Of a stretch of DNA of 64,000 bases, positions 1 through 64,000 are shown one piece after another (within the stretch, counting starts at the first letter, position 1; each line of letters starts with the position of its first letter). Location: positions 62,001 to 126,000 of the forward strand of contig NZ_BDGT01000007.1 of the NCBI RefSeq assembly GCF_001748285.1, read 5' to 3'. The notes below the pieces were generated by a model. That model made no database searches, was not told the origin of the DNA, and worked only from the letters and a program-made list of their open reading frames with translations. Origin of the DNA: Thermogemmatispora onikobensis. GTDB lineage: Bacteria > Chloroflexota > Ktedonobacteria > Ktedonobacterales > Ktedonobacteraceae. The position numbers and the translations under genes are program-made.

Positions 1-147
1 CGGGAGTGAGACCTCCTCGGCTATACTGAACACTGACAGGTCTGTCTCTCGCGAGAGCGGCCTCGCTTATGTGCTTGCTCGACCTTGTTTCCGTGCGTGT
101 TGTTGTTCGTCAGGTTCCCCACAAGGAAAGACGGGAGGGAGGTACCT

Positions 148-510
148 ATGCAGGATTTGGCTCAGATGCGCTGTGTCCCTTGTCGCGGCGGCGAGCCAGC
201 TTTGTCCGATGCTGAGATCAAGAATTTGCTGGCTCAGCTCCCGGGCTGGCAGGTGGCCGAGGTGGATGGAATCAAGCGCATTGAAAAGACTTTCCATTTT
301 GATAACTTCGCGCACGCTCTCGCGTTTACGGATAGGGTTGGCGCTCTTGCTGAAGAACAGGATCATCACCCGCAGCTGGTGACCGAATGGGGGCAGGTGA
401 AGGTCGCCTTCTGGACCCACGCCGTGGGCGGGTTGCATCAAAATGACTTCATTATGGCGGCTAAAACGGAGGCGGCCTTTGCTCAGGCCGAAGGCCGCAA
501 GCCATCTTAG
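148..510 (+). CDS. phhB: 4a-hydroxytetrahydrobiopterin dehydratase (PCD/DCoH)
   Basis: Predicted pterin-4a-carbinolamine dehydratase, which dehydrates 4a-hydroxytetrahydropterin to quinonoid dihydropterin in the cytoplasm, recycling the cofactor of aromatic amino acid hydroxylases. The 120-residue product matches the compact family. It carries the active-site segment EEQDHHPQL followed by the conserved block WTHAVGGLHQNDF. I chose the ATG at 148 because a purine-rich GGGAGGGAGG lies just upstream; an earlier in-frame ATG at 85 adds an unconserved extension. An N-terminal Cys pair (CVPC) is present as in many bacterial members. No aromatic hydroxylase is next to it, so the partner must be elsewhere. 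It is followed by a terminator-like hairpin, suggesting a single-gene transcript. Family assignment is secure; physiological role is inferred. Confidence 0.93.
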   Translation: MQDLAQMRCVPCRGGEPALSDAEIKNLLAQLPGWQVAEVDGIKRIEKTFHFDNFAHALAFTDRVGALAEEQDHHPQLVTEWGQVKVAFWTHAVGGLHQNDFIMAAKTEAAFAQAEGRKPS

Positions 511-602
511 CTGCCTGAAGCCGCGCTGAGAGGCCCTGAACATCAGTCTGCAACACCGGCCTGCGGGAGGCCCGACTTGGGCTTGCCCACTCAAGGCTGG
601 CC

Positions 603-634
603 AGGGAGCCATCTCACGGCTCCCTGTTGGGGCC
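603..634 (+). terminator. Hairpin terminator after the pterin dehydratase gene
   Basis: An 8-bp perfect stem (AGGGAGCC at 603-610, GGCTCCCT at 618-625) with a 7-nt loop is followed by a pyrimidine-rich stretch. It sits 93 bases after the stop codon at 510. The T-run is not pure, so termination strength is uncertain. Confidence 0.6.
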
Positions 635-758
635 TTTCTCTTCGCTCTCTCGGGGCTTCCTTCCTCTCTCCCCCTGCACCGCATACTTTTTCCCCTGGCT
701 GCTCTCTCGACACGCCCGTTGATGTCGATAATTTGACATAGTATGATATTCAAAGAGA

Positions 759-767
759 TGATATAAT
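759..767 (+). promoter_or_regulatory. Extended -10 promoter before the SGNH lipoprotein gene
   Basis: The sequence TGATATAAT (759-767) is a consensus extended -10 element (TGN plus TATAAT). A TTGACA lies at 733-738, but the 23-base spacer is too long for a classical pair, so the extended -10 may act alone. The local region is much more AT-rich than its surroundings. The rest of the 511-827 gap holds only the terminator-like hairpin. Confidence 0.5.
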
Positions 768-827
768 CCGCATAGAGAGGCAGATTGTCATTGCACTAGA
801 GGAAATCTCAAAGATCCGTGCCTGGGC

Positions 828-1670
828 ATGAGGATGACAGCGAAGGATTGGACTCGCTGGGCTGGCGTCAGCCGGCCCAGGTCTGACAGTAGTAAAGGCA
901 AGGATAGCCTACTGCAGCGGCCCTGGCCAGCGGCAGGGTCTTGGTGGCCTGGATCGTGGTCGGGTCGTTTATCTCGACCGATGGCCAACCTGTGGCTGTT
1001 GGTCAGCCTCCTCTGCGGCCTCTGCCTGCTTGGCGCCTGCGGCCCGACGAGTGAAGCGCCCGTTGCTACCGACGAGCTGGGAACCTTTCATAAAGGTCTT
1101 ATCTACGTCGCCATTGGCGCTTCCGACTCTTTTGGTTTTGGCACGGCTGATCCCTACGCCGATAACTGGCCCATCGACCTGGCTCACAAGCTTGGCCCCT
1201 CCGTTCACCTGGTCAACCTCGGCATTCCTGGGATTCATCTCCATCAGGCCCTGCGTCTGGAGCTGCCCATCGCGCTCGATGTCCATCCTGACATCGTGAC
1301 GATCTGGCTGGCCGTGAACGATTTGGCCGATCAGGTACCGGTGACGGCCTACGCGCGCGATCTGGATCTGCTCCTCTCGCGCCTGCAGGCAGGGGCGCCG
1401 CGAGCGAAGATCGCCATCGCCAATGTGCCTGACCTGACGCTGCTTCCGCACTTCCGCTCGTTCGATCAGCAATGGCTACGCTCTCAGATCCAGCTGTATA
1501 ACGCTGCCATTGCTGATAATGTCAGGAGGCACCATCTGATCCTCGTTGATCTGTCGCAGCAGCGCTACAATCTGGCCCGCCATCCCGAGTACGTGAGTGA
1601 CGATGGCCTCCATCCGAGCGTCATCGGCTACGTAGCTCTGGCTGATCTCTTTTATCAGGCTTTGCGCTGA
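828..1670 (+). CDS. SGNH/GDSL-family hydrolase, probable lipoprotein
   Basis: Predicted esterase or lipase-like hydrolase of the SGNH superfamily, probably tethered outside the membrane. The nucleophile block reads GASDSFGFG, followed by GIPG (block II Gly), WLAVND (block III Asn) and the C-terminal DGLHPS block with the catalytic Asp and His. A hydrophobic stretch ending in LLGAC resembles a lipobox, with Cys as the lipidated residue. The ATG at 981 would put that signal at the very N-terminus but gives an n-region without Lys or Arg; the ATG at 828 adds about 50 residues, including the Arg residues directly before the hydrophobic core. Neither has a strong ribosome-binding site, so the start is unresolved. 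Substrate cannot be told from sequence. Confidence 0.82.
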   Translation: MRMTAKDWTRWAGVSRPRSDSSKGKDSLLQRPWPAAGSWWPGSWSGRLSRPMANLWLLVSLLCGLCLLGACGPTSEAPVATDELGTFHKGLIYVAIGASDSFGFGTADPYADNWPIDLAHKLGPSVHLVNLGIPGIHLHQALRLELPIALDVHPDIVTIWLAVNDLADQVPVTAYARDLDLLLSRLQAGAPRAKIAIANVPDLTLLPHFRSFDQQWLRSQIQLYNAAIADNVRRHHLILVDLSQQRYNLARHPEYVSDDGLHPSVIGYVALADLFYQALR

Positions 1671-1801
1671 GACAGGGCGCGGCCTGGCGCCGCTTGAGCG
1701 ACAGAGGCCGGTAGTGTGTGTGACCCGGCAGATAAGCAGTAAGGCAGGCTGCCACGGAGGAGGGCAGCTGTGACAGGAGGTATCGGACAGGCTCAGTCAG
1801 T

Positions 1802-4800
1802 TTGCAAGAACGTGGCATGACGGAACTTTTTGGCATCCCACTAGATACGCTCAGCACAATCCTGCTGACCATTACCCTGGCGATTGTGGCGCTGGTTCTG
1901 GTACTGGCGCTGGGCAATCGGCTTTTTTTTAAGATCGGTGTGCGCAACATCCCGCGGCGGCGCACGCAGATGATGCTGATCATCTTCGCGCTCATGCTGT
2001 CGACTACGCTGCTCTCTAGCGCCCTGGCAACCGGTGATGTTATGACAGGCGCGGTGCGCAGTGTGGCGACCTACAATGTGGGCAACGTTGATGAGACGAT
2101 CGAGGGTGGCTCTGGTGATCTGGGCTTCTTCGACGAGGCAGTCTATTATCGCCTGCGGGCGCAGCTGCGTGACGACCCCGACATTGCGGCCCTGGGGGCG
2201 GCCATTATGGAACATGACCTGCTGGTGGCCGATCAGACCTCGCGTCAGGTGCGCTCGGCTGTAACAGCTCTGGCTGCTCTGCCAGGTAGCGAGGATGGAT
2301 TTGGGGGGATTGTGGCCGAGGATGGCAAGGGCCGTTTACATCTCACCTCGCTGGGTCGCAACGAGGTCTATCTGAATCGGACACTGGCGCAGCTTTTAAA
2401 CGCTCATGCGGGCGATCGCCTCTATCTCTACTCACAGCGCTGGCCAGGGCAGCGCTATGAGGTGCGTGTGCGTGCTATTGCCGATAGCAGCGGCATGATA
2501 GGCGAAACGCCTTTCATTGTCAGTCAGGTGCAGCTCTTTCGGCGAATTGAGCAGTGCGGCGAGGCCATCACGCAGATTTTCGTGGCCAATCGCGGGAGCG
2601 ATGGACCTGATAGCATTGCCATCTCCGATCGCGTCGAAGAGAAGCTAGAGCGGCTCATCCCGCGCAACGTCCATGTCATTGAGGTCAAGAAGCTCGCTAT
2701 TCTCAACTCGGAGAAGGCGCAAGACATTTTCTCGCGCATCTTCGTGTTATTCACCCTCTTTATTGTGGCCATTGGGATGCTGCTCATCTTTCTCATCTTC
2801 GTGCTGTTGGCGGCGGAACGGAGGGTTGAGATGGGCATGGCCCGGGCTGTTGGGGTACTGCGTCGTCATCTGGTCTTGACCTTCCTCTTCGAAGGGGCGA
2901 TCTACGATTTGCTGGCCTCCTTCATCGGCCTGGCGCTTGGCGTGGCCATTGGGGCCTTGCTGGTGCTGCTGCTCGGGCCGGTGCTGGAGCGCTTCGACTT
3001 TCCGCTCAAGCTGACCTTTCAGCCGCGCAGTCTGCTCATCGCCTACTGTCTTGGTGCCATCTTCACCTTCTGCGCTGTGACGGTCTCTGCCTGGCTAGTG
3101 AGTCGTATGACCGTGGTGGAGGCTCTGCGCAATCTGCCGGAGCCCGAGCGGCGATCGCGCACGCTGGCGGAGCTGAGGGAGCTATTTGGGCTGGTGGGGA
3201 AGGCGCTGCGTCAGCGCAGTCGTCGCCTGCTCAGCTATCTCAGCGAGCTGCTCATCGAGAGCGGGCGGGCCCTGGTCCTCGCGGGCCTGCTTCCGTTACT
3301 GGTGGGCCTCGGGCTGCTCTCCTATGGTCTGACAGAGCGCCTGGTAGCTCCCTTCTCCCTGGGCCTCTCGCTCCTGGTCATTGGTGGCTGTCTGTTTCTC
3401 AAGACCGGCATGGTGGCTTTTAGTCCTGCCAGGTACAAGCCGCAGGTTCGTCGTCTCGGCGAGCGGCTGGTGCCGGCCATTGCTGGCCTGCTCATCTGTG
3501 CCTACTGGGCTGTTCCTTTCGACCTCTTCGCCTCCTTGGGCCTGGTGCGTTTTCGCTCCAGCATCGAAGTCTTCTTTCTGGCTGGTTTTATGATGACACT
3601 GGGGATTGTCTGGGCCCTTGTTGCCAACGGCGAGCTGCTGGTCAAGCCGCTGCTGGCGCTCTCGCGCGTGTGTCCACGTCTGCATCTATTGGCCCGTCTG
3701 ATGGCCTCCTATCCGCTGCACTATCGTTTTCGCATGGGGCTGAGCGTGATGATGTTCAGCCTGGTTGTTTTTGCTTTGACCGTGATGACCGTGATCACGG
3801 CGGCCATGCAGCACAGCTACACCGACATTAATCTGCAGACCGGCGGCTACGATATTCAGGCCATTCCCTACTTTCGGCCCTTGTTGTCCAGTCAGGGAAA
3901 AGAGGCCCCTGATGAGCAATTGCGGGCCATGCTGGCGCGGCATGGCATTGATCCTGGGGCTTTCAGCGCCATCGGGGTGCGCACCACGACGCTGGTGGGG
4001 GTCATTCAGCCGACAGCCTCTCAGCCGGCCTGGCGGCTCTATCCGGCTCAGGTGATCAGTGGGGGCTTTCTCCAGGGCTATGGTTTGCATTTGGTGGCGC
4101 GCGCGCGGGGTTTCAACAGTGATGCCGCTGTCTGGGAGGCGCTGCAAGAGCATCCGAACTACGCCTTGATTGACAGCAGTGCCCTGGCGGCCAGCCTGGG
4201 GGCCCGTGGTTCGCCTGGGGTTTATGATCCCTCGGCGCCGACGGCCAGTGAGGCTGGAGCCCCGCTCACGCCGCCCGGCCTCGATCCTTACTATACCTTT
4301 GCCCTCAGTGGGATCTCGCTGGGAGAAACGAGCTTCACGCCGCAAAGCCTCTGGGTGACGCGCTCGCCGGGGGGTGATGGTCTTTCTGCCTTGCTCAATG
4401 CCTCGGTCGCCAAGCTCACCATTATTGGTGTGGTTGATAATAGCAATGGAGATCATTTCGGACTCTACATATCGCAGCGACTCTATGGTTCAATTGCACC
4501 CGCTCCGAACAATCCCGAAGTCCAGGCGTATTACTTTAAGGTGGCGCCAGGTCAGGATAAGCGAGCGTTGGCCTTGCAGCTTGGCTCGGCCTTTCTCGAC
4601 GAGGGCCTTGAGACGACCGTTTTGGAAGATGCCATCTGGGAAGTGCGTGGGCCGCGCATCCTTCTCAGCGATATCATGATCGGCATTGTCGGGCTGGCCC
4701 TCTTGCTAGGGGTAGCGGCCCTGGCCATTACGGGGACGCGCGCCGTGATTGAGCGGCGTCAACAGATTGGGATGCTGCGCGCGCTCGGGTGCAGCCGTCG

Positions 4801-5068
4801 TTTGATCAGGACGGCCTTCCTGGGGGAGTCCGTTCTGGTGGCGGTGCTCGGCAGTTTGATCGGTCTCGTGCTGGGTTTGCTGCTGGCGAGCAATCTGTTC
4901 GCTGCCAACTTCTTTGAGCGCTATCAGACTGGCCTGGTCTTTGTCATTCCCTGGGGCCAACTGGCCTTCATCATCGGTCTGGCTCTGATGGCCTCGCTGG
5001 TGGCGGCGCTCCTGCCGGCCTGGCAGGCGGGGCGGGTCACGCCGATCGAGGCCTTGCGTTATCAGTAA
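1802..5068 (+). CDS. Large FtsX/MacB-type ABC transporter permease
   Basis: A 1,088-residue integral membrane protein with two FtsX-type permease units. After an N-terminal membrane pair there is a long extracytoplasmic domain (about residues 80-300), then a helix cluster with the conserved cytoplasmic piece ERRVEMGMARAVGVLRR (about 335-350). A second extracytoplasmic domain precedes the C-terminal unit with ERRQQIGMLRALGCSRR and the ending PIEALRYQ, typical of FtsX permeases. Such proteins work with a separate ATPase to drive lipoprotein or peptide export, or mechanotransmission. No ATP-binding subunit is adjacent, which is unusual. The start is a TTG at 1802, 21 bases after AGGAGG at 1775-1780, with an alternative ATG at 1817. 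Substrate unknown. Confidence 0.85.
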   Translation: MQERGMTELFGIPLDTLSTILLTITLAIVALVLVLALGNRLFFKIGVRNIPRRRTQMMLIIFALMLSTTLLSSALATGDVMTGAVRSVATYNVGNVDETIEGGSGDLGFFDEAVYYRLRAQLRDDPDIAALGAAIMEHDLLVADQTSRQVRSAVTALAALPGSEDGFGGIVAEDGKGRLHLTSLGRNEVYLNRTLAQLLNAHAGDRLYLYSQRWPGQRYEVRVRAIADSSGMIGETPFIVSQVQLFRRIEQCGEAITQIFVANRGSDGPDSIAISDRVEEKLERLIPRNVHVIEVKKLAILNSEKAQDIFSRIFVLFTLFIVAIGMLLIFLIFVLLAAERRVEMGMARAVGVLRRHLVLTFLFEGAIYDLLASFIGLALGVAIGALLVLLLGPVLERFDFPLKLTFQPRSLLIAYCLGAIFTFCAVTVSAWLVSRMTVVEALRNLPEPERRSRTLAELRELFGLVGKALRQRSRRLLSYLSELLIESGRALVLAGLLPLLVGLGLLSYGLTERLVAPFSLGLSLLVIGGCLFLKTGMVAFSPARYKPQVRRLGERLVPAIAGLLICAYWAVPFDLFASLGLVRFRSSIEVFFLAGFMMTLGIVWALVANGELLVKPLLALSRVCPRLHLLARLMASYPLHYRFRMGLSVMMFSLVVFALTVMTVITAAMQHSYTDINLQTGGYDIQAIPYFRPLLSSQGKEAPDEQLRAMLARHGIDPGAFSAIGVRTTTLVGVIQPTASQPAWRLYPAQVISGGFLQGYGLHLVARARGFNSDAAVWEALQEHPNYALIDSSALAASLGARGSPGVYDPSAPTASEAGAPLTPPGLDPYYTFALSGISLGETSFTPQSLWVTRSPGGDGLSALLNASVAKLTIIGVVDNSNGDHFGLYISQRLYGSIAPAPNNPEVQAYYFKVAPGQDKRALALQLGSAFLDEGLETTVLEDAIWEVRGPRILLSDIMIGIVGLALLLGVAALAITGTRAVIERRQQIGMLRALGCSRRLIRTAFLGESVLVAVLGSLIGLVLGLLLASNLFAANFFERYQTGLVFVIPWGQLAFIIGLALMASLVAALLPAWQAGRVTPIEALRYQ

Positions 5069-5174
5069 GGGAGGCGCTTCCCCCTGGAGGAGCGGCGGAT
5101 GGCGCAGGGGCAGCAGCCTGGCGGCGCTTTACTGTTGGCTCTGCCGGGGACAGCCGGGGATCTCCTGGCTGGCG

Positions 5175-7199
5175 CTAGCAGGTCCAGGTGACCTGCGCCG
5201 AGGTGCCATCCTGGGTGCGAAAGAGCAGCAGGCCCTGACGCGGGCAGGAGGCGTAGATGTAGATCGTGACTTGCTGTTGACTGCCAGGCTCTAGCCAGCC
5301 TTGCTGTGGCGCGAAGAAGGCGCGGACGTTTGAGCTGCTGGCCGACCACTGGGTGGTATCGCTGGCTGCGGAGGAGAGCGAGAGCGTGACCTGGCAGCGG
5401 AAGGTGAAGCTCTCATGGCTGCAGCTGTTTGGTCCGTTGAGCTGGGCTGGACTGACGGCCAGCAGCGGAGGGGTGGGCGTAGGGGTGGGTGTGGGCGTGG
5501 GACGCGGGGTCGGGCTGGGCGTAGGGCTGGGTGTGGGCGTGGGTGTCGCTGTAGGTGAGGGTGAAGGTGTCGGACTGGGCAGGGGCGACGGCGTTGAGGT
5601 CACCGTGACAATGGCGGTGCTTGTGGAGATCGTGGGAGTCTGTTGGGCTGTTTGGCGCCACAGGCCGGCTGAGAGCAGTGGCAGGAGCAGGATGATGAGC
5701 AGGCTCAGGATGACCAGGAGGCTGACCGCCCCCATGAGAATCCAGCGTCCCTGACTGGCCTCGCGCCAATAGCTCACGCCCTGACTACCGCGAAGAGCGG
5801 CTGGGCTGCCGGATGCTGGCCTGACGCTCTCGCTCACTAACGTAGGCTGCTCGTTCCAGAGAAGAGCGGGCGTGGCTGAGGCTTCTACCTCCTCCAGCTC
5901 GCTGGCCTGCTGATGCAGCTCTCCTGCTTGTTCCAGGGCGCTTCCGCTCGCGTCTGGAGCTGGAGACGGGCTTGAGGCAGGCGATGAGCTGGCAGGTGCC
6001 TCTCCCTCGCCTGGGGGGAAGGCTGCCCCCTGGCTCTGGTTGGGCAGGGCGAGCTGTGGTATGGTCTCCTGCTCGTAGATTGAGATCTCTCTCTCTGTCA
6101 ATGCATTGCTGGTGAAAATCCCTGCCTGCCTTTGAGTACTGCTGGCCTCGCTGCTGGCGCTACTTGCTGCCGGAGCCTCGGGTATGCCAGGCTGAGTCCC
6201 TCCGGGGGCGATGGGCTGGTCGAGATTGGGGCTGGAACCCTCGGCCTCGGGGACACGGCTGGCCTCGCTGGGGCGGAACAGTTCGCCGCTCGCCGGTGAG
6301 AACTCGAGGGGGGATGGTCTGGCTCGCCCCGCTGATAGCAAACGTGTCTCGCTGGCTGGTGCGGGTAGGCTAGGGGCAGGAGTGGTGCCAGCTGCCGGGA
6401 AGAGCGCTGCCATGAACTCCTTGACGGTGGGGAAGCGTTGGTTGCTGTCTTTGGACAGGGCTTGCAGAAGCACCTCATCTACCCGGCGCGGCAGCAGCAA
6501 GTTGAGCTGCGTCGGAGCTACCGGCTGCTCATGGGTATGCTGCCGGGCTAACGTTGCAAAATCGGTGCCGCTGAAAGGAGGTCGCCCAGTCAGCAGCTCA
6601 TAGGCGAGGCAGGCCAGAGCATACTGATCGCTGGCGCGGCTCGCCATCCCTTCGAACTGCTCAGGGGCCATGTAAGGCCAACTGCCAGGGCGCAGCTGCG
6701 GCTCACCGTCGGTGGCGGTGGCCCAGCTGAAGTCGGTGAGCCACAGCTCTCCTTTGGTATTGAAGAGGATGTTCTCCGGCTTCAGGTTGCCATGCATCAC
6801 GTTGAAGTGATGGGCGTAAGCCAGAGCCTCAGCGACCTGCTGCAATAAGGTCCCCGCCTCGGAGAGGCTCAGCGGGGTCATCCCCTGGCGTGCCAGCCGC
6901 TGGCGCAGCGAGCCACGCAGCGCGTATTCGCTCATCAAATAGGCTTCGTCCTGGTCGACCCCGCTCTCTAGCGGAGGAAGCAGATGCGGATGGCGCAGCA
7001 TCCTCAGCAGGCGCACTTCGCGGAAATACTGCTCGCGATTGCGAGGAAAAGGTGGGTGGAAGAACTTGATCACCACTGTGTGGCCGGGGGCTGTCAGATG
7101 CTGAGCCAGATAGGCGCTACTTGCTGGTCGATTGCCGAGGCCGGCAATGATCCGATAGTGGCCAATCACTCTATCGATATAGCGATTGCGCTCGCGCAT
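5175..7199 (-). CDS. Membrane-anchored Ser/Thr kinase-like protein, probable pseudokinase
   Basis: A 674-residue protein of the bacterial Hanks-type kinase (PknB-like) group. Kinase-like domain about 10-270, low-complexity Pro/Ala/Ser-rich juxtamembrane region, one membrane helix (about 487-511), a Pro/Thr linker (538-578) and a BACON-like extracellular domain with Cys pairs. The ATP-anchoring Lys is kept (VVIKFF, K45), as are the DFG Asp (DFS, D156) and the APE motif, but the catalytic loop reads HGNLKPEN: the HRD Asp is Asn138. The Gly-rich loop is also poor (GLGNRPASS). The family normally phosphorylates Ser/Thr; here a binding or allosteric role is as likely. ATG at 7199 follows GGAGG. 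It is divergent from the BACON-repeat gene at 7619 and has its own promoter. Confidence 0.88.
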   Translation of the reverse strand: MRERNRYIDRVIGHYRIIAGLGNRPASSAYLAQHLTAPGHTVVIKFFHPPFPRNREQYFREVRLLRMLRHPHLLPPLESGVDQDEAYLMSEYALRGSLRQRLARQGMTPLSLSEAGTLLQQVAEALAYAHHFNVMHGNLKPENILFNTKGELWLTDFSWATATDGEPQLRPGSWPYMAPEQFEGMASRASDQYALACLAYELLTGRPPFSGTDFATLARQHTHEQPVAPTQLNLLLPRRVDEVLLQALSKDSNQRFPTVKEFMAALFPAAGTTPAPSLPAPASETRLLSAGRARPSPLEFSPASGELFRPSEASRVPEAEGSSPNLDQPIAPGGTQPGIPEAPAASSASSEASSTQRQAGIFTSNALTEREISIYEQETIPQLALPNQSQGAAFPPGEGEAPASSSPASSPSPAPDASGSALEQAGELHQQASELEEVEASATPALLWNEQPTLVSESVRPASGSPAALRGSQGVSYWREASQGRWILMGAVSLLVILSLLIILLLPLLSAGLWRQTAQQTPTISTSTAIVTVTSTPSPLPSPTPSPSPTATPTPTPSPTPSPTPRPTPTPTPTPTPPLLAVSPAQLNGPNSCSHESFTFRCQVTLSLSSAASDTTQWSASSSNVRAFFAPQQGWLEPGSQQQVTIYIYASCPRQGLLLFRTQDGTSAQVTWTC
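5466..5588 (-). repeat. Pro/Thr-codon repeat encoding an extracellular linker
   Basis: Degenerate tandem GGGTGT/GGGCGT-like units on the plus strand encode alternating Pro-Thr/Ser-Pro residues on the minus strand (residues 538-578 of the kinase-like protein). This is a coding low-complexity tract, prone to length change, not a CRISPR array. Confidence 0.8.
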
Positions 7200-7389
7200 A
7201 GCTCCTCCACCGGGGCATGAGGACTGTCATCCGCAGGTGACCATTACTGCTTCTGTCCTGTCGGTCACTGCTCCATTTGACCAGGGGTGCTGTTTCTACC
7301 TCTTGCCACATCTTGCTTCCCCCTCTTCTTTTCTCGCTTGCTTGCTTTTGGCGCGCGCTCACGGGACTATCTCATTCCAGAGCAAGGAG

Positions 7390-7419
7390 AGTATAACTGG
7401 CACTTCTGCATGGTGTCAA
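7390..7419 (-). promoter_or_regulatory. Sigma-70-type promoter for the kinase-like gene
   Basis: On the minus strand a perfect TTGACA (plus-strand 7414-7419) is followed after 18 bases by TATACT (7390-7395). It faces the kinase-like gene, with a leader of about 180 bases. The 7200-7618 gap holds this promoter, a weaker plus-strand one and no convincing gene. Confidence 0.65.
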
Positions 7420-7438
7420 TGAAAGAGAGAAATGGGGG

Positions 7439-7468
7439 ATGACAATAGCTCCCTGCGCCTGATAATAT
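7439..7468 (+). promoter_or_regulatory. Possible divergent promoter for the BACON-repeat gene
   Basis: ATGACA at 7439-7444 and TAATAT at 7463-7468 with an 18-base spacer face the gene at 7619. It lies 20 bases from the divergent kinase promoter, so one regulator could act on both. Matches are imperfect. Confidence 0.4.
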
Positions 7469-7618
7469 CAAGACGAATGGGCTGCAGCCTCTTCTAGAGT
7501 GACTCACTCGTGAATTCTTCGTTATCTATTCATAGCAGTACCAGAGCTGCCCATTTGGACTGAGTTGGTCGTAGGATCATAGGATGCGGCTTGAGAGTGT
7601 AGGAAGGGTCTGGTGATA

Positions 7619-10477
7619 ATGAATCGGTGCCTCTACTGCAACAGGCCATGTGAGCAAGGGGTGGTGTTTTGCGACGAGTGTCGGGCACTGCTGTTGCAAC
7701 GTCATGCCCTCGCTGAGCAAGAGAAGCTTTTTCCCCCGAGAGATGAAGGACGGCGGGTGGCTGGGTTTTCTTCGGATAGTGATGGCTGGCCGCCGCCCTC
7801 GCTGCGTGGCTTCCCGACGGTGCCGATGAGTGCCGCTGATGGGGTTTGGGAAGAGGAAGGTGGTGCTGATCCACGAGCGCGCTCCATACTGGAGCCGGGA
7901 TCAGAAGAGCGGAGAACGGGGCGGGAGGGAGGAACTCAGGGCAGTTTTCCCCCACTTGAGCAAGGTGAGGCGAATCAGGGCTGGCCAGCCTGGCGCTGGT
8001 CGAGGATGGCCCGGCGCCAGGCCTGGTCTGAGGAGCTGGTCTCTGCTGCTTCTGCTGCAGAGGAGCCGGAAGCCTGGAGCTGGAGGCCTCCGCAGCGCGA
8101 TGGCGAGTCAGCTAGAGGAGCAGAGCCGGTGCGGGCGACGTCGGTAACAAGCCTGCCCGCTTCCAAGGGAGGGAATTGGGCGCGACCTGGTGGATCGCCA
8201 TCTGGCCCCAATCCCTGCCGCTTCAGGGAGGCCCAGACAGGGCCCAGGCTCTTAGAAGGCCGGGATTGGGTGTTGTGGCGGAGACGGCCAGGACGCAAAG
8301 CCTGGTTGCGCTGGCTTTTTGTCGGGCTGGCGATTCTGGCGCTCCTGCTCATTAGCCTGAATGGGTGGCTGATCCGCTCACGTTTCGCAGGGGTCCGTCA
8401 GCCGACTACGCCAGTAGGACAGCCACCGTTCTTGACGGCGACGCCGACGCTGGTCCATGCTGGCCAGGCTGTGCATCTCCATCTGGATCATTTTCCGGCT
8501 TTTGCACAGGTCTATTTCAGCTACGACGTTGGTCAGGCCCTGGCGCCTGTGGGTATGGCCTCCATTGTGCACCTGGGAGCGGCAGGCAGCGCCGATGTGA
8601 CCGTCACCATTGGGCGCGACTGGAGTCCCGGCGGCCATACCATTCAGGCCGAAGATGTCGCCACCCACTATACGGCCAGTACGACTGTTCAGGTGTTGGC
8701 CAGTGGTCCGCTGCGCTCTCCAGTTTTGGAGGTCAATCGTCGCAGCCTGGATCTGGGGGAGGCGCTGCAAGGTTTCAATAGCGTGGCGCCCCTGTGGTTA
8801 AGCAACGGAGGCGATGGGAGCCTCTCCTGGACGGCGAGCAGCGATCAGCCGTGGCTTCTGACCACTCCGACACAAGGTGTGCTCAGCGAGCGTCAGGCGA
8901 TCTTAATCGCAGGGTCACGCGCCAATCTGCGGCCAGGCCTCTATCACGGGACCATTACCTTTAGCGCTGATAGCGGCCCTTCATTGCATGTCCAGGTGAC
9001 GATGCGGGTCGATGCGCTCCCTACCACAGACAACGGTCGGCAGACCTTGCCGCTTACGCTAACGCCGGCGGCTCTAGCTTTCTCGCTCAGCGATGGTGGT
9101 CCGGCGCCCGCCGCCCAATTTGTCACGCTGGCTAATCCCGAGCATGAGGCGATGACCTGGTCCAGCCGCCTGCTGGTACCGCCCGAGGCTAGCCAGGATG
9201 CGCCGCTGCCGGCTCGCGCCGATTGGCTCCAGCTCAAGCCGGACCAGGGAAGGCTGGCCGCTGGTGAGAGTCTCTCTTTAGAGATAACGGCCCGGGGTAC
9301 CCATCTGCTGCCTGGCCTCTACCTGGCCATCGTCCGGGTGAGCAACGCCCGCTCTTCGGCTCCAGCAGCGACAGCAACCCAGGTGCTGGCGGTCTCGCTC
9401 ACGGTCCTGCCTGCCTGCCGCCTGACCTTAAGCTCCCAGAGCCTGACCTTCACGATCGGCTCAGGGCAGAATAGTGCCAGCGATCAGTCGCTTGAGTTGG
9501 GATTAGCAGCGGGCTGCGTCTCCAGCCTGAGCTGGCAGGCGTTTACCTCGGCGAGTTGGCTCAAGGTTGATCCGGCCAGCGGTCGGGTCGATGCAACCCA
9601 CGGAATGAGCGTGCATGTCAGCGTGGCCCTCAGCGAGCTAAGCGCCGGTACCTATAGTGGTTTTATCCTCTTCTCCATGCAGCAACGGACCCAAACGGTG
9701 GCGGTTCTCTTGAACTTGCTAACCTCGGCGGCTCCAGGCGGTACCAGTGGCAGTGCCACGACAACGGCGGCCACCGGCGGTGCTGGTCGCACTCCTCTGG
9801 GGGCAACCCTTTCGCCCAGCAGCCTCAGCTTTACGATCGAGCAGGGAGGCCGGCCACCGGCGGCGCGCTCTGTCCTGCTGAGCGCTGGCCAGCATCCGCT
9901 GCTGTGGTCGGTGACACTCAACACGGGCGCTACTCCCTGGCTGAATGTGGCCCCTCTCGGCGGCACGCTGGCGGCTGGCCAGACGGCGCAGCTGAGTGTC
10001 AGTGTCAACGCGGCCAACCTGACGCCGGGGACCTATAACGGCCAGTTCAGTGTCTCGCTGGGGCCCGCCGATGGCATGCCAGTCAATCCCAGCCAGCTGG
10101 TGCAGGTGGTGGTTGTGACCTTAACGGTTCTGGCTCCCTGCGTCCTCGAGGTCACCCCCAGTAGCTTGAGCTTCAACAGTTCGCTGTTGCAGCCCAATCC
10201 GCCCCCGCAGATGCTTTCCCTACGCATCGACGGCGGCTGTCCCCGCCCAGTGGCCTGGGCTGCCAGCGTCGATAACGATAGCGCCTCCTGGCTCCATCTG
10301 AGTCAGGCCAGCGGTAGCGAGAGCGGTGCTGGAACGACCATCGCGGTCTATGTCACGCCTCCGCGCCTGCTGCTGAAGACGCTGCGGGGTCAGATTACCA
10401 TTACGGCCAGCGATGGCGGACAGAACCCACTGCAGAGCAGTCCCCAGGTCATCACCGTTACCGTCAGTCCAGGCTGA
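7619..10477 (+). CDS. Zinc-ribbon, single-pass membrane protein with five BACON-like repeats
   Basis: About 952 residues. The N-terminus has a CxxC...CxxC zinc-ribbon pattern (C4, C7, C18, C21), followed by an acidic and Pro/Gly-rich cytoplasmic segment, one membrane helix (about 231-252) and a long outside portion. The outer part contains five successive BACON/Ig-like beta-sandwich repeats of about 90 residues, recognisable by repeated W-L-x-V/L, P-x-x-G and PGxYxGxxxxS signatures. BACON domains usually bind glycans or act as spacers on cell-surface proteins. ATG at 7619 is preferred because AGGAAGG lies 11 bases before it; a GTG at 7613 is possible. It is divergent from the kinase-like gene, whose outer domain is of the same type, so both may act at the same envelope structure. 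Ligand unknown. Confidence 0.78.
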   Translation: MNRCLYCNRPCEQGVVFCDECRALLLQRHALAEQEKLFPPRDEGRRVAGFSSDSDGWPPPSLRGFPTVPMSAADGVWEEEGGADPRARSILEPGSEERRTGREGGTQGSFPPLEQGEANQGWPAWRWSRMARRQAWSEELVSAASAAEEPEAWSWRPPQRDGESARGAEPVRATSVTSLPASKGGNWARPGGSPSGPNPCRFREAQTGPRLLEGRDWVLWRRRPGRKAWLRWLFVGLAILALLLISLNGWLIRSRFAGVRQPTTPVGQPPFLTATPTLVHAGQAVHLHLDHFPAFAQVYFSYDVGQALAPVGMASIVHLGAAGSADVTVTIGRDWSPGGHTIQAEDVATHYTASTTVQVLASGPLRSPVLEVNRRSLDLGEALQGFNSVAPLWLSNGGDGSLSWTASSDQPWLLTTPTQGVLSERQAILIAGSRANLRPGLYHGTITFSADSGPSLHVQVTMRVDALPTTDNGRQTLPLTLTPAALAFSLSDGGPAPAAQFVTLANPEHEAMTWSSRLLVPPEASQDAPLPARADWLQLKPDQGRLAAGESLSLEITARGTHLLPGLYLAIVRVSNARSSAPAATATQVLAVSLTVLPACRLTLSSQSLTFTIGSGQNSASDQSLELGLAAGCVSSLSWQAFTSASWLKVDPASGRVDATHGMSVHVSVALSELSAGTYSGFILFSMQQRTQTVAVLLNLLTSAAPGGTSGSATTTAATGGAGRTPLGATLSPSSLSFTIEQGGRPPAARSVLLSAGQHPLLWSVTLNTGATPWLNVAPLGGTLAAGQTAQLSVSVNAANLTPGTYNGQFSVSLGPADGMPVNPSQLVQVVVVTLTVLAPCVLEVTPSSLSFNSSLLQPNPPPQMLSLRIDGGCPRPVAWAASVDNDSASWLHLSQASGSESGAGTTIAVYVTPPRLLLKTLRGQITITASDGGQNPLQSSPQVITVTVSPG

Positions 10478-10514
10478 GGTTGGGCCGCGGCGCGGCCCTC
10501 TGCGGAGTCGCTCA

Positions 10515-11828
10515 TCAGGATTGGTGTGGGCGGGCGCCCGGCTCTGCGAGATGACGCACGGCTGGGCGCCCACTGACGAGCACAAGACTAAGCAGGCCGA
10601 CAATGCCCGCGGCTAAGGCCACGGTCGGGGGACCACCGATGAGCGCGATCAGGCCACTGGCACAGAAATCTCCCAGTGGCCTGATCGCCATGATCATCAG
10701 CGTGTTGAGGCTCATGACACGCCCTCGCATCTGGGCAGGAACACGGGTCTGCATCAGCGTGATTATAGTGGCAGCAATCACGTTCTGCATGGCTCCAACC
10801 AGGAAGAGGGTCAGCAGCGAGAGCCAGAAAAGACGGCTCAGGGCGAACAAAAGCAGGGCCAGAGCCCAGAGACTGAAGGCCAGAATAAGGAGCCGTCCCT
10901 TGCGCTTGACTTCCCCAAGAGAAGCCAGTCCCAGCGCCCCCACTACAGTGCCGACGCCAGAGGCCGAGAAGAGGAGACCGAGCTGGAACGGCGTCAGATG
11001 GAGCACCTGCACGGAGAAATAGGGCAGGATAATGGCCGCCGAGGGATTGAAGAACAGCAAGGCGCCGTAGGCCGCGATCACCCAGGGCAGAACGGCGTCG
11101 CGCCCGATGACCTCCAGCGCTGCACGGATCGATCCCAGTAGATTGCCAGCGCTCGCACCAGGTGCCGCAATCTGCCCCTCGCCTGCCGGGATGCGCATGA
11201 GAAAGAGGACGATCAGCACGCCCAGGTAGCTGACCGCATTGAGGAAGAAATTGCCCGCATAGTGGATGAGGCCAATGGTCAGGCCGGCCAGCGAAGGACC
11301 AATGACCGCCGCTCCGTTAAAAACGGCGGATTGGAGCGAAATGGCGTTCATGAGGTCTTCCCGCGGCACCAGTTGGGGGATGAGGGCAGAGCGCGCCGGC
11401 TGATCGAAACTCAGGACGATGCTGTTGCAAAAGGCAATCAGAACAATCATCCAGACCTGGATAACTCCCAAGTGGGTCAGCACCCCAAGCAGAAAAGCCA
11501 GCCCCATTGAAGCGCTCTGCGTGCAAAGAAGCAGCCGACGACGGTCGATACGGTCGGCTACTCCTCCCCCAATGAGCGCGAAGAGAAGGAAAGCGCTGGC
11601 TTGAGCCAGAGAGACCCCCCCCAGGGCGAGGGCCGAATTATGGGTCAGCTTGAGAACAAGCAGGCTCTGGGCAACAATCTGCATCCAGGTCCCGACAGAG
11701 GAGACAACCAGGCTGATCCAGAGCAGGCGGTAGTTGCGATGACGCAGGGCGCGGAAGGTGTTGAGCCGCTGGCGATGGCTGGCGGGCACGCTGCCCTCTG
11801 GTGTTGCTGTGCTCGACGATCTGTTCAC
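10515..11828 (-). CDS. MFS transporter, multidrug/siderophore exporter type (MFS_3-like)
   Basis: A 437-residue protein with about twelve predicted membrane helices. After the N-terminal RHRNYRLLWISLVVSSVGTW it shows the loop 2-3 signature GGGVADRIDRRRLLL, typical of the EntS/MFS_3 drug- and siderophore-efflux group, and a central cytoplasmic loop before the second six-helix half (GEVKRKGRLL). These transporters use the proton gradient to export small hydrophobic compounds. The gene is alone and converges with the BACON-repeat gene, 37 bases separating the stop codons. On the minus strand a perfect TATAAT (plus-strand 11885-11890) lies about 60 bases upstream, without a clear -35. Substrate cannot be inferred from the neighbours. 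Confidence 0.87.
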   Translation of the reverse strand: MNRSSSTATPEGSVPASHRQRLNTFRALRHRNYRLLWISLVVSSVGTWMQIVAQSLLVLKLTHNSALALGGVSLAQASAFLLFALIGGGVADRIDRRRLLLCTQSASMGLAFLLGVLTHLGVIQVWMIVLIAFCNSIVLSFDQPARSALIPQLVPREDLMNAISLQSAVFNGAAVIGPSLAGLTIGLIHYAGNFFLNAVSYLGVLIVLFLMRIPAGEGQIAAPGASAGNLLGSIRAALEVIGRDAVLPWVIAAYGALLFFNPSAAIILPYFSVQVLHLTPFQLGLLFSASGVGTVVGALGLASLGEVKRKGRLLILAFSLWALALLLFALSRLFWLSLLTLFLVGAMQNVIAATIITLMQTRVPAQMRGRVMSLNTLMIMAIRPLGDFCASGLIALIGGPPTVALAAGIVGLLSLVLVSGRPAVRHLAEPGARPHQS

Positions 11829-12454
11829 GGACGTGGGACGTTCTTTCTTTCGTACTCACTGGTATATCTCTGCATCTGCTAATAATTATACGTCTTCGGA
11901 CTCTCCTTCCTGACCCTTGAGCTGGAACCTGCGTGCGACCCTGTTTCTTGGGGCCGAGGACCCGGCTCGCGGCTGAGATCGACTGCATGCTCTTCCTTCT
12001 CCTGGTCTCCTTGCGCTTTTTTAGCGTTTCTGTGCAAACGGAAGAGATGACGGTATCTCTGTCCCGGTCCTATATACTTGACAGACGTGATCTGCATCGG
12101 TATTATTAACTATAGGCTCGTCTTGTATAAAGGAAGCAAGCGGGGATGTCTGACTCCCCGGTGCCAGCTGCTTCCTGCACGTGGACCACGAGTAACGCTT
12201 CTCCTGTGTCTGTGGCCTCTTCTGCTACAGATCTTCAGCTGTCTGACGAGCTGAGATAAGTGTTCTGCAAGCAAAGGAGGTGTCTTTCTCAACCCCCAGC
12301 AATGTTCCTGTCCTGGTAGAGGTTACTCGAAGGTTGACCTCTTAGCCGATCCACCTTTTGCCTGTACTACCTGATGATAGGCTGTCTCTGACCATGTTGT
12401 CCGGCCAAGTCTAGCGGTACACAGCCGTACCGACCTTACAAGCTAGAGGTGCCG
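11829..12454. other. Intergenic region with divergent promoters and a long protease leader
   Basis: No coding sequence is convincing here. It holds a minus-strand TATAAT at 11885-11890 facing the MFS gene and a consensus plus-strand promoter at 12078-12106 facing the S53 protease. The segment 12113-12454 would be a leader of about 340 nt; I could not assign it to a known riboswitch class. Confidence 0.6.
12078..12106 (+). promoter_or_regulatory. Consensus sigma-70-type promoter for the S53 protease
   Basis: TTGACA at 12078-12083 and TATTAT at 12101-12106 are separated by exactly 17 bases. One of the best promoter matches in the window. Transcription would begin near 12113. Confidence 0.75.
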
Positions 12455-14740
12455 ATGAACATCGCAACATTCTTCCGATCTGCGCGCCGCCTGGCTATTG
12501 TCCTGCTTGCGCTCAGCGCCAGTAGTGTGGCGGCCCTACTCCTTCTCATCGTACCATCCACTGCCTATGCCCAGCTTCATGGAGAGGCCCCGACCAATCG
12601 GAGTCTGATCCGTGGGCACATGGTGCCACTGCTCAGGAGTCACAAGCCACTCCACAACGAGAGTGCCAACCGCACCCTGCAGTTATCGATAGCGCTCAAG
12701 CTTCGCAACGAAGCCCAACTTGATGCGTTGCTAGCGGCGCAGAATGACCCGCAGTCTCCACTGTATCATCACTACCTCACCCCGCAGCAGTTTGCCGAGC
12801 AATTTGGGCCGACGCCTGAGACCGTCAACCGCGTGGTAGCCTACCTGCGTGCCCAGGGGTTGCGCGTCAGCAGCGTCTCGCCCAACCGCACACTCATCAA
12901 CGCCAGCGGTAGTGTTGCCCAGGTGGAGCAGGCTTTTGCCATCACGCTGGCCGATTATCAAATCGGGAATCGCACCGTCTATGCGCCGACCGGTGAGCCA
13001 TCTGTGCCGGCGGAGCTTGGCGGCCTGATCCTCAACATTGCGGGTCTCGACAACGTTGCCCACTACCATCCCCTGGGCCTGCAGCGTCTCAGCAGCAGCC
13101 AGGTGCCGCACACTGGCCCGGGTGGTGGCTATACCCCGAGCGAGCTGCGCACTGCGTATGACATGAACTCGCTCATCAATGGGGGAAGCAACGGCAGCGG
13201 TCAGACCGTAGCCATCTTTGAACTGGATGGTTACCGGGCTGCCGACGTCAACGCCTACCTGAGCTATTATGGCCTCGGATCGGCGAAATATTCCAATGTT
13301 CTGGTAGATGGGGCGACCAACACCGCGGGCTCAGGAGCGATCGAAGTCGAGCTGGATATGGAAGTCGTCTCGGCCATCGCGCCTGGTGCCAACCAGAAGA
13401 TCTACATTGGACCCAACACTGTCACGGGAGTCAACGACACCTACAATCGTATCGTGACAGACAACCTGGCCAAAGTCGTCAGCATCAGCTGGGGTGAATG
13501 CGAAGCGGCGGCGGGAACCTCGGAGCTGGCCACCCTTGACAACATCTTCAAGCAGGGAGCGGCCCAGGGCCAGGCTTTCTTTGCTGCCTCTGGTGACTCG
13601 GGGGCCTATGACTGTGATAACAACAGCCTGGCTGTGGACTCGCCTGCCGATGATCCTTATGTTGTCGGCGTGGGCGGAACGCATCTGGTCACTGGTAGCG
13701 GCGGCACCTACAGCAGTGAGTCAGCCTGGTCGAATCCCAGCGATACGCAGCGCAGTCCGCATGGCTCGGGCGGCGGTGGTGGCATCAGCTCCTACTTCGC
13801 CCGTCCCTCCTACCAGACCGGTCCAAATCTGACCAACGCCAATCGAATGGTGCCAGATGTCTCGGCTGATGCCGACCCGGCCACGGGCTACTCGGTCTAC
13901 TGTACTGTCACCGCGGCGGGCTGTTCCAGCTCTGGCTGGTTGACCGTTGGTGGTACCAGCGCAGCGGCTCCTCTCTGGGCCGGCGTGGCGGCTGATGTCA
14001 ACCAGTACCTGACCTCGCAGGGCAAAGCCACCCTCGGCTCGGCCAGTGCTACCATCTACCGCCTCTACAATACAACACAGACCTATAGCGCCTACCACGA
14101 TATCACCAGCGGTAATAACCTCTACTACTCGGCCACCACGGGCTACGATCTGGCCACGGGTATCGGCTCGCCCGATGTGTGGAACTTTGCTCGTGACGTC
14201 GCTGGCACCTCCGGCGGCGGTGGCGGTGGTGGTGGCGGCGGCGGTGGCGGCGGTGGCACTACCACCCAGCTGCTGAGCAACGCTGGCTTCGAGAGTGGTC
14301 GCACCCCCTGGCAGGAATCTTCCTCGGGAGGCTATGAGATCGTTGACTCGACGAACCCGCACACGGGCAGTTACAGCGCCTACCTCTGCGGCTATAACGG
14401 CTGTAATGATCAGATCTGGCAGACGGTCACCTTGCCCAGCACAACGACCAAGGTGGTTCTGAGCTACTGGCTCTACATCAGCACGCAGGAGTCCGGCAGC
14501 ACCTGCTACGACTACTTCTACGTGCGTATCCGCAACTCCAGTGGCTCGACGATCACAACCGTACAGACCAGGTGTAATGCCAATGCCTCTGGCTGGACGC
14601 AATACACCTTTGATCTGACCTCGGCGCTGAGCAGCTACTACGGCCAGCAGATCCAGGTCTACTTCCAGGGGACGACCGATTCGTCGCTGGTCACCAACTT
14701 CTTCGTGGACGATGTTGCCTTGAACGATACCCATTCCTGA
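12455..14740 (+). CDS. Secreted S53 family serine-carboxyl peptidase (sedolisin/kumamolisin-like) with C-terminal binding domain
   Basis: A 761-residue exported acid protease precursor. Order: signal peptide (basic start, hydrophobic core ending near AYA), pro-kumamolisin activation domain (about 60-200), catalytic domain, poly-Gly linker and a C-terminal jelly-roll or CBM-like domain. The catalytic set is visible: E297 and D301 in IEVELDMEV, oxyanion D381 in SGDSG, and nucleophile S502 in GGTSAAAPLWAG. The calcium-site region YDLATGIGSP follows. The family cleaves proteins at low pH after self-removal of the propeptide. ATG at 12455 is chosen because AGAGG lies 6 bases upstream; a GTG at 12449 overlaps that site. 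Strong promoter, long leader and a strong terminator show a monocistronic unit. Confidence 0.94.
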   Translation: MNIATFFRSARRLAIVLLALSASSVAALLLLIVPSTAYAQLHGEAPTNRSLIRGHMVPLLRSHKPLHNESANRTLQLSIALKLRNEAQLDALLAAQNDPQSPLYHHYLTPQQFAEQFGPTPETVNRVVAYLRAQGLRVSSVSPNRTLINASGSVAQVEQAFAITLADYQIGNRTVYAPTGEPSVPAELGGLILNIAGLDNVAHYHPLGLQRLSSSQVPHTGPGGGYTPSELRTAYDMNSLINGGSNGSGQTVAIFELDGYRAADVNAYLSYYGLGSAKYSNVLVDGATNTAGSGAIEVELDMEVVSAIAPGANQKIYIGPNTVTGVNDTYNRIVTDNLAKVVSISWGECEAAAGTSELATLDNIFKQGAAQGQAFFAASGDSGAYDCDNNSLAVDSPADDPYVVGVGGTHLVTGSGGTYSSESAWSNPSDTQRSPHGSGGGGGISSYFARPSYQTGPNLTNANRMVPDVSADADPATGYSVYCTVTAAGCSSSGWLTVGGTSAAAPLWAGVAADVNQYLTSQGKATLGSASATIYRLYNTTQTYSAYHDITSGNNLYYSATTGYDLATGIGSPDVWNFARDVAGTSGGGGGGGGGGGGGGGTTTQLLSNAGFESGRTPWQESSSGGYEIVDSTNPHTGSYSAYLCGYNGCNDQIWQTVTLPSTTTKVVLSYWLYISTQESGSTCYDYFYVRIRNSSGSTITTVQTRCNANASGWTQYTFDLTSALSSYYGQQIQVYFQGTTDSSLVTNFFVDDVALNDTHS
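14211..14257 (+). repeat. Poly-glycine codon run in the S53 peptidase
   Basis: A run of GGC/GGT codons encodes about 15 consecutive Gly residues between catalytic and C-terminal domains. It probably acts as a flexible linker and may vary in length between strains. The opposite strand gives a long spurious open frame. Confidence 0.85.
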
Positions 14741-14794
14741 GCCTCCTGATCGGTAGTGGTGGCTCGTCGTGAGCCTGCCTTGCCTCCAAGAGGT

Positions 14795-14833
14795 GAGGGC
14801 GGAGCAATGGCGCTCCGCCCTCCGTTTTATTTT
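14795..14833 (+). terminator. Rho-independent terminator after the S53 peptidase
   Basis: An 11-bp perfect stem (14795-14805 with 14812-14822) around a 6-nt loop is followed by CGTTTTATTTT. It is 54 bases after the stop codon. The remaining gap to 15054 holds only the ribosome-binding site of the next gene. Confidence 0.9.
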
Positions 14834-15054
14834 CGGTTCCATTCCTGATGCTCCCTCCTGCTATGCCGGGCTGCCACCTGGCTCTCAGCGATGAGAAGCG
14901 CCGCCTGCAGCCTCTCCTTTGGCCTTGGGACGACCAACTATACTGGCTGTAGTTCATCGAGCGGATGGCACTCCTGATGATGGGCAATCTGCGGAGCCAG
15001 CCGCGAAGGCAGTGAATACCACAAACCTATCCCTGAAAGCCAGGAGGCATGGCG

Positions 15055-16149
15055 ATGTCACATCTTCAGAGTAGAAGCCGGCAATGGCCGCCCGCTATCC
15101 TCTTCTCGCTGACGCTCTGGGTCCTCCTCTGGCCCTTACTGCTGTCGGGACCGGGGATCACAGCCCTGACGGCGCCGCAGTCCCCTCTTGTCAGTCTCGC
15201 CGCTCGCCCGGTTGCTGTGCCCCCCGGACCGGGGGTCAAGGGCGTTCAGCTCTTTGTGGAGCCGCAAGCTGGCGAGCAGGTTGTTCTGCAGGCCATTGCT
15301 GAGGCTCGACACTCGCTAGCTGTTGAGATCTACCTACTCACCGACCGCAGCGTCATTCAGGCCCTGGAGAAAGCGGCCAAACGGGGCCTGACCGTGCGTG
15401 TGATGCTGGAGCCTCATCCCTACGGTGGTGGCTCGCCCGCTGGTACCATGCAGCAACTGCGCGCCGCTGGCGTCGAGGCGCGTTATGCCAATCCTGCATT
15501 CCCACTCACCCATGCCAAACTGATGATTGTGGATGGAGCACGCGCCTATATCATGACAGGCAACTTCAGCCGGGCAGCCCTGGGGGGGAACCGCAGCGTC
15601 GCCAACCGTGAGTATGGGATCGTTGATCCCTGGCCTGGGGATGTAAGCAACCTGAGCGCCCTCTTCGAGGCCGACTGGCGGCGCACGACTGCTGGAGCCG
15701 CGATCAACGATGCTAATCTCGTCATTAGCCCGGGCAATGCGCGGGCTGCTCTCCAGGGACTGATCGGTGAGGCGCAGAGGACATTGCTCGTTGAAGAGGA
15801 AGAAATGCGGGACCAGCAGGTTGAAGCCGCGCTGGTAGCGGCGGAGCGCCGGGGGGTGAGGGTGCAGGTCATTTTGCCAGCCCCGCGTGCGGGAAATGAT
15901 CCGAACGCTGAGGGCATTGCCACGCTACTGCAAGGCGGAGTAGCGGTGCGCGAAGATGGCCAGCTTTATATACATGCCAAAATGCTCGTCGTGGACGGGC
16001 GAGAGGCCTTTGTCGGCTCAGAGAACTGCTCGCCGCCCGGCCTTGAGAGCAATCGCGAAGTGGGCATCCTGATAGCCGATGAGGAAGTACTGGCGACGCT
16101 GCAGACGACCTTTTGGACCGACTGGGATGCGGCACAGGCGGTCTCATAG
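15055..16149 (+). CDS. Secreted phospholipase D-like protein with two HKD motifs
   Basis: A 364-residue exported protein of the PLD superfamily. An N-terminal hydrophobic segment is followed by two PLD repeats, each with a full HxK(x4)D motif: THAKLMIVD then TGN in the first half, IHAKMLVVD then GSEN in the second. The two motifs form one active site that makes a phospho-His intermediate, hydrolysing phosphodiesters in phospholipids or nucleic acids. The paired architecture with short spacing resembles cardiolipin synthase or nuclease-type members more than large phospholipases. I chose the ATG at 15055, which lies 7 bases after CAGGAGG; the ATG at 15049 is only 1 base after it. No partner gene is adjacent, and the substrate remains open. 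Confidence 0.9.
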   Translation: MSHLQSRSRQWPPAILFSLTLWVLLWPLLLSGPGITALTAPQSPLVSLAARPVAVPPGPGVKGVQLFVEPQAGEQVVLQAIAEARHSLAVEIYLLTDRSVIQALEKAAKRGLTVRVMLEPHPYGGGSPAGTMQQLRAAGVEARYANPAFPLTHAKLMIVDGARAYIMTGNFSRAALGGNRSVANREYGIVDPWPGDVSNLSALFEADWRRTTAGAAINDANLVISPGNARAALQGLIGEAQRTLLVEEEEMRDQQVEAALVAAERRGVRVQVILPAPRAGNDPNAEGIATLLQGGVAVREDGQLYIHAKMLVVDGREAFVGSENCSPPGLESNREVGILIADEEVLATLQTTFWTDWDAAQAVS

Positions 16150-16610
16150 AGCGTCAGAGTGGGCCAGTCAAGATCTGGCTGGGGCGGCGTGTCTGGGTCT
16201 GACAGTCTTGAGCTGTCTTGACTCAGCTCTGCGTGGCGAAGCGGAGGAGCGGGCTGGTAGACAGGTAGCCGGAGGGAGGAGAGGACGAGGTGATCCAGGC
16301 AAGGGCCGCTGCGGCCAGCGAGGACGTTTTGAACGTGTGACCTTCGTAAGAGAGGGGGTCGGACTGAACGGCAGATTGGGGAAAATCGAGGCAGGACGAA
16401 GGGGTCTGGCCTCCATCCTGCCTCTTGAGTTCTGCTGTGAGCGGATCAACCTGCTCCGTTGGAAGCTCGATCCTGCCTGCTGTGGAGGTTGAGGGACTGC
16501 TAGTGACGGACGAAGCCGGATGGCGTCAGGCCGGGAAGGCTGAAGCAAGTACCGGCTGTCGTCGAAGAGACAGAGCCTCAGTCAGACAGCGGAAAAGGCG
16601 GGAACAACGC
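16150..16610. other. Intergenic, no gene recognised
   Basis: Open frames here are Arg/Pro/Ser-rich and look like chance readings of GC-rich DNA; none has a convincing start signal. I see no clear terminator or promoter. Confidence 0.5.
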
Positions 16611-17018
16611 CTACCAGCGGCGTCCACCGCGGCGCTCACGCCCGCGTCCGTGGCTTCCCTCATAGCTGCCCGAGTAGCTATAGCTCCGGCTCTCATCGCG
16701 ACGCCCGCCACGGGAGGAGCGAATCTCCTGGTAACAATCGCTGCAGTAGACGGGACGATCCTCGCGAGGGAGGAAAGGAACGGTCGTTTGTCGTCCACAG
16801 TTGGAGCAGACAGCCTCGTACTGCTCCCGAGAGGAACGGGGCGAAGACTGACTTCGGGAGCCATTGCGGCGGGCGGCGCGGCAGTCAGGGCAGCGCGCCG
16901 GGGGATTGGTTAACCCTTTGCTGGCGAAGAAGGCCTGCTCGCCGGCAGAGAAGACAAAGTCCTGACCACAATCACGGCAGGTAAGAACACGATCCTGGTA
17001 ATCCTCGTAAGACATCAT
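16611..17018 (-). CDS. Small zinc-ribbon protein (CxxC-x17-CxxC type)
   Basis: A 135-residue cytoplasmic protein with two zinc-ribbon modules. The first is CRDCGQDFVFSAGEQ followed by PARCPDC; the second CSNCGRQTTVPF followed by VYCSDC. The first matches the small zinc-binding family with the consensus LxCxxCgxxFxFtxgEQ, often found with RNA- or cold-shock-related genes. The C-terminal 30 residues are Arg/Gly/Ser/Tyr-rich, resembling a flexible nucleic-acid-binding tail. The start is the first ATG of a pair at 17018, about 11 bases after an AAGAGG; an upstream frame to 17066 lacks conservation. A promoter candidate lies 210 bases upstream. Function is not established for the family. Confidence 0.82.
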   Translation of the reverse strand: MMSYEDYQDRVLTCRDCGQDFVFSAGEQAFFASKGLTNPPARCPDCRAARRNGSRSQSSPRSSREQYEAVCSNCGRQTTVPFLPREDRPVYCSDCYQEIRSSRGGRRDESRSYSYSGSYEGSHGRGRERRGGRRW

Positions 17019-17935
17019 GGGTAAAAAAACCTCTTCTGTACTCTGTGTTCGCTCCTCTGAACACACTGGGCTGAATGAACCGACTGTTACGGTCCGGCTG
17101 CAGTTATAATTCGCCTGGTTCCCGCCAGAAGGTCTGCCTGTGGTGATCGCAATGGGGAAGTCCTGAGCGGCAGGTGAGGAGCACCTGAACTGCTACTGAA
17201 GGATTGGTAGATCCCCGATCACACTCACATTATACCACGCCCATCCTAAAATACAATCAGCCAGGGCGTTAACTTTTCGTGAAGTTCGCGAGTTGCCTCG
17301 CCGCTTGAGCGGAGCGCCGTCAGGCCAGCCGGGGCGAGCCTCTGCTCCTGCCAGGATGATGAGGCCGGCTCCGTCTCTGCCGCACGCGCAGCCGATCCCG
17401 ATCTGCCCAGGCAAGGCACTACTCCCCACCGTTCGACCTGTATCGGCGGTCATCTCTCCCCATGCGCGCGCTGCCCGAGGACAGCCCTCTTTACACGTTC
17501 AAGTTGTAGGGCCTTTACAGGAGATTTTTCCCTGGTACTGATTTCCTGAAAAAGCGGAGGCGGAGGTTGAGATTTCTCAACTCTGTACCGGTACTTTTTT
17601 ATTAGCCTCAGATTGGTAGATGCATATAGATCATATCACCTGCTCTATGCTTGTATAGGGCTAGCTGAACAGGAACCAGACTGTGTCGTAGTGCCCTCTG
17701 CCGGGTCAGGGAGTAGTTGTGGACGGGGAGAGGCAGACGAGTGAGCAGGGAGGCGAACTTGAAGACTGGAGGGATAGCGGGCGGGGGGTGGGGGCGCGGC
17801 AGAGGGTGGGCGCAGTGAAGGTTTTTTCTCGTAGCTCTTCCCCTTTTGTATTTGCCTACCAGTTGTCTGGATGGCACTGGTGATATCCGCTGAGGGGCGG
17901 CATCATCCTGTGGAAAGGAAAGGTAACCAGCTACT
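17019..17935. other. 900-base intergenic region with a minus-strand promoter
   Basis: Contains the promoter candidate at 17229-17256 (minus). The motif GATTGGTAGAT occurs twice, near 17202 and 17611, in the same orientation. A 168-codon minus-strand open frame overlaps the start of the gene at 17936 and is judged spurious. No RNA gene recognised. Confidence 0.5.
17229..17256 (-). promoter_or_regulatory. Possible promoter for the zinc-ribbon gene
   Basis: On the minus strand TTGTAT (plus 17251-17256) is followed after 16 bases by a perfect TATAAT (plus 17229-17234). It points to the gene starting at 17018. Confidence 0.5.
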
Positions 17936-19429
17936 ATGTCCCGGAAGCAAGCACCGTTATCGATGTACGAGGGATCACGGAGAGCACGTCGCCGCTGGCC
18001 GATTCTGGTGGGGGTAAGCATTCCCTTGCTCCTGCTGCTGATTGCGGCGGGGGTCTTGGTGCTGCCCCACCTGACCTCGCGGGCGGCTGACGACAATACC
18101 GATTGTTCGCTCATCGTGCCGCCTAATCCACTGAGCGCCCAGGGGCTGGCGACGCCCTACCAACTGGTTGCCACCAATCCCGCCAATGGGCCATGTCATG
18201 AGGCCAACCCGGCGCAGGCGGCCTTTGTCCAGGGGGCCATTCTGGACCCCCGTACTGGGCAGATCTCTATCTATAATCCGCTTGTTGTCGACCAGGGCAC
18301 GCAGCCGGCGATCCAGCCAACCCCGCCCAAGCTGCCACAAGGGGCGGTGGTCGGGCTCTGGTTCGGCTTCAACGGCGACAATCTGACCCTGGTTGATAAC
18401 AATGGCAGCCTGAGACAGGGACGCTGCGTCAACGGAGTCAATGGCAGTATCTTTGGTCAGTTTGCGTATTGCAATGCCCCGGCCTTCTTTGCCGCTGCCA
18501 ATTACGCCATTCGCAGTGGGCGGCTGAAGGTTCCTCCGATCGGTACGGCCAAAGACGGCCAGCCTTGCCCGACGACGCGGGATTTCAGCCTGGTTGATCA
18601 GGATCAGAGTGACAATGTGGTGACTGAGTATTTGGTGACCGCTGATGGGCGTATTGCTCAGATGACTGCTGCCAATGTGGCTGCTCTGCAGGGAGCGCAG
18701 GTGCAAACCAACGGCAGCGATGAGCGGCTGCTATCGATCGGCCTCGATAGCGCCCTTGGTTGCACACCCTGGATGGCGCCCGATCTGGCCGATCCCGGTC
18801 ATACGGTTGCGGCCTTGCCGCTCAATGAGCTGCAGGCGGCCCTCTATCAGAAGCAACCTGTGGCCCTCGTGCCTGCCGGCGATCCGATGGTGCTCAACAA
18901 TGATCAGCTCGATCTGCGCAAGCTGAATGCCTATCGCGTTGGAGTCGATCAGGCTCCTGTGGGTTCGCTCAATCAGGCCAGCACGGCGACCTACTGTCAG
19001 AATCTGGTCAATGTGGCGCCGGCACGGCTGAAGCTTGACCAGCAGTTTACTCAGGCCAACCCTTCGCCCGATGCGGGAGCGGCTAATTCGCTCTTTACCT
19101 TCCTGGCCCAGCGCTTTGTGACGACCTATCAGGAGCTGAACTGTCAGGCGCTGATCAACCTGCCCGATCCGATTACGGTAACGACCGATGCCAATGGTGT
19201 CGCGGTGGATGCGACCATTAATGTCCCCAATGGGGGCGGCAATGGTGGAGGCAACGGTAACGGCAATGGCCAGGGAACAACCGTCGATTGCTCGGTCAAT
19301 GGGCGAGTCATTCAGGGTTGCTCTGGCACGGTGACAATCAATGGTGCTCCGTGTACGTTAAAGCTGGATCAGGCCAATCATCAGGTGGTGATCCAGTGTA
19401 CGCGCCGCGGCACGGTTCAACCGCAGTAG
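17936..19429 (+). CDS. Secreted protein of unknown function, Cys-containing
   Basis: A 497-residue product with a basic N-terminus (SRRARRRWP) and one hydrophobic segment (about 22-47), so it is exported or membrane-anchored by an uncleaved signal. The mature part has scattered paired Cys residues (for example DCSLIVPPNP, GPCHEANP, GRCVNG, YCNAPAFF), likely disulfides, and the phrase LSAQGLATPYQL near its start. A Gly/Asn linker (GGGNGGGNGNGNGQG) separates a small C-terminal Cys-rich piece. I recall similar secreted proteins of unknown role in actinomycetes and fungi but cannot name a family. ATG at 17936 follows AGGAAAGG. It stands alone, with long gaps on both sides. Confidence 0.7.
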   Translation: MSRKQAPLSMYEGSRRARRRWPILVGVSIPLLLLLIAAGVLVLPHLTSRAADDNTDCSLIVPPNPLSAQGLATPYQLVATNPANGPCHEANPAQAAFVQGAILDPRTGQISIYNPLVVDQGTQPAIQPTPPKLPQGAVVGLWFGFNGDNLTLVDNNGSLRQGRCVNGVNGSIFGQFAYCNAPAFFAAANYAIRSGRLKVPPIGTAKDGQPCPTTRDFSLVDQDQSDNVVTEYLVTADGRIAQMTAANVAALQGAQVQTNGSDERLLSIGLDSALGCTPWMAPDLADPGHTVAALPLNELQAALYQKQPVALVPAGDPMVLNNDQLDLRKLNAYRVGVDQAPVGSLNQASTATYCQNLVNVAPARLKLDQQFTQANPSPDAGAANSLFTFLAQRFVTTYQELNCQALINLPDPITVTTDANGVAVDATINVPNGGGNGGGNGNGNGQGTTVDCSVNGRVIQGCSGTVTINGAPCTLKLDQANHQVVIQCTRRGTVQPQ

Positions 19430-19902
19430 CGCCGCACTGACCGGACTGAGCTGAGCCTTTCACTCAGGACTCAGGCAAAGCAGATTTCTTGAGCCATAGG
19501 GCAGACCGCCTTTGGGGGTGGAAGACAGGTCGACAGGCTGTCAGCTCAGTCGCTGAGATGGCTAGAGCTAGCGACGGCCTCGGGCCGTAAGCAGATTTCT
19601 TACTCCTTTCACTGGTTTCCCGGCGGTCTGCCTCCCTCTCCACTGCCGGAGTAGAAGGTTACTCACACCTGCTGTGAGTCTTCTGCTCCGGCTTCCCCGG
19701 CGCTTTCCTGGTCTACTCTCGTGAGCGTTACGCCTGACACTGCTCGCTCAGGTTTTTTCTTCTCCCAGACGAACTACCAACCAAGGGCCTTATTGGACGT
19801 TTAGCTCCCTTGCGCTCGGTGACCTGAACGTGTTAAGCTTAGAACAAAAGTTAAAGTCGTTTGTTTGTCCTTCACTCTCGTCAGCTAGCAGTGAGAAGAG
19901 CG
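19430..19902 (+). other. Intergenic region rich in inverted and direct repeats
   Basis: No gene seen. It contains a 10-bp inverted pair (GCAGACCGCC at 19501-19510, GGCGGTCTGC at 19622-19631), a direct repeat GCAGATTTCTT at 19480-19490 and 19591-19601, and the compound hairpin at 19645-19692. A T-rich stretch near 19751 follows. Confidence 0.6.
19645..19692 (+). other. Long compound hairpin upstream of the DNA polymerase gene
   Basis: Outer arms of 13 nt (19645-19657 and 19680-19692, 12 of 13 paired, with one T/G wobble-type position) enclose an inner 7-bp stem ACTCACA/TGTGAGT (19661-19667, 19673-19679) with a 3-nt bulge and a 5-nt loop. It could be a terminator for the preceding gene or a structured leader of the polymerase mRNA. 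Confidence 0.6.
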
Positions 19903-22461
19903 ATGGTTATAGCTTCTGCTGAGGGAGCTGCCGGCAACAGGGAGATGGTCTCGCTCTGCTCGCAGGAGCAGGAAGATGCCTACCTCTTTGGCTGGAAGCC
20001 GACACCGGGCATTGTTTCTGTCTGGGCGAATCGTCAGGGCGAGGCCGTGGTCTGGTGCCGCGAGGGTGAGCGTGTTCACTGTGCGCATGAGCGTTTCTGG
20101 CCGTGGGTGCTGGCAACTTCTCTGACGGATCTGGCCACGCTGGGCGGGCGTCTGTCGCGGGTCACCGTGCTGCCTCCTCCGCCGTCAGAGGCGCCCCCAG
20201 GGCTGGTCTACTATCGCGAGCTGGATGGGCCGGAGAGAGCCTATCGTTTCCTGCTATTCTGCGCTGATCAGAGCCGCCTGGAACGCTTGCTGTTGCAGAG
20301 GGCCGCGCGTCGTCTGGGGCGGCGGCTGGCTTCGCTGAGCGAGCTGGAGGATTACTATGCAGTTGGGCCGGTGGAGCAGTATTTGATGCAGACGGGCCAG
20401 GTCTACTTTCGGGGCCTGGCCTATGAGGATCTCCATCGCCTGCAGTTTGATCTGGAGACAACGGCGCTTGATCCCCATCGAGGGCGCATTTTCCTGGCGG
20501 CGGTGCGCGATAGTCGCGGCCTGGCGATGACGCTAGAGGCGCCGCGTGAGGAGGATGAGCCGCGTCTGATTCGCGAGCTGTGTGATTTGATCTGCCAGCG
20601 CGATCCTGATGTCATTGAGAATCATAATCTGTTCGGCTTTGATCTGCCATTCTTAGAAGAGCGTGCGCGTGCGCTGGGGGTGCCTCTGATCCTCGGGCGG
20701 CAGGGAGTACCGGAGGCGGCGCGCCGCCTGCGTCGCTATCAGGAGACGCTGGCGATTGGGCCGGAGGCGCGGCGGCGCCTGCGCTATAGTGTGGCGGGCC
20801 GGGAGCTGGTCGATACGCTGGATGCCGTGCGCCGCCATGATTTTGTGGTGCGCGATATGCCGAGCTACGCCTTAAAGGATGTGGCGCGCTACTTCGGCAT
20901 TGCCTCGGCGGAGCGCACCTACATTGCCGGGATGGATATTGTGGAGACCTATCGGCACGATCCTGAGCGGGTGCGTCGCTATGCCTTAGATGATGTGGAG
21001 GAGGTCGATGGCCTGTCGCGTCGCTTGCTGGGGGCCCCTTTCGCTCTGGCGGGCATGGCGCCACGTCGCTACGAGCGCCTGGTCTCGGCGGGTCCGGCGA
21101 TGGGAATCCTGGAGCCGATTCTGGTGCGCAGCTATCTACGCGCGGGGGCGGCGCTGCCGCGCCCTTCAGAGCAGGAGGCTGAGGGTGACGGCTCGCACGA
21201 GGGTGGCGCAGTGCATCTCTTTGCGACGGGGGTAGCGGAGCATGTGGTCAAGGCGGATGTGGCTTCGCTTTATCCTTCGTTGATGCGCTCCTTCGCGATT
21301 GGTCCGCGCTGCGATCGGCTGGGGGTGCTTTTGAGTATCCTGGGACGTCTGACGGATCTGCGCCTGCGGCATAAGGAGGCTGCCCGTCAGGCTCCCCCTG
21401 GCTCGGTCGAGGCCAATCACCATGCCGCGACTCAGGCCGCGATGAAGATTTTGATCAATGCGGCCTATGGCTATATGGGCGCTGGCAAGATGGCGCTCTT
21501 CGCCGATGCCCAGGCCGCGGCTGAGGTGACGCGCCGGGGGCGCGCCATTCTGGATCAGGTGGTGGAGGCGCTGCGGGCTCGCGGCCTGGCTTTGATTGAG
21601 GCCGATACCGATGGCGTCTATGTGGCGGTCCCCCCCACGTGGGGCGAGGAACAAGAGCGGACCCTGGTGGCCGAGATTGGGGCGGGCTTGCCCTCGGGGA
21701 TTCGTCTGGAGTATGAGGGACGCTATCGGGCTATGTTCAGCCATGAGGTGAAGAATTATGCCCTGTTGACTTACGATGGTCGCTTGATCGTCCACGGGGT
21801 GGCTCTCCGCTCCAGCCGCGCAGAACCGTTCGGCGAACGCTTCTTGCGGCGTGCTCTGCTGGCGACGATGCTGGGGAGGGTCCATGAGGTGCGGTCTGCT
21901 TATCTGGAGACAGTCGAGGCCCTGCGCACACGACGGCTGCCAGCCGCAGAGGTGGCGACTCAGGTGCGGCTGACAAAGACACCAGAAGCCTATTTTGCTA
22001 CACGCCAGCTGCATCAGGAACCCGCTTATGAGGCGCTGATCAGGGCGGGACGGAGCCATTGGTTTCCCGGCGAGCGGGTGCGCTTCTATCGGGCCGCCGA
22101 GAAGCAGTATGTCTGGTTGCCCGATGAGAATACAGAGGAGGCGCCCGCTGGTCGGGAGTGGCTGGTGGGGCAGGCACCGGCTTTGGCTGAGGGAGAGGCG
22201 CCGCTGACGACGGTGGAGCGCGTCCGCCAGAGTAGCAGGGAGCTGGCCGAGCGCCGTGACTACGATGTTGAGTACTATATCCGCTTGCTGACCAGCTCCT
22301 ACGCCGCGCGCCTGCGGAAAGCCTTTGCTCCCGAGGATTTTGAGGCGCTGTTTCGTGAGGATCGTCAGCTCTCGCTGTTTATGGAGGCGAAGCCGCTGGA
22401 GCAGATTCAGCCGCGCTGGATTCGCTGTCAGCTGGCGCGAGATCAACAGGATGGCGCGTGA
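19903..22461 (+). CDS. Family B DNA polymerase with 3'-5' exonuclease domain
   Basis: About 852 residues from the ATG at 19903. The exonuclease motifs are intact: Exo I FDLETTALD (D183, E185), Exo II ENHNLFGFDLPFL and Exo III YALDDVEEV. The polymerase motifs follow: motif A DVASLYPSLM (D452), motif B KILINAAYGYMG and motif C EADTDGVYV (D568, D570). All metal-binding acids are present, so both activities are expected. Family B enzymes in bacteria (E. coli Pol II type) serve repair and restart past damage. The reading frame opens at a TTG (19861) with a GTG at 19891; the ATG at 19903 has a GAGAAGAG stretch before it but no ideal site. The gene is single and converges with the XRE-TPR gene across a hairpin. 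Confidence 0.94.
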   Translation: MVIASAEGAAGNREMVSLCSQEQEDAYLFGWKPTPGIVSVWANRQGEAVVWCREGERVHCAHERFWPWVLATSLTDLATLGGRLSRVTVLPPPPSEAPPGLVYYRELDGPERAYRFLLFCADQSRLERLLLQRAARRLGRRLASLSELEDYYAVGPVEQYLMQTGQVYFRGLAYEDLHRLQFDLETTALDPHRGRIFLAAVRDSRGLAMTLEAPREEDEPRLIRELCDLICQRDPDVIENHNLFGFDLPFLEERARALGVPLILGRQGVPEAARRLRRYQETLAIGPEARRRLRYSVAGRELVDTLDAVRRHDFVVRDMPSYALKDVARYFGIASAERTYIAGMDIVETYRHDPERVRRYALDDVEEVDGLSRRLLGAPFALAGMAPRRYERLVSAGPAMGILEPILVRSYLRAGAALPRPSEQEAEGDGSHEGGAVHLFATGVAEHVVKADVASLYPSLMRSFAIGPRCDRLGVLLSILGRLTDLRLRHKEAARQAPPGSVEANHHAATQAAMKILINAAYGYMGAGKMALFADAQAAAEVTRRGRAILDQVVEALRARGLALIEADTDGVYVAVPPTWGEEQERTLVAEIGAGLPSGIRLEYEGRYRAMFSHEVKNYALLTYDGRLIVHGVALRSSRAEPFGERFLRRALLATMLGRVHEVRSAYLETVEALRTRRLPAAEVATQVRLTKTPEAYFATRQLHQEPAYEALIRAGRSHWFPGERVRFYRAAEKQYVWLPDENTEEAPAGREWLVGQAPALAEGEAPLTTVERVRQSSRELAERRDYDVEYYIRLLTSSYAARLRKAFAPEDFEALFREDRQLSLFMEAKPLEQIQPRWIRCQLARDQQDGA

Positions 22462-22492
22462 GGCGCCGCACTGGTCAGGCGAGGGAGAAGGG

Positions 22493-22532
22493 CGACGGCA
22501 CCAATCTGGACCGGACCAGGTTGGCGCCGTCG
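22493..22532. terminator. Hairpin between convergent polymerase and XRE-TPR genes
   Basis: CGACGGC (22493-22499) pairs with GCCGTCG (22526-22532); after one mismatch CCAA pairs with TTGG and CTGG with CCAG around a 6-nt loop. It lies 31 bases after the polymerase stop and precedes TTGTGTTGTG. Probably a terminator for the polymerase gene, perhaps bidirectional. Confidence 0.65.
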
Positions 22533-22657
22533 TTGTGTTGTGCTGGTGGTGGTGGTAGGGTTTGCTCCTGGCTGAGTCTCGTCTTTGGCTCCCTCTCGTG
22601 GGCGCTGGCGGACAGGCTAGCGTATTGTACTGGCAAGCCGATCTGCTCTGGCCCACT

Positions 22658-23866
22658 TCACTGGGGCGTCTCGTTGCGAGCTTGCTGCAGGTGCTCCTGC
22701 AGCTCCTGGCGGAAGGCGCGCACGATGGCCAGGTCGCCGTAGCCGGCGCGCTCTATCTCGCTGAGCAGCTCAGAGCCTTTGGTCAGCCGGTGGGGCGATT
22801 GCCAGCCGGCGACTGCCTGCAGGAAGGCACGAGCCTCTTCGATGCAGGCCTCGACTTCGCGCAGGCGTAGAAGCGCCTGCGCCCGGTAAAGGTGAAGGCG
22901 GTAATCAAGCCAGAGGTTCCTGTCAAGAGAGATCTGACGGCGTAGTTCTTCGTACCTCTCTAAGACTTTCTGGGGCTGGTTGGTGTAGAGGTAGCCGCGA
23001 GAGCGCAGGAGGAAGATGCCGCTGAGTTTGTGGAAAACAAAGTCGCTCCCATTGCCGTAAGCTCCTTTGAGAGGCTCGGCCAGGGCAATAGCCTGTTCAA
23101 TAGTGCGTTCGAAGCGCAGGGCGTCGCCTGCGATGGCGTACATCTGGCTGAGATAAGCGCTGGTGAAGGCCGCCAGCGGTTTGCTGATCTTGAGCGAGAG
23201 ATCACGCGCTTCCTCCAGGGCACTGATGGCCTCAGTGAAGCGTCCGATGCGTTTGAGTTCGACGCCGAGCTTTTGGAGGGCATGGGCGGTCAAGACTGGG
23301 TCTCTCACCTGCCGCGCCGCAGTCAGCATCTCCTGAAAAGTTCCTCTGGCACGGTCGTAGCGGCGATGCTCGTAGTGCATGAGTCCGACAAGGCTCTGGT
23401 ACTGGATGGCCAGGATCTGCAGGCGACGCTCCTGGCGCAAGGGTGGCGGCAGCTCGCTGCGGCAGGTCTCCAGAAAGCGACCGAGGCGCTGCACCTGCTG
23501 CTCTATTTCCGGGAGAGGGGCCAACCGCCTCATGGCCAGGGTCTGCCTGAGTAGCGCTTCAGCCACTGCCAGGGTTTCCTCGAAGAGATAGTTTTTGCTG
23601 GGGAGAGCAGCCTGGGGATTGAAGGGATCGTAGGAGGACAGCCCGAATTCCCAGGGAGGAATCTCTAGCAACTCACAAAGACGGCGCAGGGTGCCCGGGT
23701 CGGCGATCCGCTTCTTGCCATATTCAATGGCCTGGACATAACGCCAGTCAACACCCGCTCCTCCCCGGGAACGCGGCCAGCGCTCCGCCAGTTCTTGCTG
23801 CGTCAGGCCGCGCCGCTCGCGATATTTTCGGATGATTTTCCCATGATGATAGCCACCCGCGCTCAT
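22658..23866 (-). CDS. XRE-family regulator with TPR repeats
   Basis: A 402-residue cytoplasmic protein. Residues about 6-70 form an XRE helix-turn-helix (HGKIIRKYRERRGLTQQELA, then YVQAIEYGKKRIADPGTLRRL), followed by a helical region with TPR-like repeats to the C-terminus, for example YDRARGTFQEMLTAA and GRFTEAISALEEARDLS. The domain order matches peptide-sensing RRNPP-type regulators (PlcR, NprR) in general outline, although ligand binding cannot be inferred from order alone. ATG at 23866 follows AGGAGG with 5-base spacing. I looked for a small secreted-peptide gene on the minus strand directly downstream and found no ATG there. It is divergent from a 71-residue gene, sharing a 220-base upstream region. 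Confidence 0.82.
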   Translation of the reverse strand: MSAGGYHHGKIIRKYRERRGLTQQELAERWPRSRGGAGVDWRYVQAIEYGKKRIADPGTLRRLCELLEIPPWEFGLSSYDPFNPQAALPSKNYLFEETLAVAEALLRQTLAMRRLAPLPEIEQQVQRLGRFLETCRSELPPPLRQERRLQILAIQYQSLVGLMHYEHRRYDRARGTFQEMLTAARQVRDPVLTAHALQKLGVELKRIGRFTEAISALEEARDLSLKISKPLAAFTSAYLSQMYAIAGDALRFERTIEQAIALAEPLKGAYGNGSDFVFHKLSGIFLLRSRGYLYTNQPQKVLERYEELRRQISLDRNLWLDYRLHLYRAQALLRLREVEACIEEARAFLQAVAGWQSPHRLTKGSELLSEIERAGYGDLAIVRAFRQELQEHLQQARNETPQ

Positions 23867-24086
23867 AGGAGCCTCCTTTCTTGTGCTCGCTTGACCAGAT
23901 AGCAGGTTCGCACTTCCCCAGGGGCCTTCTCCGTACTAACTAGTCTGTTTGTATGCAAAGATGTAAAGGGATTCTATGCTTCTGAATAGAAGCCATCGCA
24001 TGTCCCTATGAGGATTGTAGCATAGTTGGAGACGATAAAAAAGTTACGCTTTCTACGTGTCATCTTGTGTAACAGGAGGCAAAAAT

Positions 24087-24302
24087 ATGTGCGAGAGCGA
24101 GATCGCGCGACTAAGAAAGCGCCTGGAGGACGAGTATGAGGCCGCTCGCTGGGGCCTGACAGGACTGGCAGCAGGTGCCGCTCAGCATCGGTTTATTACG
24201 GCTCGCATTCGCAATATGGAGCGCTGCCATAAACGCCTGGCTCGCCTGGTTGGGGAGGAGCGTGCGACTGCCATCGCTCTGGAGGTCTGGCGCGCTAGAT
24301 AG
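24087..24302 (+). CDS. Small conserved-looking helical protein, unknown function
   Basis: A 71-residue basic protein, mostly predicted helix, beginning MCESEIARLRKRLEDEYEAA. It has two Cys and many Arg residues and no signal peptide. AGGAGGCAAAAAT directly before the ATG at 24087 is a strong ribosome-binding site and fixes the start; the frame extends upstream to 24057 without support. It is divergent from the XRE-TPR gene and might be one of its targets, which is inference from position only. I do not recognise the family. Confidence 0.6.
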   Translation: MCESEIARLRKRLEDEYEAARWGLTGLAAGAAQHRFITARIRNMERCHKRLARLVGEERATAIALEVWRAR

Positions 24303-24548
24303 CTGACGCAAGGTTGTCCCTCCGCGACGTGCTCTTATTGTTGTTCTTTTCACTCATTCTCGTATTTCATAACCATTGCCAGCGCTGGCGACAAGCGGCA
24401 AACGCAGGGGATCACCTGCCTCTCACGGCTCACAATAGGTGCACACCACAAGCCGGGCGCTAGCGGTGATCCCCACCTGTTCCCCTGCATCGTCTTCGCC
24501 ATCCTGCGTTATCTAGGCTCCCTCCAGGGCCGTCTAGGACAGGCGAGC

Positions 24549-25039
24549 GTGCGTGTGACCCGTTTCGAGGTTGGCGACAAAGTCAGTGATTTTACGCTGA
24601 GCGATGTGGCTGGTCAAGCAACCTCTCTAGGGCAATTGCTCCAGCGTGGGCGCAAGGTCCTCTTACTATTGCTCTCAGCCTCCTGCACTACCTGTCGGGC
24701 TATTGTGGCTCAGCTCGATGAGCTGGCCAGCCGTCCTGGAGGGGTGCCGGCGCTGGGGTGGATGGTTGTCGCTGTGATTTATGGCCAGCCGGCTGAGGTG
24801 CGGCTGATGGCCGAGACGTTGCGAGAGCGCGAAGGCATAGTGGTACTTGTTGATAGTGAGGCCCTGGTGGCGGGAGCTATCTGGTGGCCTCCATTCCCAT
24901 TGGCCTGGCATTAGATGAGAATGGGCGCGTACTGGATCAGTCGCGCAATCCTGGACCGAACTGGCTGTACTTGACCTTGCAGGTCGCACCGCCTGATCAC
25001 TCGCTCCTTCCACGCATACCGATAGCGCAGATCCAATGA
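24549..25039 (+). pseudogene. MauD/TlpA-like thioredoxin-fold protein, frameshifted
   Basis: The first frame (GTG start at 24549) encodes a redoxin start with FEVGDKVSDFTLSDVAGQ and the active-site pair in SASCTTCRAI, then reads into a stop at 24912-24914. A second frame from about 24870 continues the expected fold with YLVASIPIGLALDENGRVL and ends at 25037-25039. The SIP-I-G-x-x-x-D-x-x-G-x-V pattern is the usual cis-Pro and hairpin part of MauD/TlpA proteins, so one frameshift near 24865-24890 splits a protein of about 163 residues. MauD-type proteins manage disulfide exchange during maturation of Cys-rich substrates. The first gene of a four-gene run with a Cys-rich Tat protein and a MauE-like protein. 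A sequencing error cannot be excluded. Confidence 0.72.
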
Positions 25040-25079
25040 ACAGGGAGAGAGATAAGACCAGGCGAAAGGAGACCGTGAT

Positions 25080-25481
25080 ATGTCTGAAGAGCGGCAAGCG
25101 CCTCGCGAGAGGCGGCGGCTCAATGACCGCCTGATCGAGGGACTGATGCGGCAGTCTCGGCGGGGCTTTTTAGGGGGGCTGTCTCGTCTTGGGCTTCTTC
25201 TCGTAGGCACCCTCCTTGGTCTTGAGCTTGAGTGGCTGCAACCGGCATCTGCCGCCGTAGCACTGGCCTATGCTCAGCCTGGCGCGGTAACGCCAGATCT
25301 CGGCTGTCCCGAATGTACAGGTATCTGTGACCCGTGCTTCTCCGCCTGTTGCTGTCCTTGCGATACGGGCTGTGTCTGTACCTGTCTGGCGGGTTGCGCT
25401 GCCTGCATTCCAGTCGCTTTTCGCTCGCATCTTCTGTGGATTCTTGGCTATATTCCGAACTGTGTATGCGAGGCCTGCTAG
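25080..25481 (+). CDS. Tat-exported small protein with 16 clustered cysteines
   Basis: A 133-residue precursor. The N-terminus holds a canonical twin-arginine motif (SRRGFLGG, about residues 26-33) and a hydrophobic stretch ending near PASAAVALAYA, so it should be exported folded. The mature part is packed with Cys: 16 in about 60 residues, including ACCCPCDTGCVCTC, and ends VCEAC. It resembles the methylamine dehydrogenase light chain only in having a Tat signal, many Cys and MauD/MauE-like neighbours; I do not see the rest of that family's sequence. It may carry multiple disulfides or a metal cluster. ATG at 25080 follows AAGGAGA with 8-base spacing. Role unknown; the flanking redox genes suggest they fold it. 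Confidence 0.72.
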   Translation: MSEERQAPRERRRLNDRLIEGLMRQSRRGFLGGLSRLGLLLVGTLLGLELEWLQPASAAVALAYAQPGAVTPDLGCPECTGICDPCFSACCCPCDTGCVCTCLAGCAACIPVAFRSHLLWILGYIPNCVCEAC

Positions 25482-25570
25482 ACAGAGACGCTGTCACGTA
25501 ACACGCCCCTCTTCAATCAAAAAGAGAAGGCTAGTGACGGACACCCAGCGCGCAGGCCCCGTCGCCCGGC

Positions 25571-25595
25571 CTGGCTCACCCTGTGGCTGAGCCAG
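25571..25595 (+). other. 8-bp hairpin between the Cys-rich gene and its downstream neighbour
   Basis: CTGGCTCA (25571-25578) and TGAGCCAG (25588-25595) pair around a 9-nt loop without a following T-run. It could stabilise or partly terminate the upstream message. Confidence 0.45.
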
Positions 25596-25653
25596 TTGGC
25601 AGGCCGCAGGCTGGTAAGGCTCACGAGCGAGTTATGTGAAAGGAGAAGGCCGT

Positions 25654-25950
25654 ATGTCCAATCAGCAACAGCCCGAGCCTGAGTCGCAGAGACCACGACC
25701 GACCGCCTATCTTACGCGCGGCTACGACCTCTTTCGCGGCCTGGAAGGGAAACCGATCATTGGCAGCACCCCTAATCAGCGTTATCTGGGGCGCATTGTG
25801 CTTGAGGTTTGGGAGCCGCTCCGAGCAGGCAAGCATCCCGAGGAGATGGCCTATATTATTAGTCCGGCCCGCGGAGTCTCCAATGACGAGTTGTTGCTTC
25901 GCGCAACGCGGGCTATGAATACGGAGCTGGAGCGCCGTCGCAAGAAGTGA
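25654..25950 (+). CDS. Small hypothetical protein in the Mau-like locus
   Basis: A 98-residue soluble protein beginning MSNQQQPEPESQ, with a disordered acidic start, a central part TRGYDLFRGLEGKPIIG and a basic end (ELERRRKK). No signal peptide, no Cys and no motif I recognise. AAAGGAGAAGG before the ATG at 25654 supports the start. It lies between the Cys-rich Tat gene and the MauE-like gene in the same direction, so it may belong to that unit, perhaps as an accessory cytoplasmic factor. That link is positional only. Confidence 0.6.
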   Translation: MSNQQQPEPESQRPRPTAYLTRGYDLFRGLEGKPIIGSTPNQRYLGRIVLEVWEPLRAGKHPEEMAYIISPARGVSNDELLLRATRAMNTELERRRKK

Positions 25951-26035
25951 AGTCAAGAAGTGAAGTAAGGAAGAGGGTTCAAGCCTTCTCTTCTGCCTGC
26001 CGCTAGCGCTGACAGTCCTGGCAAGGTGAGCAGCT

Positions 26036-26632
26036 ATGAGCCAGGGGATGAGCACAGTCCTGGCTAGGGCTGAGCTGCGTCTCTTTTGGCGCCTGGTCAT
26101 TGGTGTCCTGCTCCTACTGACCGGCTCCCAGAAGCTGAGAGATCTGTCTGCCTTTCGCGAAGGCCTCCGGGCCTATCAGGTACTGCCTGCCTGGCTGGAG
26201 ACCCGGAAATCCTTAATCGGGCTATTGGCGCTCACCATTGCTCTGGCAGAGTGCTGCCTGGCGCTGCTATTGCTCGCGGGTGTCTGGAGCATGCCAGTAT
26301 CCTGCAGCGCTGCTGGTCTGCTGCTGCTCTTCAGTCCAATCTCTTCCGTGGACGCCGTGATCTTAGCTGCCATTGTGGCGGTCCTCTAGGAGATCGGCCT
26401 CTTTCCTGGTCAGCAATCGCACGCAATTTATTCCTGGTACTCTTTTCTTCTCTTCCTGTACCTCACGCCTGCTGATCCCTTTAGCCTGGATAGACTCCTG
26501 GCAGGCGAGGCTCTGGCAGAGGGCCAGCTCTGGCAGGACGGCGCCCTTCCCATCGCTCTACTGGTCCTGAGCCTGGTAATCATTAGCAGCCTGGTTAGCG
26601 CCACACGGACCACGCTCAAGCGGCTGCGCTGA
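26036..26632 (+). pseudogene. MauE/DoxX-like membrane protein with two compensating frameshifts
   Basis: The first frame encodes a typical MauE start: RLFWRLVIGVLLLLTGSQKL, then two more hydrophobic segments, ending at a TAG (26387-26389). The diagnostic MauE cytoplasmic motif appears in another frame (about 26335-26450): NLFRGRRDLSCHCGGPLG followed by LSWSAIARNLFLV. The original frame then resumes with GALPIALLVLSLVIISSLV and stops at 26630-26632. The two shifts cancel, so an intact ancestor would be about 198 residues, the normal family length. MauE proteins pass electrons or disulfides across the membrane to MauD-like partners. With the broken MauD-like gene, this suggests decay of the module, or clustered base-calling errors. 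No slippery heptamer was seen at the first shift. Confidence 0.75.
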
Positions 26633-26784
26633 CCTACTTGACTGCCTGCCTGATGGACGCAGCAGCCGCGTATCACGCTAGCCGGAAGCTCTCTGGTCTC
26701 ACTGGCGGCCTGGTCCAACTTTCTCCTGCTCTTTCTACTCTTCTTCTCCCTGATGCTTATAACAAGCAAGCACTGCCATCGGGC

Positions 26785-26815
26785 TTGAAGCCGGTCAGCG
26801 GGAAGAGACTATAAT
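26785..26815 (+). promoter_or_regulatory. Possible promoter for the dienelactone hydrolase
   Basis: A perfect TATAAT (26810-26815) is preceded by TTGAAG (26785-26790) at 19 bases, a longer spacer than ideal. It lies 45 bases before the gene at 26860. Confidence 0.45.
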
Positions 26816-26859
26816 TTGAGCAGGCAAAGAAGTACACGGCCACGCAAAGGAGACCCCAG

Positions 26860-27582
26860 ATGGCTCAACCTGTGACGCAGATGGTCACATTCCCCTCGGA
26901 AGGGAGGCAGCTCGCTGCATTTCTGGCCTTGCCGACCGCCGGCAGCGAGCAAAGCGAGGAAGGGAAGGGACCCTATCCCGGTGTCGTGGTGATCCACGAG
27001 ATCTATGGTCTCAACGACAACATCAAAGACATCGCCCTGCGTCTGGCTGCCGAGGGCTATGCGGCCCTGGCCGTCGACCTCTTCTCGACCGGGAACCGCA
27101 CCGTCTGCATGTTTCGTATGATGAGCGGTCTCGTCTTCAACTCGCTCAACCATCGAGGAGTGCGTGATCTGCGCCATGCCCTTGATTTCCTGGCCCAGCA
27201 ACCGGCGGTTGACAGTGAGCGGCTTGGGGCCATTGGCTTTTGCATGGGGGGGAGTCTGGCCATTGCCTGGGCCTGCGCTGACAGACGTCTGCGGGCCATT
27301 GCTCCTTTCTATGGCATGAATCCGCGGCCTCTGGAAGCTGTCAAGCGCGCCTGTCCGGTGGTTGGCTCCTATCCCGAGCAAGACTTCACTGCCGGGGCTG
27401 GTCGCAAGCTTGATGCTGTCCTGGACACCTACCAGATTCCGCACGACATCAAAATTTATCCGGGGGCCAGACACTCCTTCTTTAACGATCGTGGCCCCAA
27501 CTATCACCCCGAAGCGGCGCAGGACTCCTGGCAGCGTGTGCTAGCCTTCTTCCGTGAGCATGTTCTGGCGCCGGGGGCCTGA
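26860..27582 (+). CDS. Dienelactone hydrolase family protein
   Basis: A 240-residue cytoplasmic alpha/beta hydrolase of the dienelactone hydrolase type. The Cys nucleophile sits in GFCMGG (C128), with Asp in YPEQD (D175), His in ARHSF (H205) and the family Glu in VIHEIYG (E47). Members open lactone rings such as dienelactones from chloroaromatics, but many bacterial paralogues act on other esters. ATG at 26860 is preceded by AAAGGAGA. It is followed 99 bases later, on the same strand, by an acyl-CoA dehydrogenase with its own ribosome-binding site; the two may be co-transcribed. No ring-cleavage genes are nearby, so the true substrate is open. Confidence 0.92.
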   Translation: MAQPVTQMVTFPSEGRQLAAFLALPTAGSEQSEEGKGPYPGVVVIHEIYGLNDNIKDIALRLAAEGYAALAVDLFSTGNRTVCMFRMMSGLVFNSLNHRGVRDLRHALDFLAQQPAVDSERLGAIGFCMGGSLAIAWACADRRLRAIAPFYGMNPRPLEAVKRACPVVGSYPEQDFTAGAGRKLDAVLDTYQIPHDIKIYPGARHSFFNDRGPNYHPEAAQDSWQRVLAFFREHVLAPGA

Positions 27583-27681
27583 ACGCTCTAACGGCGAACG
27601 GCTGATCAGACCTGGATCGAAGCGTGCGTCTGCGGACTGGATAGGTCTGTTTCTGTCATCCCCAACGAAGGAGAGAAAGCG

Positions 27682-28899
27682 ATGGATTTCACCTACTCTG
27701 AGCGAGTCAATGAGCTACGGCAGCGACTCCTTGACTTCATGGAGCGCTCTATTTATCCCAATCAAGAGACCTATCGAAGGCAGATAGAGGCCTCGGGTAA
27801 TCCCCATCACCATGCCGAGATCGTCGATGAACTCAAGCAGAAGGCGAAGGCCGAGGGTCTCTGGAACCTGTTCATGACCGATCCGCGCTACGGGCCGGGC
27901 CTGAGCAACCTCGAATATGCCCCGCTGGCCGAGATCATGGGGCGCGTCAGTTGGGCCTCGGAAGTCTTCAACTGTGCGGCGCCTGACACTGGCAACATGG
28001 AGATCCTGGCGGAATTCGGCACGCCGGAGCAGAAGGAGCAATGGCTCAAACCGCTGCTAGAGGGAGAGATTCGCTCGGCCTTTGCCATGACCGAGCCGGA
28101 CGTTGCCAGCTCGGACGCCACCAACATCCAATTGACCATTGAGCGCCAGGGAGACGAGTATGTCCTCAATGGGCGCAAATGGTGGATCTCGGGGGCGGCG
28201 CGCCCGCGCTGCAAGATCTTCATTGTCATGGGCAAGACCGATCCTCATCATCCCGACCGTCACCGTCAGCAGAGCATGATCCTGGTGCCGCGCGACACGC
28301 CGGGAGTGACCATTGTGCGCAGCCTGCCGGTGATGGGCTATCTCGATAACGAGAGCCATTGCGAGGTCCGTTTTGAGAACGTGCGTGTGCCAGCGAGCAA
28401 TCTCCTGGGCGAGGAGGGCAGCGGCTTTGCCATCGCTCAGGCGCGCCTGGGGCCGGGGCGCATCCATCACTGTATGCGGGCCATCGGAGCGGCCCAGTAT
28501 GCCCTAGAGTTGATGTGTCGCCGGGCCCAGGCGCGGGTTGCCTTTGGCAAGCCGCTGGCGGAGCAGGGCGTCATTCAAGAATGGATCGCCCAGTCGCACC
28601 TGGAGATTGAGCAGGCGCGCCTGCTGACGCTCAAGGCGGCCTGGATGATGGATACCCTGGGCAAGAAAGCGGCCCAGAAAGAGATCGCCATGATCAAAAT
28701 TGTCGCTCCTGCTGTCATGACCAACGTCGTCAATCGCGCGATGCAGGTTTTTGGCGCGGCGGGGCTGTGCGATGACTTCCCGCTGGCCTCCATGTGGGCC
28801 CACGGGCGTACCCTGCATATTGTCGACGGTCCCGATGAGGTCCACAAGCGCTCACTGGCGCGCCTGCTCCTGCGCGAACAGCGTCTTCCGCAGGACTAG
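27682..28899 (+). CDS. Acyl-CoA dehydrogenase family protein
   Basis: A 405-residue flavoprotein that would oxidise an acyl-CoA to the 2-enoyl-CoA, passing electrons to ETF. Visible family blocks include the FAD-contact segment [15 protein letters not shown], the [10 protein letters not shown] strand, the C-terminal helical bundle with ARVAFGKPL and the end motif [14 protein letters not shown] preceding the [12 protein letters not shown] tail. The last features fit the ACAD10/11-like branch, which often handles long-chain or hydroxylated acyl groups. ATG at 27682 follows AAGGAGAGAAAG. Its downstream neighbour is convergent. Together with the acyl-CoA ligase at 60 kb this points to fatty-acid catabolism, but it is not a dedicated operon. 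Confidence 0.93.
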
Positions 28900-28972
28900 T
28901 TGAGCTGACCGGAGGCGCCCGGAGCCGCTAGCGACACTCCTGCTGGTGCTGCGCCTGGTGCCTCCACCGATC

Positions 28973-30322
28973 TCAGCTGGCCTGGCCACTTTGGCGGGCG
29001 GCACTGGCTGCGGAGACCGAGGGCGGGCTGGCCAGGCCGACGCTAAGCAGATCCTGTAGCTCGTTCCAGGCGTAGGCCAGGGGGGCCTGACGATAGCCGG
29101 GTTCGCCGCGTCCCACCTGGATGGAGAGGCTCCCGATGGTGGCCTTCCAGGTACGCCGCCCAGTCCGGCGCACGAGCTGGCGGCGTGCGGCATACTTGAG
29201 ATAGCGGCGAGCGAGCCGGCGCACACTGCGAGCTTTGAGCAGGCGCCGGTCGACCTGTCTGCCTGCTCGCTTCAGCTGCTGCGCCTGGCGGTTAATTGCC
29301 ACGACCAGCTCATCCAGGGTAAAGGAGGGGTGGCCTTCCTTGCTGCGCTGAACGAGGAAGCCGCTGGCGAGCTGGGTGCAGGTGAAGTGCGCGCTCAAGA
29401 GCCAGGCACGGCGCAGCCGCTCGTGCAGCTCGCGCTGCGGCAGCTGGGGGGCACGCTCGATGCTTGGGGCCAGGCTGACGAAGACCCGCTTGCGGCGGCG
29501 CACGGTCATAAAATCATACATGATAGCAATGGGCACCACGCAGGTTTCGGGCCTGCCCCCACGTAGAAGGCGCTGAGGGGCCGCAGTAATTGGACCAACG
29601 CGGCCATCAGGTGTGAGCTGACCTTCCGGCGCTCCCCAGAGCGAGCCACCGCGGGCGAGCCAGGCTGAAAGAACGTTGAGCTGTTGCCTCAGTTCCTCCA
29701 GAACCAGGTTCTTGACACGTAGGTAGACCGCCGGCTGGAAGATTTCAGCTCCGCTGAGACGGCGCAAGATGGTTCGATAATGCCAGGAAAGCAGCCGCGA
29801 TAAGGGGACGCTGGCAAGACGCTGCGCCTGCTCGCCGGCGCTGTGCGCCCATTGCTGGAGGAAGGCCGGGCTGAGAATCTCGCTCGCCGGACGGTCTCCC
29901 TCGCTCTGAAGGGCGTTGCGCAGCCAGAGTTCGATCGGACGCAAGTGGATGTTTTCGATCGGACGCAGGCCGATGAAGCGCAGGAGGCTCCCCAGCGGGA
30001 GCAGCCCCAGCAGGCGCGAGAACCAGCCTGGCTCTGGAAGAATGCGGCTGAGAAAGCACGGCGCGAAGGCGTCGCTGCGAATGGCAAAGAGGACGTCTCG
30101 GGTGATGGCTCGCCAACTCCAGCGCGCCAGGATGGTAGGAACCTCGATCATCGGGTCAACGTCGCGTTTGTGGGCCATTGCAAAGTAGACTGGTCGCCCA
30201 CGCCCAGGGAGGTGCTCCAGGCCGTGAAATTCGATCTTGTGAAAGAGCCGGACACCTACCCAGAGGATGCCTGCGATCAGAACCCGGCTGCAGGCGGCCA
30301 GCACTGCTGCAAGATGTCTCAT
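28973..30322 (-). CDS. PlsC-like phospholipid/glycerol acyltransferase
   Basis: A 449-residue protein with an N-terminal hydrophobic segment and an acyltransferase domain. The H(x4)D motif is present (AHKRDVD, H51 and D56), and the later motif GAPEGQLTPDG corresponds to the acyl-acceptor binding EGTR-type block. Such enzymes transfer acyl groups to glycerol-3-phosphate or lysophosphatidate at the inner membrane. At about twice the size of typical PlsC, it carries a long basic C-terminal extension (many Arg, about 330-420) of unknown role and an insertion of about 100 residues between the motifs. ATG at 30322 follows AAGGAG. Downstream is the convergent acyl-CoA dehydrogenase. Confidence 0.78.
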   Translation of the reverse strand: MRHLAAVLAACSRVLIAGILWVGVRLFHKIEFHGLEHLPGRGRPVYFAMAHKRDVDPMIEVPTILARWSWRAITRDVLFAIRSDAFAPCFLSRILPEPGWFSRLLGLLPLGSLLRFIGLRPIENIHLRPIELWLRNALQSEGDRPASEILSPAFLQQWAHSAGEQAQRLASVPLSRLLSWHYRTILRRLSGAEIFQPAVYLRVKNLVLEELRQQLNVLSAWLARGGSLWGAPEGQLTPDGRVGPITAAPQRLLRGGRPETCVVPIAIMYDFMTVRRRKRVFVSLAPSIERAPQLPQRELHERLRRAWLLSAHFTCTQLASGFLVQRSKEGHPSFTLDELVVAINRQAQQLKRAGRQVDRRLLKARSVRRLARRYLKYAARRQLVRRTGRRTWKATIGSLSIQVGRGEPGYRQAPLAYAWNELQDLLSVGLASPPSVSAASAARQSGQAS

Positions 30323-30340
30323 GATGACTCCTTGCTTCTC

Positions 30341-30357
30341 TAGCTAGCTAGCTAGCT
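30341..30357. repeat. TAGC tetranucleotide repeat
   Basis: Four tandem TAGC units plus a partial unit just upstream of the acyltransferase start. Being self-complementary, it may form a small cruciform; no evidence of phase variation because it is outside the coding frame. Confidence 0.7.
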
Positions 30358-30525
30358 GGCAGAGTGGGATGACATCGCTCGCAGGATGATGGATTGTCTG
30401 GCTGTGCGTGCTCTGTGGCGGTTGGTTGCTTCACTGCAAGGCGCCGGGCGGGTCAGGGCCTCAGAGGGCAGGTATCCCCAAGGGCTGAGACCTCTGGGGA
30501 TGCCTGCCCGGGGAGCTGGCGTCTC

Positions 30526-31323
30526 TCAGGACATAACGCCGCCGCCGTCGATGTTGATGGCCTGCCCGTTGATGCCCTTGCTGCTGTCCAGAGCCAGAAA
30601 GACGGCGATTGCTGCCACTTCCTCTGGCTCGATGAGGCGGTTCTGGGGGCTACTGCGCGCCAGGCTCTGACGGGCCTGCTCCTCGCTCATGCCGGTGTGG
30701 GCCACGATGTTGCTGACGCTGGCGTCTGTCATTGGCGTATTGACGTAGCTGGGGCAGATGGCGTTCACCGTGATGTTGTAGGGGAGCAGCTCGACGGCGA
30801 GGGCGCGGGTCAGGCCAAGAACACCATGCTTGGAGGCCGTGTAAGCGGCGATGTAGCGTCCGCCGACGCGCGAGGCGATGGAGGCGATATTGATGATGCG
30901 CCCGTAGCGCTGCTCGACGAGCGTTGGCACAAAGGCTTTGCAGACGTAGTAGACCCCGGTCAAGTTGACGGCGAGCAGCCGATGCCAGAGTTCATCGGGG
31001 TGGTTCAGGAATTTGTGACTGCCGGCGATGCCGGCGTTGTTGACCAGAATATGGACGCCGCCCAGACCTGTGCGCAGCTCGTTGGCCATGCGCTCAACCT
31101 GGGCCGGGTCGGTGACGTCGCAGGTCGTAAAGACGCAGCGCCGACCTTGGGCTTCAATCTGAGCCGCGAGCTCTTCTAGCTCGCTGCTATTGCGCGCGCA
31201 GATGCCCACGTCGGCCCCAGCCTCAGCGAGGGCCAGAGCGGTGGCGCGCCCGATGCCTTTGCTGGCTCCTGTGACAACGGCTCGCTTGCCGGCCAGTGGA
31301 AGGTGCTGCAGTAACTCAGTCAT
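30526..31323 (-). CDS. Short-chain dehydrogenase/reductase (FabG-like)
   Basis: A 265-residue NAD(P)-dependent oxidoreductase of the classical SDR family. The cofactor loop is TGASKGIG (18-25), with NNAG at 95-98 and the catalytic set N120, S148, Y161 (YTASK) and K165. The C-terminal INIDGGGVMS is the usual SDR ending. Size and motifs fit 3-oxoacyl-ACP reductase or 3-hydroxyacyl dehydrogenase relatives. I chose the ATG at 31323 because AGGAGAGG lies about 10 bases upstream; the frame is open 21 codons further. Near fatty-acid-related genes, but substrate cannot be fixed. It is on the same strand as the acyltransferase, 203 bases before it. Confidence 0.92.
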   Translation of the reverse strand: MTELLQHLPLAGKRAVVTGASKGIGRATALALAEAGADVGICARNSSELEELAAQIEAQGRRCVFTTCDVTDPAQVERMANELRTGLGGVHILVNNAGIAGSHKFLNHPDELWHRLLAVNLTGVYYVCKAFVPTLVEQRYGRIINIASIASRVGGRYIAAYTASKHGVLGLTRALAVELLPYNITVNAICPSYVNTPMTDASVSNIVAHTGMSEEQARQSLARSSPQNRLIEPEEVAAIAVFLALDSSKGINGQAINIDGGGVMS

Positions 31324-31404
31324 CGTTGGCTGAACCTCTCCTGTCCAATGGGTAGTCGCTGTGATGTGCCTCGACGAAGCAGGCACTCTGGACTAGCTAG
31401 GGCT

Positions 31405-31478
31405 GGTTCGGTTCGGCTCGTTGGTCTTGCCCGCTGGCGATGCGGGGCGAGGTAGGGAACCGAACCGAACCGAACCGG
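31405..31478. repeat. Inverted GGTTC/GAACC pentamer repeats
   Basis: GGTTCGGTTCGG at 31405-31416 faces a tandem run of four ACCGA-type units ending at 31478. The arms can form a 12-bp stem with a loop of about 45 bases. It lies between divergent genes. Confidence 0.6.
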
Positions 31479-31550
31479 ACAAAAGTGCGGGGAGCCGCCT
31501 GCGCTGCGCGTCCTGTCTGCTGGCCAGGTGAGCTTGGGGAGAGGAGGGCC

Positions 31551-31733
31551 ATGTCAGGCAGGCCAGTTCCTCCTCTGTCTCTGTGGCGGCGCTCGCGGTT
31601 GCTCCTCTTGCAGTATGCCACAGGGATCGCTGCTTTTCCAGTTGGCGCCTGGCTCTGGTTGGACGCTGTGTCTCCTACACTGCAGGCTCATTCGCCGATG
31701 TTCTATACTAGCCTGAGAGAAAGCGAGAGCTGA
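31551..31733 (+). CDS. Possible small membrane protein (doubtful)
   Basis: A 60-residue frame starting at an ATG preceded by GAGAGGAGGGCC. It has a basic start (LWRRSR) and one hydrophobic segment (LLLLQYATGIAAFPVGAWLW), so a single-pass or secreted small protein is possible. I recognise no family, and the segment could also be chance in GC-rich DNA. Confidence 0.33.
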   Translation: MSGRPVPPLSLWRRSRLLLLQYATGIAAFPVGAWLWLDAVSPTLQAHSPMFYTSLRESES

Positions 31734-31826
31734 AAGCTGATGTTCCTTTCTATCCTTTATGCATGCAGCTCGCTCGCAGACTCTCTGCTCACTCAGGCTT
31801 GAATGTCAGAGAGGAGGATAAGCACG

Positions 31827-32348
31827 ATGCCAGTCTCTCTGGAGGGGGCGCGCCGCCTCCACGAGGCCCTCAAGGCTTGCGATATCAGGCTGGTTTCGGC
31901 TTTGCCTGAGACCTGGCTTGTTCCTTTGCTGCGTCTGGTAGAGGCGGATCAGGAGATGCGCCTGGTACAGGTGGCGAGAGAGGAGGAGTCGATCGGCATT
32001 GCGGCAGGGGCCTACTTTGCTGGCCTGCCTTCGGTTCATGTGATGCAGAACCACGGCTTGCTGGCGGCCATTAATCCACTGGTCTCACTGGCCATGCTGT
32101 ACAAAATTCCTGTGTTACTGCTCGTCAGCTATCGTGGCTCCTGGGGCGAAAGGGACCCCTGGCAGACGCAGGGAGGACTGGTCACGGAGCCGGTGCTGCG
32201 AGCGCTAACGATCCCTTACTACTGCCTGCGCCGTGAAGATGATCTGGCCCGACGTCTCAAGGAGGCCCAGACGCTGGCGCTCTCGGCCCTACATCCGGTG
32301 GCGGTCCTGTTGACCCGTGAAGTGCTCTGGGACGATGAGGAAGCCTGA
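31827..32348 (+). CDS. comD: TPP-dependent decarboxylase, alpha (PYR) subunit, sulfopyruvate decarboxylase-like
   Basis: A 173-residue subunit corresponding to the pyrimidine-binding half of a thiamine diphosphate enzyme. It shows the conserved Glu-containing segment REEESIGIAAGAYFAG and the block QNHGLLAAINPLVSLAMLY, characteristic of sulfopyruvate and phosphonopyruvate decarboxylases. The partner catalytic half is encoded separately 93 bases downstream, so the pair forms a split enzyme. Sulfopyruvate decarboxylase gives sulfoacetaldehyde in coenzyme M synthesis or sulfonate breakdown; phosphonopyruvate decarboxylase gives phosphonoacetaldehyde. No other genes of either pathway are adjacent. 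ATG at 31827 follows GAGGAGG. Symbol given by similarity; the substrate is inferred. Confidence 0.75.
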   Translation: MPVSLEGARRLHEALKACDIRLVSALPETWLVPLLRLVEADQEMRLVQVAREEESIGIAAGAYFAGLPSVHVMQNHGLLAAINPLVSLAMLYKIPVLLLVSYRGSWGERDPWQTQGGLVTEPVLRALTIPYYCLRREDDLARRLKEAQTLALSALHPVAVLLTREVLWDDEEA

Positions 32349-32441
32349 GCAGCGTCCTTCTTACTGAGGCGTACTGAGGCACAACCTGGGTCAGCAATCT
32401 TTTCTTTCAGATGATGTGCAGAAGGAGGGGAAGCGAAGAGC

Positions 32442-33017
32442 ATGTTGCGCGCGGACGCCCTGCGGGAGATTTATCCCGAGCTAGAGCAGCATATTGTGGT
32501 CACGATTATGGGGGCGGTCGCTGCCGAGCTGTATGCGCTTGGCCACCGACCCAACTTTTTCTATATGGAGCATTCGATGGGGTTGGCCTCGTCCTTGGGC
32601 CTGGGGCTGGCCCTTTCGCTCCCGGAGCAGCAGGTGATTGTCCTTGACGGTGATGGCTCCCTGCTGATGAATCTCGGCACCCTGACGACGCTGGCCCGTT
32701 ATCGGCCCTCCAATTTGCTTCACATTGTCTTTGACAACAGCAGCCTGGTCTCCATAGGGGGCTTCCCCACGGCGACCGCCAGCGGGGCCGATCTGGCGGC
32801 GATGGCGCGGGCGGCGGGCATGCCGCTCGTGATGGAGGCGGAGACGCCCGCCCAGTTCCGCCGGGCGGTGACTGAGGCCCTGACACGCCGGGTAATGACC
32901 ACCCTGGTGGCCAAAGTGGAGGCGAGCGGCCCGGCCTCCTATCGTCTCGACCTGGACTTGTTGGAGAACCGCTTTCAGTTCAAGCGCTATCTCGACTCGC
33001 TGCGCTCTTCCTCTTGA
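32442..33017 (+). CDS. comE: TPP-dependent decarboxylase, beta (PP) subunit, sulfopyruvate decarboxylase-like
   Basis: A 191-residue subunit with the thiamine diphosphate-binding motif GDGSLLMNLGTL ending in DNSSLVSIGG (the GDG...NN-type metal and cofactor motif). The segment MEHSMGLASSLGLGLAL is the usual start of the PP domain in ComE and phosphonopyruvate decarboxylase. It needs the alpha subunit just upstream to make the active site. ATG at 32442 follows GGAGGGGAAG. The C-terminal 30 residues (RLDLDLLENRFQFKRYL) look family-specific. Downstream, the CoxL-type gene runs in the opposite direction, so the decarboxylase genes form a two-gene unit. Confidence 0.78.
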   Translation: MLRADALREIYPELEQHIVVTIMGAVAAELYALGHRPNFFYMEHSMGLASSLGLGLALSLPEQQVIVLDGDGSLLMNLGTLTTLARYRPSNLLHIVFDNSSLVSIGGFPTATASGADLAAMARAAGMPLVMEAETPAQFRRAVTEALTRRVMTTLVAKVEASGPASYRLDLDLLENRFQFKRYLDSLRSSS

Positions 33018-33221
33018 CCGGGCCGACTGTCTGCGCCATCCGTTGGGTTGAGATCGTTGAGGAAGGGGTTCAGGCGAAGGCCGGGAGAAAGGAGGCAGTG
33101 GCAGTGGCGCCAGGCCAGAAGGAAAGGGGCGCGCCCGCGCGTGCCGTTCTGATGACCACGTGTGAGCGCGCCCGCCCTGGTGCCCCGTATTCTCACGGGT
33201 GACCTGGGAGCGGGGGCCGGC

Positions 33222-35576
33222 TCAGGTTGACGAGCGCGCCGTCTGCAGCGTGCGCCAGATCTTTTCTGGCGTGAGAGGCATATCGATCTCCTTGATGCCG
33301 AGCGGGGCCAGGGCATCGAGGACCGCGTTCACAATGGCCGGTGGGGCGCCGATCGTCCCCGATTCGCCGATACCCTTGGCTCCGAGCGGATTATTCGGCG
33401 AAGGCGATTCCACAAAATCGCTGGTAAAGGAGGGGACCATCGTTGCCAGCGGTAGCGCATAATCCTGGAGGGTCCCGCTAATGAGCTGGCCATGCTCATC
33501 GTAGAGGACCTGCTCATACAGAGCCTGGCCGATACCCTGAGCCAGGCCGCCGTGGAGCTGGCCCTCGGCCAGCGTATGGTTGAGAATGCGGCCCGCATCG
33601 TCGACGGCCACGTAGCTCAGCAGGTGCGCCTCGCCGGTCTCGCTGTCGACCTCGACGACGGCCATATGGGCTCCGAAAGAGAAAGTGGGACCGGAAGCGA
33701 AGTCACGGCGAGCGGCCAGGCCCGTGATTAGCTGACCGGTCAGCGGGTCGGGAGGCTCTGGCTCAAGCAGGGTGGGCTGCTCCTCGGCCAGGCGCGCCAG
33801 CTCTCCCAGGGTCACGGCGCGCGTGGGCGCCCCCTGGACCATCACCCGCTCATTCTGGAGGACCAGATCGGCGGGGGCCGCCTCCAGGGCCTGCGCGGCC
33901 AGACGCAGGACCTTTTCACGCACAGCCTGCGCGGCCAGCAGCACGACGGAGCCGCCCATCTGTGTCACGCGGCTGGCAAAGGTGCCGATGCTGAAGGCCG
34001 GCAATCGGCTATCGTTGAGGCGTACCTCGACGTGCTCGGGCGCAACCTGCAGGACCTCGGCGGCGATCTGTGTAAAGGCGGTCACGTGGCCCTGGCCGGT
34101 TGAGGAGACGCCGCTTTCCACCACAACGGTGCCGTCGGATCGGATGCGCACCGTGGCTGCCTCGCGCGGCTGCGCTCCCTCATCGCCAGAGATTTCGGTG
34201 AAGGTCGCCAGCCCAATGCCGAGCAAGCGCGGGTCGCCGGAGGCGCGGCGCTCGCGCTGGCGGGCCCGCCAGCCCTCGTAGTCCGCCAGCTCCAGCAGGC
34301 GGTCGAAGGCAGCCTGGTAATTGCCGCTATCGTAGCGCTGGCCAGTGACGGTCTCGTAAGGGAAGGACCCGGATGGGATCATGTTGCGCCGTCGCACCTC
34401 GACGGGGTCGAGGCCCAGCTCAGCAGCGATGCGGTCGATGACGCGCTCGATGATATAGGTTGCCTCGGGGCGACCCGCGCCGCGGTAGGCCATCGTGGGG
34501 ACCTTGTTAGTGAAGACGCCGATCACCGTGCTCTCGACAGCCTCTAGCTGATAGGCACCGCAGACCAGGCGCGGCGTGCGGATCGGCACAAGGGCCGTGA
34601 TCCCCAGCAGGAAGGCGCCAAGGTCAGCGATGTTGCGCAGACGCAGGGCCAGCAGCCGCCCATCGTCCTGATAGGCCGCCTCCACATAGTTGATCTGGCC
34701 TCGCCCGTGGGTCTGAGCTTGCAGATTCTCGCGCCGCGTTTCAATCCATTTCACCGGGCGGCCCAGTCGGTGAGCGAGGACGGCGCAGACCAGCTCTTCT
34801 CCGCCGAGGCGTGTTTTCGCTCCGAAGCCGCCGCCGCTCATGGCGTTGTGCACATGAACCTGACGGTGATCCAGGCCCAGGGCTTCCGCCAGAACCTGGT
34901 GAGCCTGATAAACCGCCTGCGAAGAGAGCCAGGCGCTCAGCTGGCCTGTCTCTGGATCGTAGTCGAAGAGGCAGGCGCGGTTCTCTAGTGAGGAAGGGGC
35001 CAGACGCTGGTTCTCCAGGCGCAGCTGGGTGACATGGCTGGCGCGGGCAAAGACCTCCTCAACGTTGCCGGCCTTCAGCGGCATTTCGAAGGCCACATTG
35101 CTGCCAAACTCAGGGTACAATACGGGTGCATCGGGAGCCAGAGCGGCTTCGGGATCGCTGACCGCCGGTAGCGGCTCGTAGTCGACCTCGACCAGGTCAA
35201 GGGCATCGGTGGCGACAGCCAGGCTCTCGGCGACGATGACCGCCACCGGCTCACCAACGTAGCGTACCCTGTCCCTGGCCAGTGGGTGCTTCTCCGGGCG
35301 CTTGACGCCAGGTACAGGTACAGCAAAGATCGGCGGCAGCTCTGTCAGATCAGCGGCGCTGAAAGCCGCTACCACGCCCGGCAGACCACGCACTTCGTCG
35401 AGCTGGAGGCCCTCGATGGTTGCATGGGCGTAAGGACTGCGAACAAAAACGGCGTGCAGGATGGGAGGGCGTCCATTCAGCCTGATGTCATCTACAAAGC
35501 GCGCCCGCCCGGTAATCAGGTCGTAGTCCTCTACGCGGCGTCGGATTTCTGCCGGCTGTTTCATGGTCGTGCTCAT
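33222..35576 (-). CDS. Molybdenum hydroxylase large subunit, form II CoxL-type (xanthine dehydrogenase family)
   Basis: A 784-residue molybdopterin-cytosine-dinucleotide-binding subunit of the xanthine oxidase/CO dehydrogenase family. The active-site loop is AYRGAGR (363-369), the signature of form II (uncertain substrate) enzymes; form I true CO dehydrogenases have AYRCSFR. The catalytic base Glu738 is in GIGESG. The N-terminal small domain (DITGRARF-type start DYDLITGRARFVDDI) and the moco contacts GGGFGAKTR are intact. Such a subunit needs FAD and 2Fe-2S partners, but none flanks it here, so the complex must be completed elsewhere. ATG at 35576. Likely acts on an aldehyde or N-heterocycle; CO oxidation is not supported. 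Confidence 0.9.
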   Translation of the reverse strand: MSTTMKQPAEIRRRVEDYDLITGRARFVDDIRLNGRPPILHAVFVRSPYAHATIEGLQLDEVRGLPGVVAAFSAADLTELPPIFAVPVPGVKRPEKHPLARDRVRYVGEPVAVIVAESLAVATDALDLVEVDYEPLPAVSDPEAALAPDAPVLYPEFGSNVAFEMPLKAGNVEEVFARASHVTQLRLENQRLAPSSLENRACLFDYDPETGQLSAWLSSQAVYQAHQVLAEALGLDHRQVHVHNAMSGGGFGAKTRLGGEELVCAVLAHRLGRPVKWIETRRENLQAQTHGRGQINYVEAAYQDDGRLLALRLRNIADLGAFLLGITALVPIRTPRLVCGAYQLEAVESTVIGVFTNKVPTMAYRGAGRPEATYIIERVIDRIAAELGLDPVEVRRRNMIPSGSFPYETVTGQRYDSGNYQAAFDRLLELADYEGWRARQRERRASGDPRLLGIGLATFTEISGDEGAQPREAATVRIRSDGTVVVESGVSSTGQGHVTAFTQIAAEVLQVAPEHVEVRLNDSRLPAFSIGTFASRVTQMGGSVVLLAAQAVREKVLRLAAQALEAAPADLVLQNERVMVQGAPTRAVTLGELARLAEEQPTLLEPEPPDPLTGQLITGLAARRDFASGPTFSFGAHMAVVEVDSETGEAHLLSYVAVDDAGRILNHTLAEGQLHGGLAQGIGQALYEQVLYDEHGQLISGTLQDYALPLATMVPSFTSDFVESPSPNNPLGAKGIGESGTIGAPPAIVNAVLDALAPLGIKEIDMPLTPEKIWRTLQTARSST

Positions 35577-35994
35577 GCAAATAGTCCTTCTGCGTGATGA
35601 TTCTCTGGCCAGAGGTGGAATCCATCCAGGGGCTGTAGTCTATTATAAGATATCAGCTCGCTTCCTTCTTCGCTGCGACCCGCCTGGGCGGGACCCTCTG
35701 CTCCCTGCCGCCGCGCCGCCTGGTGGTAGCGGGGTACTGCATCTTGAAACGTATGATATGATCGAACTGATCCACGGGAAGAACAGGAATCCTGACACAT
35801 CTTTCGGCCACTGCAACGTGTCAGCATAGGGGCTACTCCTGTGGAGGTGCCACCGCAGGAGCCGCGAGAGAAGGAGCAGCCTTTTGTCCATCCTCCCGCT
35901 TCTCTGTGGCGTGAGGCCGAGTCGAGACCTGCTCACTGTTTGTAAAAGCAGCATTCAGAAAAGGGAATAGAACAGCAAAAGGAGCGTAGGAAGC
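35577..35994. other. Intergenic between divergent CoxL-type and sugar kinase genes
   Basis: No gene seen. A perfect minus-strand TATAAT (plus 35642-35647) faces the CoxL-type gene but lacks a clear -35. An AT-richer tract near 35745-35775 (GTATGATATGATC) could contain the sugar kinase promoter. Confidence 0.45.
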
Positions 35995-37515
35995 GTGAAA
36001 GGTGCCGGATCGAGAGATACGCTGGTCGAGCCGACAGTACTGGCCATTGATGTGGGAACCTCTTCTGTACGAGCCATGCTTGTTGATGCGCGAGGTGAAG
36101 CGGTACCGGGAACCCTGACCCAGTATCGTTACCAGCTCAACACTTCAGCCGAAGGGGAAGCCACGATCGACGGTGACAGGCTTGTTGAGCTGGTGGCCAG
36201 GACCATCGATGGGGTACTCGAAGCGGCGGGAGTGATTGCACAGACCATTGCTGCGGTGGCGACCGACACCTTCTGGCACAGTCTGATTGCCATTGATGCC
36301 CAGGGGCGGCCGTTGCTACCGCTCATTACCTGGGAGGACACGCGCGCGCATGCGGCGGCGGCTGAGCTACGTGCGCTACTTGACGAGCGAGCTATTCATC
36401 GTCGCACAGGGGCCCCGCTGCAAAACAGCTACTGGCCGGCCCGGCTACGCTGGCTGGCGCAGCTGCGCCCTGCGCTCCTGCAAGAAAGCGTCCAATGGCT
36501 TTCCTTTGGCGAGTTTCTACATCGGCGCTTACTGGGGCGCTCGGTTTGCAGTCTCTCGATGGCCTCGGGAACGGGCCTGCTGAATCTGCGGAGCCTCAGC
36601 TGGGATGAGGATCTGCTGCAGGCCCTCGGGGTGCGTCGGGAACAGTTTCCGGTGCTTGCTGATCTGCGCAATGCCTTGCAGGGGCTGCGTCCTGCCTATG
36701 CTCAGCGCTGGCCGCTGCTCAAAGATGTGCTCTGGTTCCCTGCCGTTGGAGATGGAGCGGCGGCGAATGTTGGTTCGGGCTGTGTCGTGAGTGCGCGCTA
36801 TGCTCTGACCATTGGTACCTCCAGCGCGCTGCGGGTGACGGTGCCGGCGGACGGCCTTGAGCCGCCGCCTGGCCTCTGGCTCTATTTACTTGATGCGCGC
36901 CGGGCCTTGCTGGGAGGGGCGCTGAGCGAGGGTGGTAACCTGTTGTCCTGGTTGACGGAGCTGCTACGTCTGCCGCCGCTGGACGAAGTAGAGCCGCTGG
37001 TCTCGGCGGTGCCGCCTGATAGTCACGGCCTCACCATCTTGCCCTTTGTGGCGGGCGAGCGCAGCCCTGGCTGGCATGCTGAGGCGCGCATGACCATAGG
37101 CGGTCTGCATCTGAAGCTGCGTCCTGTAGATCTGCTGCGAGCGGCGATGGAGGCCCTGGCCTATCGCCTGGCGGTTGTCTACGAGCGCCTCAATACCCAG
37201 CCGCAGCTACGTGAGGGAGGAACGCAAATCATTGGCAGTGGGGGGGCGCTCCTGCGCTCTCCGACGCTGCAACAGATCATTGCTGATGTGCTGGGCGAAC
37301 CGCTCTATCCTTTACGTGTGCGCGAGGCCGCCGTGCGCGGTGTGGCCCTGTTGGCCCTCGAATCCCTGGGGCTTGTCCCCGACGTAGCTCAGATCGCGCC
37401 ACCCCTGGCCTCCCCCGTGCTTCCCGATCGTGCGCGCGGCGAGCGCTATCGTCAGGCCATCGCACGCCAGCAGCAGCTCTATGATCTCCTCCTGGCCGGC
37501 GGTGGCCCAGCCTGA
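35995..37515 (+). CDS. FGGY-family carbohydrate kinase (gluconokinase/xylulokinase-like)
   Basis: A 506-residue cytoplasmic sugar kinase. The N-terminal phosphate-binding motif is AIDVGTSSVRAMLVD, followed by TWEDTRA (substrate region), GDGAAANVGSG and LTIGTSSALRV (ATP-binding domain), and the C-terminal GSGGALLRSP adenosine block. The combination fits the gluconokinase-like branch of FGGY kinases, but xylulose or glycerol relatives cannot be excluded. The start is a GTG at 35995, with GGAGCGTAGGAAGC before it. Downstream, 45 bases after the stop, is a DUF488 gene in the same direction with its own ribosome-binding site, possibly co-transcribed. Confidence 0.88.
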   Translation: MKGAGSRDTLVEPTVLAIDVGTSSVRAMLVDARGEAVPGTLTQYRYQLNTSAEGEATIDGDRLVELVARTIDGVLEAAGVIAQTIAAVATDTFWHSLIAIDAQGRPLLPLITWEDTRAHAAAAELRALLDERAIHRRTGAPLQNSYWPARLRWLAQLRPALLQESVQWLSFGEFLHRRLLGRSVCSLSMASGTGLLNLRSLSWDEDLLQALGVRREQFPVLADLRNALQGLRPAYAQRWPLLKDVLWFPAVGDGAAANVGSGCVVSARYALTIGTSSALRVTVPADGLEPPPGLWLYLLDARRALLGGALSEGGNLLSWLTELLRLPPLDEVEPLVSAVPPDSHGLTILPFVAGERSPGWHAEARMTIGGLHLKLRPVDLLRAAMEALAYRLAVVYERLNTQPQLREGGTQIIGSGGALLRSPTLQQIIADVLGEPLYPLRVREAAVRGVALLALESLGLVPDVAQIAPPLASPVLPDRARGERYRQAIARQQQLYDLLLAGGGPA

Positions 37516-37560
37516 CCCTGGCACAGCCCTGACTTGCTTCGAGGAAAGGAGGGTCCTGCC

Positions 37561-37965
37561 ATGTCTGGAGAGACGCTGCGGGTTCAGCTCAAGCGTGTCT
37601 ACGAGGAGCCGCTGGAGAGCGATGGAACGCGGGTGCTTGTCGAGCGACTCTGGCCGCGTGGCCTCTCTCGGGAGCGGGCGCGGATCGATCTCTGGCTCAA
37701 AGATGTGGCTCCCAGTGATGAACTGCGCCGCTGGTTTGCCCATGATCCCCAGAAGTTCCCCGAGTTTCGTCGGCGCTATGAGCAGGAACTGCGCGACCAG
37801 GAGACGGCTCGTGCCGCGCTGGCCCGTCTTCTGGAACTGGCCCGGCAAGGGCCGCTGACCCTTGTCTACTCGGCGCGAGATCGTGAGCATAACAATGCGG
37901 TCGTGCTGCGCGATCTCTTAGGGCGTGGCGGATTCGCCTCGCCGAGCTCAGCTCAGCGCGGCTGA
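37561..37965 (+). CDS. DUF488 (YeaO-like) family protein
   Basis: A 134-residue cytoplasmic protein of the DUF488/YeaO family. The family signature is clear: LKRVYEEP at the N-terminus, RVLVERLWPRGLSRERA, then WLKDVAPSDELRRWFAHDP and the C-terminal LTLVYSARDREHNNAVVL. Function is not established; homologues are often seen beside redox or stress genes. ATG at 37561 follows AAAGGAGGG at good spacing, which decides against the longer frame from 37534. It lies behind the FGGY kinase. Confidence 0.9.
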   Translation: MSGETLRVQLKRVYEEPLESDGTRVLVERLWPRGLSRERARIDLWLKDVAPSDELRRWFAHDPQKFPEFRRRYEQELRDQETARAALARLLELARQGPLTLVYSARDREHNNAVVLRDLLGRGGFASPSSAQRG

Positions 37966-38363
37966 AGACAAGTCCTGGCCAGCTGAGCGGCTGGCTGCCG
38001 ATGCCTGATCCTGAACCGAGGCGCGCAGCCGGAGCAGCGTAGTATGGCGGTGCTCGAGCTCGCCAAGGGACGAGAGGGTGATTGCTGGCTCTTTGATCTG
38101 GGCCTTTGTGCTCCTCTGCTGTCTTGCCACCAGGGTAAGGCTTTTCTTTTGTTTTGGCCGCTGCTCCAAAGGGCCTGCTCCTTCGGTGTGAAGATTGGCG
38201 TGGTGGGGTGGTGACGACGTCCTTCTTAGAGAGAGATAGTACTGTTATCCCTCTGACCGGTCAGATGTTGGATTCTGGAATTTCTCTCGGTAGACTCACG
38301 AGTGGCGCCAGAGAGAATGTGGTTGATGCACTGGTGAAGCAACAGCACGAAAGGGAGAAAATT
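37966..38363. other. Intergenic upstream of a small acidic protein, with a palindrome
   Basis: No gene recognised. Contains the palindrome at 38253-38264. The sequence turns more AT-rich from about 38220, as expected for a promoter region. Confidence 0.5.
38253..38264. promoter_or_regulatory. 12-bp perfect palindrome, possible operator
   Basis: CTGACCGGTCAG is a perfect palindrome 100 bases before the small gene at 38364. Its TGACCGGTCA core resembles sites bound by TetR-type repressors. No TetR gene is nearby, so function is speculative. Confidence 0.4.
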
Positions 38364-38561
38364 ATGAAAATCCAGCAATTCAAGTACCTCCACTGCTCAG
38401 AGGATCATGAGGAAGGCATTATTCTAGTTGATCCAGAGACCGAGTCGATTCCGGTCACCGATGAGCGTGGGAATGTACTCTATTATTGCATGGGAGGACA
38501 GCACGTATTTTCTTCCGATATGAATGGGCTGATCATGCAGAGCCTCCTGGATGACGAGTAA
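38364..38561 (+). CDS. Small acidic hypothetical protein
   Basis: A 65-residue acidic cytoplasmic protein with the start MKIQQFKYLHCSEDHEEGII and a C-terminus rich in Asp/Glu (LLDDE). Two Cys are present; no signal peptide. AAAGGGAGAAAATT before the ATG fixes the start at 38364; the longer frame from 38154 is not supported. I do not recognise the family. Confidence 0.62.
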   Translation: MKIQQFKYLHCSEDHEEGIILVDPETESIPVTDERGNVLYYCMGGQHVFSSDMNGLIMQSLLDDE

Positions 38562-38753
38562 AGCCCAGGTTTTCAGGTCTACAGCAGCAGGGCAAGGGCC
38601 AAGAAGACTCATCTCTCACCCATTACAGACGCCACACCACACCCACTTCTGGCCACACAGCCGATGCGCAGGGCTGAGCGTCCGGCCCTGCGCGTCTCTT
38701 TTCTGTCTGCGTCCGCTGGCGGTGCCTCCATTGCCGGGTCTGTCTGACTGCAC

Positions 38754-39440
38754 CTATTCGACCCTTAACAGCCAGCGCAGGCGCTCGCGGTTGCGGCGGA
38801 GGCGGTCGACCAGATTATGATTCAGGCGGTAGATCTCCTTGATATCGCTGAACTCATCGGCGCAGCGCAGGACGATCTCGCGAGGCTTCAGGCCGCAATA
38901 GTAGAGTAAGTAAGCAAGGCGCCGCTCGCGTGCGTGTGGCAGTAGACTCTCGATCGATTCCCAGGTATAGTCGTCTTCCTGATCGCCAGGTTCCTCGGCT
39001 TCCTTGTGCAGGGACGGGGTCTCGAAGGGGGTCAGGGAAATCTCCTGCCGGCGTTGATAGCTGCGCAGCACGTCGATGATGACGCCGTGGAGTGTGGCGT
39101 GCAAGTAGCTCAGCACGGCCTTCAGACTTGGGAACTCGGGGGGATGTTCCTGTACTGCCTGCCAGAAGCGACTGAAGGTCAAGGCGATATAGTTTTCTTC
39201 GGAATCGTGCTGGAGTGCCTGGCTCATGCCGGGGTGGGTACGCAGCCAGAGGCGAATGGTCTCGCTCAGACATTGCTGTAGCAGGGTCCAGGCCTGATCG
39301 GTTTGTTGCTCAACTGCGCGGCGAAATAGCTCCAGGCAGTAGCCTCCATCGACTGGCTCGTGCCGGCGCGAGCGCTGCAATTCGAGAATGCAGTAGTTGG
39401 CCAGCACTGTAAGATTGAGTTCGCTTAGCGTTTCTTCCAT
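38754..39440 (-). CDS. Sigma-70-like protein with weak motifs
   Basis: A 228-residue protein resembling an RNA polymerase sigma factor. A region-2-like helix set (FSRFWQAVQEHPPEFPSLKA then LHATLHGVIIDVLRSYQRR) precedes an acidic linker and a region-4-like part (ARERRLAYLLYYCGLKPREI then IYRLNHNLVDRLRRNRERLR). Many Ktedonobacteria proteins of this sort are annotated as sigma-70 family. The promoter-contact helix is longer and more divergent than in ECF factors, so it may be a specialised or degenerate factor. ATG at 39440. No anti-sigma gene is adjacent. The 39441-39953 gap upstream would hold its promoter. Confidence 0.6.
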   Translation of the reverse strand: MEETLSELNLTVLANYCILELQRSRRHEPVDGGYCLELFRRAVEQQTDQAWTLLQQCLSETIRLWLRTHPGMSQALQHDSEENYIALTFSRFWQAVQEHPPEFPSLKAVLSYLHATLHGVIIDVLRSYQRRQEISLTPFETPSLHKEAEEPGDQEDDYTWESIESLLPHARERRLAYLLYYCGLKPREIVLRCADEFSDIKEIYRLNHNLVDRLRRNRERLRWLLRVE

Positions 39441-39953
39441 GTTTGTTGTCCCCGCTGTTCTCGCTCAGCAGCCCTACGGTACGATGTGCTTCCCGGGCCA
39501 GCAGTTTCTTCCTGGCTGGTTCGGTAAAGTTGGAGGACATACCGTTAATAAACATCTACATATAGAGATCTTCGAAGATGACAATTTCCAGGAGACAATA
39601 GCTCATCCTTTACAAGCAAGCATAATAGTACTCACCCCAGGTTTTGAGGAAAGATAGAACGAGGCGGCGCCCCCGGTCCTGCTCTGGTATTCGGCAAGGT
39701 AGCGACAGAGCTTTCTTCGAGAATAACCGAATGTGCAAGAGCTTGTCAAGCGAGGGCTGTCTGCAGGAAATAACGCTTTTCTTGCCTGGAGCTATTTGGG
39801 GACTACCGGGCCTTGGTAGGATATTGTACTTTAGCAGTATTTTGTGAGAAAATCGTATTATGGTTGGAAGTGTCTGGCGCTCTTGGAACTGAGTCGGGGA
39901 GCGTCAATCTGGTTTGGTGATTCTGAGGAAGGAAAGAAGGGTGGAAAAGAGCG
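39441..39953. other. AT-richer intergenic between divergent genes
   Basis: No gene seen. Several AT-rich tracts (near 39541-39570 and 39830-39860) probably hold promoters for the sigma-like gene (minus) and the lipoprotein (plus). No consensus pair was found. Confidence 0.45.
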
Positions 39954-40541
39954 ATGCGATGGTGGAACCTGTGCCTGGTGCTTTTCTGCTGGGTAGCGAG
40001 TCTTGTGCTCTTGAGTGGTTGTGGTAGTGCGGCGCTGCCTGCCTTGCGTGGATCTGGGGGGGGAGTGTCGCCGACGGCGGGTGTGGGCATGAGGCCGAAG
40101 ATTGTGACCTCTGCTCCTGGGGGGGGAGAGGAGTCGACGCCGACTGCGGCCCCGATTGCGGCTCCTGGGGCCTCGCCAACGGCGACAGTGGCGCCGACCA
40201 GGCCGGTGCAGACCTCGATTGTCAGTGTGGCTCTCAGCTTCTACGCTGCTGTCCAGGCCCAAGACTATGCTCGGGCCTATGGTTATCTGGCGAACGATGT
40301 GACCATTAATCCCACCGGTGATCGCCCTCAGCCCCTGACCAGGGATCTCTTTGTTCAGACGGCGCGCTCGCTTGACGAGACGATGGGCAAGGTCACGGCT
40401 TTTTCGGCTGAGGTCGATGCCGGCAGCCCTGCGCTCATTATCATGACGATTTCCCGCAGCAATCTGGCGGCCTATCATTCGCATTTGGTGTTCAAGGATT
40501 TGGGTGGGAGTTGGAAGATTGCCTCGCTTGATAGAATCTAA
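39954..40541 (+). CDS. Lipoprotein with NTF2-like (DUF4878-type) domain
   Basis: A 195-residue lipoprotein. The signal has an LLSGC lipobox at residues 19-23, followed by a Gly/Pro/Thr-rich linker and a domain of about 110 residues with SVALSFYAAVQAQDYARAYG, which is the start of the NTF2-like DUF4878 fold. The end reads GSWKIASLDRI. The same domain layout recurs in the protein at 58990 (NDYYSAIQQQDYSEAYSYL and DWKITQLDNI), so the two are paralogues. Such domains form ligand pockets; ligand unknown. ATG at 39954. Not obviously linked to its neighbours. Confidence 0.82.
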   Translation: MRWWNLCLVLFCWVASLVLLSGCGSAALPALRGSGGGVSPTAGVGMRPKIVTSAPGGGEESTPTAAPIAAPGASPTATVAPTRPVQTSIVSVALSFYAAVQAQDYARAYGYLANDVTINPTGDRPQPLTRDLFVQTARSLDETMGKVTAFSAEVDAGSPALIIMTISRSNLAAYHSHLVFKDLGGSWKIASLDRI

Positions 40542-40701
40542 GCCGGGGTGGCGTCGCTGCTGGTATTCATTGCTAGGACTCAGGCGCTGCTGGCCTCGGG
40601 GGAGCAGGTAGGGATGGAAGCAGAGCAAAGCAAGGGCCGGCTGGCTGGCTGAGTGGGGCGCTCGCTGCCCAGATTCTCTCTAGTAAAGGAGCTAGCTGAC
40701 C

Positions 40702-41187
40702 TTGTTTCGACCGGTTTTGGCAACGCTCGGCTATATTCTGTCGCCGGATCGTCAGCAGGTGCTGATGATTCAGCGCAACAAGCGTCCTGACGACCTGCAT
40801 TTTGGTAAGTACAATGGCCTGGGTGGGCGGCTGGAGCCGCATGAGGACATTGTGAGCGGCATGCGGCGTGAGATCCGCGAGGAGTCTGGGCTGGAAGCGG
40901 AGGAGCTGGTCCTGCGGGGAACGATCTCCTGGCCGGGGTTTGGGAAGAACGGCGAGGATTGGTTTGGCTTTATTTTCCGCATTGAGCGCTGGTCTGGGCA
41001 GCCGCATGCTGGCAACCATGAGGGGACGCTGGTCTGGGTGCCGCTGGCCGAGCTGGAGAAGGTGCCGCTCTGGCCTGGCGACCGCTACTTCCTGTCGATG
41101 GTTTTTGATGATGATCCGCGTCCGTTTCATGGCTGCATGCCTTATGCCAGCGGTCAGCCGCAGAGCTGGTCGTATGTGCGGGTCTAG
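40702..41187 (+). CDS. Nudix hydrolase, 8-oxo-dGTP diphosphatase-like
   Basis: A 161-residue Nudix protein. The Nudix box is complete: G42-x5-E48-x7-R56-E57-I58-x-E60-E61-x-G63-L64. The surroundings (RPVLATLGYIL at the start, GKYNGLGGRLEP and WPGFGKNGEDWFGFIF) match the MTH1/MutT-like group that cleaves oxidised dGTP and keeps it out of DNA; other nucleoside diphosphate substrates are possible. The start is a TTG at 40702 with AAAGGA about 11 bases upstream. It stands between a lipoprotein gene and a strong hairpin, forming a single-gene unit. Confidence 0.88.
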   Translation: MFRPVLATLGYILSPDRQQVLMIQRNKRPDDLHFGKYNGLGGRLEPHEDIVSGMRREIREESGLEAEELVLRGTISWPGFGKNGEDWFGFIFRIERWSGQPHAGNHEGTLVWVPLAELEKVPLWPGDRYFLSMVFDDDPRPFHGCMPYASGQPQSWSYVRV

Positions 41188-41497
41188 TCTCTCGTCTGGC
41201 CTTGTGCTGTTCTGCTGTGTGGGTCAGGCTGGTGCTCTCGGCGGGCTGGTGTAGCTGGAGGAGAGCCGGAAAGAGCCAACAGAAGGCTGCTCACCTTCCC
41301 CATCGGTTCGGCGGGGGGCCGAACGCGAGGTGAGCAGCCTTCTGCCTCGGGTCGTCGGGGGAGAAGGGAGAAGTATCTGCTGGGCACCTGGAGGAACTTC
41401 GTTCCTCTTCTGGCTGGTGCCTTATCGCTCTTCTCTCCCCAGGGTGGCCAGCGGAGCTGGCGCTGCTGTTAGCTGGGTAGTGAACGAGTGGGGCCGC
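41188..41497. other. Convergent intergenic region carrying a large hairpin
   Basis: Between the Nudix gene (plus) and the winged-helix gene (minus). Apart from the hairpin at 41281-41343 no signal was seen. Confidence 0.6.
41281..41343. terminator. 16-bp compound hairpin between convergent genes
   Basis: Perfect 16-bp arms (41281-41296 and 41328-41343) enclose a further 7-bp stem GTTCGGC/GCCGAAC (41306-41312, 41318-41324). It lies 93 bases after the Nudix stop and 154 bases from the facing stop. Likely a bidirectional terminator, though there is no T-run. Confidence 0.7.
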
Positions 41498-41998
41498 TCA
41501 GGCAACGGTACTAGAGACCGGTGCTGGGGCCGCTTTGAGAATATAGCCAGTCTCCAAGATCGAGACGATGTTGATACCAAAGATGCGCAGCTTGATACGC
41601 ACGCGCGAGAGTACGTTGCGGATAGGGCGCGTGGCCTGCTCCCAGGTGCCGTCTTCAAGGGCCTTGAGCAGGTTGGCACGACAGCGCTCGATGGTACGCT
41701 CGGTAACCTCGCCGTGATAGAAGTGGGCGAAGAGCACCTCGTATGGGCAGTAGTAGGGGTAGGAGTCCAGCAGCGGGCGGAGGACGTTCATTTCGTTATT
41801 GGTAAATTGCTGCTGGAGTACCAGGGCTGGTTGTTTGTCAAGATAAGTGAGGCAGGAGAGGGTGCCGAAGGCCGTATTGAGGGCGAGGACATACCCTTCT
41901 GGGAGCACGCCATGCAGCGTATAGTGCTTGATGTGCTCGCGATCGTGAATCAGTTTGCGTGCGACGCGGGCCTCTTCTCGGCAGGCGATCATTTGCAT
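41498..41998 (-). CDS. Orphan winged-helix (OmpR/PhoB-type) DNA-binding protein
   Basis: A 166-residue protein with a C-terminal winged-helix domain of the OmpR/PhoB type. The run from FTNNEMNVLRPLLDSYPYY, through TERTIERC and IRNVLSRVRIKLRIFGI, to ETGYILKA matches the trans_reg_C layout (the recognition helix region followed by the terminal hairpin GY). There is no receiver domain; the N-terminal 60 residues (ARVARKLIHDREHIKHYTLHG) are of unknown type. The region between the expected helices 1 and 3 is lengthened. I chose the ATG at 41998 because AAGGAGAA is 6 bases upstream; a longer frame to 42226 is Arg/Pro-rich noise. DNA target unknown. Confidence 0.68.
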   Translation of the reverse strand: MQMIACREEARVARKLIHDREHIKHYTLHGVLPEGYVLALNTAFGTLSCLTYLDKQPALVLQQQFTNNEMNVLRPLLDSYPYYCPYEVLFAHFYHGEVTERTIERCRANLLKALEDGTWEQATRPIRNVLSRVRIKLRIFGINIVSILETGYILKAAPAPVSSTVA

Positions 41999-42518
41999 GG
42001 CGATTCTCCTTGTGCGTTGCTGCATATGACTGACAGTGCTCCCTGACCGGTGGACGCGCGGGCCGGGCCGTTGCATGGTTGGTGTGGCGGCGGCGGCGAT
42101 CCCTCGCGTTGGTGGCTGGCCGAACACTGGGCCACGGCGTGTGGCCATGCTTACGGGTACGATCCGCTTCTGCTCCTGGTGACTGGCGAGCCGCCAGGTT
42201 GCTGGGCTGCGCCAGAATGCAAGCAAATAAGCAAGCGGACAAGTAAGTAAGCACGAGAAAAGAAGAGCACGCAGGGGGCGAGGTCAATGGTAGGGTCCCT
42301 GGGGTGAGACGCGCCGTGGTCCTGCGGCGGGTGGCATTGGCCTCACCTGGCGGCGGGGGCCCCGTCCCTGAAAGGGCCTCCACCGTTTCCCTACGTGTTC
42401 TTTACTTTATTATGCCGAGTGACCATGTACATCAGAAAGTACTTATGTTATCATTTCCCTAGACATCTTTATCATTTCGAGGGGTTCTCTTCTTTTGGGC
42501 GTCGGGGGAGGCCTATCC
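41999..42518. other. Intergenic upstream of divergent regulators
   Basis: No gene seen. AT content rises sharply after about 42400, where a weak plus-strand promoter can be placed. A stretch with repeated AAGCAAATAAGCAAG-type words lies near 42220-42250. Confidence 0.5.
42426..42454 (+). promoter_or_regulatory. Weak promoter candidate for the NB-ARC-TPR gene
   Basis: TGTACA at 42426-42431 and TATCAT at 42449-42454 with a 17-base spacer. Matches are 4/6 and 5/6. The region is AT-rich and 65 bases before the start. Confidence 0.33.
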
Positions 42519-45245
42519 ATGAGCAGCAACCGATCGGTGGAGGAGCCACCGCGGCCCCGCGTGCGTCTCGTGGAGGCTCGCATGAGCCGTGGCTGGTCGC
42601 AGCAGGAGGTGGCTGAGCGACTGGGGACGACGCATGTCAATGTGAGCCGCTGGGAGCGCGGGGTGACGAAGCCCAATCCGTATTTTCGACGCAAGTTGTG
42701 TCGGCTGTTTGGGTTGACAGAGGAGGAGCTGGACCTGGCGCCCGCTGTGAGCGAGGCGTCGGGGCGGGAGGCGCAGGCAGGAGTGGGGGGTGGAGCGGAG
42801 GGGATGGCTGGCGGTGGTGGGCCGGAGCAGGGCGAGCAGGAGCTGCTGCGAGGTGGCCGTGACTCTGGTCCGCTGGGGGAGGTGACGGGCGGGCGTCCGG
42901 CTGAGACGATTATTGATCCGATGATTCCTTTGCCGCCGCCGGTGCGCCTGGTGGGACGCGATGCTGAGTTGCAGCGTATTAAGGGGCGTCTTTTTGCCGG
43001 TGAGGCGGTGGCTCTGAGCGCTTTGAATGGGTTGCCTGGGGTGGGCAAGACTTCGTTGGCGGTGGCCCTGGCGCATGATCCCGAGGTGCGGGCCTATTTC
43101 AAGGATGGCATTCTCTGGGCGGCGCTGGGGCCACGTCCTCATATGACGGGTCTCTTGAGCCGTTGGGGGGCTTTGTTGGGCTTGCCGGCGACGGAGGTGG
43201 CCGGGCTGACGAGTCTGGAGGCCTGGGCCAGGGCTTTGCGTACGGCGATCGGGCCGCGGCGGATGCTGCTGGTCATTGATGACGCCTGGCGGATTGAGGA
43301 GGCGCTGGCGTTGAAGGTGGGCGGCGCCCAGTGCGCTCATTTGTTGACGACGCGCTTTGCACATGTGGCGACGGAGTTTGCGGTGGAGGGGGCGGCGGCG
43401 ATCACGGAGTTGGGCGAGGAGGATAGTGTGCAGCTCTTGCGCTTGCTGGCGCCGACGGCGGTGGAGCAGGAGCCGGAGCGCGTGCGGGTTTTGGTGCGGG
43501 CGGTTGGCGGGTTGCCGTTGGCCTTGACGTTAATTGGGAATTATTTGCGTAAGGAGAGCTATGCAGGTCAGGTGCGCCGTATTCGGGCGGCGCTGCAGCG
43601 GCTGAGCGATGCGCGGGTGAGGCTGGGTTTGACGGAGTCGCGGGGCCCGGTGGAGGTGCATTCGAGCCTGCCAGGCGAGCCGGTGCTGTCGCTGCAGTCG
43701 GTGATTGCAGTCTCGGATGAGCAGCTGAGCCAGGCGGCGCGGTCGGCGTTGTATGCGCTCTCGGTTTTTCCGCCGAAGCCGGCGAGCTTTTCGGAGGAGG
43801 CGGCCCTGGCGGTGGCGGCCTGTTCGACGGATGAGTTGGATGCGCTGGTGGATGCGGGTTTGCTGGAGAGCAATGGCGGCGATCGCTATTTGTTGCATCA
43901 GGTGATTGCGGATTATGCGCGGACGCGCCTGGAGGCCCAGGGTGAGGAGGCGGTGCAGGCCCCTTTTGCCCGCCTGATGGAGTATGCAATCGATTATGCT
44001 GAGGAGCATCGGACGGATTACGAGCTGCTGGAGCGGGAGAGTGCGGTGATTGTGGCCGGTCTGGAGGCGGCCTATATGCTGGGACGACAGGCGGAGCTGG
44101 TGCGCGGGGCGGTGACGTTTGCGCCGTTCTTGCTGGTGCGGGCCTCGTATGGGGTGGCCGAGCTGTGGCTGCAGCGTGCTCAGGCGGCGGCCCAGGCCCT
44201 GGGCGATCAGCACGGGATGACAGGGGTGCTGCTCTACCGCGGGCAGATCGCACTGCGCCAGGGGGATTATGCCGCTGCCGAGGGCTATTCTCAGGAGGGG
44301 CTGCAGCTGGCCCGCGCCCTGGGCGATCCCGAGCGTATCTGTGCCCTGCTGACGGATTTGGGAACGGTCTTTTCAAGGCGTGGAATTTATGTGCAGGCTG
44401 GAGTCTATCTGCAAGAAGGGCTGCAGATAGCGCGGCAGATCGGTCATAAGGAGCAGATTTGCGAGCTACTGGGCAAGCTTGGGGAGATTGCTGCTCGCCT
44501 TGGAGACTATGGCCAAGCCGATGCCTATCTCCAGGAGGGGCTGGCTCTGGCCAGGGAAATTGGAGATCGTGAGCGTATCTGCTTGATGCTGGCTAGCTTG
44601 GGTGCTTCTGCCGGAGAGCAGGGGAAGCATCTTCTGGCCAAGGAGTACGCTCAGGAAGCCTTGTCATTGGCCAGGCTCATGAGCCACTTCGAATGGATGA
44701 GCCTATTGCTTATCAATTTAGGGGAAGCTGAAACTGAGTTAGGAAACTATGAATTGGCTGATGCGTATTTCGATGAAGCATTGATGCTTGCAAGAAATAT
44801 AGATCACAAGGAATTAATGTGCGCTATATTTATTAATGAGGCTATAATTAATAGGAGAAGATTTCAGCTTCAAAAGGCTGAAATGCTTCTGAAAGAGGGT
44901 TTGATACTAGCACAAGAACTAGGAGTTCCTTATTTTATTTGTCATGTCTTAAATGAATATGGCAATATATATATACAAAGAAATCAGATTGAAGATGCTA
45001 GAAAAACTTTTCAGGATATGATGAATACCATACCAGGAGGGGCACAAGATTTGGTAGCCCTTGCTCAGTATGGACTGGCTAGAATAGCGGCATTAGAGGG
45101 AAAGAAAGATGAGGCTAAGGAAATGGCTCGAAAAAGTTCAGTAATCTTGCGATCTATAGGACATCGATCTATAGCGGAAATAGAAGATTGGCTTGTGCAT
45201 CTGGAAGATAATGGCGAAGGGGCTATCGAGACAGGTGAACAATAA
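42519..45245 (+). CDS. XRE-NB-ARC-TPR regulator (STAND ATPase)
   Basis: A 908-residue protein. XRE helix-turn-helix (about 17-73, with SRGWSQQEVAERLGTTHVNV), an acidic/Gly-rich hinge, an NB-ARC ATPase (Walker A GLPGVGKTS with K177, Walker B LLVIDDAW with D254, GLPLAL motif), a winged linker and about eight TPR repeats to the C-terminus. STAND proteins of this layout switch on when a ligand meets the TPR region. ATG at 42519 follows GGGGGAGG. The base composition changes strikingly inside the gene: GC-rich with G-ending codons up to about 44,200, then AT-rich from about 44,680 to the end, without loss of frame. It faces a tiny secreted-peptide gene 52 bases beyond its stop. Confidence 0.9.
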   Translation: MSSNRSVEEPPRPRVRLVEARMSRGWSQQEVAERLGTTHVNVSRWERGVTKPNPYFRRKLCRLFGLTEEELDLAPAVSEASGREAQAGVGGGAEGMAGGGGPEQGEQELLRGGRDSGPLGEVTGGRPAETIIDPMIPLPPPVRLVGRDAELQRIKGRLFAGEAVALSALNGLPGVGKTSLAVALAHDPEVRAYFKDGILWAALGPRPHMTGLLSRWGALLGLPATEVAGLTSLEAWARALRTAIGPRRMLLVIDDAWRIEEALALKVGGAQCAHLLTTRFAHVATEFAVEGAAAITELGEEDSVQLLRLLAPTAVEQEPERVRVLVRAVGGLPLALTLIGNYLRKESYAGQVRRIRAALQRLSDARVRLGLTESRGPVEVHSSLPGEPVLSLQSVIAVSDEQLSQAARSALYALSVFPPKPASFSEEAALAVAACSTDELDALVDAGLLESNGGDRYLLHQVIADYARTRLEAQGEEAVQAPFARLMEYAIDYAEEHRTDYELLERESAVIVAGLEAAYMLGRQAELVRGAVTFAPFLLVRASYGVAELWLQRAQAAAQALGDQHGMTGVLLYRGQIALRQGDYAAAEGYSQEGLQLARALGDPERICALLTDLGTVFSRRGIYVQAGVYLQEGLQIARQIGHKEQICELLGKLGEIAARLGDYGQADAYLQEGLALAREIGDRERICLMLASLGASAGEQGKHLLAKEYAQEALSLARLMSHFEWMSLLLINLGEAETELGNYELADAYFDEALMLARNIDHKELMCAIFINEAIINRRRFQLQKAEMLLKEGLILAQELGVPYFICHVLNEYGNIYIQRNQIEDARKTFQDMMNTIPGGAQDLVALAQYGLARIAALEGKKDEAKEMARKSSVILRSIGHRSIAEIEDWLVHLEDNGEGAIETGEQ

Positions 45246-45297
45246 GCAGCTTCTGTCACCGGTTTCTCAAGCCCCTTACAGATCTTTCAAGCTTGCT

Positions 45298-45426
45298 TTA
45301 GAGAGGCCACCAGTAAATATTCGGGCTAGCCGCGTGGGTGGCCAGTGGAGTAATCGTCAGAGCCAGAGCGACGACGGCCAGCAGGACGACCAGTGGAACG
45401 ATCCAGCGCAGATTCTTCTTCAGCAT
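45298..45426 (-). CDS. Tiny secreted peptide precursor, 42 residues
   Basis: Found by reading the minus strand; too short for usual gene callers. The ATG at 45426 follows GGGGAGG with 8-base spacing. The product starts MLKKNLRW, continues with a long hydrophobic core and ends ATHAASPNIYWWPL. The A-H-A motif fits signal peptidase I cleavage, which would release a peptide of about nine to ten residues (ASPNIYWWPL). The stop is a TAA at 45298-45300, convergent with the XRE-NB-ARC-TPR gene. Such short exported peptides next to XRE-TPR proteins are the hallmark of RRNPP peptide signalling in Firmicutes. Here the pairing is inference; a plain small secreted protein is the alternative. Confidence 0.62.
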   Translation of the reverse strand: MLKKNLRWIVPLVVLLAVVALALTITPLATHAASPNIYWWPL

Positions 45427-45487
45427 TGTGAAACCTCCCCAATCGAAATCATCAAATAAGTGAGCCTCGGCAAAGTGAACTGCGAAC

Positions 45488-45505
45488 CCTCGCCGAAAGG
45501 CGAGG
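45488..45505 (+). other. 7-bp hairpin with GAAA tetraloop
   Basis: CCTCGCC and GGCGAGG pair perfectly around GAAA on the plus strand (TTTC on the minus). It lies 60-80 bases upstream of the peptide start. Could be the end of the region's upstream transcript or part of the peptide mRNA leader. Confidence 0.5.
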
Positions 45506-46588
45506 TGAGGAGTATGGCAAACAGGCGTACCTAGTGAGTAAGCGAGCTATGACTGGCCTGCCTGATCCAGGCACTGGCCCGGGTCGGCGGCGGTGGCGCG
45601 CGCAGATAGCCCTCCTCGCAGCGGTGGATAGCGTCCAGCCCGGCCTGGTTCGTCCCACGTCCCAGGCTCTCGGCCCCTTTGGCGAACGGAGCTGGATGGG
45701 CAGATCAATTGAGCTAAGCTGAGCCGGGGCGGGCAGAAGAGGAGGTAGCTGCCATTGACGGCGACCATCCAAACTGCCCTGTCATGCTGTCGAGACGCAT
45801 CCTACTGCTTTCCGTAACCTTCGGGCCATTCTGTGGTAATGATGCACTGGCGCTGGCTTACAACTGACTGGTTCAGGCGACTCGACCGACTGATTAACCA
45901 ACCAACGAACTAACTTACGGCAAGCCCCTGGTTACGTGATGGCCTGACAGACGTGGCTGCAGTCGCGAATGAGAACCGACTGACCTGCTCACCCCGTTTG
46001 TTCAGCTGGCTGACCAGGCCCTTTACGGTGAACCTGATCTGAGCTGCCCTTTGGCTGCTCCTGGGCCGCTGGGATGGGGTCCTGTGCCGCCACGGCGCGA
46101 GTTGCTGACGACCGACCGCCCCTGCGAGGGGAGCTAGCCGCCGCGCCACCGACGACCGACCTGCAAACTGAGCCACAGCGATGCAATCGTCTAATCTTGT
46201 TCAAGGTACCCTGGTCCGAGCGAGCCGGCCATCCCGAGCGGGTGGGGCAGTGCTACAAGCGCTGCACCCTGGATAGCTGGCCCTGACCGACCAGCACGAG
46301 CGGTCCTTCTCCTCCCCACCGGTAGATCCGGGCCGCTCAGTCCTTCCTGACAACCTTGGCGTATCGTTTTCCCGATACGCACATCTCTCACACTCGGGAA
46401 GATTACCCGAAGATTCGCCAACCTTCAGGAACTCCCTCAAAGAATCCATCGAAAGTACTATCGTCTTCACGAAGAGTCTTGAAGAAGACAGCCTGGTATC
46501 ACTGCCCGCTCCTTTGGCCTGCCAGGCTGAACGAGAGAGGCGCGGGAGGAGTCGAGGAGGTGTGACCTCAAAGGAGGTTGCTTGCACC

Positions 46589-46679
46589 CCGGCAAAAAGC
46601 CGGCGGTCTGGCCCAATCAGCTATGAATGAGGCGACAGTCTCGCCGTGAACCGGCTCATTGCCGGCTCCCTCTGGGAGC
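46589..46679 (+). other. Cluster of four short hairpins, possible structured RNA
   Basis: Within 91 bases there are four stems: CCGGC/GCCGG around AAAAA (46589-46603), GGCGA/TCGCC around CAGTC (46631-46645), CCGGC/GCCGG around TCATT (46651-46665), and GCTCCC/GGGAGC around TCT (46665-46679, sharing one base with the previous stem). The density is unusual for an intergenic region. I could not match a known riboswitch family. Confidence 0.4.
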
Positions 46680-47429
46680 TGCTAGTAGATGCAAAGAGAG
46701 AGCGGGCCAGGGTGCTGACTCTCACAGGGACAAAGCTGTGATCTGAGTAGCATTCCAGAGGTGAAGCAATGCGCGTCATCGCCGGGGCATAGTCAGACGA
46801 AGCCGCTGGCTAGCGATTGTTCTCTGTCTTATACCGACTGCCTGCACTGTACTCATCAGCGCCGAAGGCGGAGGAGGCGCTAGACCGGGCCAGGCGGCAG
46901 TAACCCCTCCCTCGTGGACACACTCGTCGGTTCCCACCCACGACTGCGACTGCACCGCGGCGAAGCGTACCCGTGCCAGTGATCCAGACCTCCTGTCCCA
47001 GTGTCTTGCCCAGCAATCCCCCTGGCACATGGGCTGCGATCATGCGCCTGTTGCCTCTGGGAGCCACCAGAGCCTTGTCTACATCTATGACGAGGGTCAG
47101 TCGCAGACCCCGGCTTTCCACGATCATCTTGTGCGTGACGATGTCGCCACTGATCAGCGAGTGACCATTACCACTAACAGTATCAAGACACTTTTCAACT
47201 TGCCACGCTGAGTACGGATGGTCGTAGCCAGCCACGTATTCTGGTTCTTCGGCTCCTCTCGCGCATAGGGATGACTGGAGAGGACGGGAAAGCTTCTTTG
47301 CAGGAAGCTCCCCCGTCCTCTGTTCCCTTCTCCTGCATCGTGCGGTCTCACCTTGTAAGCTTGCCGGAGAGGTCCCGGGCACGGGCAGCGGTGAGCGACC
47401 CGCCAGCCCTGTTCGCTCGTGGCCTGACT

Positions 47430-47849
47430 TCATAATTTTTGCCCATAGGCTGCCACAAAGCAGTAGCAAGTATTTAGAGCATCCCATTCTTTACCAGCCT
47501 GCTCTATAATGTTATGGATCTCTTGCTCCTGCATTTTGAAATAGGCAGCGATGGGAGGCGTCATAGCCTTCCAGCCCTCGCGGATGTCCAGAGAGAAGAG
47601 GGAGCCGAGGCGACCCGCCCATGCGCTGATTGGGGCATCGATCATGTGGCGCTCGACGTTCAGGACAGCGCGCAGCACATAATGCTGGAAGTCGAGGCGG
47701 TTGACCTCGCCCAGGTCCTTGGGAAGCAGGTAGGGCTGTTGGCCCAGATAGCGACGCGAGCTTGTCCGAGATGGGAGTACACTCTCCTCGAGGCCTGTTC
47801 GGCGGATAGATGCCGGACACGAGCGGCGTCGAAAGAACCACCAGCGCAT
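47430..47849 (-). CDS. Core-deleted methyltransferase paralogue (139 residues)
   Basis: Shares both ends of the array proteins: the N-terminal tag MRWWFFRRR, then SSRRYLGQQPYLLPKDLGEV, joined directly to the C-terminal part WAGRLGSLFSLDIREGWK and ending VAAYGQKL. About 176 residues, including the SAM-binding motif I, are absent, yet the frame is unbroken, so it cannot be a methyltransferase. It may be an internally deleted relic or a small protein that keeps the tag and the C-terminal region, for example as an interaction partner. It is the last gene of the array, 105 bases beyond the copy at 47955. A ribosome-binding-like GAAAGGAGTG precedes the ATG, so translation is possible. Confidence 0.7.
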   Translation of the reverse strand: MRWWFFRRRSCPASIRRTGLEESVLPSRTSSRRYLGQQPYLLPKDLGEVNRLDFQHYVLRAVLNVERHMIDAPISAWAGRLGSLFSLDIREGWKAMTPPIAAYFKMQEQEIHNIIEQAGKEWDALNTCYCFVAAYGQKL

Positions 47850-47954
47850 AAGGGCTACTCACTCCTTTCTGGTGAAATAGGGCAAGCGCTCGCTCAGTCA
47901 GGCTCTGGCATGAGAGCTGCTGAAGCAAGAGGTAGAGCCAGTTGCGAGCCTCCC

Positions 47955-48902
47955 TCAGCTGCTATAAGGCTTCTGGCCGTAGGCGGCGACGACGTGGTAG
48001 CGCGTCTGCAGGGTGTTCCACTCCTGTCCGGCCTGTTCGATGAGGGCCAGGACCTCCTGCTCCGACATCTGGAAGCGGGCGGCAATGAGGGAGCTGATCG
48101 CTTTACCGGCCTCGCGCAAATCCAGGGAGAGCAGGGAGCCAACGCGCCCGCCCCAATCGCCCAGTGGAATATCGATGTCCTGGCGATTGACCTGTATCAG
48201 CCCGGCCTGATGCAGGAAAGAGTCCAGGGAGCGGAGGACCCCACCCTCGTTGTCGAGGCCACGGAGGGCACCTAGCTGGCCCATGAGATAGAGAAATTGC
48301 TGGGTAGCTGGTCCGGCTGGATTGAAATGACTGACATGGGTGCCCGCCTCGACCAACTCGACCCAGCCGCCGGGGACGGTGACGCGCACGAGTTCTCGCA
48401 CAACATTCGGCCAGGCCGCGAGAGGAATAGCCAGCACGAGCAGGCGTTGATGGACAAAATCGAAGGTCTCGTTCTCAAAGGGGAGGCCCTTCAGGGCATC
48501 GCCCTGGACGAAGCGGTAGTTAGCTGGTGGAGTAGTAGCTTTAGCTTTGGCAGGCTCCAGATCGAGGCCGATGACCTCGGCCTGGGGGAATTGCTGAGCG
48601 AGTTCAATGGCCCACTGGCCGGTGCCACAGCCAACGTCGAGGATGCTGCGCGGCTGGACGATGGGCGCTAAATAGTTACCACGCAGTGCGGAACGCAGGA
48701 CATAATGCTGAAAGTCCAGGCGGTTGACCTCGCCCAGGTCTTTGGGGAGCAGATAGGGCTGCTCGTCCAGATAGCGGCGCGAGGCTGGTGAACCTGGCTG
48801 GGGTGGCTCGCTGACTGCTGGACGAGGCGCAGGCCGAACAGAGTCAGCAGGTGTGATAGATGCGTTTGTCTCGCGGCGCTGGCGAAAGAACCACCAGGGC
48901 AT
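47955..48902 (-). CDS. LaeA/UMTA-like class I methyltransferase, array copy H
   Basis: A 315-residue protein and the most diverged intact copy. N-terminal tag MPWWFFRQRR, a variable Pro/Ser linker, then the block DEQPYLLPKDLGEVNRLDF. The SAM-binding motif I is ILDVGCGTGQWAIELA, with the acidic post-I residue in VIGLDLEPAKAK and motif IV-like FDFVHQRL. The block order (LPKD, RLDFQH, then GCGTGQW, FDFVH and PGGWVEL) is that of the fungal LaeA/UMTA family, which affects secondary metabolism and development. Its linker before RFVQGDALKGLPFEN is distinct from the other copies. The gene is 105 bases from the deleted copy. Substrate is unknown for the family in bacteria; methyl transfer to a small molecule or protein is inferred. 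Confidence 0.85.
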   Translation of the reverse strand: MPWWFFRQRRETNASITPADSVRPAPRPAVSEPPQPGSPASRRYLDEQPYLLPKDLGEVNRLDFQHYVLRSALRGNYLAPIVQPRSILDVGCGTGQWAIELAQQFPQAEVIGLDLEPAKAKATTPPANYRFVQGDALKGLPFENETFDFVHQRLLVLAIPLAAWPNVVRELVRVTVPGGWVELVEAGTHVSHFNPAGPATQQFLYLMGQLGALRGLDNEGGVLRSLDSFLHQAGLIQVNRQDIDIPLGDWGGRVGSLLSLDLREAGKAISSLIAARFQMSEQEVLALIEQAGQEWNTLQTRYHVVAAYGQKPYSS

Positions 48903-49036
48903 GAGAGATTCCTCCTTGCGGGCAAGTTAATGCTCATACGAGCTAAATAGTACAGCATTGGGCAATGGCTTGTTCATCGCGTGAATGGCCCTGGGCCCTA
49001 GGTCACAGCGAAGTCACGGCGTGTCCAGCAGGGCTT

Positions 49037-49140
49037 TCAGACCTGACGGGCATGGTCAATGATGGCTAGCACTTCCTGCTCAGACCTCTCGAAACGAGCC
49101 ACACGGAAGCTCTGATTACCTCTCGGGCTTCACTACTCCA
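49037..49140 (-). pseudogene. C-terminal remnant of another array methyltransferase
   Basis: Minus-strand codons 49037-49096 read RFERSEQEVLAIIDHARQV and stop, clearly matching RFGRSEQEILQLIEQA of the intact copies. Just upstream, in another frame (about 49097-49140), SSEAREVIRASV resembles REACKAISAPI. The rest of that copy is gone. The flanking 48903-49410 interval otherwise holds no gene. Confidence 0.65.
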
Positions 49141-49410
49141 GGCGAAAGCTGTCAAGAAACTGAGGCATTCCCGACTTGCTTCAGGAGAGTAGAACAAGCT
49201 CCCCTGTGAAGCCGGCTGTGTTGCCTCTGGGGGCGAGCCAGGGGATGAGAGAGTGTGTGTGCTCCCCTCCCACTGGCTGGCTGTACCTGCACAAGCAGGG
49301 AGCTGGGTCTTGCATCACCAGGGCAGGCGCTCAGGTCCTGCGACCTGAGCGTATGTGATTCTGTCGAGGAGGCGCCGATCAGTCCCCACTGCCCTCTGAT
49401 GAGCATGGGT

Positions 49411-50210
49411 CTAGGTGGTCGGTGGTTTTCTTCCATAAGCAACGGCAAGCCGGTAGCGCGTATCAAAATTCATTAATTCTCTTGTTGCTTCTTCAATCAA
49501 ATCAGGATCTTCCTGCTCTGGGATCTGGAGGCAGGCGACTATGGCGCTGCTGAGTCCCTTTGAACTCTCCCGGAAATCGAGGGTCAGCAAGGAACCGAGG
49601 CGTTCACCCCGCTGGCTCAGAGGCACCTCGAAGCATTGGTATTCTACCCTGGCCAGTCTGGCATCGCGCAGATAGCGGTCGAGGGAACGCATGATGACTC
49701 CCTCGGTATCAAGGCCGCGCTGGGCTGCCAGTTGCCCGGCCAGGAAGAGCAGGCGCTGATGGACGAAGTCGAAGGAGTTGTTGTCGAAGGGGAGGCCCTG
49801 CAAAATATCTCCCCGAACGAAGCGGTAGTTGGGAGGAGGAGAGGTAGTAGCTTTGACCTGTTCGAGGTCGAGGTCGACGACCTCGGCGTGGGGGAACTGC
49901 TGTGGTGGGCGAGTTCGAAGGCCCACTGGCCGGTGCCGCAGCCGACATCGAGGATGCGGCGCGGCTGCTCGATGGGGGCCAGGTAGTTGCCGTGCAGGGC
50001 GGCACGCAAGATATAGTGTTGGAAGTCGAGGCGGTTGACCTCGCCCAGGTCCTTGGGGAGCAGATAGGGCTGCTCGTCAAGGTAGTGACGGGAGGCAGCA
50101 AAGGATGGCAGGGTTGTCTCATCGTGAGACGGGCTGACCACGGACGGTTTGGGAGCGGTGGCATTGGCGGAAGCGTTCGTTGCGCAGAGGCGGAAGAACC
50201 ACCAGGGCAT
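49411..50210 (-). pseudogene. Frame-broken methyltransferase copy (G)
   Basis: The N-terminal frame starts at the ATG at 50210 with MPWWFFRLC, carries DEQPYLLPKDLGEVNRLDF and RRILDVGCGTGQWAFELAHH, then is thrown out of frame by an apparent 5-base insertion near 49898-49908 relative to the other copies. The downstream frame resumes with FPHAEVVDLDLEQVK and FDFVHQRLLFLA, but then lacks about 45 residues (the post-PGGWVEL region) before GQLAAQRGLDTEG. Two lesions make an active enzyme unlikely. It ends VAYGRKPPTT. It lies 47 bases downstream of copy F. Confidence 0.85.
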
Positions 50211-50257
50211 GAAACATGGCTCCTTCTAGTCTTGTCAAATCACTCTAGTTGGGTTAG

Positions 50258-51178
50258 TTAGTACGGTTTCTGACCATAAGCTACGATGTAGCTGTATTTT
50301 GTGTGATACCTGTTGAATTCTTGCAGCATTTCCTCGATAGCTGTAGCAACCTCCTGCTCTGTGATAGTGAACCGATGAGCAATTGGCGCGCTGAGTGCTT
50401 TCGCTCCTTCCCGGAAATTCAGTGCCATTAAAGAGCCGAGACGTCCACCCCATTCACCGACTGGGACTTCGATCTGACGACGCTCGATGTGGATGAGGCC
50501 AGTTGCTGAGAGATAGTGGTCCAGTGAGCTGGCTACCACTCCTTCGCTATCGATCCCTCGCAGAGCTGCTAACTGTCCTCCCAATGTGAAGAGTCGCTGA
50601 GTAACAGCACCCGAGGGAGTGAGGTCTTTTGGTGCAATACTGGCTTCGACGAGTTCGACCCAGCCGCCGGGAGCGGTGACCCGGGCCAGCTCCTGAACAG
50701 CTGTTGGCCAGGCTGCTTGAGGAATGGCCAGGAAGAGCAGGCGCTGATGAACGAAGTCGAAGGAGTTGTTGTCGAAGGGGAGGCCCTGCAAGATGTCCCC
50801 CTGGACGAAGCGGTAGTTGGGAGGGGGAGAGGTAGTAGCTTTGACCTGTTCGAGGTCGAGGCCGACGACCTCGGCCTGGGGGAACTGGTGGGCGAGTTCG
50901 AAGGCCCACTGACCGGTGCCGCAGCCGACGTCGAGGATGCGGCGCGGCTGCTGGAGGGGAGCTAAATAATTGCCGTGCAGGGCGGCACGCAAGATATAGT
51001 GTTGGAAGTCGAGGCGATTGACCTCGCCCAGGTCCTTGGGGAGCAGGTAGGGCTGTTCCTGCAGGTAGCGGCGGGAGCCTTGCAGGCGGGGGAGGGCGAC
51101 CTCACCGGGCAGCCAGCCAGAAGAGGACTGGGCAGGGGTAGTATTGCGAGAGCGGCGGCGGAAGAACCACCAGGGCAT
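50258..51178 (-). CDS. LaeA/UMTA-like class I methyltransferase, array copy F
   Basis: A 306-residue copy with the tag MPWWFFRRRSRN, a Thr/Pro/Ser linker and LPRLQGSRRYLQEQPYLL. SAM motifs are intact (ILDVGCGTGQWAFELA and VVGLDLEQVK). The C-terminal third, after WVELVEASIAPK, is unlike that of its neighbours (HIERRQIEVPVGEWG, then FTITEQEVATAIEEM) and ends IVAYGQKPY. The ATG at 51178 is 8 bases after GGAGG; a TTG two codons upstream is less likely. Its leader sequence is virtually the same as that of copy E, implying recent duplication of the 5' part. Enzyme fold is secure; substrate unknown. Confidence 0.87.
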   Translation of the reverse strand: MPWWFFRRRSRNTTPAQSSSGWLPGEVALPRLQGSRRYLQEQPYLLPKDLGEVNRLDFQHYILRAALHGNYLAPLQQPRRILDVGCGTGQWAFELAHQFPQAEVVGLDLEQVKATTSPPPNYRFVQGDILQGLPFDNNSFDFVHQRLLFLAIPQAAWPTAVQELARVTAPGGWVELVEASIAPKDLTPSGAVTQRLFTLGGQLAALRGIDSEGVVASSLDHYLSATGLIHIERRQIEVPVGEWGGRLGSLMALNFREGAKALSAPIAHRFTITEQEVATAIEEMLQEFNRYHTKYSYIVAYGQKPY

Positions 51179-51255
51179 ATGCAAAACCTCCTTTCTCTGT
51201 TGTCGGTGAAAGCAGCTGACCAGGCTGAGTGCTGGGAGCAGGCAGCGTCAGCGGG

Positions 51256-52185
51256 TCAAGGCTTCTGACCGTAAGCCACTGTGAAAGAGCAGCTGGAATG
51301 TAGCTCATTCCATTCCTGGCAGGCCCTGTCAATGAGTTGGAGAATCTCCTGCTCAGGGATCTGGAAGCGAGCCGCCAGCGGGGTACTGATTGCTGTCCAC
51401 ATCGTGCGGAAGTCAAGAGCGAGTAGAGAGCCGATGCGGCCCCCCCATTCGCCTACAGGGATCTTGATGGGATGACATTGGATCTGCTTCAGACGAGCCT
51501 GGGCCAGATAGTGATCGAGGGAACGTGCGACGACGCCCTCGCTATCCAAGCCTCGCAGAGCAGCGAGCTGACCTATGAGAGATGCCACTTGCTGGTTGGC
51601 TGGCCCAGAGGGAGTAAGGTTGCTGATATGGATGCTTGTCTCGACGAGTTCGACCCAGCCGCCGGGAGCGGTGACCCGGGCCAGCTCCTGAACAGCCGCC
51701 GGCCAGGCTGCTTGAGGAATCGCCAGAACAAGGAGACGTTGATGAACGAAGTCGAAGGAGTTGTCATCGAAAGGGAGGCCTTGCAGGATGTCCCCCTGGA
51801 CGAAGCGGTAGTTGGGAGGTGGGGAAGCCGAGGGTTTGACCTGTTCGAGGTCGAGGCCGACGACCTCGGCGTGAGGGAACTGGTGGGCGAGTTCGAAGGC
51901 CCACTGGCCGGTGCCACAGCCAACATCGAGGATGCGGCGTGGCTGCTCGATGGGGGCCAGGTAGTTGCCGTGCAGGGCGGCACGCAAGATATAGTGTTGG
52001 AAGTCGAGGCGGTTGACCTCACCCAGGTCCTTGGGGAGCAGGTAGGGCTGTTCCTGCAGGTAGCGGCGGGAGCCTTGCAGGTTGGGGAGGGCGACCTCAC
52101 CGGGCAGCCAGCCAGAAGAGGACTGGGCAGAGGTACCAGCAGGGGGAGTATTGCGAGAGCGGCGGCGGAAGAACCACCAGGGCAT
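51256..52185 (-). CDS. LaeA/UMTA-like class I methyltransferase, array copy E
   Basis: A 309-residue copy. Tag MPWWFFRRRSRN, linker TPPAGTSAQSSSGW, block LPNLQGSRRYLQEQPYLL, motif I ILDVGCGTGQW. Its core carries the variant PSASPPPNYRF and PFDDNSFDFVHQRLLVLA, shared with copy B. The C-terminal third (QIQCHPIKIPVGEWGG and FQIPEQEILQLIDRA) is particular to this copy. ATG at 52185 follows GGAGG as in copy F; 77 bases separate the two genes. Methyltransferase activity is expected from intact SAM motifs; acceptor unknown. Confidence 0.87.
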   Translation of the reverse strand: MPWWFFRRRSRNTPPAGTSAQSSSGWLPGEVALPNLQGSRRYLQEQPYLLPKDLGEVNRLDFQHYILRAALHGNYLAPIEQPRRILDVGCGTGQWAFELAHQFPHAEVVGLDLEQVKPSASPPPNYRFVQGDILQGLPFDDNSFDFVHQRLLVLAIPQAAWPAAVQELARVTAPGGWVELVETSIHISNLTPSGPANQQVASLIGQLAALRGLDSEGVVARSLDHYLAQARLKQIQCHPIKIPVGEWGGRIGSLLALDFRTMWTAISTPLAARFQIPEQEILQLIDRACQEWNELHSSCSFTVAYGQKP

Positions 52186-52254
52186 ATGCAAAACCTCCTT
52201 TCTCTGTTGTCGATGAAAGCAGCCGGCCAGGCTGAGTGCTGGAAGCAGGCAGCG

Positions 52255-53193
52255 TCAGTGTGACAAGGGCTTCTGGCCATAGGCGACGGCGAAGTGAAGT
52301 TGTGTGCGGAACTGGGTCCACTCCTGATAGGCTTGCTCAATGAGCTGTAAGATTTCCTGCTCAGAGCGACCGAAGCGGGCGGCGATAGGGGCACTGATGC
52401 CCTTCCAGCCTTCATACACATTTAGGGCCATCAGGGAGCCGATACGTCCGCCCCATTCGCCCAGAGGAACGGCAAAGGGGTAATAATGAGTGTTGACGAG
52501 GCCAGCCTCTTCCAGATAGCGGGCTAGGGAGCGCATCACAAGACCCTCTGCATCGAGGCCTCTGAGAGCACCGAGCTGGGCTGAGAGGGTGTAGATCTCT
52601 TGGGTGGCAGGGCCAGAGGGGAGCCAATCCTCCAAGGCGGTGCCAGTCTCGACGAGTTCGACCCAGCCGCCGGGGGCGGTGACGCGGGCGAGTTCCTGGA
52701 CGGCGCCCGGCCAGGCGGGCTGCGGGATAGCAGCTATGAGCAGGCGCTGATGGACGAAGTCGAAGGAGTTGTTGTCGAAAGGGAGGCCCTGCAAAATATC
52801 TCCCTGGACGAAGCGGTAGTTGGGAGGTGGGGAAGCCGAGGGTTTGACCTGTTCGAGGTCGAGGCCGACGACCTCGGCGTGAGGGAACTGGTGGGCGAGT
52901 TCGAAGGCCCACTGGCCGGTGCCGCAGCCGACATCGAGGATGCGGCGCGGCTGCTCGATGGGGGCCAGGTAGTTGCCGTGTAGGGCGGCACGCAAGATAT
53001 AGTGTTGGAAGTCGAGGCGGTTAACTTCGCCCAGATCCTTGGGGAGCAGGTAGGGCTGTTCCTGCAGGTAGCGGCGGGACCCCTGCAGGCGGGGGAGGGC
53101 GACCTCGCCCAGGCGCCAGCCAGAAGAGGGTGGGGCCGAGGTCGCTGCGGGAGCGATGTCGCGGGAGCGGCGACGGAAGAACCACCAGGGCAT
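52255..53193 (-). CDS. LaeA/UMTA-like class I methyltransferase, array copy D
   Basis: A 312-residue copy with the tag MPWWFFRRRSRD and an Ala/Pro linker ending GWRLGEVALPRL. SAM motifs are intact. The C-terminal part (YYPFAVPLGEWGG, then QEILQLIEQAYQEWTQFRT) is almost identical to that of copy B, while its middle (LLIAAIPQPAWPGAVQEL) is closer to copy C, a mosaic that points to gene conversion. The frame is open 37 codons upstream, but the ATG at 53193 follows AGGAGG and matches the tag start of all copies. Leader shared with copy C. Confidence 0.87.
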   Translation of the reverse strand: MPWWFFRRRSRDIAPAATSAPPSSGWRLGEVALPRLQGSRRYLQEQPYLLPKDLGEVNRLDFQHYILRAALHGNYLAPIEQPRRILDVGCGTGQWAFELAHQFPHAEVVGLDLEQVKPSASPPPNYRFVQGDILQGLPFDNNSFDFVHQRLLIAAIPQPAWPGAVQELARVTAPGGWVELVETGTALEDWLPSGPATQEIYTLSAQLGALRGLDAEGLVMRSLARYLEEAGLVNTHYYPFAVPLGEWGGRIGSLMALNVYEGWKGISAPIAARFGRSEQEILQLIEQAYQEWTQFRTQLHFAVAYGQKPLSH

Positions 53194-53258
53194 AATCACG
53201 ATCCTCCTTGCTAGTCGATTGGGCAGTCGAGGGGCCGAAAGCCTGAGTGCAGGCGGTC

Positions 53259-54191
53259 TCAATGCGTCAAGAGTTTCTGACCATAGGCTATGGCAAAAGG
53301 CCATTTTGTTCGGAACTCATTCCACTCCTGGCTAGCCCGTTCGATCAGCTGCAATACATCCTGCTCAGAGCGCCCGAAGCGGGCCGCAATAGGGGCACTG
53401 ATGGCCTTGCAGGCTTCGCGCAGATCCAGCGCCATCAGGGAGCCGATGCGTCCGCCCCATTCGCCCAGGGGAACGGAGAAAGGCTGATAGTGGATGTTGA
53501 CAAGGCTCGCTTCCTCCAGGTAGCGGGCTAGGGAGTGCGGTACATCATCGGTATCTATTCCTCGTAGGGCAGCGAGTTGAGCGGCAAGTCGCCAGAATTC
53601 TTGAGTGGCTGGGCCGCAGGGGAGCCAGTCCTGTAGAGCGGTGCCAGTCTCGACGAGTTCGACCCAGCCGCCGGGGGCAGTGACACGGGCGAGTTCCTGG
53701 ACGGCGCCCGGCCAGGCAGCCAGAGGGATGGCCAGGAAGAGCAGGCGCTGATGAACGAAGTCGAAGGAGTTGTTGTCGAAGGGGAGGCCCTGCAAGATGT
53801 CCCCCTGGACGAAGCGGTAGTTAGAGGGAGGAGTAGTGGCCTTGGCCTGTTCGAGGTCGAGGCCGACGACCTCGGCCTGGGGGAACTGCTGAGCGAGTTC
53901 GAAGGCCCACTGGCCGGTGCCACAGCCGACGTCGAGGATGCGGCGCGGCTGCTCGATGGGGGCCAGGTAATTGCTACGCAGCGCGGCGCGGAGGGCGTAG
54001 TGCTGGAAATCGAGGCGGTTGACCTCACCCAGGTCCTTGGGGAGCAGGTAGGGCTGTTCCTGCAGGTAGCGACGGGACCCCTGCAGGCGGGGCAAGGCAA
54101 TTTCATCGGGTTGCCAGCCGCTGGAAGAGGAGCTTGAAGCTGCCACCCGAGAACTGCTGCGGGAGGGGCGACGAAAGGGCCACCAGGGCAT
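53259..54191 (-). CDS. LaeA/UMTA-like class I methyltransferase, array copy C
   Basis: A 310-residue copy whose tag is altered to MPWWPFRRPSRS: the second aromatic pair is broken by Pro. Linker rich in Ser, then ALPRLQGSRRYLQEQPYLL. Motif I ILDVGCGTGQWAFELAQQ and VVGLDLEQAKAT are intact. The C-terminal portion, IHYQPFSVPLGEWGG to SEQDVLQLIERASQEW, differs from copy D mainly by point changes. ATG at 54191 is 9 bases after AGGAGG. Of the intact copies it keeps the LGLDLEQAKATTP stretch without the PSASPPP variant. Function as for the other copies. Confidence 0.87.
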   Translation of the reverse strand: MPWWPFRRPSRSSSRVAASSSSSSGWQPDEIALPRLQGSRRYLQEQPYLLPKDLGEVNRLDFQHYALRAALRSNYLAPIEQPRRILDVGCGTGQWAFELAQQFPQAEVVGLDLEQAKATTPPSNYRFVQGDILQGLPFDNNSFDFVHQRLLFLAIPLAAWPGAVQELARVTAPGGWVELVETGTALQDWLPCGPATQEFWRLAAQLAALRGIDTDDVPHSLARYLEEASLVNIHYQPFSVPLGEWGGRIGSLMALDLREACKAISAPIAARFGRSEQDVLQLIERASQEWNEFRTKWPFAIAYGQKLLTH

Positions 54192-54281
54192 AATCACGAT
54201 CCTCCTTGTAACAAAGATTGTCCTTATCGTGGACAGGTCTGATAAGACTGAAGAAAGAAAGCGCTGGCCAGGTTCTTAAGG

Positions 54282-55214
54282 CTAGATGGGCTTCTGACCA
54301 TAGGCGACGGCGAAGTGAAGTTGTGTGCGGAACTGGGTCCACTCCTGATAGGCTTGCTCAATGAGCTGTAAGATTTCCTGCTCAGAGCGACCGAAGCGGG
54401 CGGCGATAGGGGCATTGATGGCCTTCCAGGCTTCACGTGCATCTAGAGCCATCAGGGAACCGATGCGGCCGCCCCATTCGCCCAGAGGGACGTCAAGGGC
54501 CTGGTAGTGAATATTGACAAGGCCGGCTTCCTCCAGGTAGCGGGCTAACGAGCGCATAACGGTGCCATCGGTATCGATACCCCGCAAAGCAGCGAGCTGA
54601 GACCCGAGCTGATAGAATTCTTGGGTAGCGGGTCCAGAGGGCAGGTAGTCCTGCAGAGCGGTGCCGACTTCCAGGAGTTCGATCCAGCCGCCGGGTGTGG
54701 TGACCCGGGCCAGCTCCTGAACAGCCGCCGGCCAGGCTGTTTGTGGAATCGCCAGAACAAGGAGACGTTGATGAACGAAGTCGAAGGAGTTGTCATCGAA
54801 AGGGAGGCCTTGCAGGATGTCCCCCTGGACGAAGCGGTAGTTGGGAGGTGGGGAAGCCGAGGGTTTGACCTGTTCGAGGTCGAGGCCGACGACCTCGGCC
54901 TGGGGGAACTGCTGGGCGAGTTCGAAGGCCCACTGGCCGGTGCCACAGCCGACGTCGAGGATGCGGTGTGGCTGCTGGAGGGGAGCTAAATAATTGCCAC
55001 GTAGAAGAGCGCGCAAGATATAGTGTTGGAAGTCGAGGCGGTTAACTTCGCCCAGGTCCTTGGGGAGCAGGTAAGGCTGTTCCTGCAGGTAGCGACGGGA
55101 CCCCTGCAGGCGGGGCAGGGCGACCTCACCGGGCAGCCAGCCAGAGGGGGACTGGGCCGAGGTCGCTGTGGGAGCGGTGTCGCGGGAGCGGCGACGGAAG
55201 AACCACCAGGGCAT
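54282..55214 (-). CDS. LaeA/UMTA-like class I methyltransferase, array copy B
   Basis: A 310-residue copy with the tag MPWWFFRRRSRD, linker APTATSAQSPSGWLPG, and intact SAM motifs. The core has the PSASPPP and PFDDNSFDFVHQRLLVLA version also found in copy E, while the C-terminal 70 residues match copy D. Post-motif region GGWIELLEVGTALQDYLP is particular. ATG at 55214 follows GGAGG; leader of the E/F type. A useful witness for mosaic exchange within the array. Confidence 0.87.
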   Translation of the reverse strand: MPWWFFRRRSRDTAPTATSAQSPSGWLPGEVALPRLQGSRRYLQEQPYLLPKDLGEVNRLDFQHYILRALLRGNYLAPLQQPHRILDVGCGTGQWAFELAQQFPQAEVVGLDLEQVKPSASPPPNYRFVQGDILQGLPFDDNSFDFVHQRLLVLAIPQTAWPAAVQELARVTTPGGWIELLEVGTALQDYLPSGPATQEFYQLGSQLAALRGIDTDGTVMRSLARYLEEAGLVNIHYQALDVPLGEWGGRIGSLMALDAREAWKAINAPIAARFGRSEQEILQLIEQAYQEWTQFRTQLHFAVAYGQKPI

Positions 55215-55291
55215 ATGCAAAGCCTCCTTTCTCTGTTGTTGCTGAGAGGTAGCCGAGAAGTTGAGTGCTGGGAGCAGGCAGTGTCAACAGG

Positions 55292-56221
55292 TCAAGGCTT
55301 CTGACCGTAGGCTACTGCAAAGTGTAGCTGTGTCTGGAACTCGTTCCATTCCTGGCTGGCCTGCTCGATCAGCTGCAGGATCTCCTGCTCGGATCTGCTG
55401 AAACGAGCAGAGGTGGGAGCACTAATTGCCTTCCATGCTTCATGCAGGTTCATGGCCATCAAGGAGCCGAGACGTCCGCCCCACTTGCCAAGAGGAACGT
55501 CGAACGGATGGTAGTGGACGTTAGCGAGGCCGGCCTTTTCCAGGTAGTGAGCCAGGGAGCGTAGTACAATACCTTCCGCATCTAGCCCGCGCAGAGCTGC
55601 CAGTGCTCCTCCAAGCCTGCAAAATTCCTGTGTAGCGGGGCCAGAAGGCGTGAGATCCTGCGGTGCCGGGCTCGATTCAACGAGTTCGACCCAGCCGCCG
55701 GGGGCAGTGACGCGGACCAGCTCCTGAACAGCTGTCGGCCAGGCTGCTTGAGGGATGGCCAGGAAGAGCAGGCGCTGATGGACGAAGTCGAAGGAGTTGT
55801 TGTCGAAAGGGAGGCCCTGCAGGATGTCCCCCTGGACGAAGCGATAGTTGGGGGGGGGAGAGGTAGTAGCTTTGACCTGTTCGAGGTCGAGGCCGACGAC
55901 CTCGGCCTGGGGGAACTGCTGGGCGAGTTCGAAGGCCCACTGGCCGGTGCCACAGCCGACATCGAGGATGCGGCGCGGCTGCTGGAGGGGAGCTAAATAA
56001 TTGCCGCGCAGGGCGGCACGCAAGATATAGTGTTGAAAGTCGAGGCGGTTGACCTCACCCAGGTCCTTGGGGAGCAGGTAGGGCTGTTCCTGCAGGTAGC
56101 GACGGGACCCCTGCAGGCGGGGCAGGGAGACCTCACCGGGCAGCCAGCCGCGGGAAGGTTGAGCGAGTTCAGCGGCCTGAGAGCTCGTGCGAGCGCGGCG
56201 GCGGAAGAACCACCAGGGCAT
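55292..56221 (-). CDS. LaeA/UMTA-like class I methyltransferase, array copy A (first in array)
   Basis: A 309-residue copy and the first gene of the minus-strand array. Tag MPWWFFRRRART, linker SSQAAELAQPSRGWLPGE, intact ILDVGCGTGQW and VVGLDLEQVK. The C-terminal third (HYHPFDVPLGKWGGRLGSL, then SARFSRSEQEILQLIEQASQEW) is distinct in having Lys where others have Glu in the GEWGG motif. The ATG at 56221 follows AAGGAG with 8-base spacing; the frame runs 8 codons further. Any array promoter should be upstream, in 56222-56841. Acceptor unknown. Confidence 0.87.
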   Translation of the reverse strand: MPWWFFRRRARTSSQAAELAQPSRGWLPGEVSLPRLQGSRRYLQEQPYLLPKDLGEVNRLDFQHYILRAALRGNYLAPLQQPRRILDVGCGTGQWAFELAQQFPQAEVVGLDLEQVKATTSPPPNYRFVQGDILQGLPFDNNSFDFVHQRLLFLAIPQAAWPTAVQELVRVTAPGGWVELVESSPAPQDLTPSGPATQEFCRLGGALAALRGLDAEGIVLRSLAHYLEKAGLANVHYHPFDVPLGKWGGRLGSLMAMNLHEAWKAISAPTSARFSRSEQEILQLIEQASQEWNEFQTQLHFAVAYGQKP

Positions 56222-56841
56222 GGAACAGACTCCTTTCTTCTTCAAAGCACTCCTGCAATCTGCTCTTAATCGCTGGCGTCAGAGTAACAGTGATAGCTCT
56301 CTATGGAACAAGCCGAGCAATTGAAGAGATTCCTCTGACCCTCTGCGTTCCTTTCGATCAAGGACAGCTCGTGTACCACTGCTGAAAAAAGAGAAGCCAG
56401 GCTCTGCTACTCGGGGGAGAATCATGCGTGATTCGCCTGGTCCCACCTATAGCTTGCTGCCTGGCCTGAGCCATATCTGAGAATTTGATAGTCTGGCACC
56501 AAAGAGAGTTGCCTCTCCACAGAAACGCCCACGCTCCCAATAAAGCCGGTGTGGCCATAAACATCGCTTGCTCTTGCCGAAAACGGACGGCCTTGACCGG
56601 TGCGGTTCCTTCGCTTAGAGTTTAGAAAAGATGAACGTCATCTGTCAATTTGAATATAATGAAAATGGTGGACACGGTCGATTTTAATGGATTCTTAATG
56701 CACTGTTGCCAGGGGAGGGAGTCGCGGAAAGGACGGCCTCAACTGAGAGGCGAGTAGTCGTGACAGTACAGTGGAAAACAATAACCGGGGGATAAGCAAG
56801 CGTCTGCTTTATAGCCAGTCTAACAGAGCCACTGGAGACCA
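56222..56841. other. Intergenic upstream of the methyltransferase array
   Basis: No gene seen. An AT-rich stretch at about 56620-56700 includes a plus-strand TATAAT (56655-56660) and, on the minus strand, a TTGACA (from TGTCAA at 56643-56648) that might be the -35 of the array promoter, with only a weak -10 at 17 bases. Confidence 0.45.
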
Positions 56842-58896
56842 CTATGGCTGTTCGGTCACCGCAACACTAATGCGGCGAGCAATGCTTACAAGCGTTTGCT
56901 CCTGGGCCGCAGGAGGCAGAGTAGCAAGCGGCTTCTGAGGATCGTTAGCAGGTTCGAAGCTCTGCAGCCCGCTCTCTTCGAAGAGGCAGGAGCTGACAAT
57001 GATAGGGATAATCAAGGTGCCAGCCAGACGGGCCCTCTCCAAGAGCTTCGGCAACTGATTGGTCATAATAAAGTCGGACGCCAAGAACCTAGCGCTGACC
57101 AGAACAATGGCCACGCCCGCGCGCGCAATCGCATCTTCTAATGTCTCCTTCCAGCGACTGCCAGCGCTGATCAGCGTATCGTCCCACAAGTTGAACGTCC
57201 CATTGCGCTCGATAGGAGTCAGGTGGGTGCGCAGACGCTCCAGCCACCGCTTATCTTTACGAGCATAGCAGATAAAGATTTGCTGTCTGCTTGGTACAGG
57301 GCGTTTGCCGACCTTACGAGCCAGCTGCTCCAAATTGCAGTGGCGTAGATAGAAAATAAGGGTCGGATCTTCCGCCAGCAGCACGCCAACTGTGGGATCA
57401 CAGAAGAGATGATACGCCAGATCGGGATAAGAGGCGATGGCTTGAGGCCAGCTTTCTTTGAAAAAGCGCTCCAGGTCGTGGGCACGGCTTGGCTCCTGCT
57501 GCTGTAAAAGTGAAAGCCAGAGCACTCCCTCACGGCTCTGGCTTAGCTCTTCCAGTAGAGAAAGACTGGTTTGATCGTAAGGTCCGCCTGCTACGGCGAA
57601 TTGCTTGATGGCAAGGTCAAATTTTCTCTCCAGCGTTTCCATCACATTCTGAACAGCCTTAGCAAGGTGATGCCGAATAGCAACTGGTGATGGCTGCGTG
57701 TGAATAATATTATTTTGCATGCAAAGATAGTAGCAGAGGAATTGAGCCAGAATAAAGCTACCGTCAACCAGACGGAGAATATCCTCCTTACACTCAAAAC
57801 TCACATTGAGCGCCTGCTCTCCCTGCCTGATCAGTTGCAAAATCTCCTCATCGCTGGCGTGGCCCATCCTAAAGCGATCGAAGCGCATAGCCGTATCGAA
57901 AGAGACGGAGCTGATGAAGCTCTGGCCCGTACCTGGAATACCGATGATCACCAGCTTGCGATCTTCGGGCTGGATATCTGCCAGTAGCTTCAAATAGTCC
58001 ACCAGCTCCTGACGCAAGCCAGGTTCCAGGCGATGGAAATCGTCGATAATCACCACACCGCGATGCCACTGCGAGAGAGTACGGAGCCGTTCGCGGTCAG
58101 CGGGCGCACGGGCACTCAAGAGAGTGATCGTCGGTCGCCCTGCTCTAGCTATCTCCTCCTCTCCAAGTTGCTGGACGGCTTTTTGCACTGCTGTGGTCTT
58201 GCCGATGCCCGAAGGCCCCTCGATGACCACGCCGCGCCCCGGCTCAACAAGAGCCAGCTTCAGGGGCTCGAAGATGGAAGGCGGCACAAAGGTCACTGTG
58301 GGCAGCCCCGTACGCTTGAAGACCCCATCCAGGCGGTAGCTCGTGAGAGGCAGCCCTGGTACTGTCAGTCCACGTGTCCTGCTCTCTGAAGAGGCAGCCG
58401 GTGAGGAGGGCGAAATGCGTCGCCGATTCCGAAGCTCTCTGCAGATCAGGAGGACCTCATGAACGATTTCCTGTAGCGCCCGCTCTCTGGCGATTTCTTC
58501 GCTCAGCGCGCGCCCATTGCGTGGGAGCAGTTGCAAAGAAGCGAGCGGTGTTCCCTCAAGCGGGATAGGCCGGGCAAGAATGGGGATCAGCTGTAACTCA
58601 CCCCGTTGCGCGCGCTCTAATCCTAGCGAGATGGCTCTTTCATAGGTTGGCGATGCCAGCAGGTCGGGACTGATCAGCAGCAGGAGCACATCGGCGGACT
58701 CGATATGCCGACGTAACTCCGCTGCTATGTGAGCACCAGCCCGCAGATCTGTGGATGTGCGGAGAACGATTCCTGCCAAGACCTCTAAGTAGCTCATTAA
58801 TGGGAGGAGCGAATAGAGGAGGCGATAATCCTCGCGAGCACAGATTATAAAAACAATGATATTGGCTTCACGGTCAGGCTGCTCCGTTCTATCCAT
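56842..58896 (-). CDS. TIR-ATPase-TIR protein, STAND-like
   Basis: A 684-residue cytoplasmic protein. N-terminal TIR-like domain (about 12-130, IICAREDYRLLYSL and LLLLISPDLLASPTY), a P-loop ATPase domain (Walker A GPSGIGKT at 227-234, Walker B VVIIDDFHRL at 281-290), a helical region, and a C-terminal TIR (539-650, QIFICYARKDKRWLERLR). In most relatives the C-terminal TIR has Glu in the NELP motif as the NADase residue; here it is Gln614 (TNQLPKLL). The N-terminal TIR also has no Glu at the equivalent position. TIR-NTPase proteins often act in phage defence by NAD consumption; this one may instead be a regulator or scaffold. ATG at 58896. Same strand as the NTF2-like gene 93 bases upstream. 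Confidence 0.86.
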   Translation of the reverse strand: MDRTEQPDREANIIVFIICAREDYRLLYSLLPLMSYLEVLAGIVLRTSTDLRAGAHIAAELRRHIESADVLLLLISPDLLASPTYERAISLGLERAQRGELQLIPILARPIPLEGTPLASLQLLPRNGRALSEEIARERALQEIVHEVLLICRELRNRRRISPSSPAASSESRTRGLTVPGLPLTSYRLDGVFKRTGLPTVTFVPPSIFEPLKLALVEPGRGVVIEGPSGIGKTTAVQKAVQQLGEEEIARAGRPTITLLSARAPADRERLRTLSQWHRGVVIIDDFHRLEPGLRQELVDYLKLLADIQPEDRKLVIIGIPGTGQSFISSVSFDTAMRFDRFRMGHASDEEILQLIRQGEQALNVSFECKEDILRLVDGSFILAQFLCYYLCMQNNIIHTQPSPVAIRHHLAKAVQNVMETLERKFDLAIKQFAVAGGPYDQTSLSLLEELSQSREGVLWLSLLQQQEPSRAHDLERFFKESWPQAIASYPDLAYHLFCDPTVGVLLAEDPTLIFYLRHCNLEQLARKVGKRPVPSRQQIFICYARKDKRWLERLRTHLTPIERNGTFNLWDDTLISAGSRWKETLEDAIARAGVAIVLVSARFLASDFIMTNQLPKLLERARLAGTLIIPIIVSSCLFEESGLQSFEPANDPQKPLATLPPAAQEQTLVSIARRISVAVTEQP

Positions 58897-58989
58897 AGAT
58901 AACCGGTCCCCTCCTGGCGTCTTGCTGCTGTCTGCTCAACTACTTGTTCATAGCTATCCTGCCTGCCGTAAGGCTCCAACTCATCAGAG

Positions 58990-59652
58990 TTATATATTGT
59001 CAAGCTGAGTAATTTTCCAATCACTATCGATCTTTGTCAAGGTCAGGTGCACGTCATAGGCAATGCCGCTAGAGCGGGTCACGTGCACAACGAGCGTTGC
59101 CTCATCTCCGCTGGTATGACTGCTGGTGATCGAGTAGCTGGTCACCGTACCAGCCTCCTGGTCGATCACCTGGGCGGCCAGCACGAAGCTGCTCTCCGTT
59201 GGAGAGATCTTCTTCCCTTGAATCGTCAGCGTATCGGCTTCCAGATAAGAGTAGGCCTCGCTGTAGTCTTGCTGTTGGATCGCCGAATAGTAGTCATTCA
59301 CCGTCGAATCGGGGCTAGCTGTGAGAGCGGCAATGACGCCCACCAGAACACAGCTACCGCAGGCCAGTATCACCACGCCTGCCACGATGGCCAGCGTGAT
59401 CCAGAGCCAGCGTAAAGAGCGGCGTGGTGGTTGGGGTGGCAACCCATAGGGCGGCACACCGTACTGACTGATATTGGAGGTCACCAGCACTGAGCCGGCT
59501 GGTGGAGGTGGCGGAGGCGTATCATAGGGTAAACCGTACTGGGGAGGGCCAGCGTATTGTGTCGGCTCGTAAGCTCTCGACGGAGGAGGTGTAGCCTCTT
59601 CTCCGCGCTCTGGTCCATAGCTGCTGTAGGGTTGATTTGGATCGTAGCTCAT
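58990..59652 (-). CDS. Single-pass membrane protein with NTF2-like (DUF4878-type) domain
   Basis: A 220-residue protein with a Pro/Tyr/Gly-rich cytoplasmic start (SYDPNQPYSSYGPERG), one hydrophobic helix (WLWITLAIVAGVVILACGSC) and an outer domain of about 115 residues, NDYYSAIQQQDYSEAYSYL to DWKITQLDNI. It is a paralogue of the lipoprotein at 39954. The Pro/Tyr-rich N-terminus resembles those of membrane proteins that interact with kinases or the division machinery, but this is only a resemblance. The ATG at 59652 is chosen as the first Met matching the SYDPNQPYSS start; the frame is open 14 codons more. It may be co-transcribed with the TIR gene downstream. Confidence 0.75.
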   Translation of the reverse strand: MSYDPNQPYSSYGPERGEEATPPPSRAYEPTQYAGPPQYGLPYDTPPPPPPAGSVLVTSNISQYGVPPYGLPPQPPRRSLRWLWITLAIVAGVVILACGSCVLVGVIAALTASPDSTVNDYYSAIQQQDYSEAYSYLEADTLTIQGKKISPTESSFVLAAQVIDQEAGTVTSYSITSSHTSGDEATLVVHVTRSSGIAYDVHLTLTKIDSDWKITQLDNI

Positions 59653-60099
59653 CGTTAGCCAATCCCCCGAAAACAAATAGCAAGAGTTACTCATGCCAGT
59701 TCTCTTCCTCTTCCTGGCCGGCGGACATCAGTTGAGACCCTTCGGGTTCTTTCGGCTGGTGAGACTGCTCTACTCCCCCGCTACTAGGAAGAACGGAGCT
59801 GCCGACAAAAATTAGGCTACTGGATCTCTGGCCCAGATCCGCCTGGCCAGGCAGACCTGTTCCCTCTCCAGCTCCTCCTCCTGCCACACCCGGCAAATCC
59901 GCCTCAGTCGTGCCGTCGAAAAGGGCGGGTGGCTACTTCTCTCTCAGCCTTGTCGAGAGAGAAAGGCCCGATGATAGTCAGAATTAGCGCCGGCTAGAGA
60001 AAGGAGAGCGCGACCTCTCTTGACCGGTGCTGGCGAGCAAGTTATGCTCATAAGCAATGGAGCGACGTTCTTTGGGCCTTTGAAGAAAGGACTTCAGGC
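59653..60099. other. Intergenic upstream of the acyl-CoA ligase
   Basis: Divergent spacing between the NTF2-like gene (minus) and the ligase (plus). Holds the promoter at 60020-60048. No gene seen. Confidence 0.5.
60020..60048 (+). promoter_or_regulatory. Sigma-70-type promoter for the acyl-CoA ligase
   Basis: TTGACC (60020-60025) and TATGCT (60043-60048) with a 17-base spacer, 50 bases before the start codon. Matches 5/6 and 4/6. Confidence 0.6.
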
Positions 60100-61728
60100 A
60101 TGGTCGACAAACAGATTGCTCCCGAACTCTTTCGCCCGCCGTTGGGCTATCCCGAAGTTCCCTATGACTCCCTCGTCCGCGCTGTAGCGGAGAGGCAACC
60201 CGAGCGGCCCGCCATCATCTACCACAACCTCAGCCTGACTTACTGCGAAGTCATCGCCATGACCAACAGTCTGGCCAACGGCCTGCGAACGCTTGGTCTG
60301 GGCAAAGGGGACATCATTTGCCTCTTCACCTTCAACCGTCCCGAATACACCATCACCTTCCTGGCTGCCTCCTCCATTGGTGCCGTCATCAGCCCGATGA
60401 ACCCCTCCTACAAAGAGAGAGAAATCGCCTACCAGCTTGGGAACAGCGAAGCGCGCGCCATCCTTGTGCAGCGTGAGCTGGTGCCCATCCTCAAAAGCGC
60501 CCTGGAGGGGCAGACCTTTCCCGAGCTGCGCCACATCATCGTCACTGGGACCCAGGTGCCTGAAGCGCTGCCGCAGGCCATTCCCTTCGCCCGTCTCCTG
60601 CGCGAATCCTCGCCGCGCCGGCCTGCGCCTGTTGACATTGCTCCTGATGACCTGCTGGCCCTCCCCTACTCGTCAGGTACCACCGGCCTGCCGCGGGGCG
60701 TCATGCTCTCCCATCGCAACCTGGTCTGTAACCACCTCCAGGTCGTGACTGCGGCCAACCTCTCGCCTGTGGATGCCACCCTGATCTTCCTGCCTCTCTA
60801 CCACATCTACGGGGTCCTGCTGACCGGTACCTTCCTCATTGCTGGCGCCCGGCAGGTTCTCATGGAGCGCTTCGACCTGGATACCGTCCTGGCCCTCTGC
60901 GAGCAGCAGGCTGTCACCTGGTTCTTCGCCGTGCCGCCGATTGTCCAGACGCTCCTCAATGCCAGTGACGAGCAGCTTGCTAGACTGAGAACCGTCAAAT
61001 ACCTGATGTCTGCCGCCGCTCCCTTAGCGCCCGAGCTGGCCATTCGGCTTCATGAGCGAACCGGCATCAACGTCATCCAGGCTTATGGCCTGACGGAGAC
61101 CTCGCCCGATACGCACTTCTCCCCGCTTGATCCCGCGCGTATTCGCCCGGCCAGCGGCGGCCTGCCCGTCTACGATACCGAACAGAAAATTGTCGACATC
61201 GAGGGCGGTGAGCGCGAGCTGCCGGTCGGTGAGGATGGCGAGATCATAGTGCGTGGCCCACAAGTCATGCTCGGGTACTGGAAAGACCCGGCTGAGACAG
61301 CGCGGGTGCTGCGCAACGGCTGGCTCTACACCGGTGATATCGGCCATATTGATGCTGACGGCTACCTCTATATCGTTGATCGCAAGAAGGAGATGATCAA
61401 ATACAAAGCCTTCAGCATTGCCCCTGCCGAGATCGAGGCCGTCCTGCTGGAGCATCCTGCCGTTCTGGATGCTGCCGTCATAGGGGTCGATGATCCTGAA
61501 GCCGGCGAGATTCCCAAAGCCTTTGTTGTCCTCCGTCCCAGCCAGGTGATCGCGCCCGAGGAGCTAATGGCTTTTGTCAACAGCAAGGTTGCGGGCTACA
61601 AAAAGCTTCATCTGGTGGAATTCATCGAGGCGATCCCGCGTGTGCCCTCTGGCAAGATTCTGCGCCGTCAGCTCAAAGAGCGTGAGCGTGCGCGCCGCCT
61701 TGCCAATGGCGAGGGGCCGCTTGTCTAG
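60100..61728 (+). CDS. AMP-forming acyl-CoA ligase (4-coumarate/long-chain type)
   Basis: A 542-residue adenylate-forming ligase that activates a carboxylic acid with ATP and CoA. The P-loop is YSSGTTGLPRGVMLSH, followed by AYGLTETSP (adenine pocket), YTGDIGHIDADGYL and the hinge DRKKEMIKYKAF, and PSGKILRRQLK with the C-terminal Lys essential for adenylation. The pattern AYGLTETSPDTHFSP and moderate length fit 4-coumarate-CoA-ligase-like fatty-acyl or aryl-acid ligases; the acid is unknown. ATG at 60100 follows AAAGGA. The gene has its own promoter and ends 21 bases before the convergent WD40 gene. Confidence 0.93.
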   Translation: MVDKQIAPELFRPPLGYPEVPYDSLVRAVAERQPERPAIIYHNLSLTYCEVIAMTNSLANGLRTLGLGKGDIICLFTFNRPEYTITFLAASSIGAVISPMNPSYKEREIAYQLGNSEARAILVQRELVPILKSALEGQTFPELRHIIVTGTQVPEALPQAIPFARLLRESSPRRPAPVDIAPDDLLALPYSSGTTGLPRGVMLSHRNLVCNHLQVVTAANLSPVDATLIFLPLYHIYGVLLTGTFLIAGARQVLMERFDLDTVLALCEQQAVTWFFAVPPIVQTLLNASDEQLARLRTVKYLMSAAAPLAPELAIRLHERTGINVIQAYGLTETSPDTHFSPLDPARIRPASGGLPVYDTEQKIVDIEGGERELPVGEDGEIIVRGPQVMLGYWKDPAETARVLRNGWLYTGDIGHIDADGYLYIVDRKKEMIKYKAFSIAPAEIEAVLLEHPAVLDAAVIGVDDPEAGEIPKAFVVLRPSQVIAPEELMAFVNSKVAGYKKLHLVEFIEAIPRVPSGKILRRQLKERERARRLANGEGPLV

Positions 61729-61749
61729 AGAGGCGAGCGAGAAGCTCTG

Positions 61750-64000
61750 TCAGGGGGCCGTTCTTTCTGGGCGCCTGTCTTCAACGGCACCCAGGGCCAG
61801 CAGGGCCTGCCTTTCCAGATCGCTCAGGCCCTGCACTCCCTGGATATTCATCCCTTCATAAGGGCGTGGTAGACTGAGAATACGCTCCAGCTCTCCGGTT
61901 TCGGCCTGCCAGAGTCGGATCTCTCCCTCATTGCCGCCGCTGGCGACCAGAGGGCCGGCCTCAGCGGGGGCAAAGCCTAGCGCGCGCACCATATACTCGT
62001 GACCGCTCTTGAGCGTGTGGCGCAACCTGCCATCGCGCTGCCAGAGGCAGAGCCTCAGATCATCGCCGCTGCTGGCCAGCCACTGACCATCGCCGCTAAA
62101 AGCCACGCAGCGCACTCGACCGCCATGCCCCTGGAGTCGCTGCGCTGGCCTCTCGCTCTCCAGGTCCCAGAGCAGCACCTGGCTATCCTCGGCCCCACTG
62201 GCTAGCAAACGACCATCGGGACTGAAGGCCAGCGAGCGCACCGGGCGGCTATGGCCCGTCAACGTGCGCACACAGGTGCCGCTGGGGACATCCCAGAGGC
62301 GCAAAAGCGTATCGTCGCCCCCGCTCACCAGCAGGCTATGGCTCGCCTCTCCTCCTGGCCTGAAAGCCAAAGCCCGAATCCAGCAACCGGCCTGCAGCTC
62401 ATGGACCATCTGACCACTGACCAGATCCCACAGGCGCACAAGCTCGTCTTCGCTGCCGCTGGCCAGCCAGTGGCCGTCAGGACTGAACGCCAGACTGCGC
62501 ACCCAATCGCGATGGCCGGCGAAGTGTCGTTGTATCCGGCCTTCCGGCATCGACCAGAGCCAGATCACTTCGTCTTGTCCGCCGCTGGCCAGCCACTGCC
62601 CGTCGGGACTGAAGGCCAGGCTCAGTGGTTCATGCTGTAACTTATGGAGTAGCCGCAGCAGACGCCCGCTGGTCCAGTCCCAGATCGCGATGCCTTCTCC
62701 CTCATAAGCCGCTGCCAGCCAGCGGCCCGCAGGGCTGAATGCCAGCGACCGAATGCGGCGCGTATAGCCGTGCAGGCGCGTTAACACATGTCTCCGGGCC
62801 CAGTCCCACAGGCAGATCGTCTGATCGTCGCCTCCGCTCACCAGCCAGGACCGCCTGCTCGCAGGGTGAAAGCTGACCGTGCGCACACCATGAGTATGGC
62901 CCGTCAGCGTAGCGACCTGCTCTCCCGTCTGTGTCCGCCAGAGGCGAACAGTCGTATCCTCGCTGCCACTGGCCAGCCACTGCCCATCGGGGCTAAAGGC
63001 CACCGTCCAGACGCGGTTGGTATGGCCGCGCAAGATACCGTGTTCCGTCCCGCTCGCCACGTCCCATAGACGCACCGTGCCGTCGTCGCTGCCGCTGGCC
63101 AGCAACATCCCGCCGGCCCCAAAGGCAAGCGAGCGCACCTGATCGCGATGCCCCTGCAGCACATACAAAGGTTCCTCCCAGCCTGGCAAACGCCAGAGCC
63201 GCAGCGTACCCGCGCCATCGCCGCTAGCCAGCCACTGCCCATCGGGACTCAGCGCGACTGCCCAGACCCGTCCCTGATGTCCTCCCAACACGCGCAGGCA
63301 CTGCCCGGTTTCCAGATCCCAGAGACGCAAGGTCTGATCATTGCTCCCACTTACCAACAGACCATCATCGGGACTGAGCGTCAAGGCCCGCACCCGATTG
63401 GCGTGTCCCTCCAGCACCCTCAGACAGCGACCGGTCTCCAGATCCCAGAGGCGCAGCGTTCGGTCATCGCTGCCGCTGACCAGCCGCCGCCCGTCATGGG
63501 TAAAGGCCAGGGCCCAGACCCCATCAGTATGGCCCTCCAGCTGTTGGAGCAAATGCTCGCAATCGCCATCGTACAAACGAATCTCGCCGCTCGCTGTCCC
63601 CACAGCCAGCCGCTGCCCATCGGGACTGAAGGCACTGGCCAAAACATTGGTCAGCGTACTCTGAAAAACCGTAGCCACAAAGTGGGCGAAGGCGAAATTC
63701 ACCTCCTGCAAGCGCGTCCATTGCAGGTAAGCCTGGCGAATTGTCAGCTCTGAGAAATCAAACTCGCGCAGATCCCACTGCAAATAAATCAGTAACTGAA
63801 GCACATTACCAGCCAGATAGCCACGCTGCGAGAAATGCGCCTGTCGTTGGCGCTCCAACGCCCGCTTGAGCCGCTCCTTAAGCGCTGGCTGGCCCACCTC
63901 GCTGCGCAACATCTCCGCCAGCGGCGCCAGGATCATGCGTATCTGACTCTCGCGCACATAGGCGCGCACCTGAGCCTTCACAAAAGCAAATTGCTCCCAG
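61750..64000 (-). CDS. WD40 repeat protein, C-terminal part of a probable STAND ATPase (runs off the window)
   Basis: At least 743 residues from a GTG at 63981, but the frame has no stop up to the window end, so the start lies outside. The visible N-terminal part (VRAYVRESQIRMILAPLAEML, then GYLAGNVLQLLIYLQWDL and RQAYLQWTRLQEVNFAFAHF) is the linker typically found between an NB-ARC/NACHT ATPase and WD40 repeats in bacterial STAND proteins. Fourteen WD40 repeats follow, each with a SPDGQWLASG-type strand and RLWD ending, enough for two seven-blade propellers. Such proteins sense ligands and can trigger immune-like or regulatory outputs. It ends DRRPERTAP. Confidence 0.85.
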   Translation of the reverse strand, partial: WEQFAFVKAQVRAYVRESQIRMILAPLAEMLRSEVGQPALKERLKRALERQRQAHFSQRGYLAGNVLQLLIYLQWDLREFDFSELTIRQAYLQWTRLQEVNFAFAHFVATVFQSTLTNVLASAFSPDGQRLAVGTASGEIRLYDGDCEHLLQQLEGHTDGVWALAFTHDGRRLVSGSDDRTLRLWDLETGRCLRVLEGHANRVRALTLSPDDGLLVSGSNDQTLRLWDLETGQCLRVLGGHQGRVWAVALSPDGQWLASGDGAGTLRLWRLPGWEEPLYVLQGHRDQVRSLAFGAGGMLLASGSDDGTVRLWDVASGTEHGILRGHTNRVWTVAFSPDGQWLASGSEDTTVRLWRTQTGEQVATLTGHTHGVRTVSFHPASRRSWLVSGGDDQTICLWDWARRHVLTRLHGYTRRIRSLAFSPAGRWLAAAYEGEGIAIWDWTSGRLLRLLHKLQHEPLSLAFSPDGQWLASGGQDEVIWLWSMPEGRIQRHFAGHRDWVRSLAFSPDGHWLASGSEDELVRLWDLVSGQMVHELQAGCWIRALAFRPGGEASHSLLVSGGDDTLLRLWDVPSGTCVRTLTGHSRPVRSLAFSPDGRLLASGAEDSQVLLWDLESERPAQRLQGHGGRVRCVAFSGDGQWLASSGDDLRLCLWQRDGRLRHTLKSGHEYMVRALGFAPAEAGPLVASGGNEGEIRLWQAETGELERILSLPRPYEGMNIQGVQGLSDLERQALLALGAVEDRRPERTAP

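Follow-up and report, generated by a model that had tools for sequence, protein, structure and literature searches.

A decaying copy of a MauE/MauD-type gene cassette with a Tat-type cysteine-rich protein in Thermogemmatispora onikobensis

MauE and MauD are thought to form or isomerise the disulfides of MauA, the Cys-rich light chain of methylamine dehydrogenase (MADH). In Paracoccus denitrificans (L142) the genes are arranged in the order mauB-mauE-mauD-mauA. Halocin C8 and related bacteriocins are Tat-exported products that carry a Tat leader and a C-terminal Cys-rich peptide, and the immunity function of halocin C8 is part of its precursor. A set of Streptomyces candidate RiPP families (decRiPPter) contains mauE, with or without mauD, beside a precursor with at least eight Cys and no other mau genes (PMC7794033). 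In that study a role of MauE/MauD in precursor modification was suggested, with nothing further (PMC7794033).

The window analyzed here is a stretch of 64,000 nucleotides from the draft genome of Thermogemmatispora onikobensis (5.56 Mb in 112 contigs). The list of open reading frames and their translations places four reading frames between positions 24549 and 26632 (Table 1), with a helix-turn-helix/TPR gene on one side and a dienelactone-hydrolase-like gene on the other. No tRNA, tmRNA or Rfam features were found within the window. The original prediction, made from the letters of the DNA, had described this region as a redox module in which a MauD-like thioredoxin, a small protein and a MauE-like membrane protein surround a Tat-exported protein with 16 Cys. 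All four components were confirmed (thioredoxin fold, Tat-type 16-Cys protein, small protein, MauE), but both redox genes are disrupted, which that description had missed.

Table 1. Features of the cassette locus (positions in the window)
Feature	Position	Strand	Evidence
Junction of the 348-bp deletion	24485..24488		blastn collinearity vs L006
mauD-like (TlpA/thioredoxin-fold) gene remnant, CTTC motif	24485..25039	+	AhpC-TSA E 3e-7
Tat-type (SRRGFLGG) Cys-rich protein, 133 aa, 16 Cys, intact	25080..25481	+	sequence; homologues
Cys-rich domain of the Tat-type protein, holding all 16 Cys	25305..25478	+	alignment
Small soluble partner, 98 aa from ATG at 25654, intact, family-less	25654..25950	+	profile search
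mauE gene, disrupted	26036..26632	+	PF07291 40.8 bits

The reference for the decay was the intact cassette of HOG59, an isolate of a sister Thermogemmatispora and the closest named relative (contig L006, identical to G040:C347). Collinearity in blastn was observed between window positions 22535-24488 and L006 5103-7052, and between window positions 24485-29000 and L006 7401-11896. The intervening 348 bp (L006 7053-7400), which held the mauD upstream region and promoter, the start codon, the first codons and the N-terminal membrane helix, are absent from the window; the N-terminus of the L006 MauD is MTGLWLLVFLVQWLLLIVLYCIVFAILRYL. The longest remaining mauD-like open frame (24549-24914) matches AhpC-TSA/Redoxin (E 3e-7); alignment with L006 traces its stop at 24914 to the loss of one nucleotide after 24872. 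A programmed frameshift was rejected, as mauD lacks its promoter and start as well and the frame of the sister copy is uninterrupted. In mauE, comparison with L006 revealed (i) a 13-nt deletion between 26336 and 26337 and (ii) a 1-nt insertion near 26442. The mauE frame, previously drawn to 26632, actually ends at a TAG codon (26387-26389) located before the CxCxG motif, which is therefore lost. The fragment scores 40.8 bits with PF07291, compared to 79.7 bits for the intact MauE of L006 (curated cut-off 27). With mauD and mauE disrupted, the locus is a relic in this genome, a decaying copy of a four-gene cassette in which the Cys-rich and small genes alone are still open. A 10-bp inverted repeat (GGGGATCACC/GGTGATCCCC) is present at 24407-24416 and 24465-24474, just upstream of the deletion junction.

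In the Cys-rich protein, the twin-arginine motif SRRGFLGG is followed by a hydrophobic segment, and the family member from L132 scores 14.4 bits with TIGR01409 (cut-off 16.7). No Pfam or NCBIfam family was matched. The window protein is 92% identical to the HOG59 copy (G040/L006), while the mature parts of the HOG59 and G264 proteins share 61% identity. A search with the single sequence, run against genomes of the class and genome contigs, recovered the sister species alone; weak matches in L004 and L005 were rejected as chance ORFs. Plasmids yielded no match, and a profile search of the PDB gave nothing beyond a chance spider-toxin-like spacing (E 0.19). Conservation of the Cys spacing had been proposed as a check on the module. 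The spacing proved to be poorly conserved, with ∼5 invariant Cys columns in the family alignment. The mature parts contain between 9 and 16 Cys, sometimes an odd number, and due to this variability a single disulfide pattern is not established.

The distribution of the cassette was analyzed with profiles of the Cys-rich and small proteins, run separately on a sample of 400 genomes of one phylum, Chloroflexota. The Cys family was found in nine of these genomes (E<=1e-4), and in all nine a small gene was located nearby. Six genomes share the order MauE-MauD-Cys-small with gaps of -4 to 163 bp, and three of them (G331, G264 and G070) fall outside the class Ktedonobacteria; the others are G020, G021 and G011. 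The order in Thermogemmatispora is MauD-Cys-small-MauE. The co-occurrence of the Cys-rich and small genes in nine genomes of several families, six with one four-gene order, indicates a cluster beyond chance. Thus, the concern that the Cys-rich gene might be absent from other such loci was not borne out. In the intact loci compared, CxCxG is present in all MauE proteins and CxxC in all MauD proteins, and LuxR-like regulator genes adjoin several modules. In one of the nine, G022 (L085 145-4024), the Cys gene is reduced to a fragment, which adjoins an intact small gene, another MauE and another Tat-type protein with 7 Cys; judging from this arrangement, it looks like a module in which the client (and MauE) was replaced by different ones.

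The cassette resembles the mau operon in that it combines a MauE of family PF07291, a MauD-like protein with a thioredoxin fold and a Tat-type Cys-rich third gene. Its order, MauE-MauD-Cys, matches mauE-mauD-mauA, which places the Cys-rich protein in the mauA slot. In contrast to the mau operon, it contains no mauB, mauG or amicyanin gene and no MauA homolog, it has an extra small gene, and its MauD-like protein lies far below the MauD equivalog cut-off (for the intact L006 protein, the best NCBIfam model was TIGR02661 with 37.9 bits, cut-off 188.6). No heavy-chain-like gene (mauB) was seen in any of the cassettes. The leaders of the Cys family align with those of MauA (hhalign E 1.3e-7, columns 4-42; leaders only), a likeness that may reflect shared Tat constraints alone, while the mature Cys domain gave no alignment with MauA (hhalign E 0.86). 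A MauA HMM gave negative scores for all Cys-family members and positive ones (40-53 bits) for two light-chain-like proteins of Thermomicrobium. The light-chain family PF02975 reached its cut-off in none of the 47 Ktedonobacteria genomes. In place of the two Trp residues that form TTQ in MauA, the Cys family has one nearly conserved Trp, which is missing at that place in G070. The original prediction had named identification of the Cys-rich gene as a methylamine dehydrogenase subunit as a refuting result; the PF02975 and mature-domain comparisons did not bear this out. By these criteria the Cys-rich protein is not MauA, and the same helper pair appears to serve a different client from the same slot.

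The small protein matched no Pfam or NCBIfam family and has no evident membrane segment; modeled alone with AlphaFold, it gave a pLDDT of 52, and the model was set aside. Its family was detected by profile search in 13 of the 400 Chloroflexota genomes (E<=1e-15), including four (G039, G016, G034 and G036) where no Cys-family match occurs in the same genome. Its distribution marks it as a conserved fourth member of the cassette, not an accidental neighbor. Both small genes of a doubled module in G020 (L132 12499-13071 and 14822-15388) encode two tandem small domains each. G034 carries two near-identical copies of a region with an orphan small gene near contig ends (L176 4943-5338; L177 about 5200-5463); one of the two orphan genes is frameshifted, and the neighbors resemble transposition proteins.

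Comparison of the same chromosomal site within the genus revealed different stages of loss. HOG59 has the complete cassette, whose copy in the window is partly decayed. G039 retains no more than the small gene and a remnant of mauE; Cys and mauD genes are missing from the site, and a Cys match is absent from the rest of that genome as well. A 151-bp mauE remnant persists in G038 and nothing similar was found at the site in G042. Between the window and HOG59, dN/dS was 0.15 for the Cys gene, 0.12 for the small gene, 0.10 for mauD and 0.32 for mauE, the highest value in the locus, with 0.07 for the flanking gene. The small genes of the window and G039 gave a dN/dS of 0.023, and on the G039 branch, part of which may predate the loss, 12 silent changes and one coding change were counted. 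The small gene of G039 appears to be under strong purifying selection. Silent divergence was much lower in the cassette (0.16-0.27) than in the flanking gene (0.66), a hint of exchange of the cassette between lineages.

From these data we infer, with moderate confidence in the reading as a whole, that the cassette is dedicated to the disulfide folding of a peptide exported by Tat. The Cys-rich protein would carry a long twin-arginine leader and leave the cytoplasm via Tat. On the outer side of the membrane, its disulfides would then be formed or isomerised by the membrane redox protein MauE, through CxCxG, and by MauD, a thioredoxin fold with CxxC that is anchored in the membrane; by analogy with the mau system, the pair probably carries out such chemistry on a Cys-rich client that Tat has exported. 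Regarding the earlier idea that the module folds or metallates its client, disulfide formation fits better, and nothing in the data points to metallation. The product would be a small secreted disulfide-rich peptide, for which an antagonistic or signaling function seems likelier than an enzymatic one; that it is antagonistic we consider a serious possibility, though somewhat short of an even chance. The small cytosolic protein would work with the peptide. An antagonism system in which the small protein is protective is suggested by the patchy presence of the cassette, its repeated loss, the client replacement and the retention of the small gene; we propose the small protein tentatively, as a candidate for self-protection. 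The main alternative role is that of a leader-binding chaperone, and it could equally be a regulator. The lack of an evident membrane segment speaks against immunity, being unusual if the peptide is membrane-active. The cassette itself contains no exporter or processing protease gene, which counts against the reading as a whole, as does the varying Cys number of the mature parts. Since the redox genes of the window are broken, the proposed mechanism cannot run in this genome as written.

Alternatively, the Cys-rich protein might be a metal-binding or redox carrier, metallothionein- or ferredoxin-like, loaded before export, with MauD/MauE tuning its thiols and the small protein acting as a cytosolic loading chaperone. 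Up to 16 Cys in ∼60 residues would suit such a carrier, as would a soluble, chaperone-sized protein encoded next to it in the modules, and Tat typically exports folded, cofactor-loaded proteins. We nevertheless regard this as rather unlikely: no metal-binding family was matched, the Cys spacing is poorly kept, the relatives of MauD/MauE are disulfide-type proteins, and small genes persist without the Cys gene. A structural role, as a disulfide cross-linked peptide of the surface or of spores and aerial hyphae, with MauE/MauD as folding helpers and the small protein as a regulator, would agree with the formation of hyphae and spores by Ktedonobacteria and with the LuxR-like genes beside several modules. 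It is an unlikely role for a gene set that occurs in 9 of 400 genomes, has been lost repeatedly within one genus and whose copies diverge strongly in sequence.

Descent from the MADH light chain, in shrunken form and still making or carrying a Trp-derived cofactor, would agree with the position after mauE-mauD, the similar leader and the nearly conserved Trp. The failure of the mature domains to align, the negative MauA HMM scores of all members, the single recurring Trp that G070 lacks at that place and the sub-cut-off PF02975 scores across the class make it very improbable. As for the disruptions in the window, they could be sequencing or assembly errors that the living strain does not share, given that the assembly is a draft and that single-base indels can arise in this way. 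This is very unlikely, as deletions of 348 and 13 bp are atypical of base-call errors, sister genomes (G039, G038 and G042) have each reached a different, independent stage of loss at this site, and dN/dS within the locus is highest for mauE.

The cassette was also compared with other MauE loci. MauE matches were found in 38 of the 47 Ktedonobacteria genomes, in 30 of them above the cut-off. Around MauE in 40 loci of the class, Cys-rich small ORFs were enriched on the MauE strand (13/83 vs 3/167, Fisher p 6e-5). This test used called ORFs and replaced a loose Tat-plus-Cys scan around MauE, which was noisy (14 near, 6 far). The clients at MauE loci vary, comprising several Tat types, one knottin-like type and non-Tat types with ABC exporters. 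Four loci (L075, L072, L081 and L064) combine MauE and TlpA with an ABC exporter, and most of them also encode a Cys-rich precursor whose leader is not of the Tat type; in L075 there is additionally a fusion of an S26 signal peptidase with a thioredoxin-like domain. By analogy, the peptidase-thioredoxin fusion and ABC exporters of these sibling clusters would correspond to those of export clusters for modified peptides. These clusters share with the cassette MauE and a TlpA-like protein beside small Cys-rich precursors, but have non-Tat leaders, an ABC exporter, in one case a signal peptidase, and no such small partner.

The MauE loci of the class match the suggestion, already raised for Streptomyces, that MauE/MauD serve Cys-rich precursors (PMC7794033). 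The view of the locus as a system separate from mau is supported in that MauD/MauE relatives accompany a client that is not a MADH subunit. In gene content the cassette is like the Streptomyces families (mauE with or without mauD, a precursor with at least eight Cys, no other mau genes), while it differs from them in its occurrence in Chloroflexota, its Tat-type leader and its conserved soluble small partner (PMC7794033). So far, no description appears to exist of MauE and MauD combined with an exported Cys-packed protein and a soluble small partner in the absence of a dehydrogenase. The literature on MauE was also searched in combination with halocin C8, Ktedonobacter or Tat, without a relevant result. 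The cassette resembles halocin C8 in its Tat-type leader and C-terminal Cys-rich peptide, whereas its candidate protector is a separate small protein. No NCBIfam model was matched by the Cys-rich protein.

MauE/MauD have so far been studied on one difficult client. The client of the cassette has ∼75 mature residues and would provide a tractable system to ask how MauE/MauD act on disulfides once Tat has exported the client, whether by making, shuffling or protecting them. Were the products antagonistic, they would make up a multi-disulfide peptide family of thermophilic and soil Chloroflexota, for which the small protein is the candidate soluble protector. A broader and decidedly speculative proposal, which we consider doubtful, is that MauE-MauD serves in general as the folding unit of antagonistic peptides that are rich in disulfides and exported by Tat, that a soluble protector accompanies each of them, and that the MADH assembly genes are one specialized branch of this unit.

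Two further types of loci were noted. In other Thermogemmatispora, G042 (L067 4928-9913) and G038 (L062), MauE is encoded together with an ABC ATPase, a TlpA-like protein, a large membrane protein and, beside it, a Tat-type protein whose C-terminal domain holds 12 Cys in a layout that recalls halocin C8. The Thermomicrobium roseum plasmid NC_011961.1 encodes the two light-chain-like proteins (L149 3851-4069 and 8901-9353), one of them unannotated, which keep Trp-containing stretches like those of MauA. MauE, a MauD-like protein and several ∼400-aa paralogs resembling propeller heavy chains are encoded around them, and the locus is apparently a methylamine-dehydrogenase-like system in a thermophile.

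Follow-up and report, generated by a model that had tools for sequence, protein, structure and literature searches.

The locus described here, from Thermogemmatispora onikobensis, probably encodes a peptide quorum-sensing (pherotype) system that is RRNPP-like and uses a STAND (NLR-like) ATPase as its receptor. A small peptide gene and the gene of an XRE-NB-ARC-TPR regulator make up a pair that is conserved within the family Ktedonobacteraceae. Judged from the aligned sequences, the mature end of the peptide and the C-terminal TPRs of the regulator are exchanged jointly between congeneric species, with the peptide leader, HTH and NB-ARC conserved. Such a joint exchange of peptide end and sensing half is the pattern expected of a pheromone and its receptor, that is, of a species-specific signal. 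We know of no species-specific cell-to-cell peptide signal in Chloroflexota. If the assignment is true, we know of no earlier peptide quorum-sensing system from that phylum, nor of any other that uses an NLR/STAND receptor. The features lie within the 64-kb stretch of DNA analysed (the window) and are listed in Table 1.

Table 1. Features of the candidate pherotype locus (positions in the window).
Feature	Position	Strand	Remarks
Divergent neighbour gene, ~167 aa, candidate third module member	41498..42001	-	Conserved; model resembles OmpR/PhoB-type winged helices
Direct repeat TATCATT-N14-TATCATT, candidate autoregulatory operator	42449..42476	+	Upstream of regulator
Candidate receptor, 908 aa	42519..45245	+	XRE HTH 19-71, NB-ARC STAND ATPase 148-361, TPR superhelix about 500-897
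Exchangeable specificity cassette	44345..45320	.	Regulator codons ~610-908, 52-bp gap, last ~6 peptide codons
Candidate pheromone propeptide gene, 42 aa	45298..45426	-	Leader codons 1-33 and predicted mature end ASPNIYWWPL
Ribosome-binding site GGGGAGG	45434..45440	-	7 nt ahead of propeptide ATG

The peptide gene

The propeptide ORF starts with ATG and translates as MLKKNLRWIVPLVVLLAVVALALTITPLATHAASPNIYWWPL. The initial annotation had proposed a tiny minus-strand gene with a strong ribosome-binding site at this place, and the ORF is indeed real, preceded by GGGGAGG and conserved in the family. Its size falls within the RRNPP range of 10–100 aa, and the aligned relatives have 42–66 aa. The signal peptide and aromatic-rich mature end of about ten residues, also proposed earlier, are upheld as predictions, made by eye and by a home-made rule (n-region, h-region and [ASTVG]HA[AV] site). 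An n-region with Lys/Arg is followed by a hydrophobic core and then by a signal-peptidase-I type site, THA↓A; a cut there would give a product of 10 residues, three of them aromatic. The site pattern is present in all 26 Ktedonobacteraceae peptides examined.

The two parts of the peptide evolve very differently. In the leader codons pN/pS is 0.07 in Thermogemmatispora and 0.19 in each of two further genera, which speaks for a translated and selected gene; on these ratios the leader is under purifying selection. The tail is highly variable, with 25 distinct versions of the last eight residues among 26 peptides (a count that omits the peptide of G025), every one containing Pro and an aromatic residue. 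Trp occurs in the tail of 24 of the 26, and Pro lies 5–9 residues from the end in all of them.

Linkage and distribution of the pair

The stop codons of the two genes face each other across 52 bp, so that the direct convergence reported earlier stands, and the arrangement is conserved in the family. Among 400 Chloroflexota genomes searched, 25 of the 29 from Ktedonobacteraceae contain the peptide gene, and none of the 371 outside the family gave a match at E ≤ 1e-6 (≤16 candidates scored per genome). In each of the 25 peptide-bearing genomes, a copy converges on a regulator homologue or on its 3' remnant at a contig end. The family genomes lacking a peptide match (G002, G008, G010 and G016) are fragmented, and their regulator contigs end inside the regulator or 177 bp past it. 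An initial peptide search at E ≤ 1 had given matches in 40 of 61 genomes, many of them weak and inside long frames, and these were not used; a weak class match in G033 (E 1.7e-4), which lies inside a 493-aa frame, was likewise not counted. With a mobile-element reading in mind, viral contigs yielded four HTH relatives (30–69% over 16–56 residues), and a plasmid search for the peptide gave no match.

A peptide gene missing or frame-broken beside orthologous regulators had been named beforehand as the observation that would speak against the pair, and this was not what the orthologues showed. A convergent signal-peptide gene was found 3' of 20 of the 23 testable orthologous regulators and of none of 27 other XRE regulators (Fisher p = 3.8e-11); the latter are a hand-picked sample that includes G031, and four of them (L128, L131, L132 and L138) match the query over no more than about 57–96 residues around the HTH, the shorter ORF L126 having been excluded by a 450-aa limit. 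Of the remaining three orthologues, one is frameshifted and still accompanied by the peptide, one is followed by 177 bp before its contig ends, and one belongs to a tandem duplication in which the peptide accompanies the second copy. These 23 places were evaluated out of 28, the other five being G002, G010, G016, G020:C454 (contig-cut) and G012:C1 (frameshifted, still with its peptide, L041). When 1.2 kb on both sides and strands was scanned, a downstream-convergent peptide was seen at 20/23 orthologues versus 1/28 others, the single case being the second copy of G013, and the other three arrangements at 1, 1 and 0 of 23 versus 3, 3 and 2 of 28. The regulator of G031, which belongs to another family and is 40% identical, has no such peptide by the signal-peptide rule.

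The regulator

The only Pfam families in the regulator are HTH (HTH_3), NB-ARC/AAA and TPR. Its NB-ARC domain (PF00931, E 1.1e-19) contains G171, PGVGKT (173–178) and D254-D255, invariant in 17/17 aligned orthologues, which we take to be the P-loop and Walker B motifs. This alignment (A2) comprises the window and 16 of 20 fetched loci, leaving out L036 and L044 (truncated at contig ends) and L041 and L043 (frameshifted); a further set (A4) comprises the window and 21 of 32 loci, with cut, frameshifted and most paralogous loci dropped and the paralogue L178 kept. With an N-terminal XRE effector and a C-terminal TPR repeat sensor, the protein has the layout of a STAND ATPase. It matches AfsR by profile (3e-28), although its N-terminus is HTH_3/XRE and not the OmpR-type SARP domain by which SARP/AfsR proteins are defined. 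It also matches plant NLRs by profile and structure, and APAF1 by profile.

The model of the TPR superhelix has block pLDDT values of 85–97 up to residue 890 and 75 in the last block. It can be matched to peptide-bound Rap and NprR structures with Z of 25–29, eukaryotic scaffolds appearing at equal Z, and to MalT domain III with Z of 31.7 (339 residues, 3.5 Å). Matches in a defence library were at the generic TPR and HTH level.

The exchangeable cassette

The cassette has a GC content of 0.45 (0.39 at 44645–45245), compared to 0.61 for the window, and contains all nine of the 1268 600-bp segments that fall below 45% GC. Relative to T. aurantia (G005), identity is 91–100% over 42845–44344 of the regulator and drops to 39–68% from its C-terminal TPRs through the mature peptide end. 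The peptide leader is 100% identical (0/99 nt differ, versus 8/27 nt in the tail), and dS is 0.08 at regulator residues 132–560 and saturated at 611–895. Tail and TPR type are common to G003 and G000, which are paired in the tree of residues 611–895 (100/100); the tree of residues 132–560 pairs G000 with G005 instead (93/83, slightly below the 95/80 threshold). In both Thermogemmatispora comparisons measured, the divergent tract stops within the peptide gene, where leader and mature part meet. Thermogemmatispora carries at least three complete peptide-receptor alleles on nearly the same HTH-NB-ARC chassis, with a fourth (G004) visible only in part. A comparable mosaic is found in four more genera, and is weak in some pairs, namely the more distant congeneric ones (G014/G022, and G012 versus other g8).

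Residue-level co-evolution of tail and TPR half was not detected by Mantel tests. The correlation of tail similarity with TPR distance (residues 611–895; r 0.25–0.29) is below that with NB-ARC distance (0.46), and partial correlations given NB-ARC are not significant (r 0.07–0.13, p 0.32 and 0.14). The co-exchange might instead reflect physical linkage within one recombination tract.

Upstream repeat and divergent gene

In a genome-wide search, the sole copy of TATCATT-N14-TATCATT was the one upstream of the regulator, and thus no regulon was found. Upstream of 19 orthologues, exact TATCAT occurs at least twice in 14, once in three (G028, G014 and G025) and not at all in two (G017 and G007), with variable spacing. 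For the product of the divergent gene, there is moderate evidence, from modeling, of a resemblance to OmpR/PhoB-type winged helices. Sub-threshold Trans_reg_C is the only Pfam family, in 4/15 members; profile searches gave no PDB match below E 0.8, and Foldseek no significant match to the model. VIA-align rows 1–13 are OmpR-type DNA-binding domains (Z 5.7–8.1) and rows 14–20 a mixture of response regulators and RiPP leader-binding proteins (Z 4.0–5.3), where Z < 8 may signify merely a common arrangement.

Proposed mechanism and alternatives

We propose that the propeptide would be exported by Sec and cleaved after THA, and that further trimming may yield a linear aromatic C-terminal pheromone of about 7–10 residues (SPNIYWWPL or similar). 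An oligopeptide permease would re-import it; the genome has 12 SBP_bac_5 matches. The C-terminal TPR superhelix would then accommodate the pheromone in its groove, and this binding would open the closed NB-ARC (STAND) ATPase, probably with oligomerization, and free or arrange the XRE domain for control of promoters, its own at least (through the upstream repeat) and possibly that of the divergent winged-helix gene. Convergence of the genes places the two specificity ends next to each other, so that a single recombination tract can exchange both the ligand and its binding site; such a swap would found a new pherotype.

Three other readings were weighed against this pheromone system. We consider it unlikely that the peptide is a label of kin or self, with the NLR-like STAND protein reading own versus foreign tails and not cell density. 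Ligand and candidate receptor are variable, paired and rich in alleles, and the ATPase is of the STAND/NLR type, with its matches to plant NLRs and APAF1, but the N-terminal effector is a DNA-binding XRE with no killing domain, and the same features are more simply explained by the RRNPP precedent. Furthermore, in the ORF lists no flanking gene on the side of the peptide recurs from genus to genus. This last observation also counts against an antimicrobial or RiPP precursor accompanied by a local regulator or immunity factor, which we regard as highly improbable even though the peptide is short, aromatic and of exported type. In favour of this reading, the divergent gene model also has its low-Z RiPP leader-binding matches, which rank below the OmpR matches, and the NB-ARC part resembles HaaT, the TPR protein of cyclophane RiPP clusters. 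The HaaT score of 122.6 bits (best stretch, residues 159–489) is, however, far under the curated NF041717 cut-off of 1125. Nor would one expect a transcription factor's TPR half and a bacteriocin's tail to be swapped together.

The peptide could also be an unrelated small membrane protein whose tail is swept along because TPR-encoding 3' ends of NB-ARC genes generally recombine or evolve fast. TPR arrays consist of repeats, cassette and tail adjoin each other on the DNA, the partial Mantel tests lack significance, and among three Ktedonobacter paralogues (ORFs of 794, 872 and 859 aa) one has a 200-bp window of 37–39% near its 3' end. However, a long divergent tract was seen in none of five paralogue sets, the tract border coincides with the leader/mature border in the two Thermogemmatispora comparisons, and the cleavage-type motif, needless for a plain anchor, is kept throughout the 26 peptides. 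We give this explanation very little weight.

Returning to the pheromone system, we lean slightly towards a specific form of it, in which an NLR-like STAND ATPase is the pheromone receptor, the family shares a peptide language with a nearly species-specific "word", and ligand end and sensing half make up one transferable cassette. Self-recognition and the formation of mycelium or spores in Ktedonobacteraceae may be under the control of the system. If true, it would supply one of the many XRE-NB-ARC-TPR regulators found in these bacteria with a natural ligand, and two questions could be tested together, namely the signals to which STAND regulators respond and the origin of pherotypes. The Thermogemmatispora alleles are a ready-made natural set for specificity swaps.

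Comparison with known systems

The initial annotation had recognized an RRNPP-type layout. The small propeptide, the XRE-TPR protein and the adjacency of the genes bear this out, as does the co-exchange of tail and TPR half; strict membership does not follow. The RRNPP signature consists of a propeptide of 10–100 aa, Sec export, a receptor of 250–500 aa (PMC10075063, in the part available), peptide-binding TPRs and adjacent genes. The regulator, with 908 aa (intact orthologues, 851–919 aa), is outside this size range and contains a STAND ATPase domain, and is thus not a strict RRNPP member; the system looks RRNPP-like in function rather than an established member. Most RRNPP subfamilies have a receptor with an N-terminal HTH. 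As in Rap-Phr, NprR-NprX, PlcR-PapR, ComR-ComS, PrgX and AimR-AimP, a small, predicted Sec-type propeptide lies beside a TPR protein whose model matches peptide-bound Rap and NprR, and the pheromone is predicted to be linear and C-terminal. The ligand-receptor divergence between species described for RRNPP systems, in the available part of PMC8605241, resembles that seen here. Unlike RRNPP systems, the locus has a central NB-ARC ATPase, a longer receptor, convergent genes, a host from Chloroflexota instead of Firmicutes, and specificity exchanged as a single cassette over both gene ends. Two RRNPP surveys, in their available parts, cover Firmicutes and, in one of them, also viruses, with no mention there of NB-ARC or Chloroflexi; surveys so limited, and limited to receptors of 250–500 aa, would overlook such a system.

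MalT and AfsR likewise combine a DNA-binding domain with NOD/NB-ARC and a TPR sensor. The ligand of MalT is maltotriose, and for AfsR no partner peptide gene is known to us. The DNA-binding part of AfsR is inhibited by its NOD and TPR, an effect that ATP lifts (PMC10936776, in the part available). The regulator described here differs from both in its XRE effector and in a TPR half that varies together with a peptide gene.

The pherotype loci agr, comQXP and pneumococcal comCDE have allelic signals and matching sensing parts of the receptor, the rest being conserved, and thus resemble the present locus in exchangeable specificity on a conserved remainder. Their receptors are membrane histidine kinases, whereas the XRE-NB-ARC-TPR protein has no kinase domain. 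NLRs consist of NB-ARC and a C-terminal repeat sensor, an architecture that the regulator shares with plant and animal NLRs and APAF1; in contrast to these, its effector is a DNA-binding domain and its ligand would be the secreted peptide of the organism itself.

Conservation of the peptide–regulator pair

The source genome (5.56 Mb; window at 62001-126000 of contig C7) has Thermogemmatispora carboxidivorans, T. aurantia and T. tikiterensis as its nearest matches in the named collection. The peptide and regulator genes face each other with 52 bp between their ends. A peptide profile search gave matches in 25 of 29 Ktedonobacteraceae genomes; outside those 25, no match at E ≤ 1e-6 was found in 400 Chloroflexota genomes, with up to 16 candidates per genome being scored. 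Twenty regions carrying the leader pattern were fetched around peptide matches, and in each a regulator homologue faces the peptide convergently: 16 homologues are intact (46–94% identity), two are truncated by contig ends and two are frameshifted. The other four peptide-bearing genomes (G013, G019, G020 and G026) also have a convergent regulator, represented in G020 by a C-terminal piece only, so that, with the window included, the arrangement is present in 25/25 peptide-bearing genomes.

Features of the window, with coordinates
Feature	Position	Strand	Description
Peptide ORF	45298-45426	-	encodes MLKKNLRWIVPLVVLLAVVALALTITPLATHAASPNIYWWPL; preceded by GGGGAGG
Regulator	42519-45245	+	908 aa; HTH_3 19-71, NB-ARC 148-361, TPR array
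HTH–NB-ARC linker	42747-42844		0.63-0.66 identity to source genome in congeners; second, shorter variable stretch
Tandem paralogous genes	47430-50210	-	beside peptide
Tandem paralogue	47955-48902	-	Pfam methyltransferase domains
Paralogue-like ORF	47430-47849	-	looks like a fragment (139 aa)
Split tandem paralogue	49411-49926 and 49644-50210	-	split across two frames

The initial annotation had called for a search for peptide genes beside orthologous regulators, and these are indeed present. With its HTH profile as query, the regulator was found at 28 places across 27 genomes of the family (E ≤ 5.1e-35; next matches, E ≥ 1e-28), and 23 of these places have an ORF that could be evaluated. Twenty of these 23 orthologues have a convergent, SD-preceded signal-peptide ORF ≤700 bp away, compared to none of 27 sampled other XRE regulators (Fisher p = 3.8e-11; 1/28 and p = 4.4e-10 if the second regulator copy of G013 is counted among the latter). 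The three exceptions are G028, where the regulator is frameshifted and the peptide lies in place beyond it; G008, whose contig stops 177 bp downstream of the regulator; and G013, where the regulator is duplicated in tandem (L115:1866-7722) and a single peptide (tail APNVMWHW) is convergent to the second copy only.

Ktedonospora formicarum (G012) carries a second peptide–regulator pair (L117:834-6067; tail HPDHYWFD), preceded by a same-orientation NB-ARC-TPR paralogue, and one orphan peptide (L118:6297-6488, +; tail HPNSYWLP), near which no regulator-matching ORF was found in the 12-kb region fetched. At L041 (G012) and L043 (G028), a frame change breaks the regulator and leaves the peptide intact, which may be real decay or a sequencing error.

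The peptide

On sequence grounds, the peptide is a real gene. For leader codons 1–33, pN/pS is 0.07 within Thermogemmatispora, and two other genera each give 0.19. A cleavage-type motif, [ASTVG]HA[AV], is found in 26/26 peptides, and the linker present in 20 of them is 61% S/T/P/A and 1% aromatic. The predicted mature end of the window peptide had been described as rich in aromatics; across the 26 peptides, the last six residues are 42% aromatic. A proline lies 5–9 residues from the end in every peptide, 24 of the tails contain a tryptophan, and the 26 peptides have 25 distinct 8-residue tails. The Thermogemmatispora tails, SPNIYWWPL (source genome and T. carboxidivorans), SPNVTWWTY (T. aurantia), SPNIVVWAR (T. 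tikiterensis) and NPNWVWWTL (G004), share the reading frame and stop at the same codon.

Joint exchange of the tail and the TPR half

The peptide tail and the TPR half of the regulator move together. In 100-bp steps, the source genome and T. aurantia are 89–100% identical upstream of 43245 (barring one linker window at 66%), 98–100% over 43245-44244, 91% over 44245-44344, 39–68% over 44345-45341, and 100% over 45342-45541. Finer resolution puts the breakpoints at 44345 and near 45304-45320. The second of these falls within the peptide gene, where the leader meets the mature end; T. tikiterensis has its breakpoints at 44348 and about 45315. Between the source genome and T. aurantia, the leader differs at 0/99 nt and the tail at 8/27, with a dS of 0.08 for regulator residues 132–560 and a saturated dS for residues 611–895. 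In T. carboxidivorans the picture is reversed: relative to the source genome, its leader has 8 nt differences, its tail is identical and its TPRs are conserved. The trees therefore conflict: the source genome groups with T. aurantia for residues 132–560 (93/83, moderate) and with T. carboxidivorans for 611–895 (100/100). Since the genus remains monophyletic in the latter tree (98/97), the exchange can be placed inside Thermogemmatispora.

The ratio of within- to between-genus distance is 0.36–0.37 for the HTH and NB-ARC and 0.80–0.90 for residues 611–895. In four other genera (g8, g10, g2 and g3), the sequence between NB-ARC and leader likewise includes a tract that is divergent and mostly lower in GC. 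This tract stands out clearly when G021/G024/G026, G027/G028, G018/G006 and G007/G019 are compared, and is weak between genomes further apart (e.g. G014/G022, and G012 against other g8). The short HTH–NB-ARC linker is variable too. In the 64-kb window, 9 of 1268 600-bp windows fall below 45% GC, all in the exchanged tract.

No long tract was found in two Thermogemmatispora XRE-NB-ARC paralogues (595 and 526 aa, leaving little if any TPR array for comparison), or in three NB-ARC-TPR paralogues compared across the three Ktedonobacter genomes. The largest deviations in the Ktedonobacter set are one 200-bp window at 37–39% in the third paralogue, close to its 3' end, and one at 83% in the second; the ORFs of the third differ in length between genomes (794, 872 and 859 aa). 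Counting against a pheromone–receptor reading, tail similarity showed no relation to TPR distance beyond phylogeny, and the exchange could in principle reflect physical linkage only.

Structure of the regulator

In the structural model of the regulator (22 sequences; mean pLDDT 78.8, pTM 0.60), the TPR superhelix, at about residues 500–897, is well predicted. With VIA-align, this region matches MalT domain III (Z 31.7, 3.5 Å, 339 residues), phage Rap with pheromone (28.9), RapF with peptide (27.8), NprR (26.8) and NprR-NprX (25.5); APC/C and LGN proteins match at similar Z. The top Foldseek match is the STAND-TPR protein 6mfv. In profile searches of PDB sequences, the NB-ARC part matched AfsR, APAF1 and plant NLRs, and the TPR matches included Rap3T and a regulator named as NprR in the VIA-align comparison. 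The predicted fold fits a peptide receptor, although it is no proof of one.

Neighboring genes and promoter

Of the 31 loci L151–L181, 23 carry a ~167-aa gene upstream of the regulator and divergent from it; L162, L167, L175 and five paralogous loci lack it. The model of its product resembles OmpR-type winged helices, which fill the top 13 VIA-align rows (Z 5.7–8.1), but Foldseek gave nothing significant for it. Upstream of the regulator is a TATCATT direct repeat, single copy in the genome, and 14 of 19 orthologues have at least two TATCAT there. Beside the peptide, the stretch matching the tandem paralogues holds ORFs of ~300–340 aa in T. tikiterensis, T. carboxidivorans and T. aurantia.

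Proposed mechanism and comparison with known systems

We propose that the propeptide would be exported by Sec, cleaved after THA and then trimmed. The mature peptide would be re-imported (the genome has 12 SBP_bac_5 matches) and bind in the TPR groove of the regulator, whose NB-ARC would switch as in other STAND proteins; the regulator may control its own promoter, and perhaps the winged-helix gene. Passages of PMC10936776 describe inhibition of the DNA-binding part of AfsR by its NOD and TPR, relieved by ATP. For ComR-ComS, divergence of pheromone and sensor often blocks cross talk between species, according to parts of PMC8605241.

The matches listed among open-licence PMC papers include an in-silico LuxI/LuxR survey mentioning Ktedonobacter, and no peptide pheromone system from Chloroflexota or with an NB-ARC receptor, in agreement with the suggestion that such a version would be new. 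Sections of PMC9765709 treat Firmicutes, and those of PMC10075063 Firmicutes and viruses, with receptors of 250–500 aa. The initial annotation had likened the layout of the pair to RRNPP quorum sensing. The locus looks like a form of peptide quorum sensing that is RRNPP-like in function, but it misses one defining RRNPP feature and its receptor architecture differs.

Follow-up and report, generated by a model that had tools for sequence, protein, structure and literature searches.

Why would a bacterium maintain ten head-to-tail units of one methyltransferase family at a single locus? Thermogemmatispora onikobensis is a heat-loving, fungus-like soil bacterium, and the window that we analysed is a 64,000-nucleotide stretch of its genome. 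Between positions 47430 and 56221, on the minus strand, this window holds seven intact class I SAM-methyltransferase genes (306-315 aa) arranged head to tail, together with a core-deleted copy, a frame-broken copy and a remnant. The locus had been explained in a first-pass annotation as a LaeA-type expansion serving either several acceptors or dosage. We propose, with a probability of about 0.6, that paralogous class I methyltransferases here form an operon-like array, combining a common cofactor half with distinct C-terminal halves that putatively set the acceptor.

The array and its locus

Open reading frames, alignment and sequence all agree with the number, condition and single strand of the units given in the first-pass annotation. 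The units repeat at a spacing of ~1.0 kb with 60-96% identity between them, far beyond chance. From upstream to downstream of the array, the features are:

56842..58896, minus strand: TIR/AAA (STAND-like) protein, syntenic, upstream of the array
56222..56675, minus strand: promoter-like element (56648-56619) and leader of ~390 nt, upstream of the array, conserved
55292..56221, minus strand: copy 1, intact, 309 aa; C-terminal orthologues are copy 7 of T. carboxidivorans and copy 6 of T. aurantia
54282..55214, minus strand: copy 2, intact, 310 aa; structure modelled
53259..54191, minus strand: copy 3, intact, 310 aa; orthologous to copy 3 of T. carboxidivorans and T. aurantia
52255..53193, minus strand: copy 4, intact, 312 aa
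51256..52185, minus strand: copy 5, intact, 309 aa; C-terminal orthologues are T. aurantia copy 1, T. tikiterensis copy 4 and T. carboxidivorans copy 5
50258..51178, minus strand: copy 6, intact, 306 aa; orthologous to copy 4 of T. carboxidivorans and T. aurantia
49411..50210, minus strand: copy 7, broken; reading frame interrupted near residue 101, and ~residues 155-203 (~48 codons) missing
~48980-49330 (limits approximate), minus strand: copy 8, weak C-terminal remnant
47955..48902, minus strand: copy 9, intact, 315 aa; the most divergent of the intact copies
47430..47849, minus strand: copy 10, core-deleted 139-aa ORF without the SAM-binding core
42495..45245, plus strand: HTH/NB-ARC/TPR regulator-like protein, syntenic, downstream of the array

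The T. onikobensis assembly is a short-read one in 112 scaffolds (PMC5064121), and an assembly artefact of one gene had been named as an outcome that would undo the earlier reading. The array is no such artefact, because it lies at the same locus between the same flanking genes in T. carboxidivorans (ten intact copies, on a single 5.6-Mb contig), T. aurantia (nine) and T. tikiterensis (six). The start of the array also adjoins the same gene in a fifth species.

Members appear to have been gained, lost and broken independently in each species. Copy 9 has an orthologue in all four species. The position of copy 8 also holds a remnant in T. aurantia and T. tikiterensis, and that of copy 10 an intact copy in T. 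carboxidivorans. Copy 7 is indeed frame-broken, as first described, but the missing residues mean that its core is damaged too; by eye, a resemblance can be seen between its C-terminal part and intact copies 8 of T. carboxidivorans and T. aurantia and 5 of T. tikiterensis. We rejected the idea that the core-deleted form is a functional decoy: the first unit of isolate HOG45 is also core-deleted but is frameshifted and has different endpoints, so that both core-deleted copies look like decay.

The promoter-like element and leader occur once per genome and are restricted to the genus. Matches to the element are no commoner than in shuffled sequence, and the case for it is its conservation across species. 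Because this one conserved promoter region lies upstream and nearly every gene is preceded by its own ribosome-binding site, the sequence suggests that the array is co-transcribed and operon-like. Nothing in Rfam matched positions 40000-64000 at E up to 0.5. The leader was also rejected as a structured RNA or riboswitch, as across four sequences a single pair had changed on both of its sides and the folding of a sub-piece did not improve on that of shuffles (z 0.59).

A multicopy family with a generic fold

All seven intact copies score 69-75 bits against PF13649 (cut-off 27) and lie above the curated cut-offs of both Methyltransf_25 (PF13649) and Methyltransf_11 (PF08241). DVGCGTG, the GxGxG-type loop of motif I, and GLDLE, with the acidic residue after strand 2, are conserved; such SAM-binding motifs are present in all class I enzymes. 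The two Pfam models are too broad to indicate a substrate, and the N-terminal tag, linker and C-terminal half fall outside them. Matches in Pfam and NCBIfam are to generic methyltransferases only, every NCBIfam equivalog score is far below its cut-off, and we adopted no functional name.

An AF2 model and Foldseek support a Rossmann-like fold. The best structural match is 3mgg (TM 0.65 by query, 0.78 by target), which is also the best hit of a PDB sequence search (E 9e-11, mostly the core aligned). Fold neighbours are mostly small-molecule methyltransferases (RebM, AtmM, OxaG, RoqN, MitM, JHAMT), although the class I fold is very widespread and such neighbours scarcely narrow the substrate. By Foldseek the array proteins have a fold in common with RebM, AtmM, MitM, TleD and 3mgg, but identity is ~13-21%, and the family loci that we checked elsewhere have unrelated metabolic, transport or unassigned genes as neighbours and no biosynthetic cluster.

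The family itself is not rare. Of 33 relatives at order level or closer, 29 carry it, usually as several dispersed copies, as does one of 218 other Chloroflexota sampled. Genomes of Ktedonobacteria usually carry 1-13 copies, and most Thermogemmatispora 23-28. The earlier suggestion that such an expansion is unusual for a bacterium, if taken to mean a rare family, is thus not supported, and neither is the possibility that Ktedonobacteria typically have one such gene. The tandem expansion is real, and within the family only this tandem arrangement is special to Thermogemmatispora.

Members of the family conserve an aromatic-basic N-terminal tag, MPWWFFRRR, on a flexible linker. Among 22 family members of other genera, which are non-independent observations, 19 have the tag, versus 7 of 189 background ORFs; within the T. 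onikobensis genome, all 17 matches to the pattern are at the start of family members. The tag would probably tether the enzymes to the membrane surface or to a common partner.

Partial gene conversion within the array

Partial gene conversion homogenises the cofactor half of these genes, and the acceptor-side halves stay apart. Neighbouring copies within each species are alike over the front ~182 codons, where four-fold silent differences are mostly 0.0-0.3. Over the back ~125 codons most differences approach silent saturation and are typically 0.5-0.9. In one comparison between paralogues, four-fold values were mostly ~0.1-0.3 for the 5' part and ~0.5-0.65 for the 3' part. A rise from front to back is seen in 68 of 70 linked pairs, and 40 of those 68 have their step at residues 180-184, where the predicted strand 172-183 ends. 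In T. aurantia, copies 1 and 2 differ by 0.00 in the core and 0.57 in the C-terminal part, whereas copy 1 of T. onikobensis differs from its T. aurantia orthologue by 0.22 in the core and 0.08 in the C-terminal part. Copy 9 is mostly outside the homogenised set, and its orthologues have no silent-site step. Silent divergence of the flanking genes between T. onikobensis and T. aurantia is uneven (0.07-0.37), which makes orthologue comparisons alone weaker evidence than the within-genome contrast. Some paralogue pairs also have low C-terminal silent divergence (0.30 for copies 2 and 4), so not every duplication is old.

The two halves also give conflicting trees. C-terminal halves cluster by orthologue across species, and front halves largely by species. 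In AU tests the C-terminal orthologue clades were rejected for the core (p 1.3e-5 and 9e-7), and the species clade was rejected for the C-terminal part (p 0.010). Furthermore, the contrast is restricted to linked copies: unlinked paralogues in the same genome differ by 0.56-0.70 in the core and 0.59-0.82 in the C-termini, whereas a separate tandem pair, unlinked to the array, repeats the pattern (0.08 versus 0.55, and 0.04 versus 0.63 for the same pair in T. carboxidivorans). Silent-site contrast, conflicting half trees and restriction to linked copies are the three expectations of partial gene conversion, and all were observed. It is barely credible that codon or RNA-level constraint, without conversion, holds down silent divergence in the 5' half, which is also better conserved in protein, given that the 5' halves of unlinked paralogues are so divergent and the half trees disagree.

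This is partial concerted evolution, in which repeated conversion among neighbours keeps the cofactor-binding half (residues ~1-182) uniform. Bacterial RF1 and RF2 provide a parallel in domain 3, where a region of shared function is converted and the specificity regions stay distinct (PMC4530459); in the array, however, conversion is recurrent across a whole tandem series in several species, and its boundary falls repeatedly at the same structural position. The tandem duplicates of Trypanosoma brucei also undergo gene conversion and concerted evolution (PMC1855330), but here part of each gene escapes homogenisation and retains orthology across species.

A proposed acceptor repertoire and alternatives

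Because conversion is partial and the C-terminal halves are kept distinct, the array argues for several acceptors and against dosage. Orthologous C-terminal halves are mostly under purifying selection (dN/dS 0.02-0.19, with one pair of few changes at 0.49). Seven positions are fixed within orthologue groups yet different between them, all after residue 182, although this is a small number and none would be expected in a homogenised core. We hypothesize that this ancient, individually conserved half would most likely set the methyl acceptor; its divergence could also reflect specificity for protein partners. Turnover and the fold neighbours together would fit a set of methyltransferases acting on small molecules, lipid-like compounds or secondary metabolites better than dosage.

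More tentatively, the array may be a recombination-driven system of specificity cassettes, in which similar cofactor halves alternate with unique acceptor halves and homologous recombination from core to core would reorder, duplicate and delete acceptor cassettes, producing lineage-specific membrane-tethered sets as a bacterial analogue of the LaeA-like expansion of fungi. The set and order of C-terminal types, which differ among the four species, fit this reading, although adaptive shuffling is only a possibility.

It is doubtful that the proteins are LaeA-like regulators, which would bind or methylate regulatory proteins for development and secondary metabolism and use their C-terminal halves to pick partners. 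They carry an N-terminal LP-x-D...RLD-QH motif, which we take to be similar to LaeA/UMTA, and the host is mycelial or filamentous and sporulates. Like fungal LaeA, Llm and UMTA proteins, they are one-domain class I SAM methyltransferases with a disordered N-terminus (PMC13006574 for LaeA), multicopy within a genome; there are nine Llm proteins in Aspergillus nidulans (PMC3547832). In fungi, two of the methyltransferases associated with velvet are anchored to the plasma membrane (PMC4299510), which may be compared with the N-terminal tag. However, the Thermogemmatispora family is bacterial, carries the aromatic-basic tag and forms a tandem array with partial gene conversion, its likeness to LaeA, at the level of motifs, is putative, and consistent regulatory or biosynthetic neighbours are absent at the family loci checked. 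Among the papers searched, none was found on this expansion or linking Chloroflexi with LaeA.

Dosage, the second half of the earlier proposal, is unlikely. Equivalent copies raising the amount of one enzyme would suit head-to-tail, probably co-transcribed genes with near-identical cofactor halves, but the C-terminal halves differ, mostly near silent saturation, they stay orthologous across species under purifying selection, and the types retained vary by species.

A defence or signalling module, with the methyltransferases working alongside adjacent TIR/STAND proteins as the first-pass annotation hinted, is very improbable. In four species the array does have TIR/AAA and HTH/NB-ARC/TPR genes on either side, and the TIR resembles ThsB, but association with defence-type genes was found at the array locus only and family loci elsewhere in the genome are without them. 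What PADLOC matched were generic TIR, TPR and SAM domains, the locus shows vertical stability and not mobility, and the downstream gene is on the opposite strand 2.2 kb away. Both syntenic neighbours are probably outside the array's function.

Read as a set of methyltransferases with separate putative acceptors, the array provides a naturally occurring series of enzymes that combine one cofactor half with many putative acceptor halves, with an exchange point repeated at residue ~183. Swaps of specificity between class I methyltransferases can thereby be tested directly, in thermophile proteins. The array also offers a clear bacterial example of gene conversion that homogenises one portion of every gene and leaves the remainder orthologous between species. 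Finally, it raises the question of why a mycelium-forming, sporulating class of bacteria expanded a family resembling LaeA in its motifs, as filamentous fungi did.

The methyltransferase array and its locus

We find ten units of a single gene family, recognised from ORFs, alignment and sequence repeats, in the following setting (window coordinates; copies numbered from 56221 downward):

47430-56221 (-), ten head-to-tail methyltransferase units
55292-56221 (-), copy 1
54282-55214 (-), copy 2
53259-54191 (-), copy 3
47955-48902 (-), copy 9
56222-56675 (-), leader (~390 nt) upstream of the array
56842-58896 (-), TIR/AAA (STAND-like) gene
61750-63981 (-), WD40-like repeat protein
42495-45245 (+), HTH/NB-ARC/TPR gene

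Seven units are intact genes of 306-315 aa, each with a Methyltransf_25 profile match far over cut-off and the motifs DVGCGTG and GLDLE; of the remaining three, one is a 139-aa ORF in which the SAM-binding core is missing, one has both a frame break and a loss of about residues 155-203, and the last is a weak C-terminal remnant. Apart from the lost residues, the first-pass annotation had described the array in the same way. Because the T. onikobensis NBRC 111776 genome is a short-read assembly (5,556,501 bp in 112 scaffolds; PMC5064121), such a repeat is potentially suspect. It is not an assembly artefact, as the locus recurs in three other Thermogemmatispora species: T. carboxidivorans has ten intact copies on a single 5.6-Mb contig, T. 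aurantia nine and a remnant, and T. tikiterensis six and a remnant, all flanked by the same TIR/AAA and HTH/NB-ARC/TPR genes. In the sequence stretch examined from isolate HOG45, the TIR gene is 71% identical and two array units begin beside it, the first core-deleted and frameshifted.

The WD40-like gene is also conserved beside the array, as is the TIR protein, whose AAA-type domain lies between a TIR at the C-terminal end and a second, weaker TIR match at the N-terminal end. Silent divergence of the TIR gene among T. onikobensis, T. carboxidivorans and T. aurantia is 0.06-0.11, against 0.14-0.37 for other flanking genes, hinting at recombination between species there.

Concerted evolution of half a gene

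Divergence at four-fold silent sites was scored on the aligned codons of 32 array genes, drawn from four species; the flanking genes set a between-species baseline of 0.06-0.37. Paralogues differ little in the 5' part, the cofactor-binding core (residues ~1-182), and by about 0.5-0.65 beyond codon column ~195. Divergence increases along the gene in 68 of 70 linked pairs, and the best change point in 40 of those 68 lies at residues 180-184, the end of a strand (172-183) in the predicted structure. Between T. aurantia copies 1 and 2 the core value is 0.00 and that of the C-terminal part (~125 codons) 0.57; between copy 1 of the window and T. aurantia copy 6 the two values are 0.22 and 0.08. Six T. 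aurantia copies form one clade in the core tree; the core rejects the clades expected from C-terminal orthology (AU p 1.3e-5 and 9e-7), and the C-terminal part rejects the T. aurantia clade (AU p 0.010). Homogenisation is uneven: copy 9, whose orthologues show no silent-difference step along the gene, has mostly escaped it, and in the core tree copy 3 still clusters with its T. aurantia orthologue.

Codon constraint as the source of the low core divergence is ruled out, because the cores of unlinked paralogues in the T. onikobensis genome diverge by 0.56-0.70, near the values of their C-terminal parts. An unlinked tandem pair presents the same half-gene pattern independently.

The array genes share a common cofactor half and carry distinct, conserved C-terminal halves, with purifying selection in most C-terminal orthologues. 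Seven positions (187, 201, 246, 263 and 299-301 in copy 2 numbering) are constant inside orthologue groups and different between them, and all lie in the C-terminal half. The C-terminal halves most likely choose the acceptor; a structure search with the predicted model points mostly to small-molecule methyltransferases as fold neighbours. The earlier proposal of diversification towards several acceptors is supported, the acceptor role being the inferred part of it, whereas its suggested dosage role is contradicted and its hint of defence finds no support. Array members are gained, lost and broken species by species.

Leader, gaps and N-terminal tag

The homogenised genes are separated by 40-109 nt, a separate GGAG(G)-type site goes with nearly every array gene, and in several cases the gap sequence tracks the C-terminal type of the upstream gene. 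Upstream of copy 1, four species share a promoter-like element with hardly any variation, a conservation that fits a single transcript without proving one. The leader is single-copy, genus-specific and 85-96% identical across the four species; its terminator-like stem, AGGCCAGGC...GCCTGGCTT, is followed by CTCTTTTTT. The leader is a possible attenuator, although covariation across the four species gave no support for this.

Intact copies begin MPWW[F/P]FR, and family members from other genera follow the same pattern in other letters (e.g. MRWFGWLRRKR, MGLFNWFRRKR, MNFFSRFFAR) with a variable linker after it. The pattern occurs in 19 of 22 such members versus 7 of 189 background ORFs, and all 17 of its DNA matches in the T. 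onikobensis genome are starts of family members. Its simplest reading, as yet unproven, is a membrane-surface anchor or docking tag. Residues 1-54 have low confidence in the structure model and are probably disordered. Apart from the tag, we take the N-terminal LP-x-D...RLD-QH motif to resemble that of fungal LaeA/UMTA proteins, a group of which the array enzymes are candidate members. In published work, LaeA is described as having SAM motifs, an N-terminus that is disordered, velvet partners and a substrate yet to be identified (PMC3547832, PMC13006574, PMC4299510); of these features only the SAM motifs and the probably disordered N-terminus are also seen in the array proteins.

Range of the family

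The T. onikobensis genome has 26-27 close family members, 59 matches once more distant ones are counted, and 86 Methyltransf_25 matches overall. At E < 1e-40, Thermogemmatispora genomes hold 23-28 copies, apart from the fragmented HOG45 genome with 10, and other genomes of the class hold 0-13; no tandem copies outside Thermogemmatispora were found among the matches listed. Two further tandem groups in T. onikobensis (G000:C9:87220-89864 and G000:C11:87252-89776) belong to a methyltransferase clade further removed from the array, with about 30-35% identity to it. Rare members outside the Ktedonobacteria, one in Proteobacteria MAG Centralia_MAG_675 (L083; 47% identity) and five copies in another Chloroflexota genome (G072), may reflect transfer or mis-binning.

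In the phylum sample the family occurs in 29 of 33 relatives at order level or closer versus 1 of 218 others, so that it is not rare within this bacterial class; the initial view of such an expansion as unusual for a bacterium does not hold in the sense of a rare family. What is notable, rather than the presence of the family in the class, is the array with its half-gene homogenisation, a new variation on two known themes, tandem arrays and partial gene conversion.
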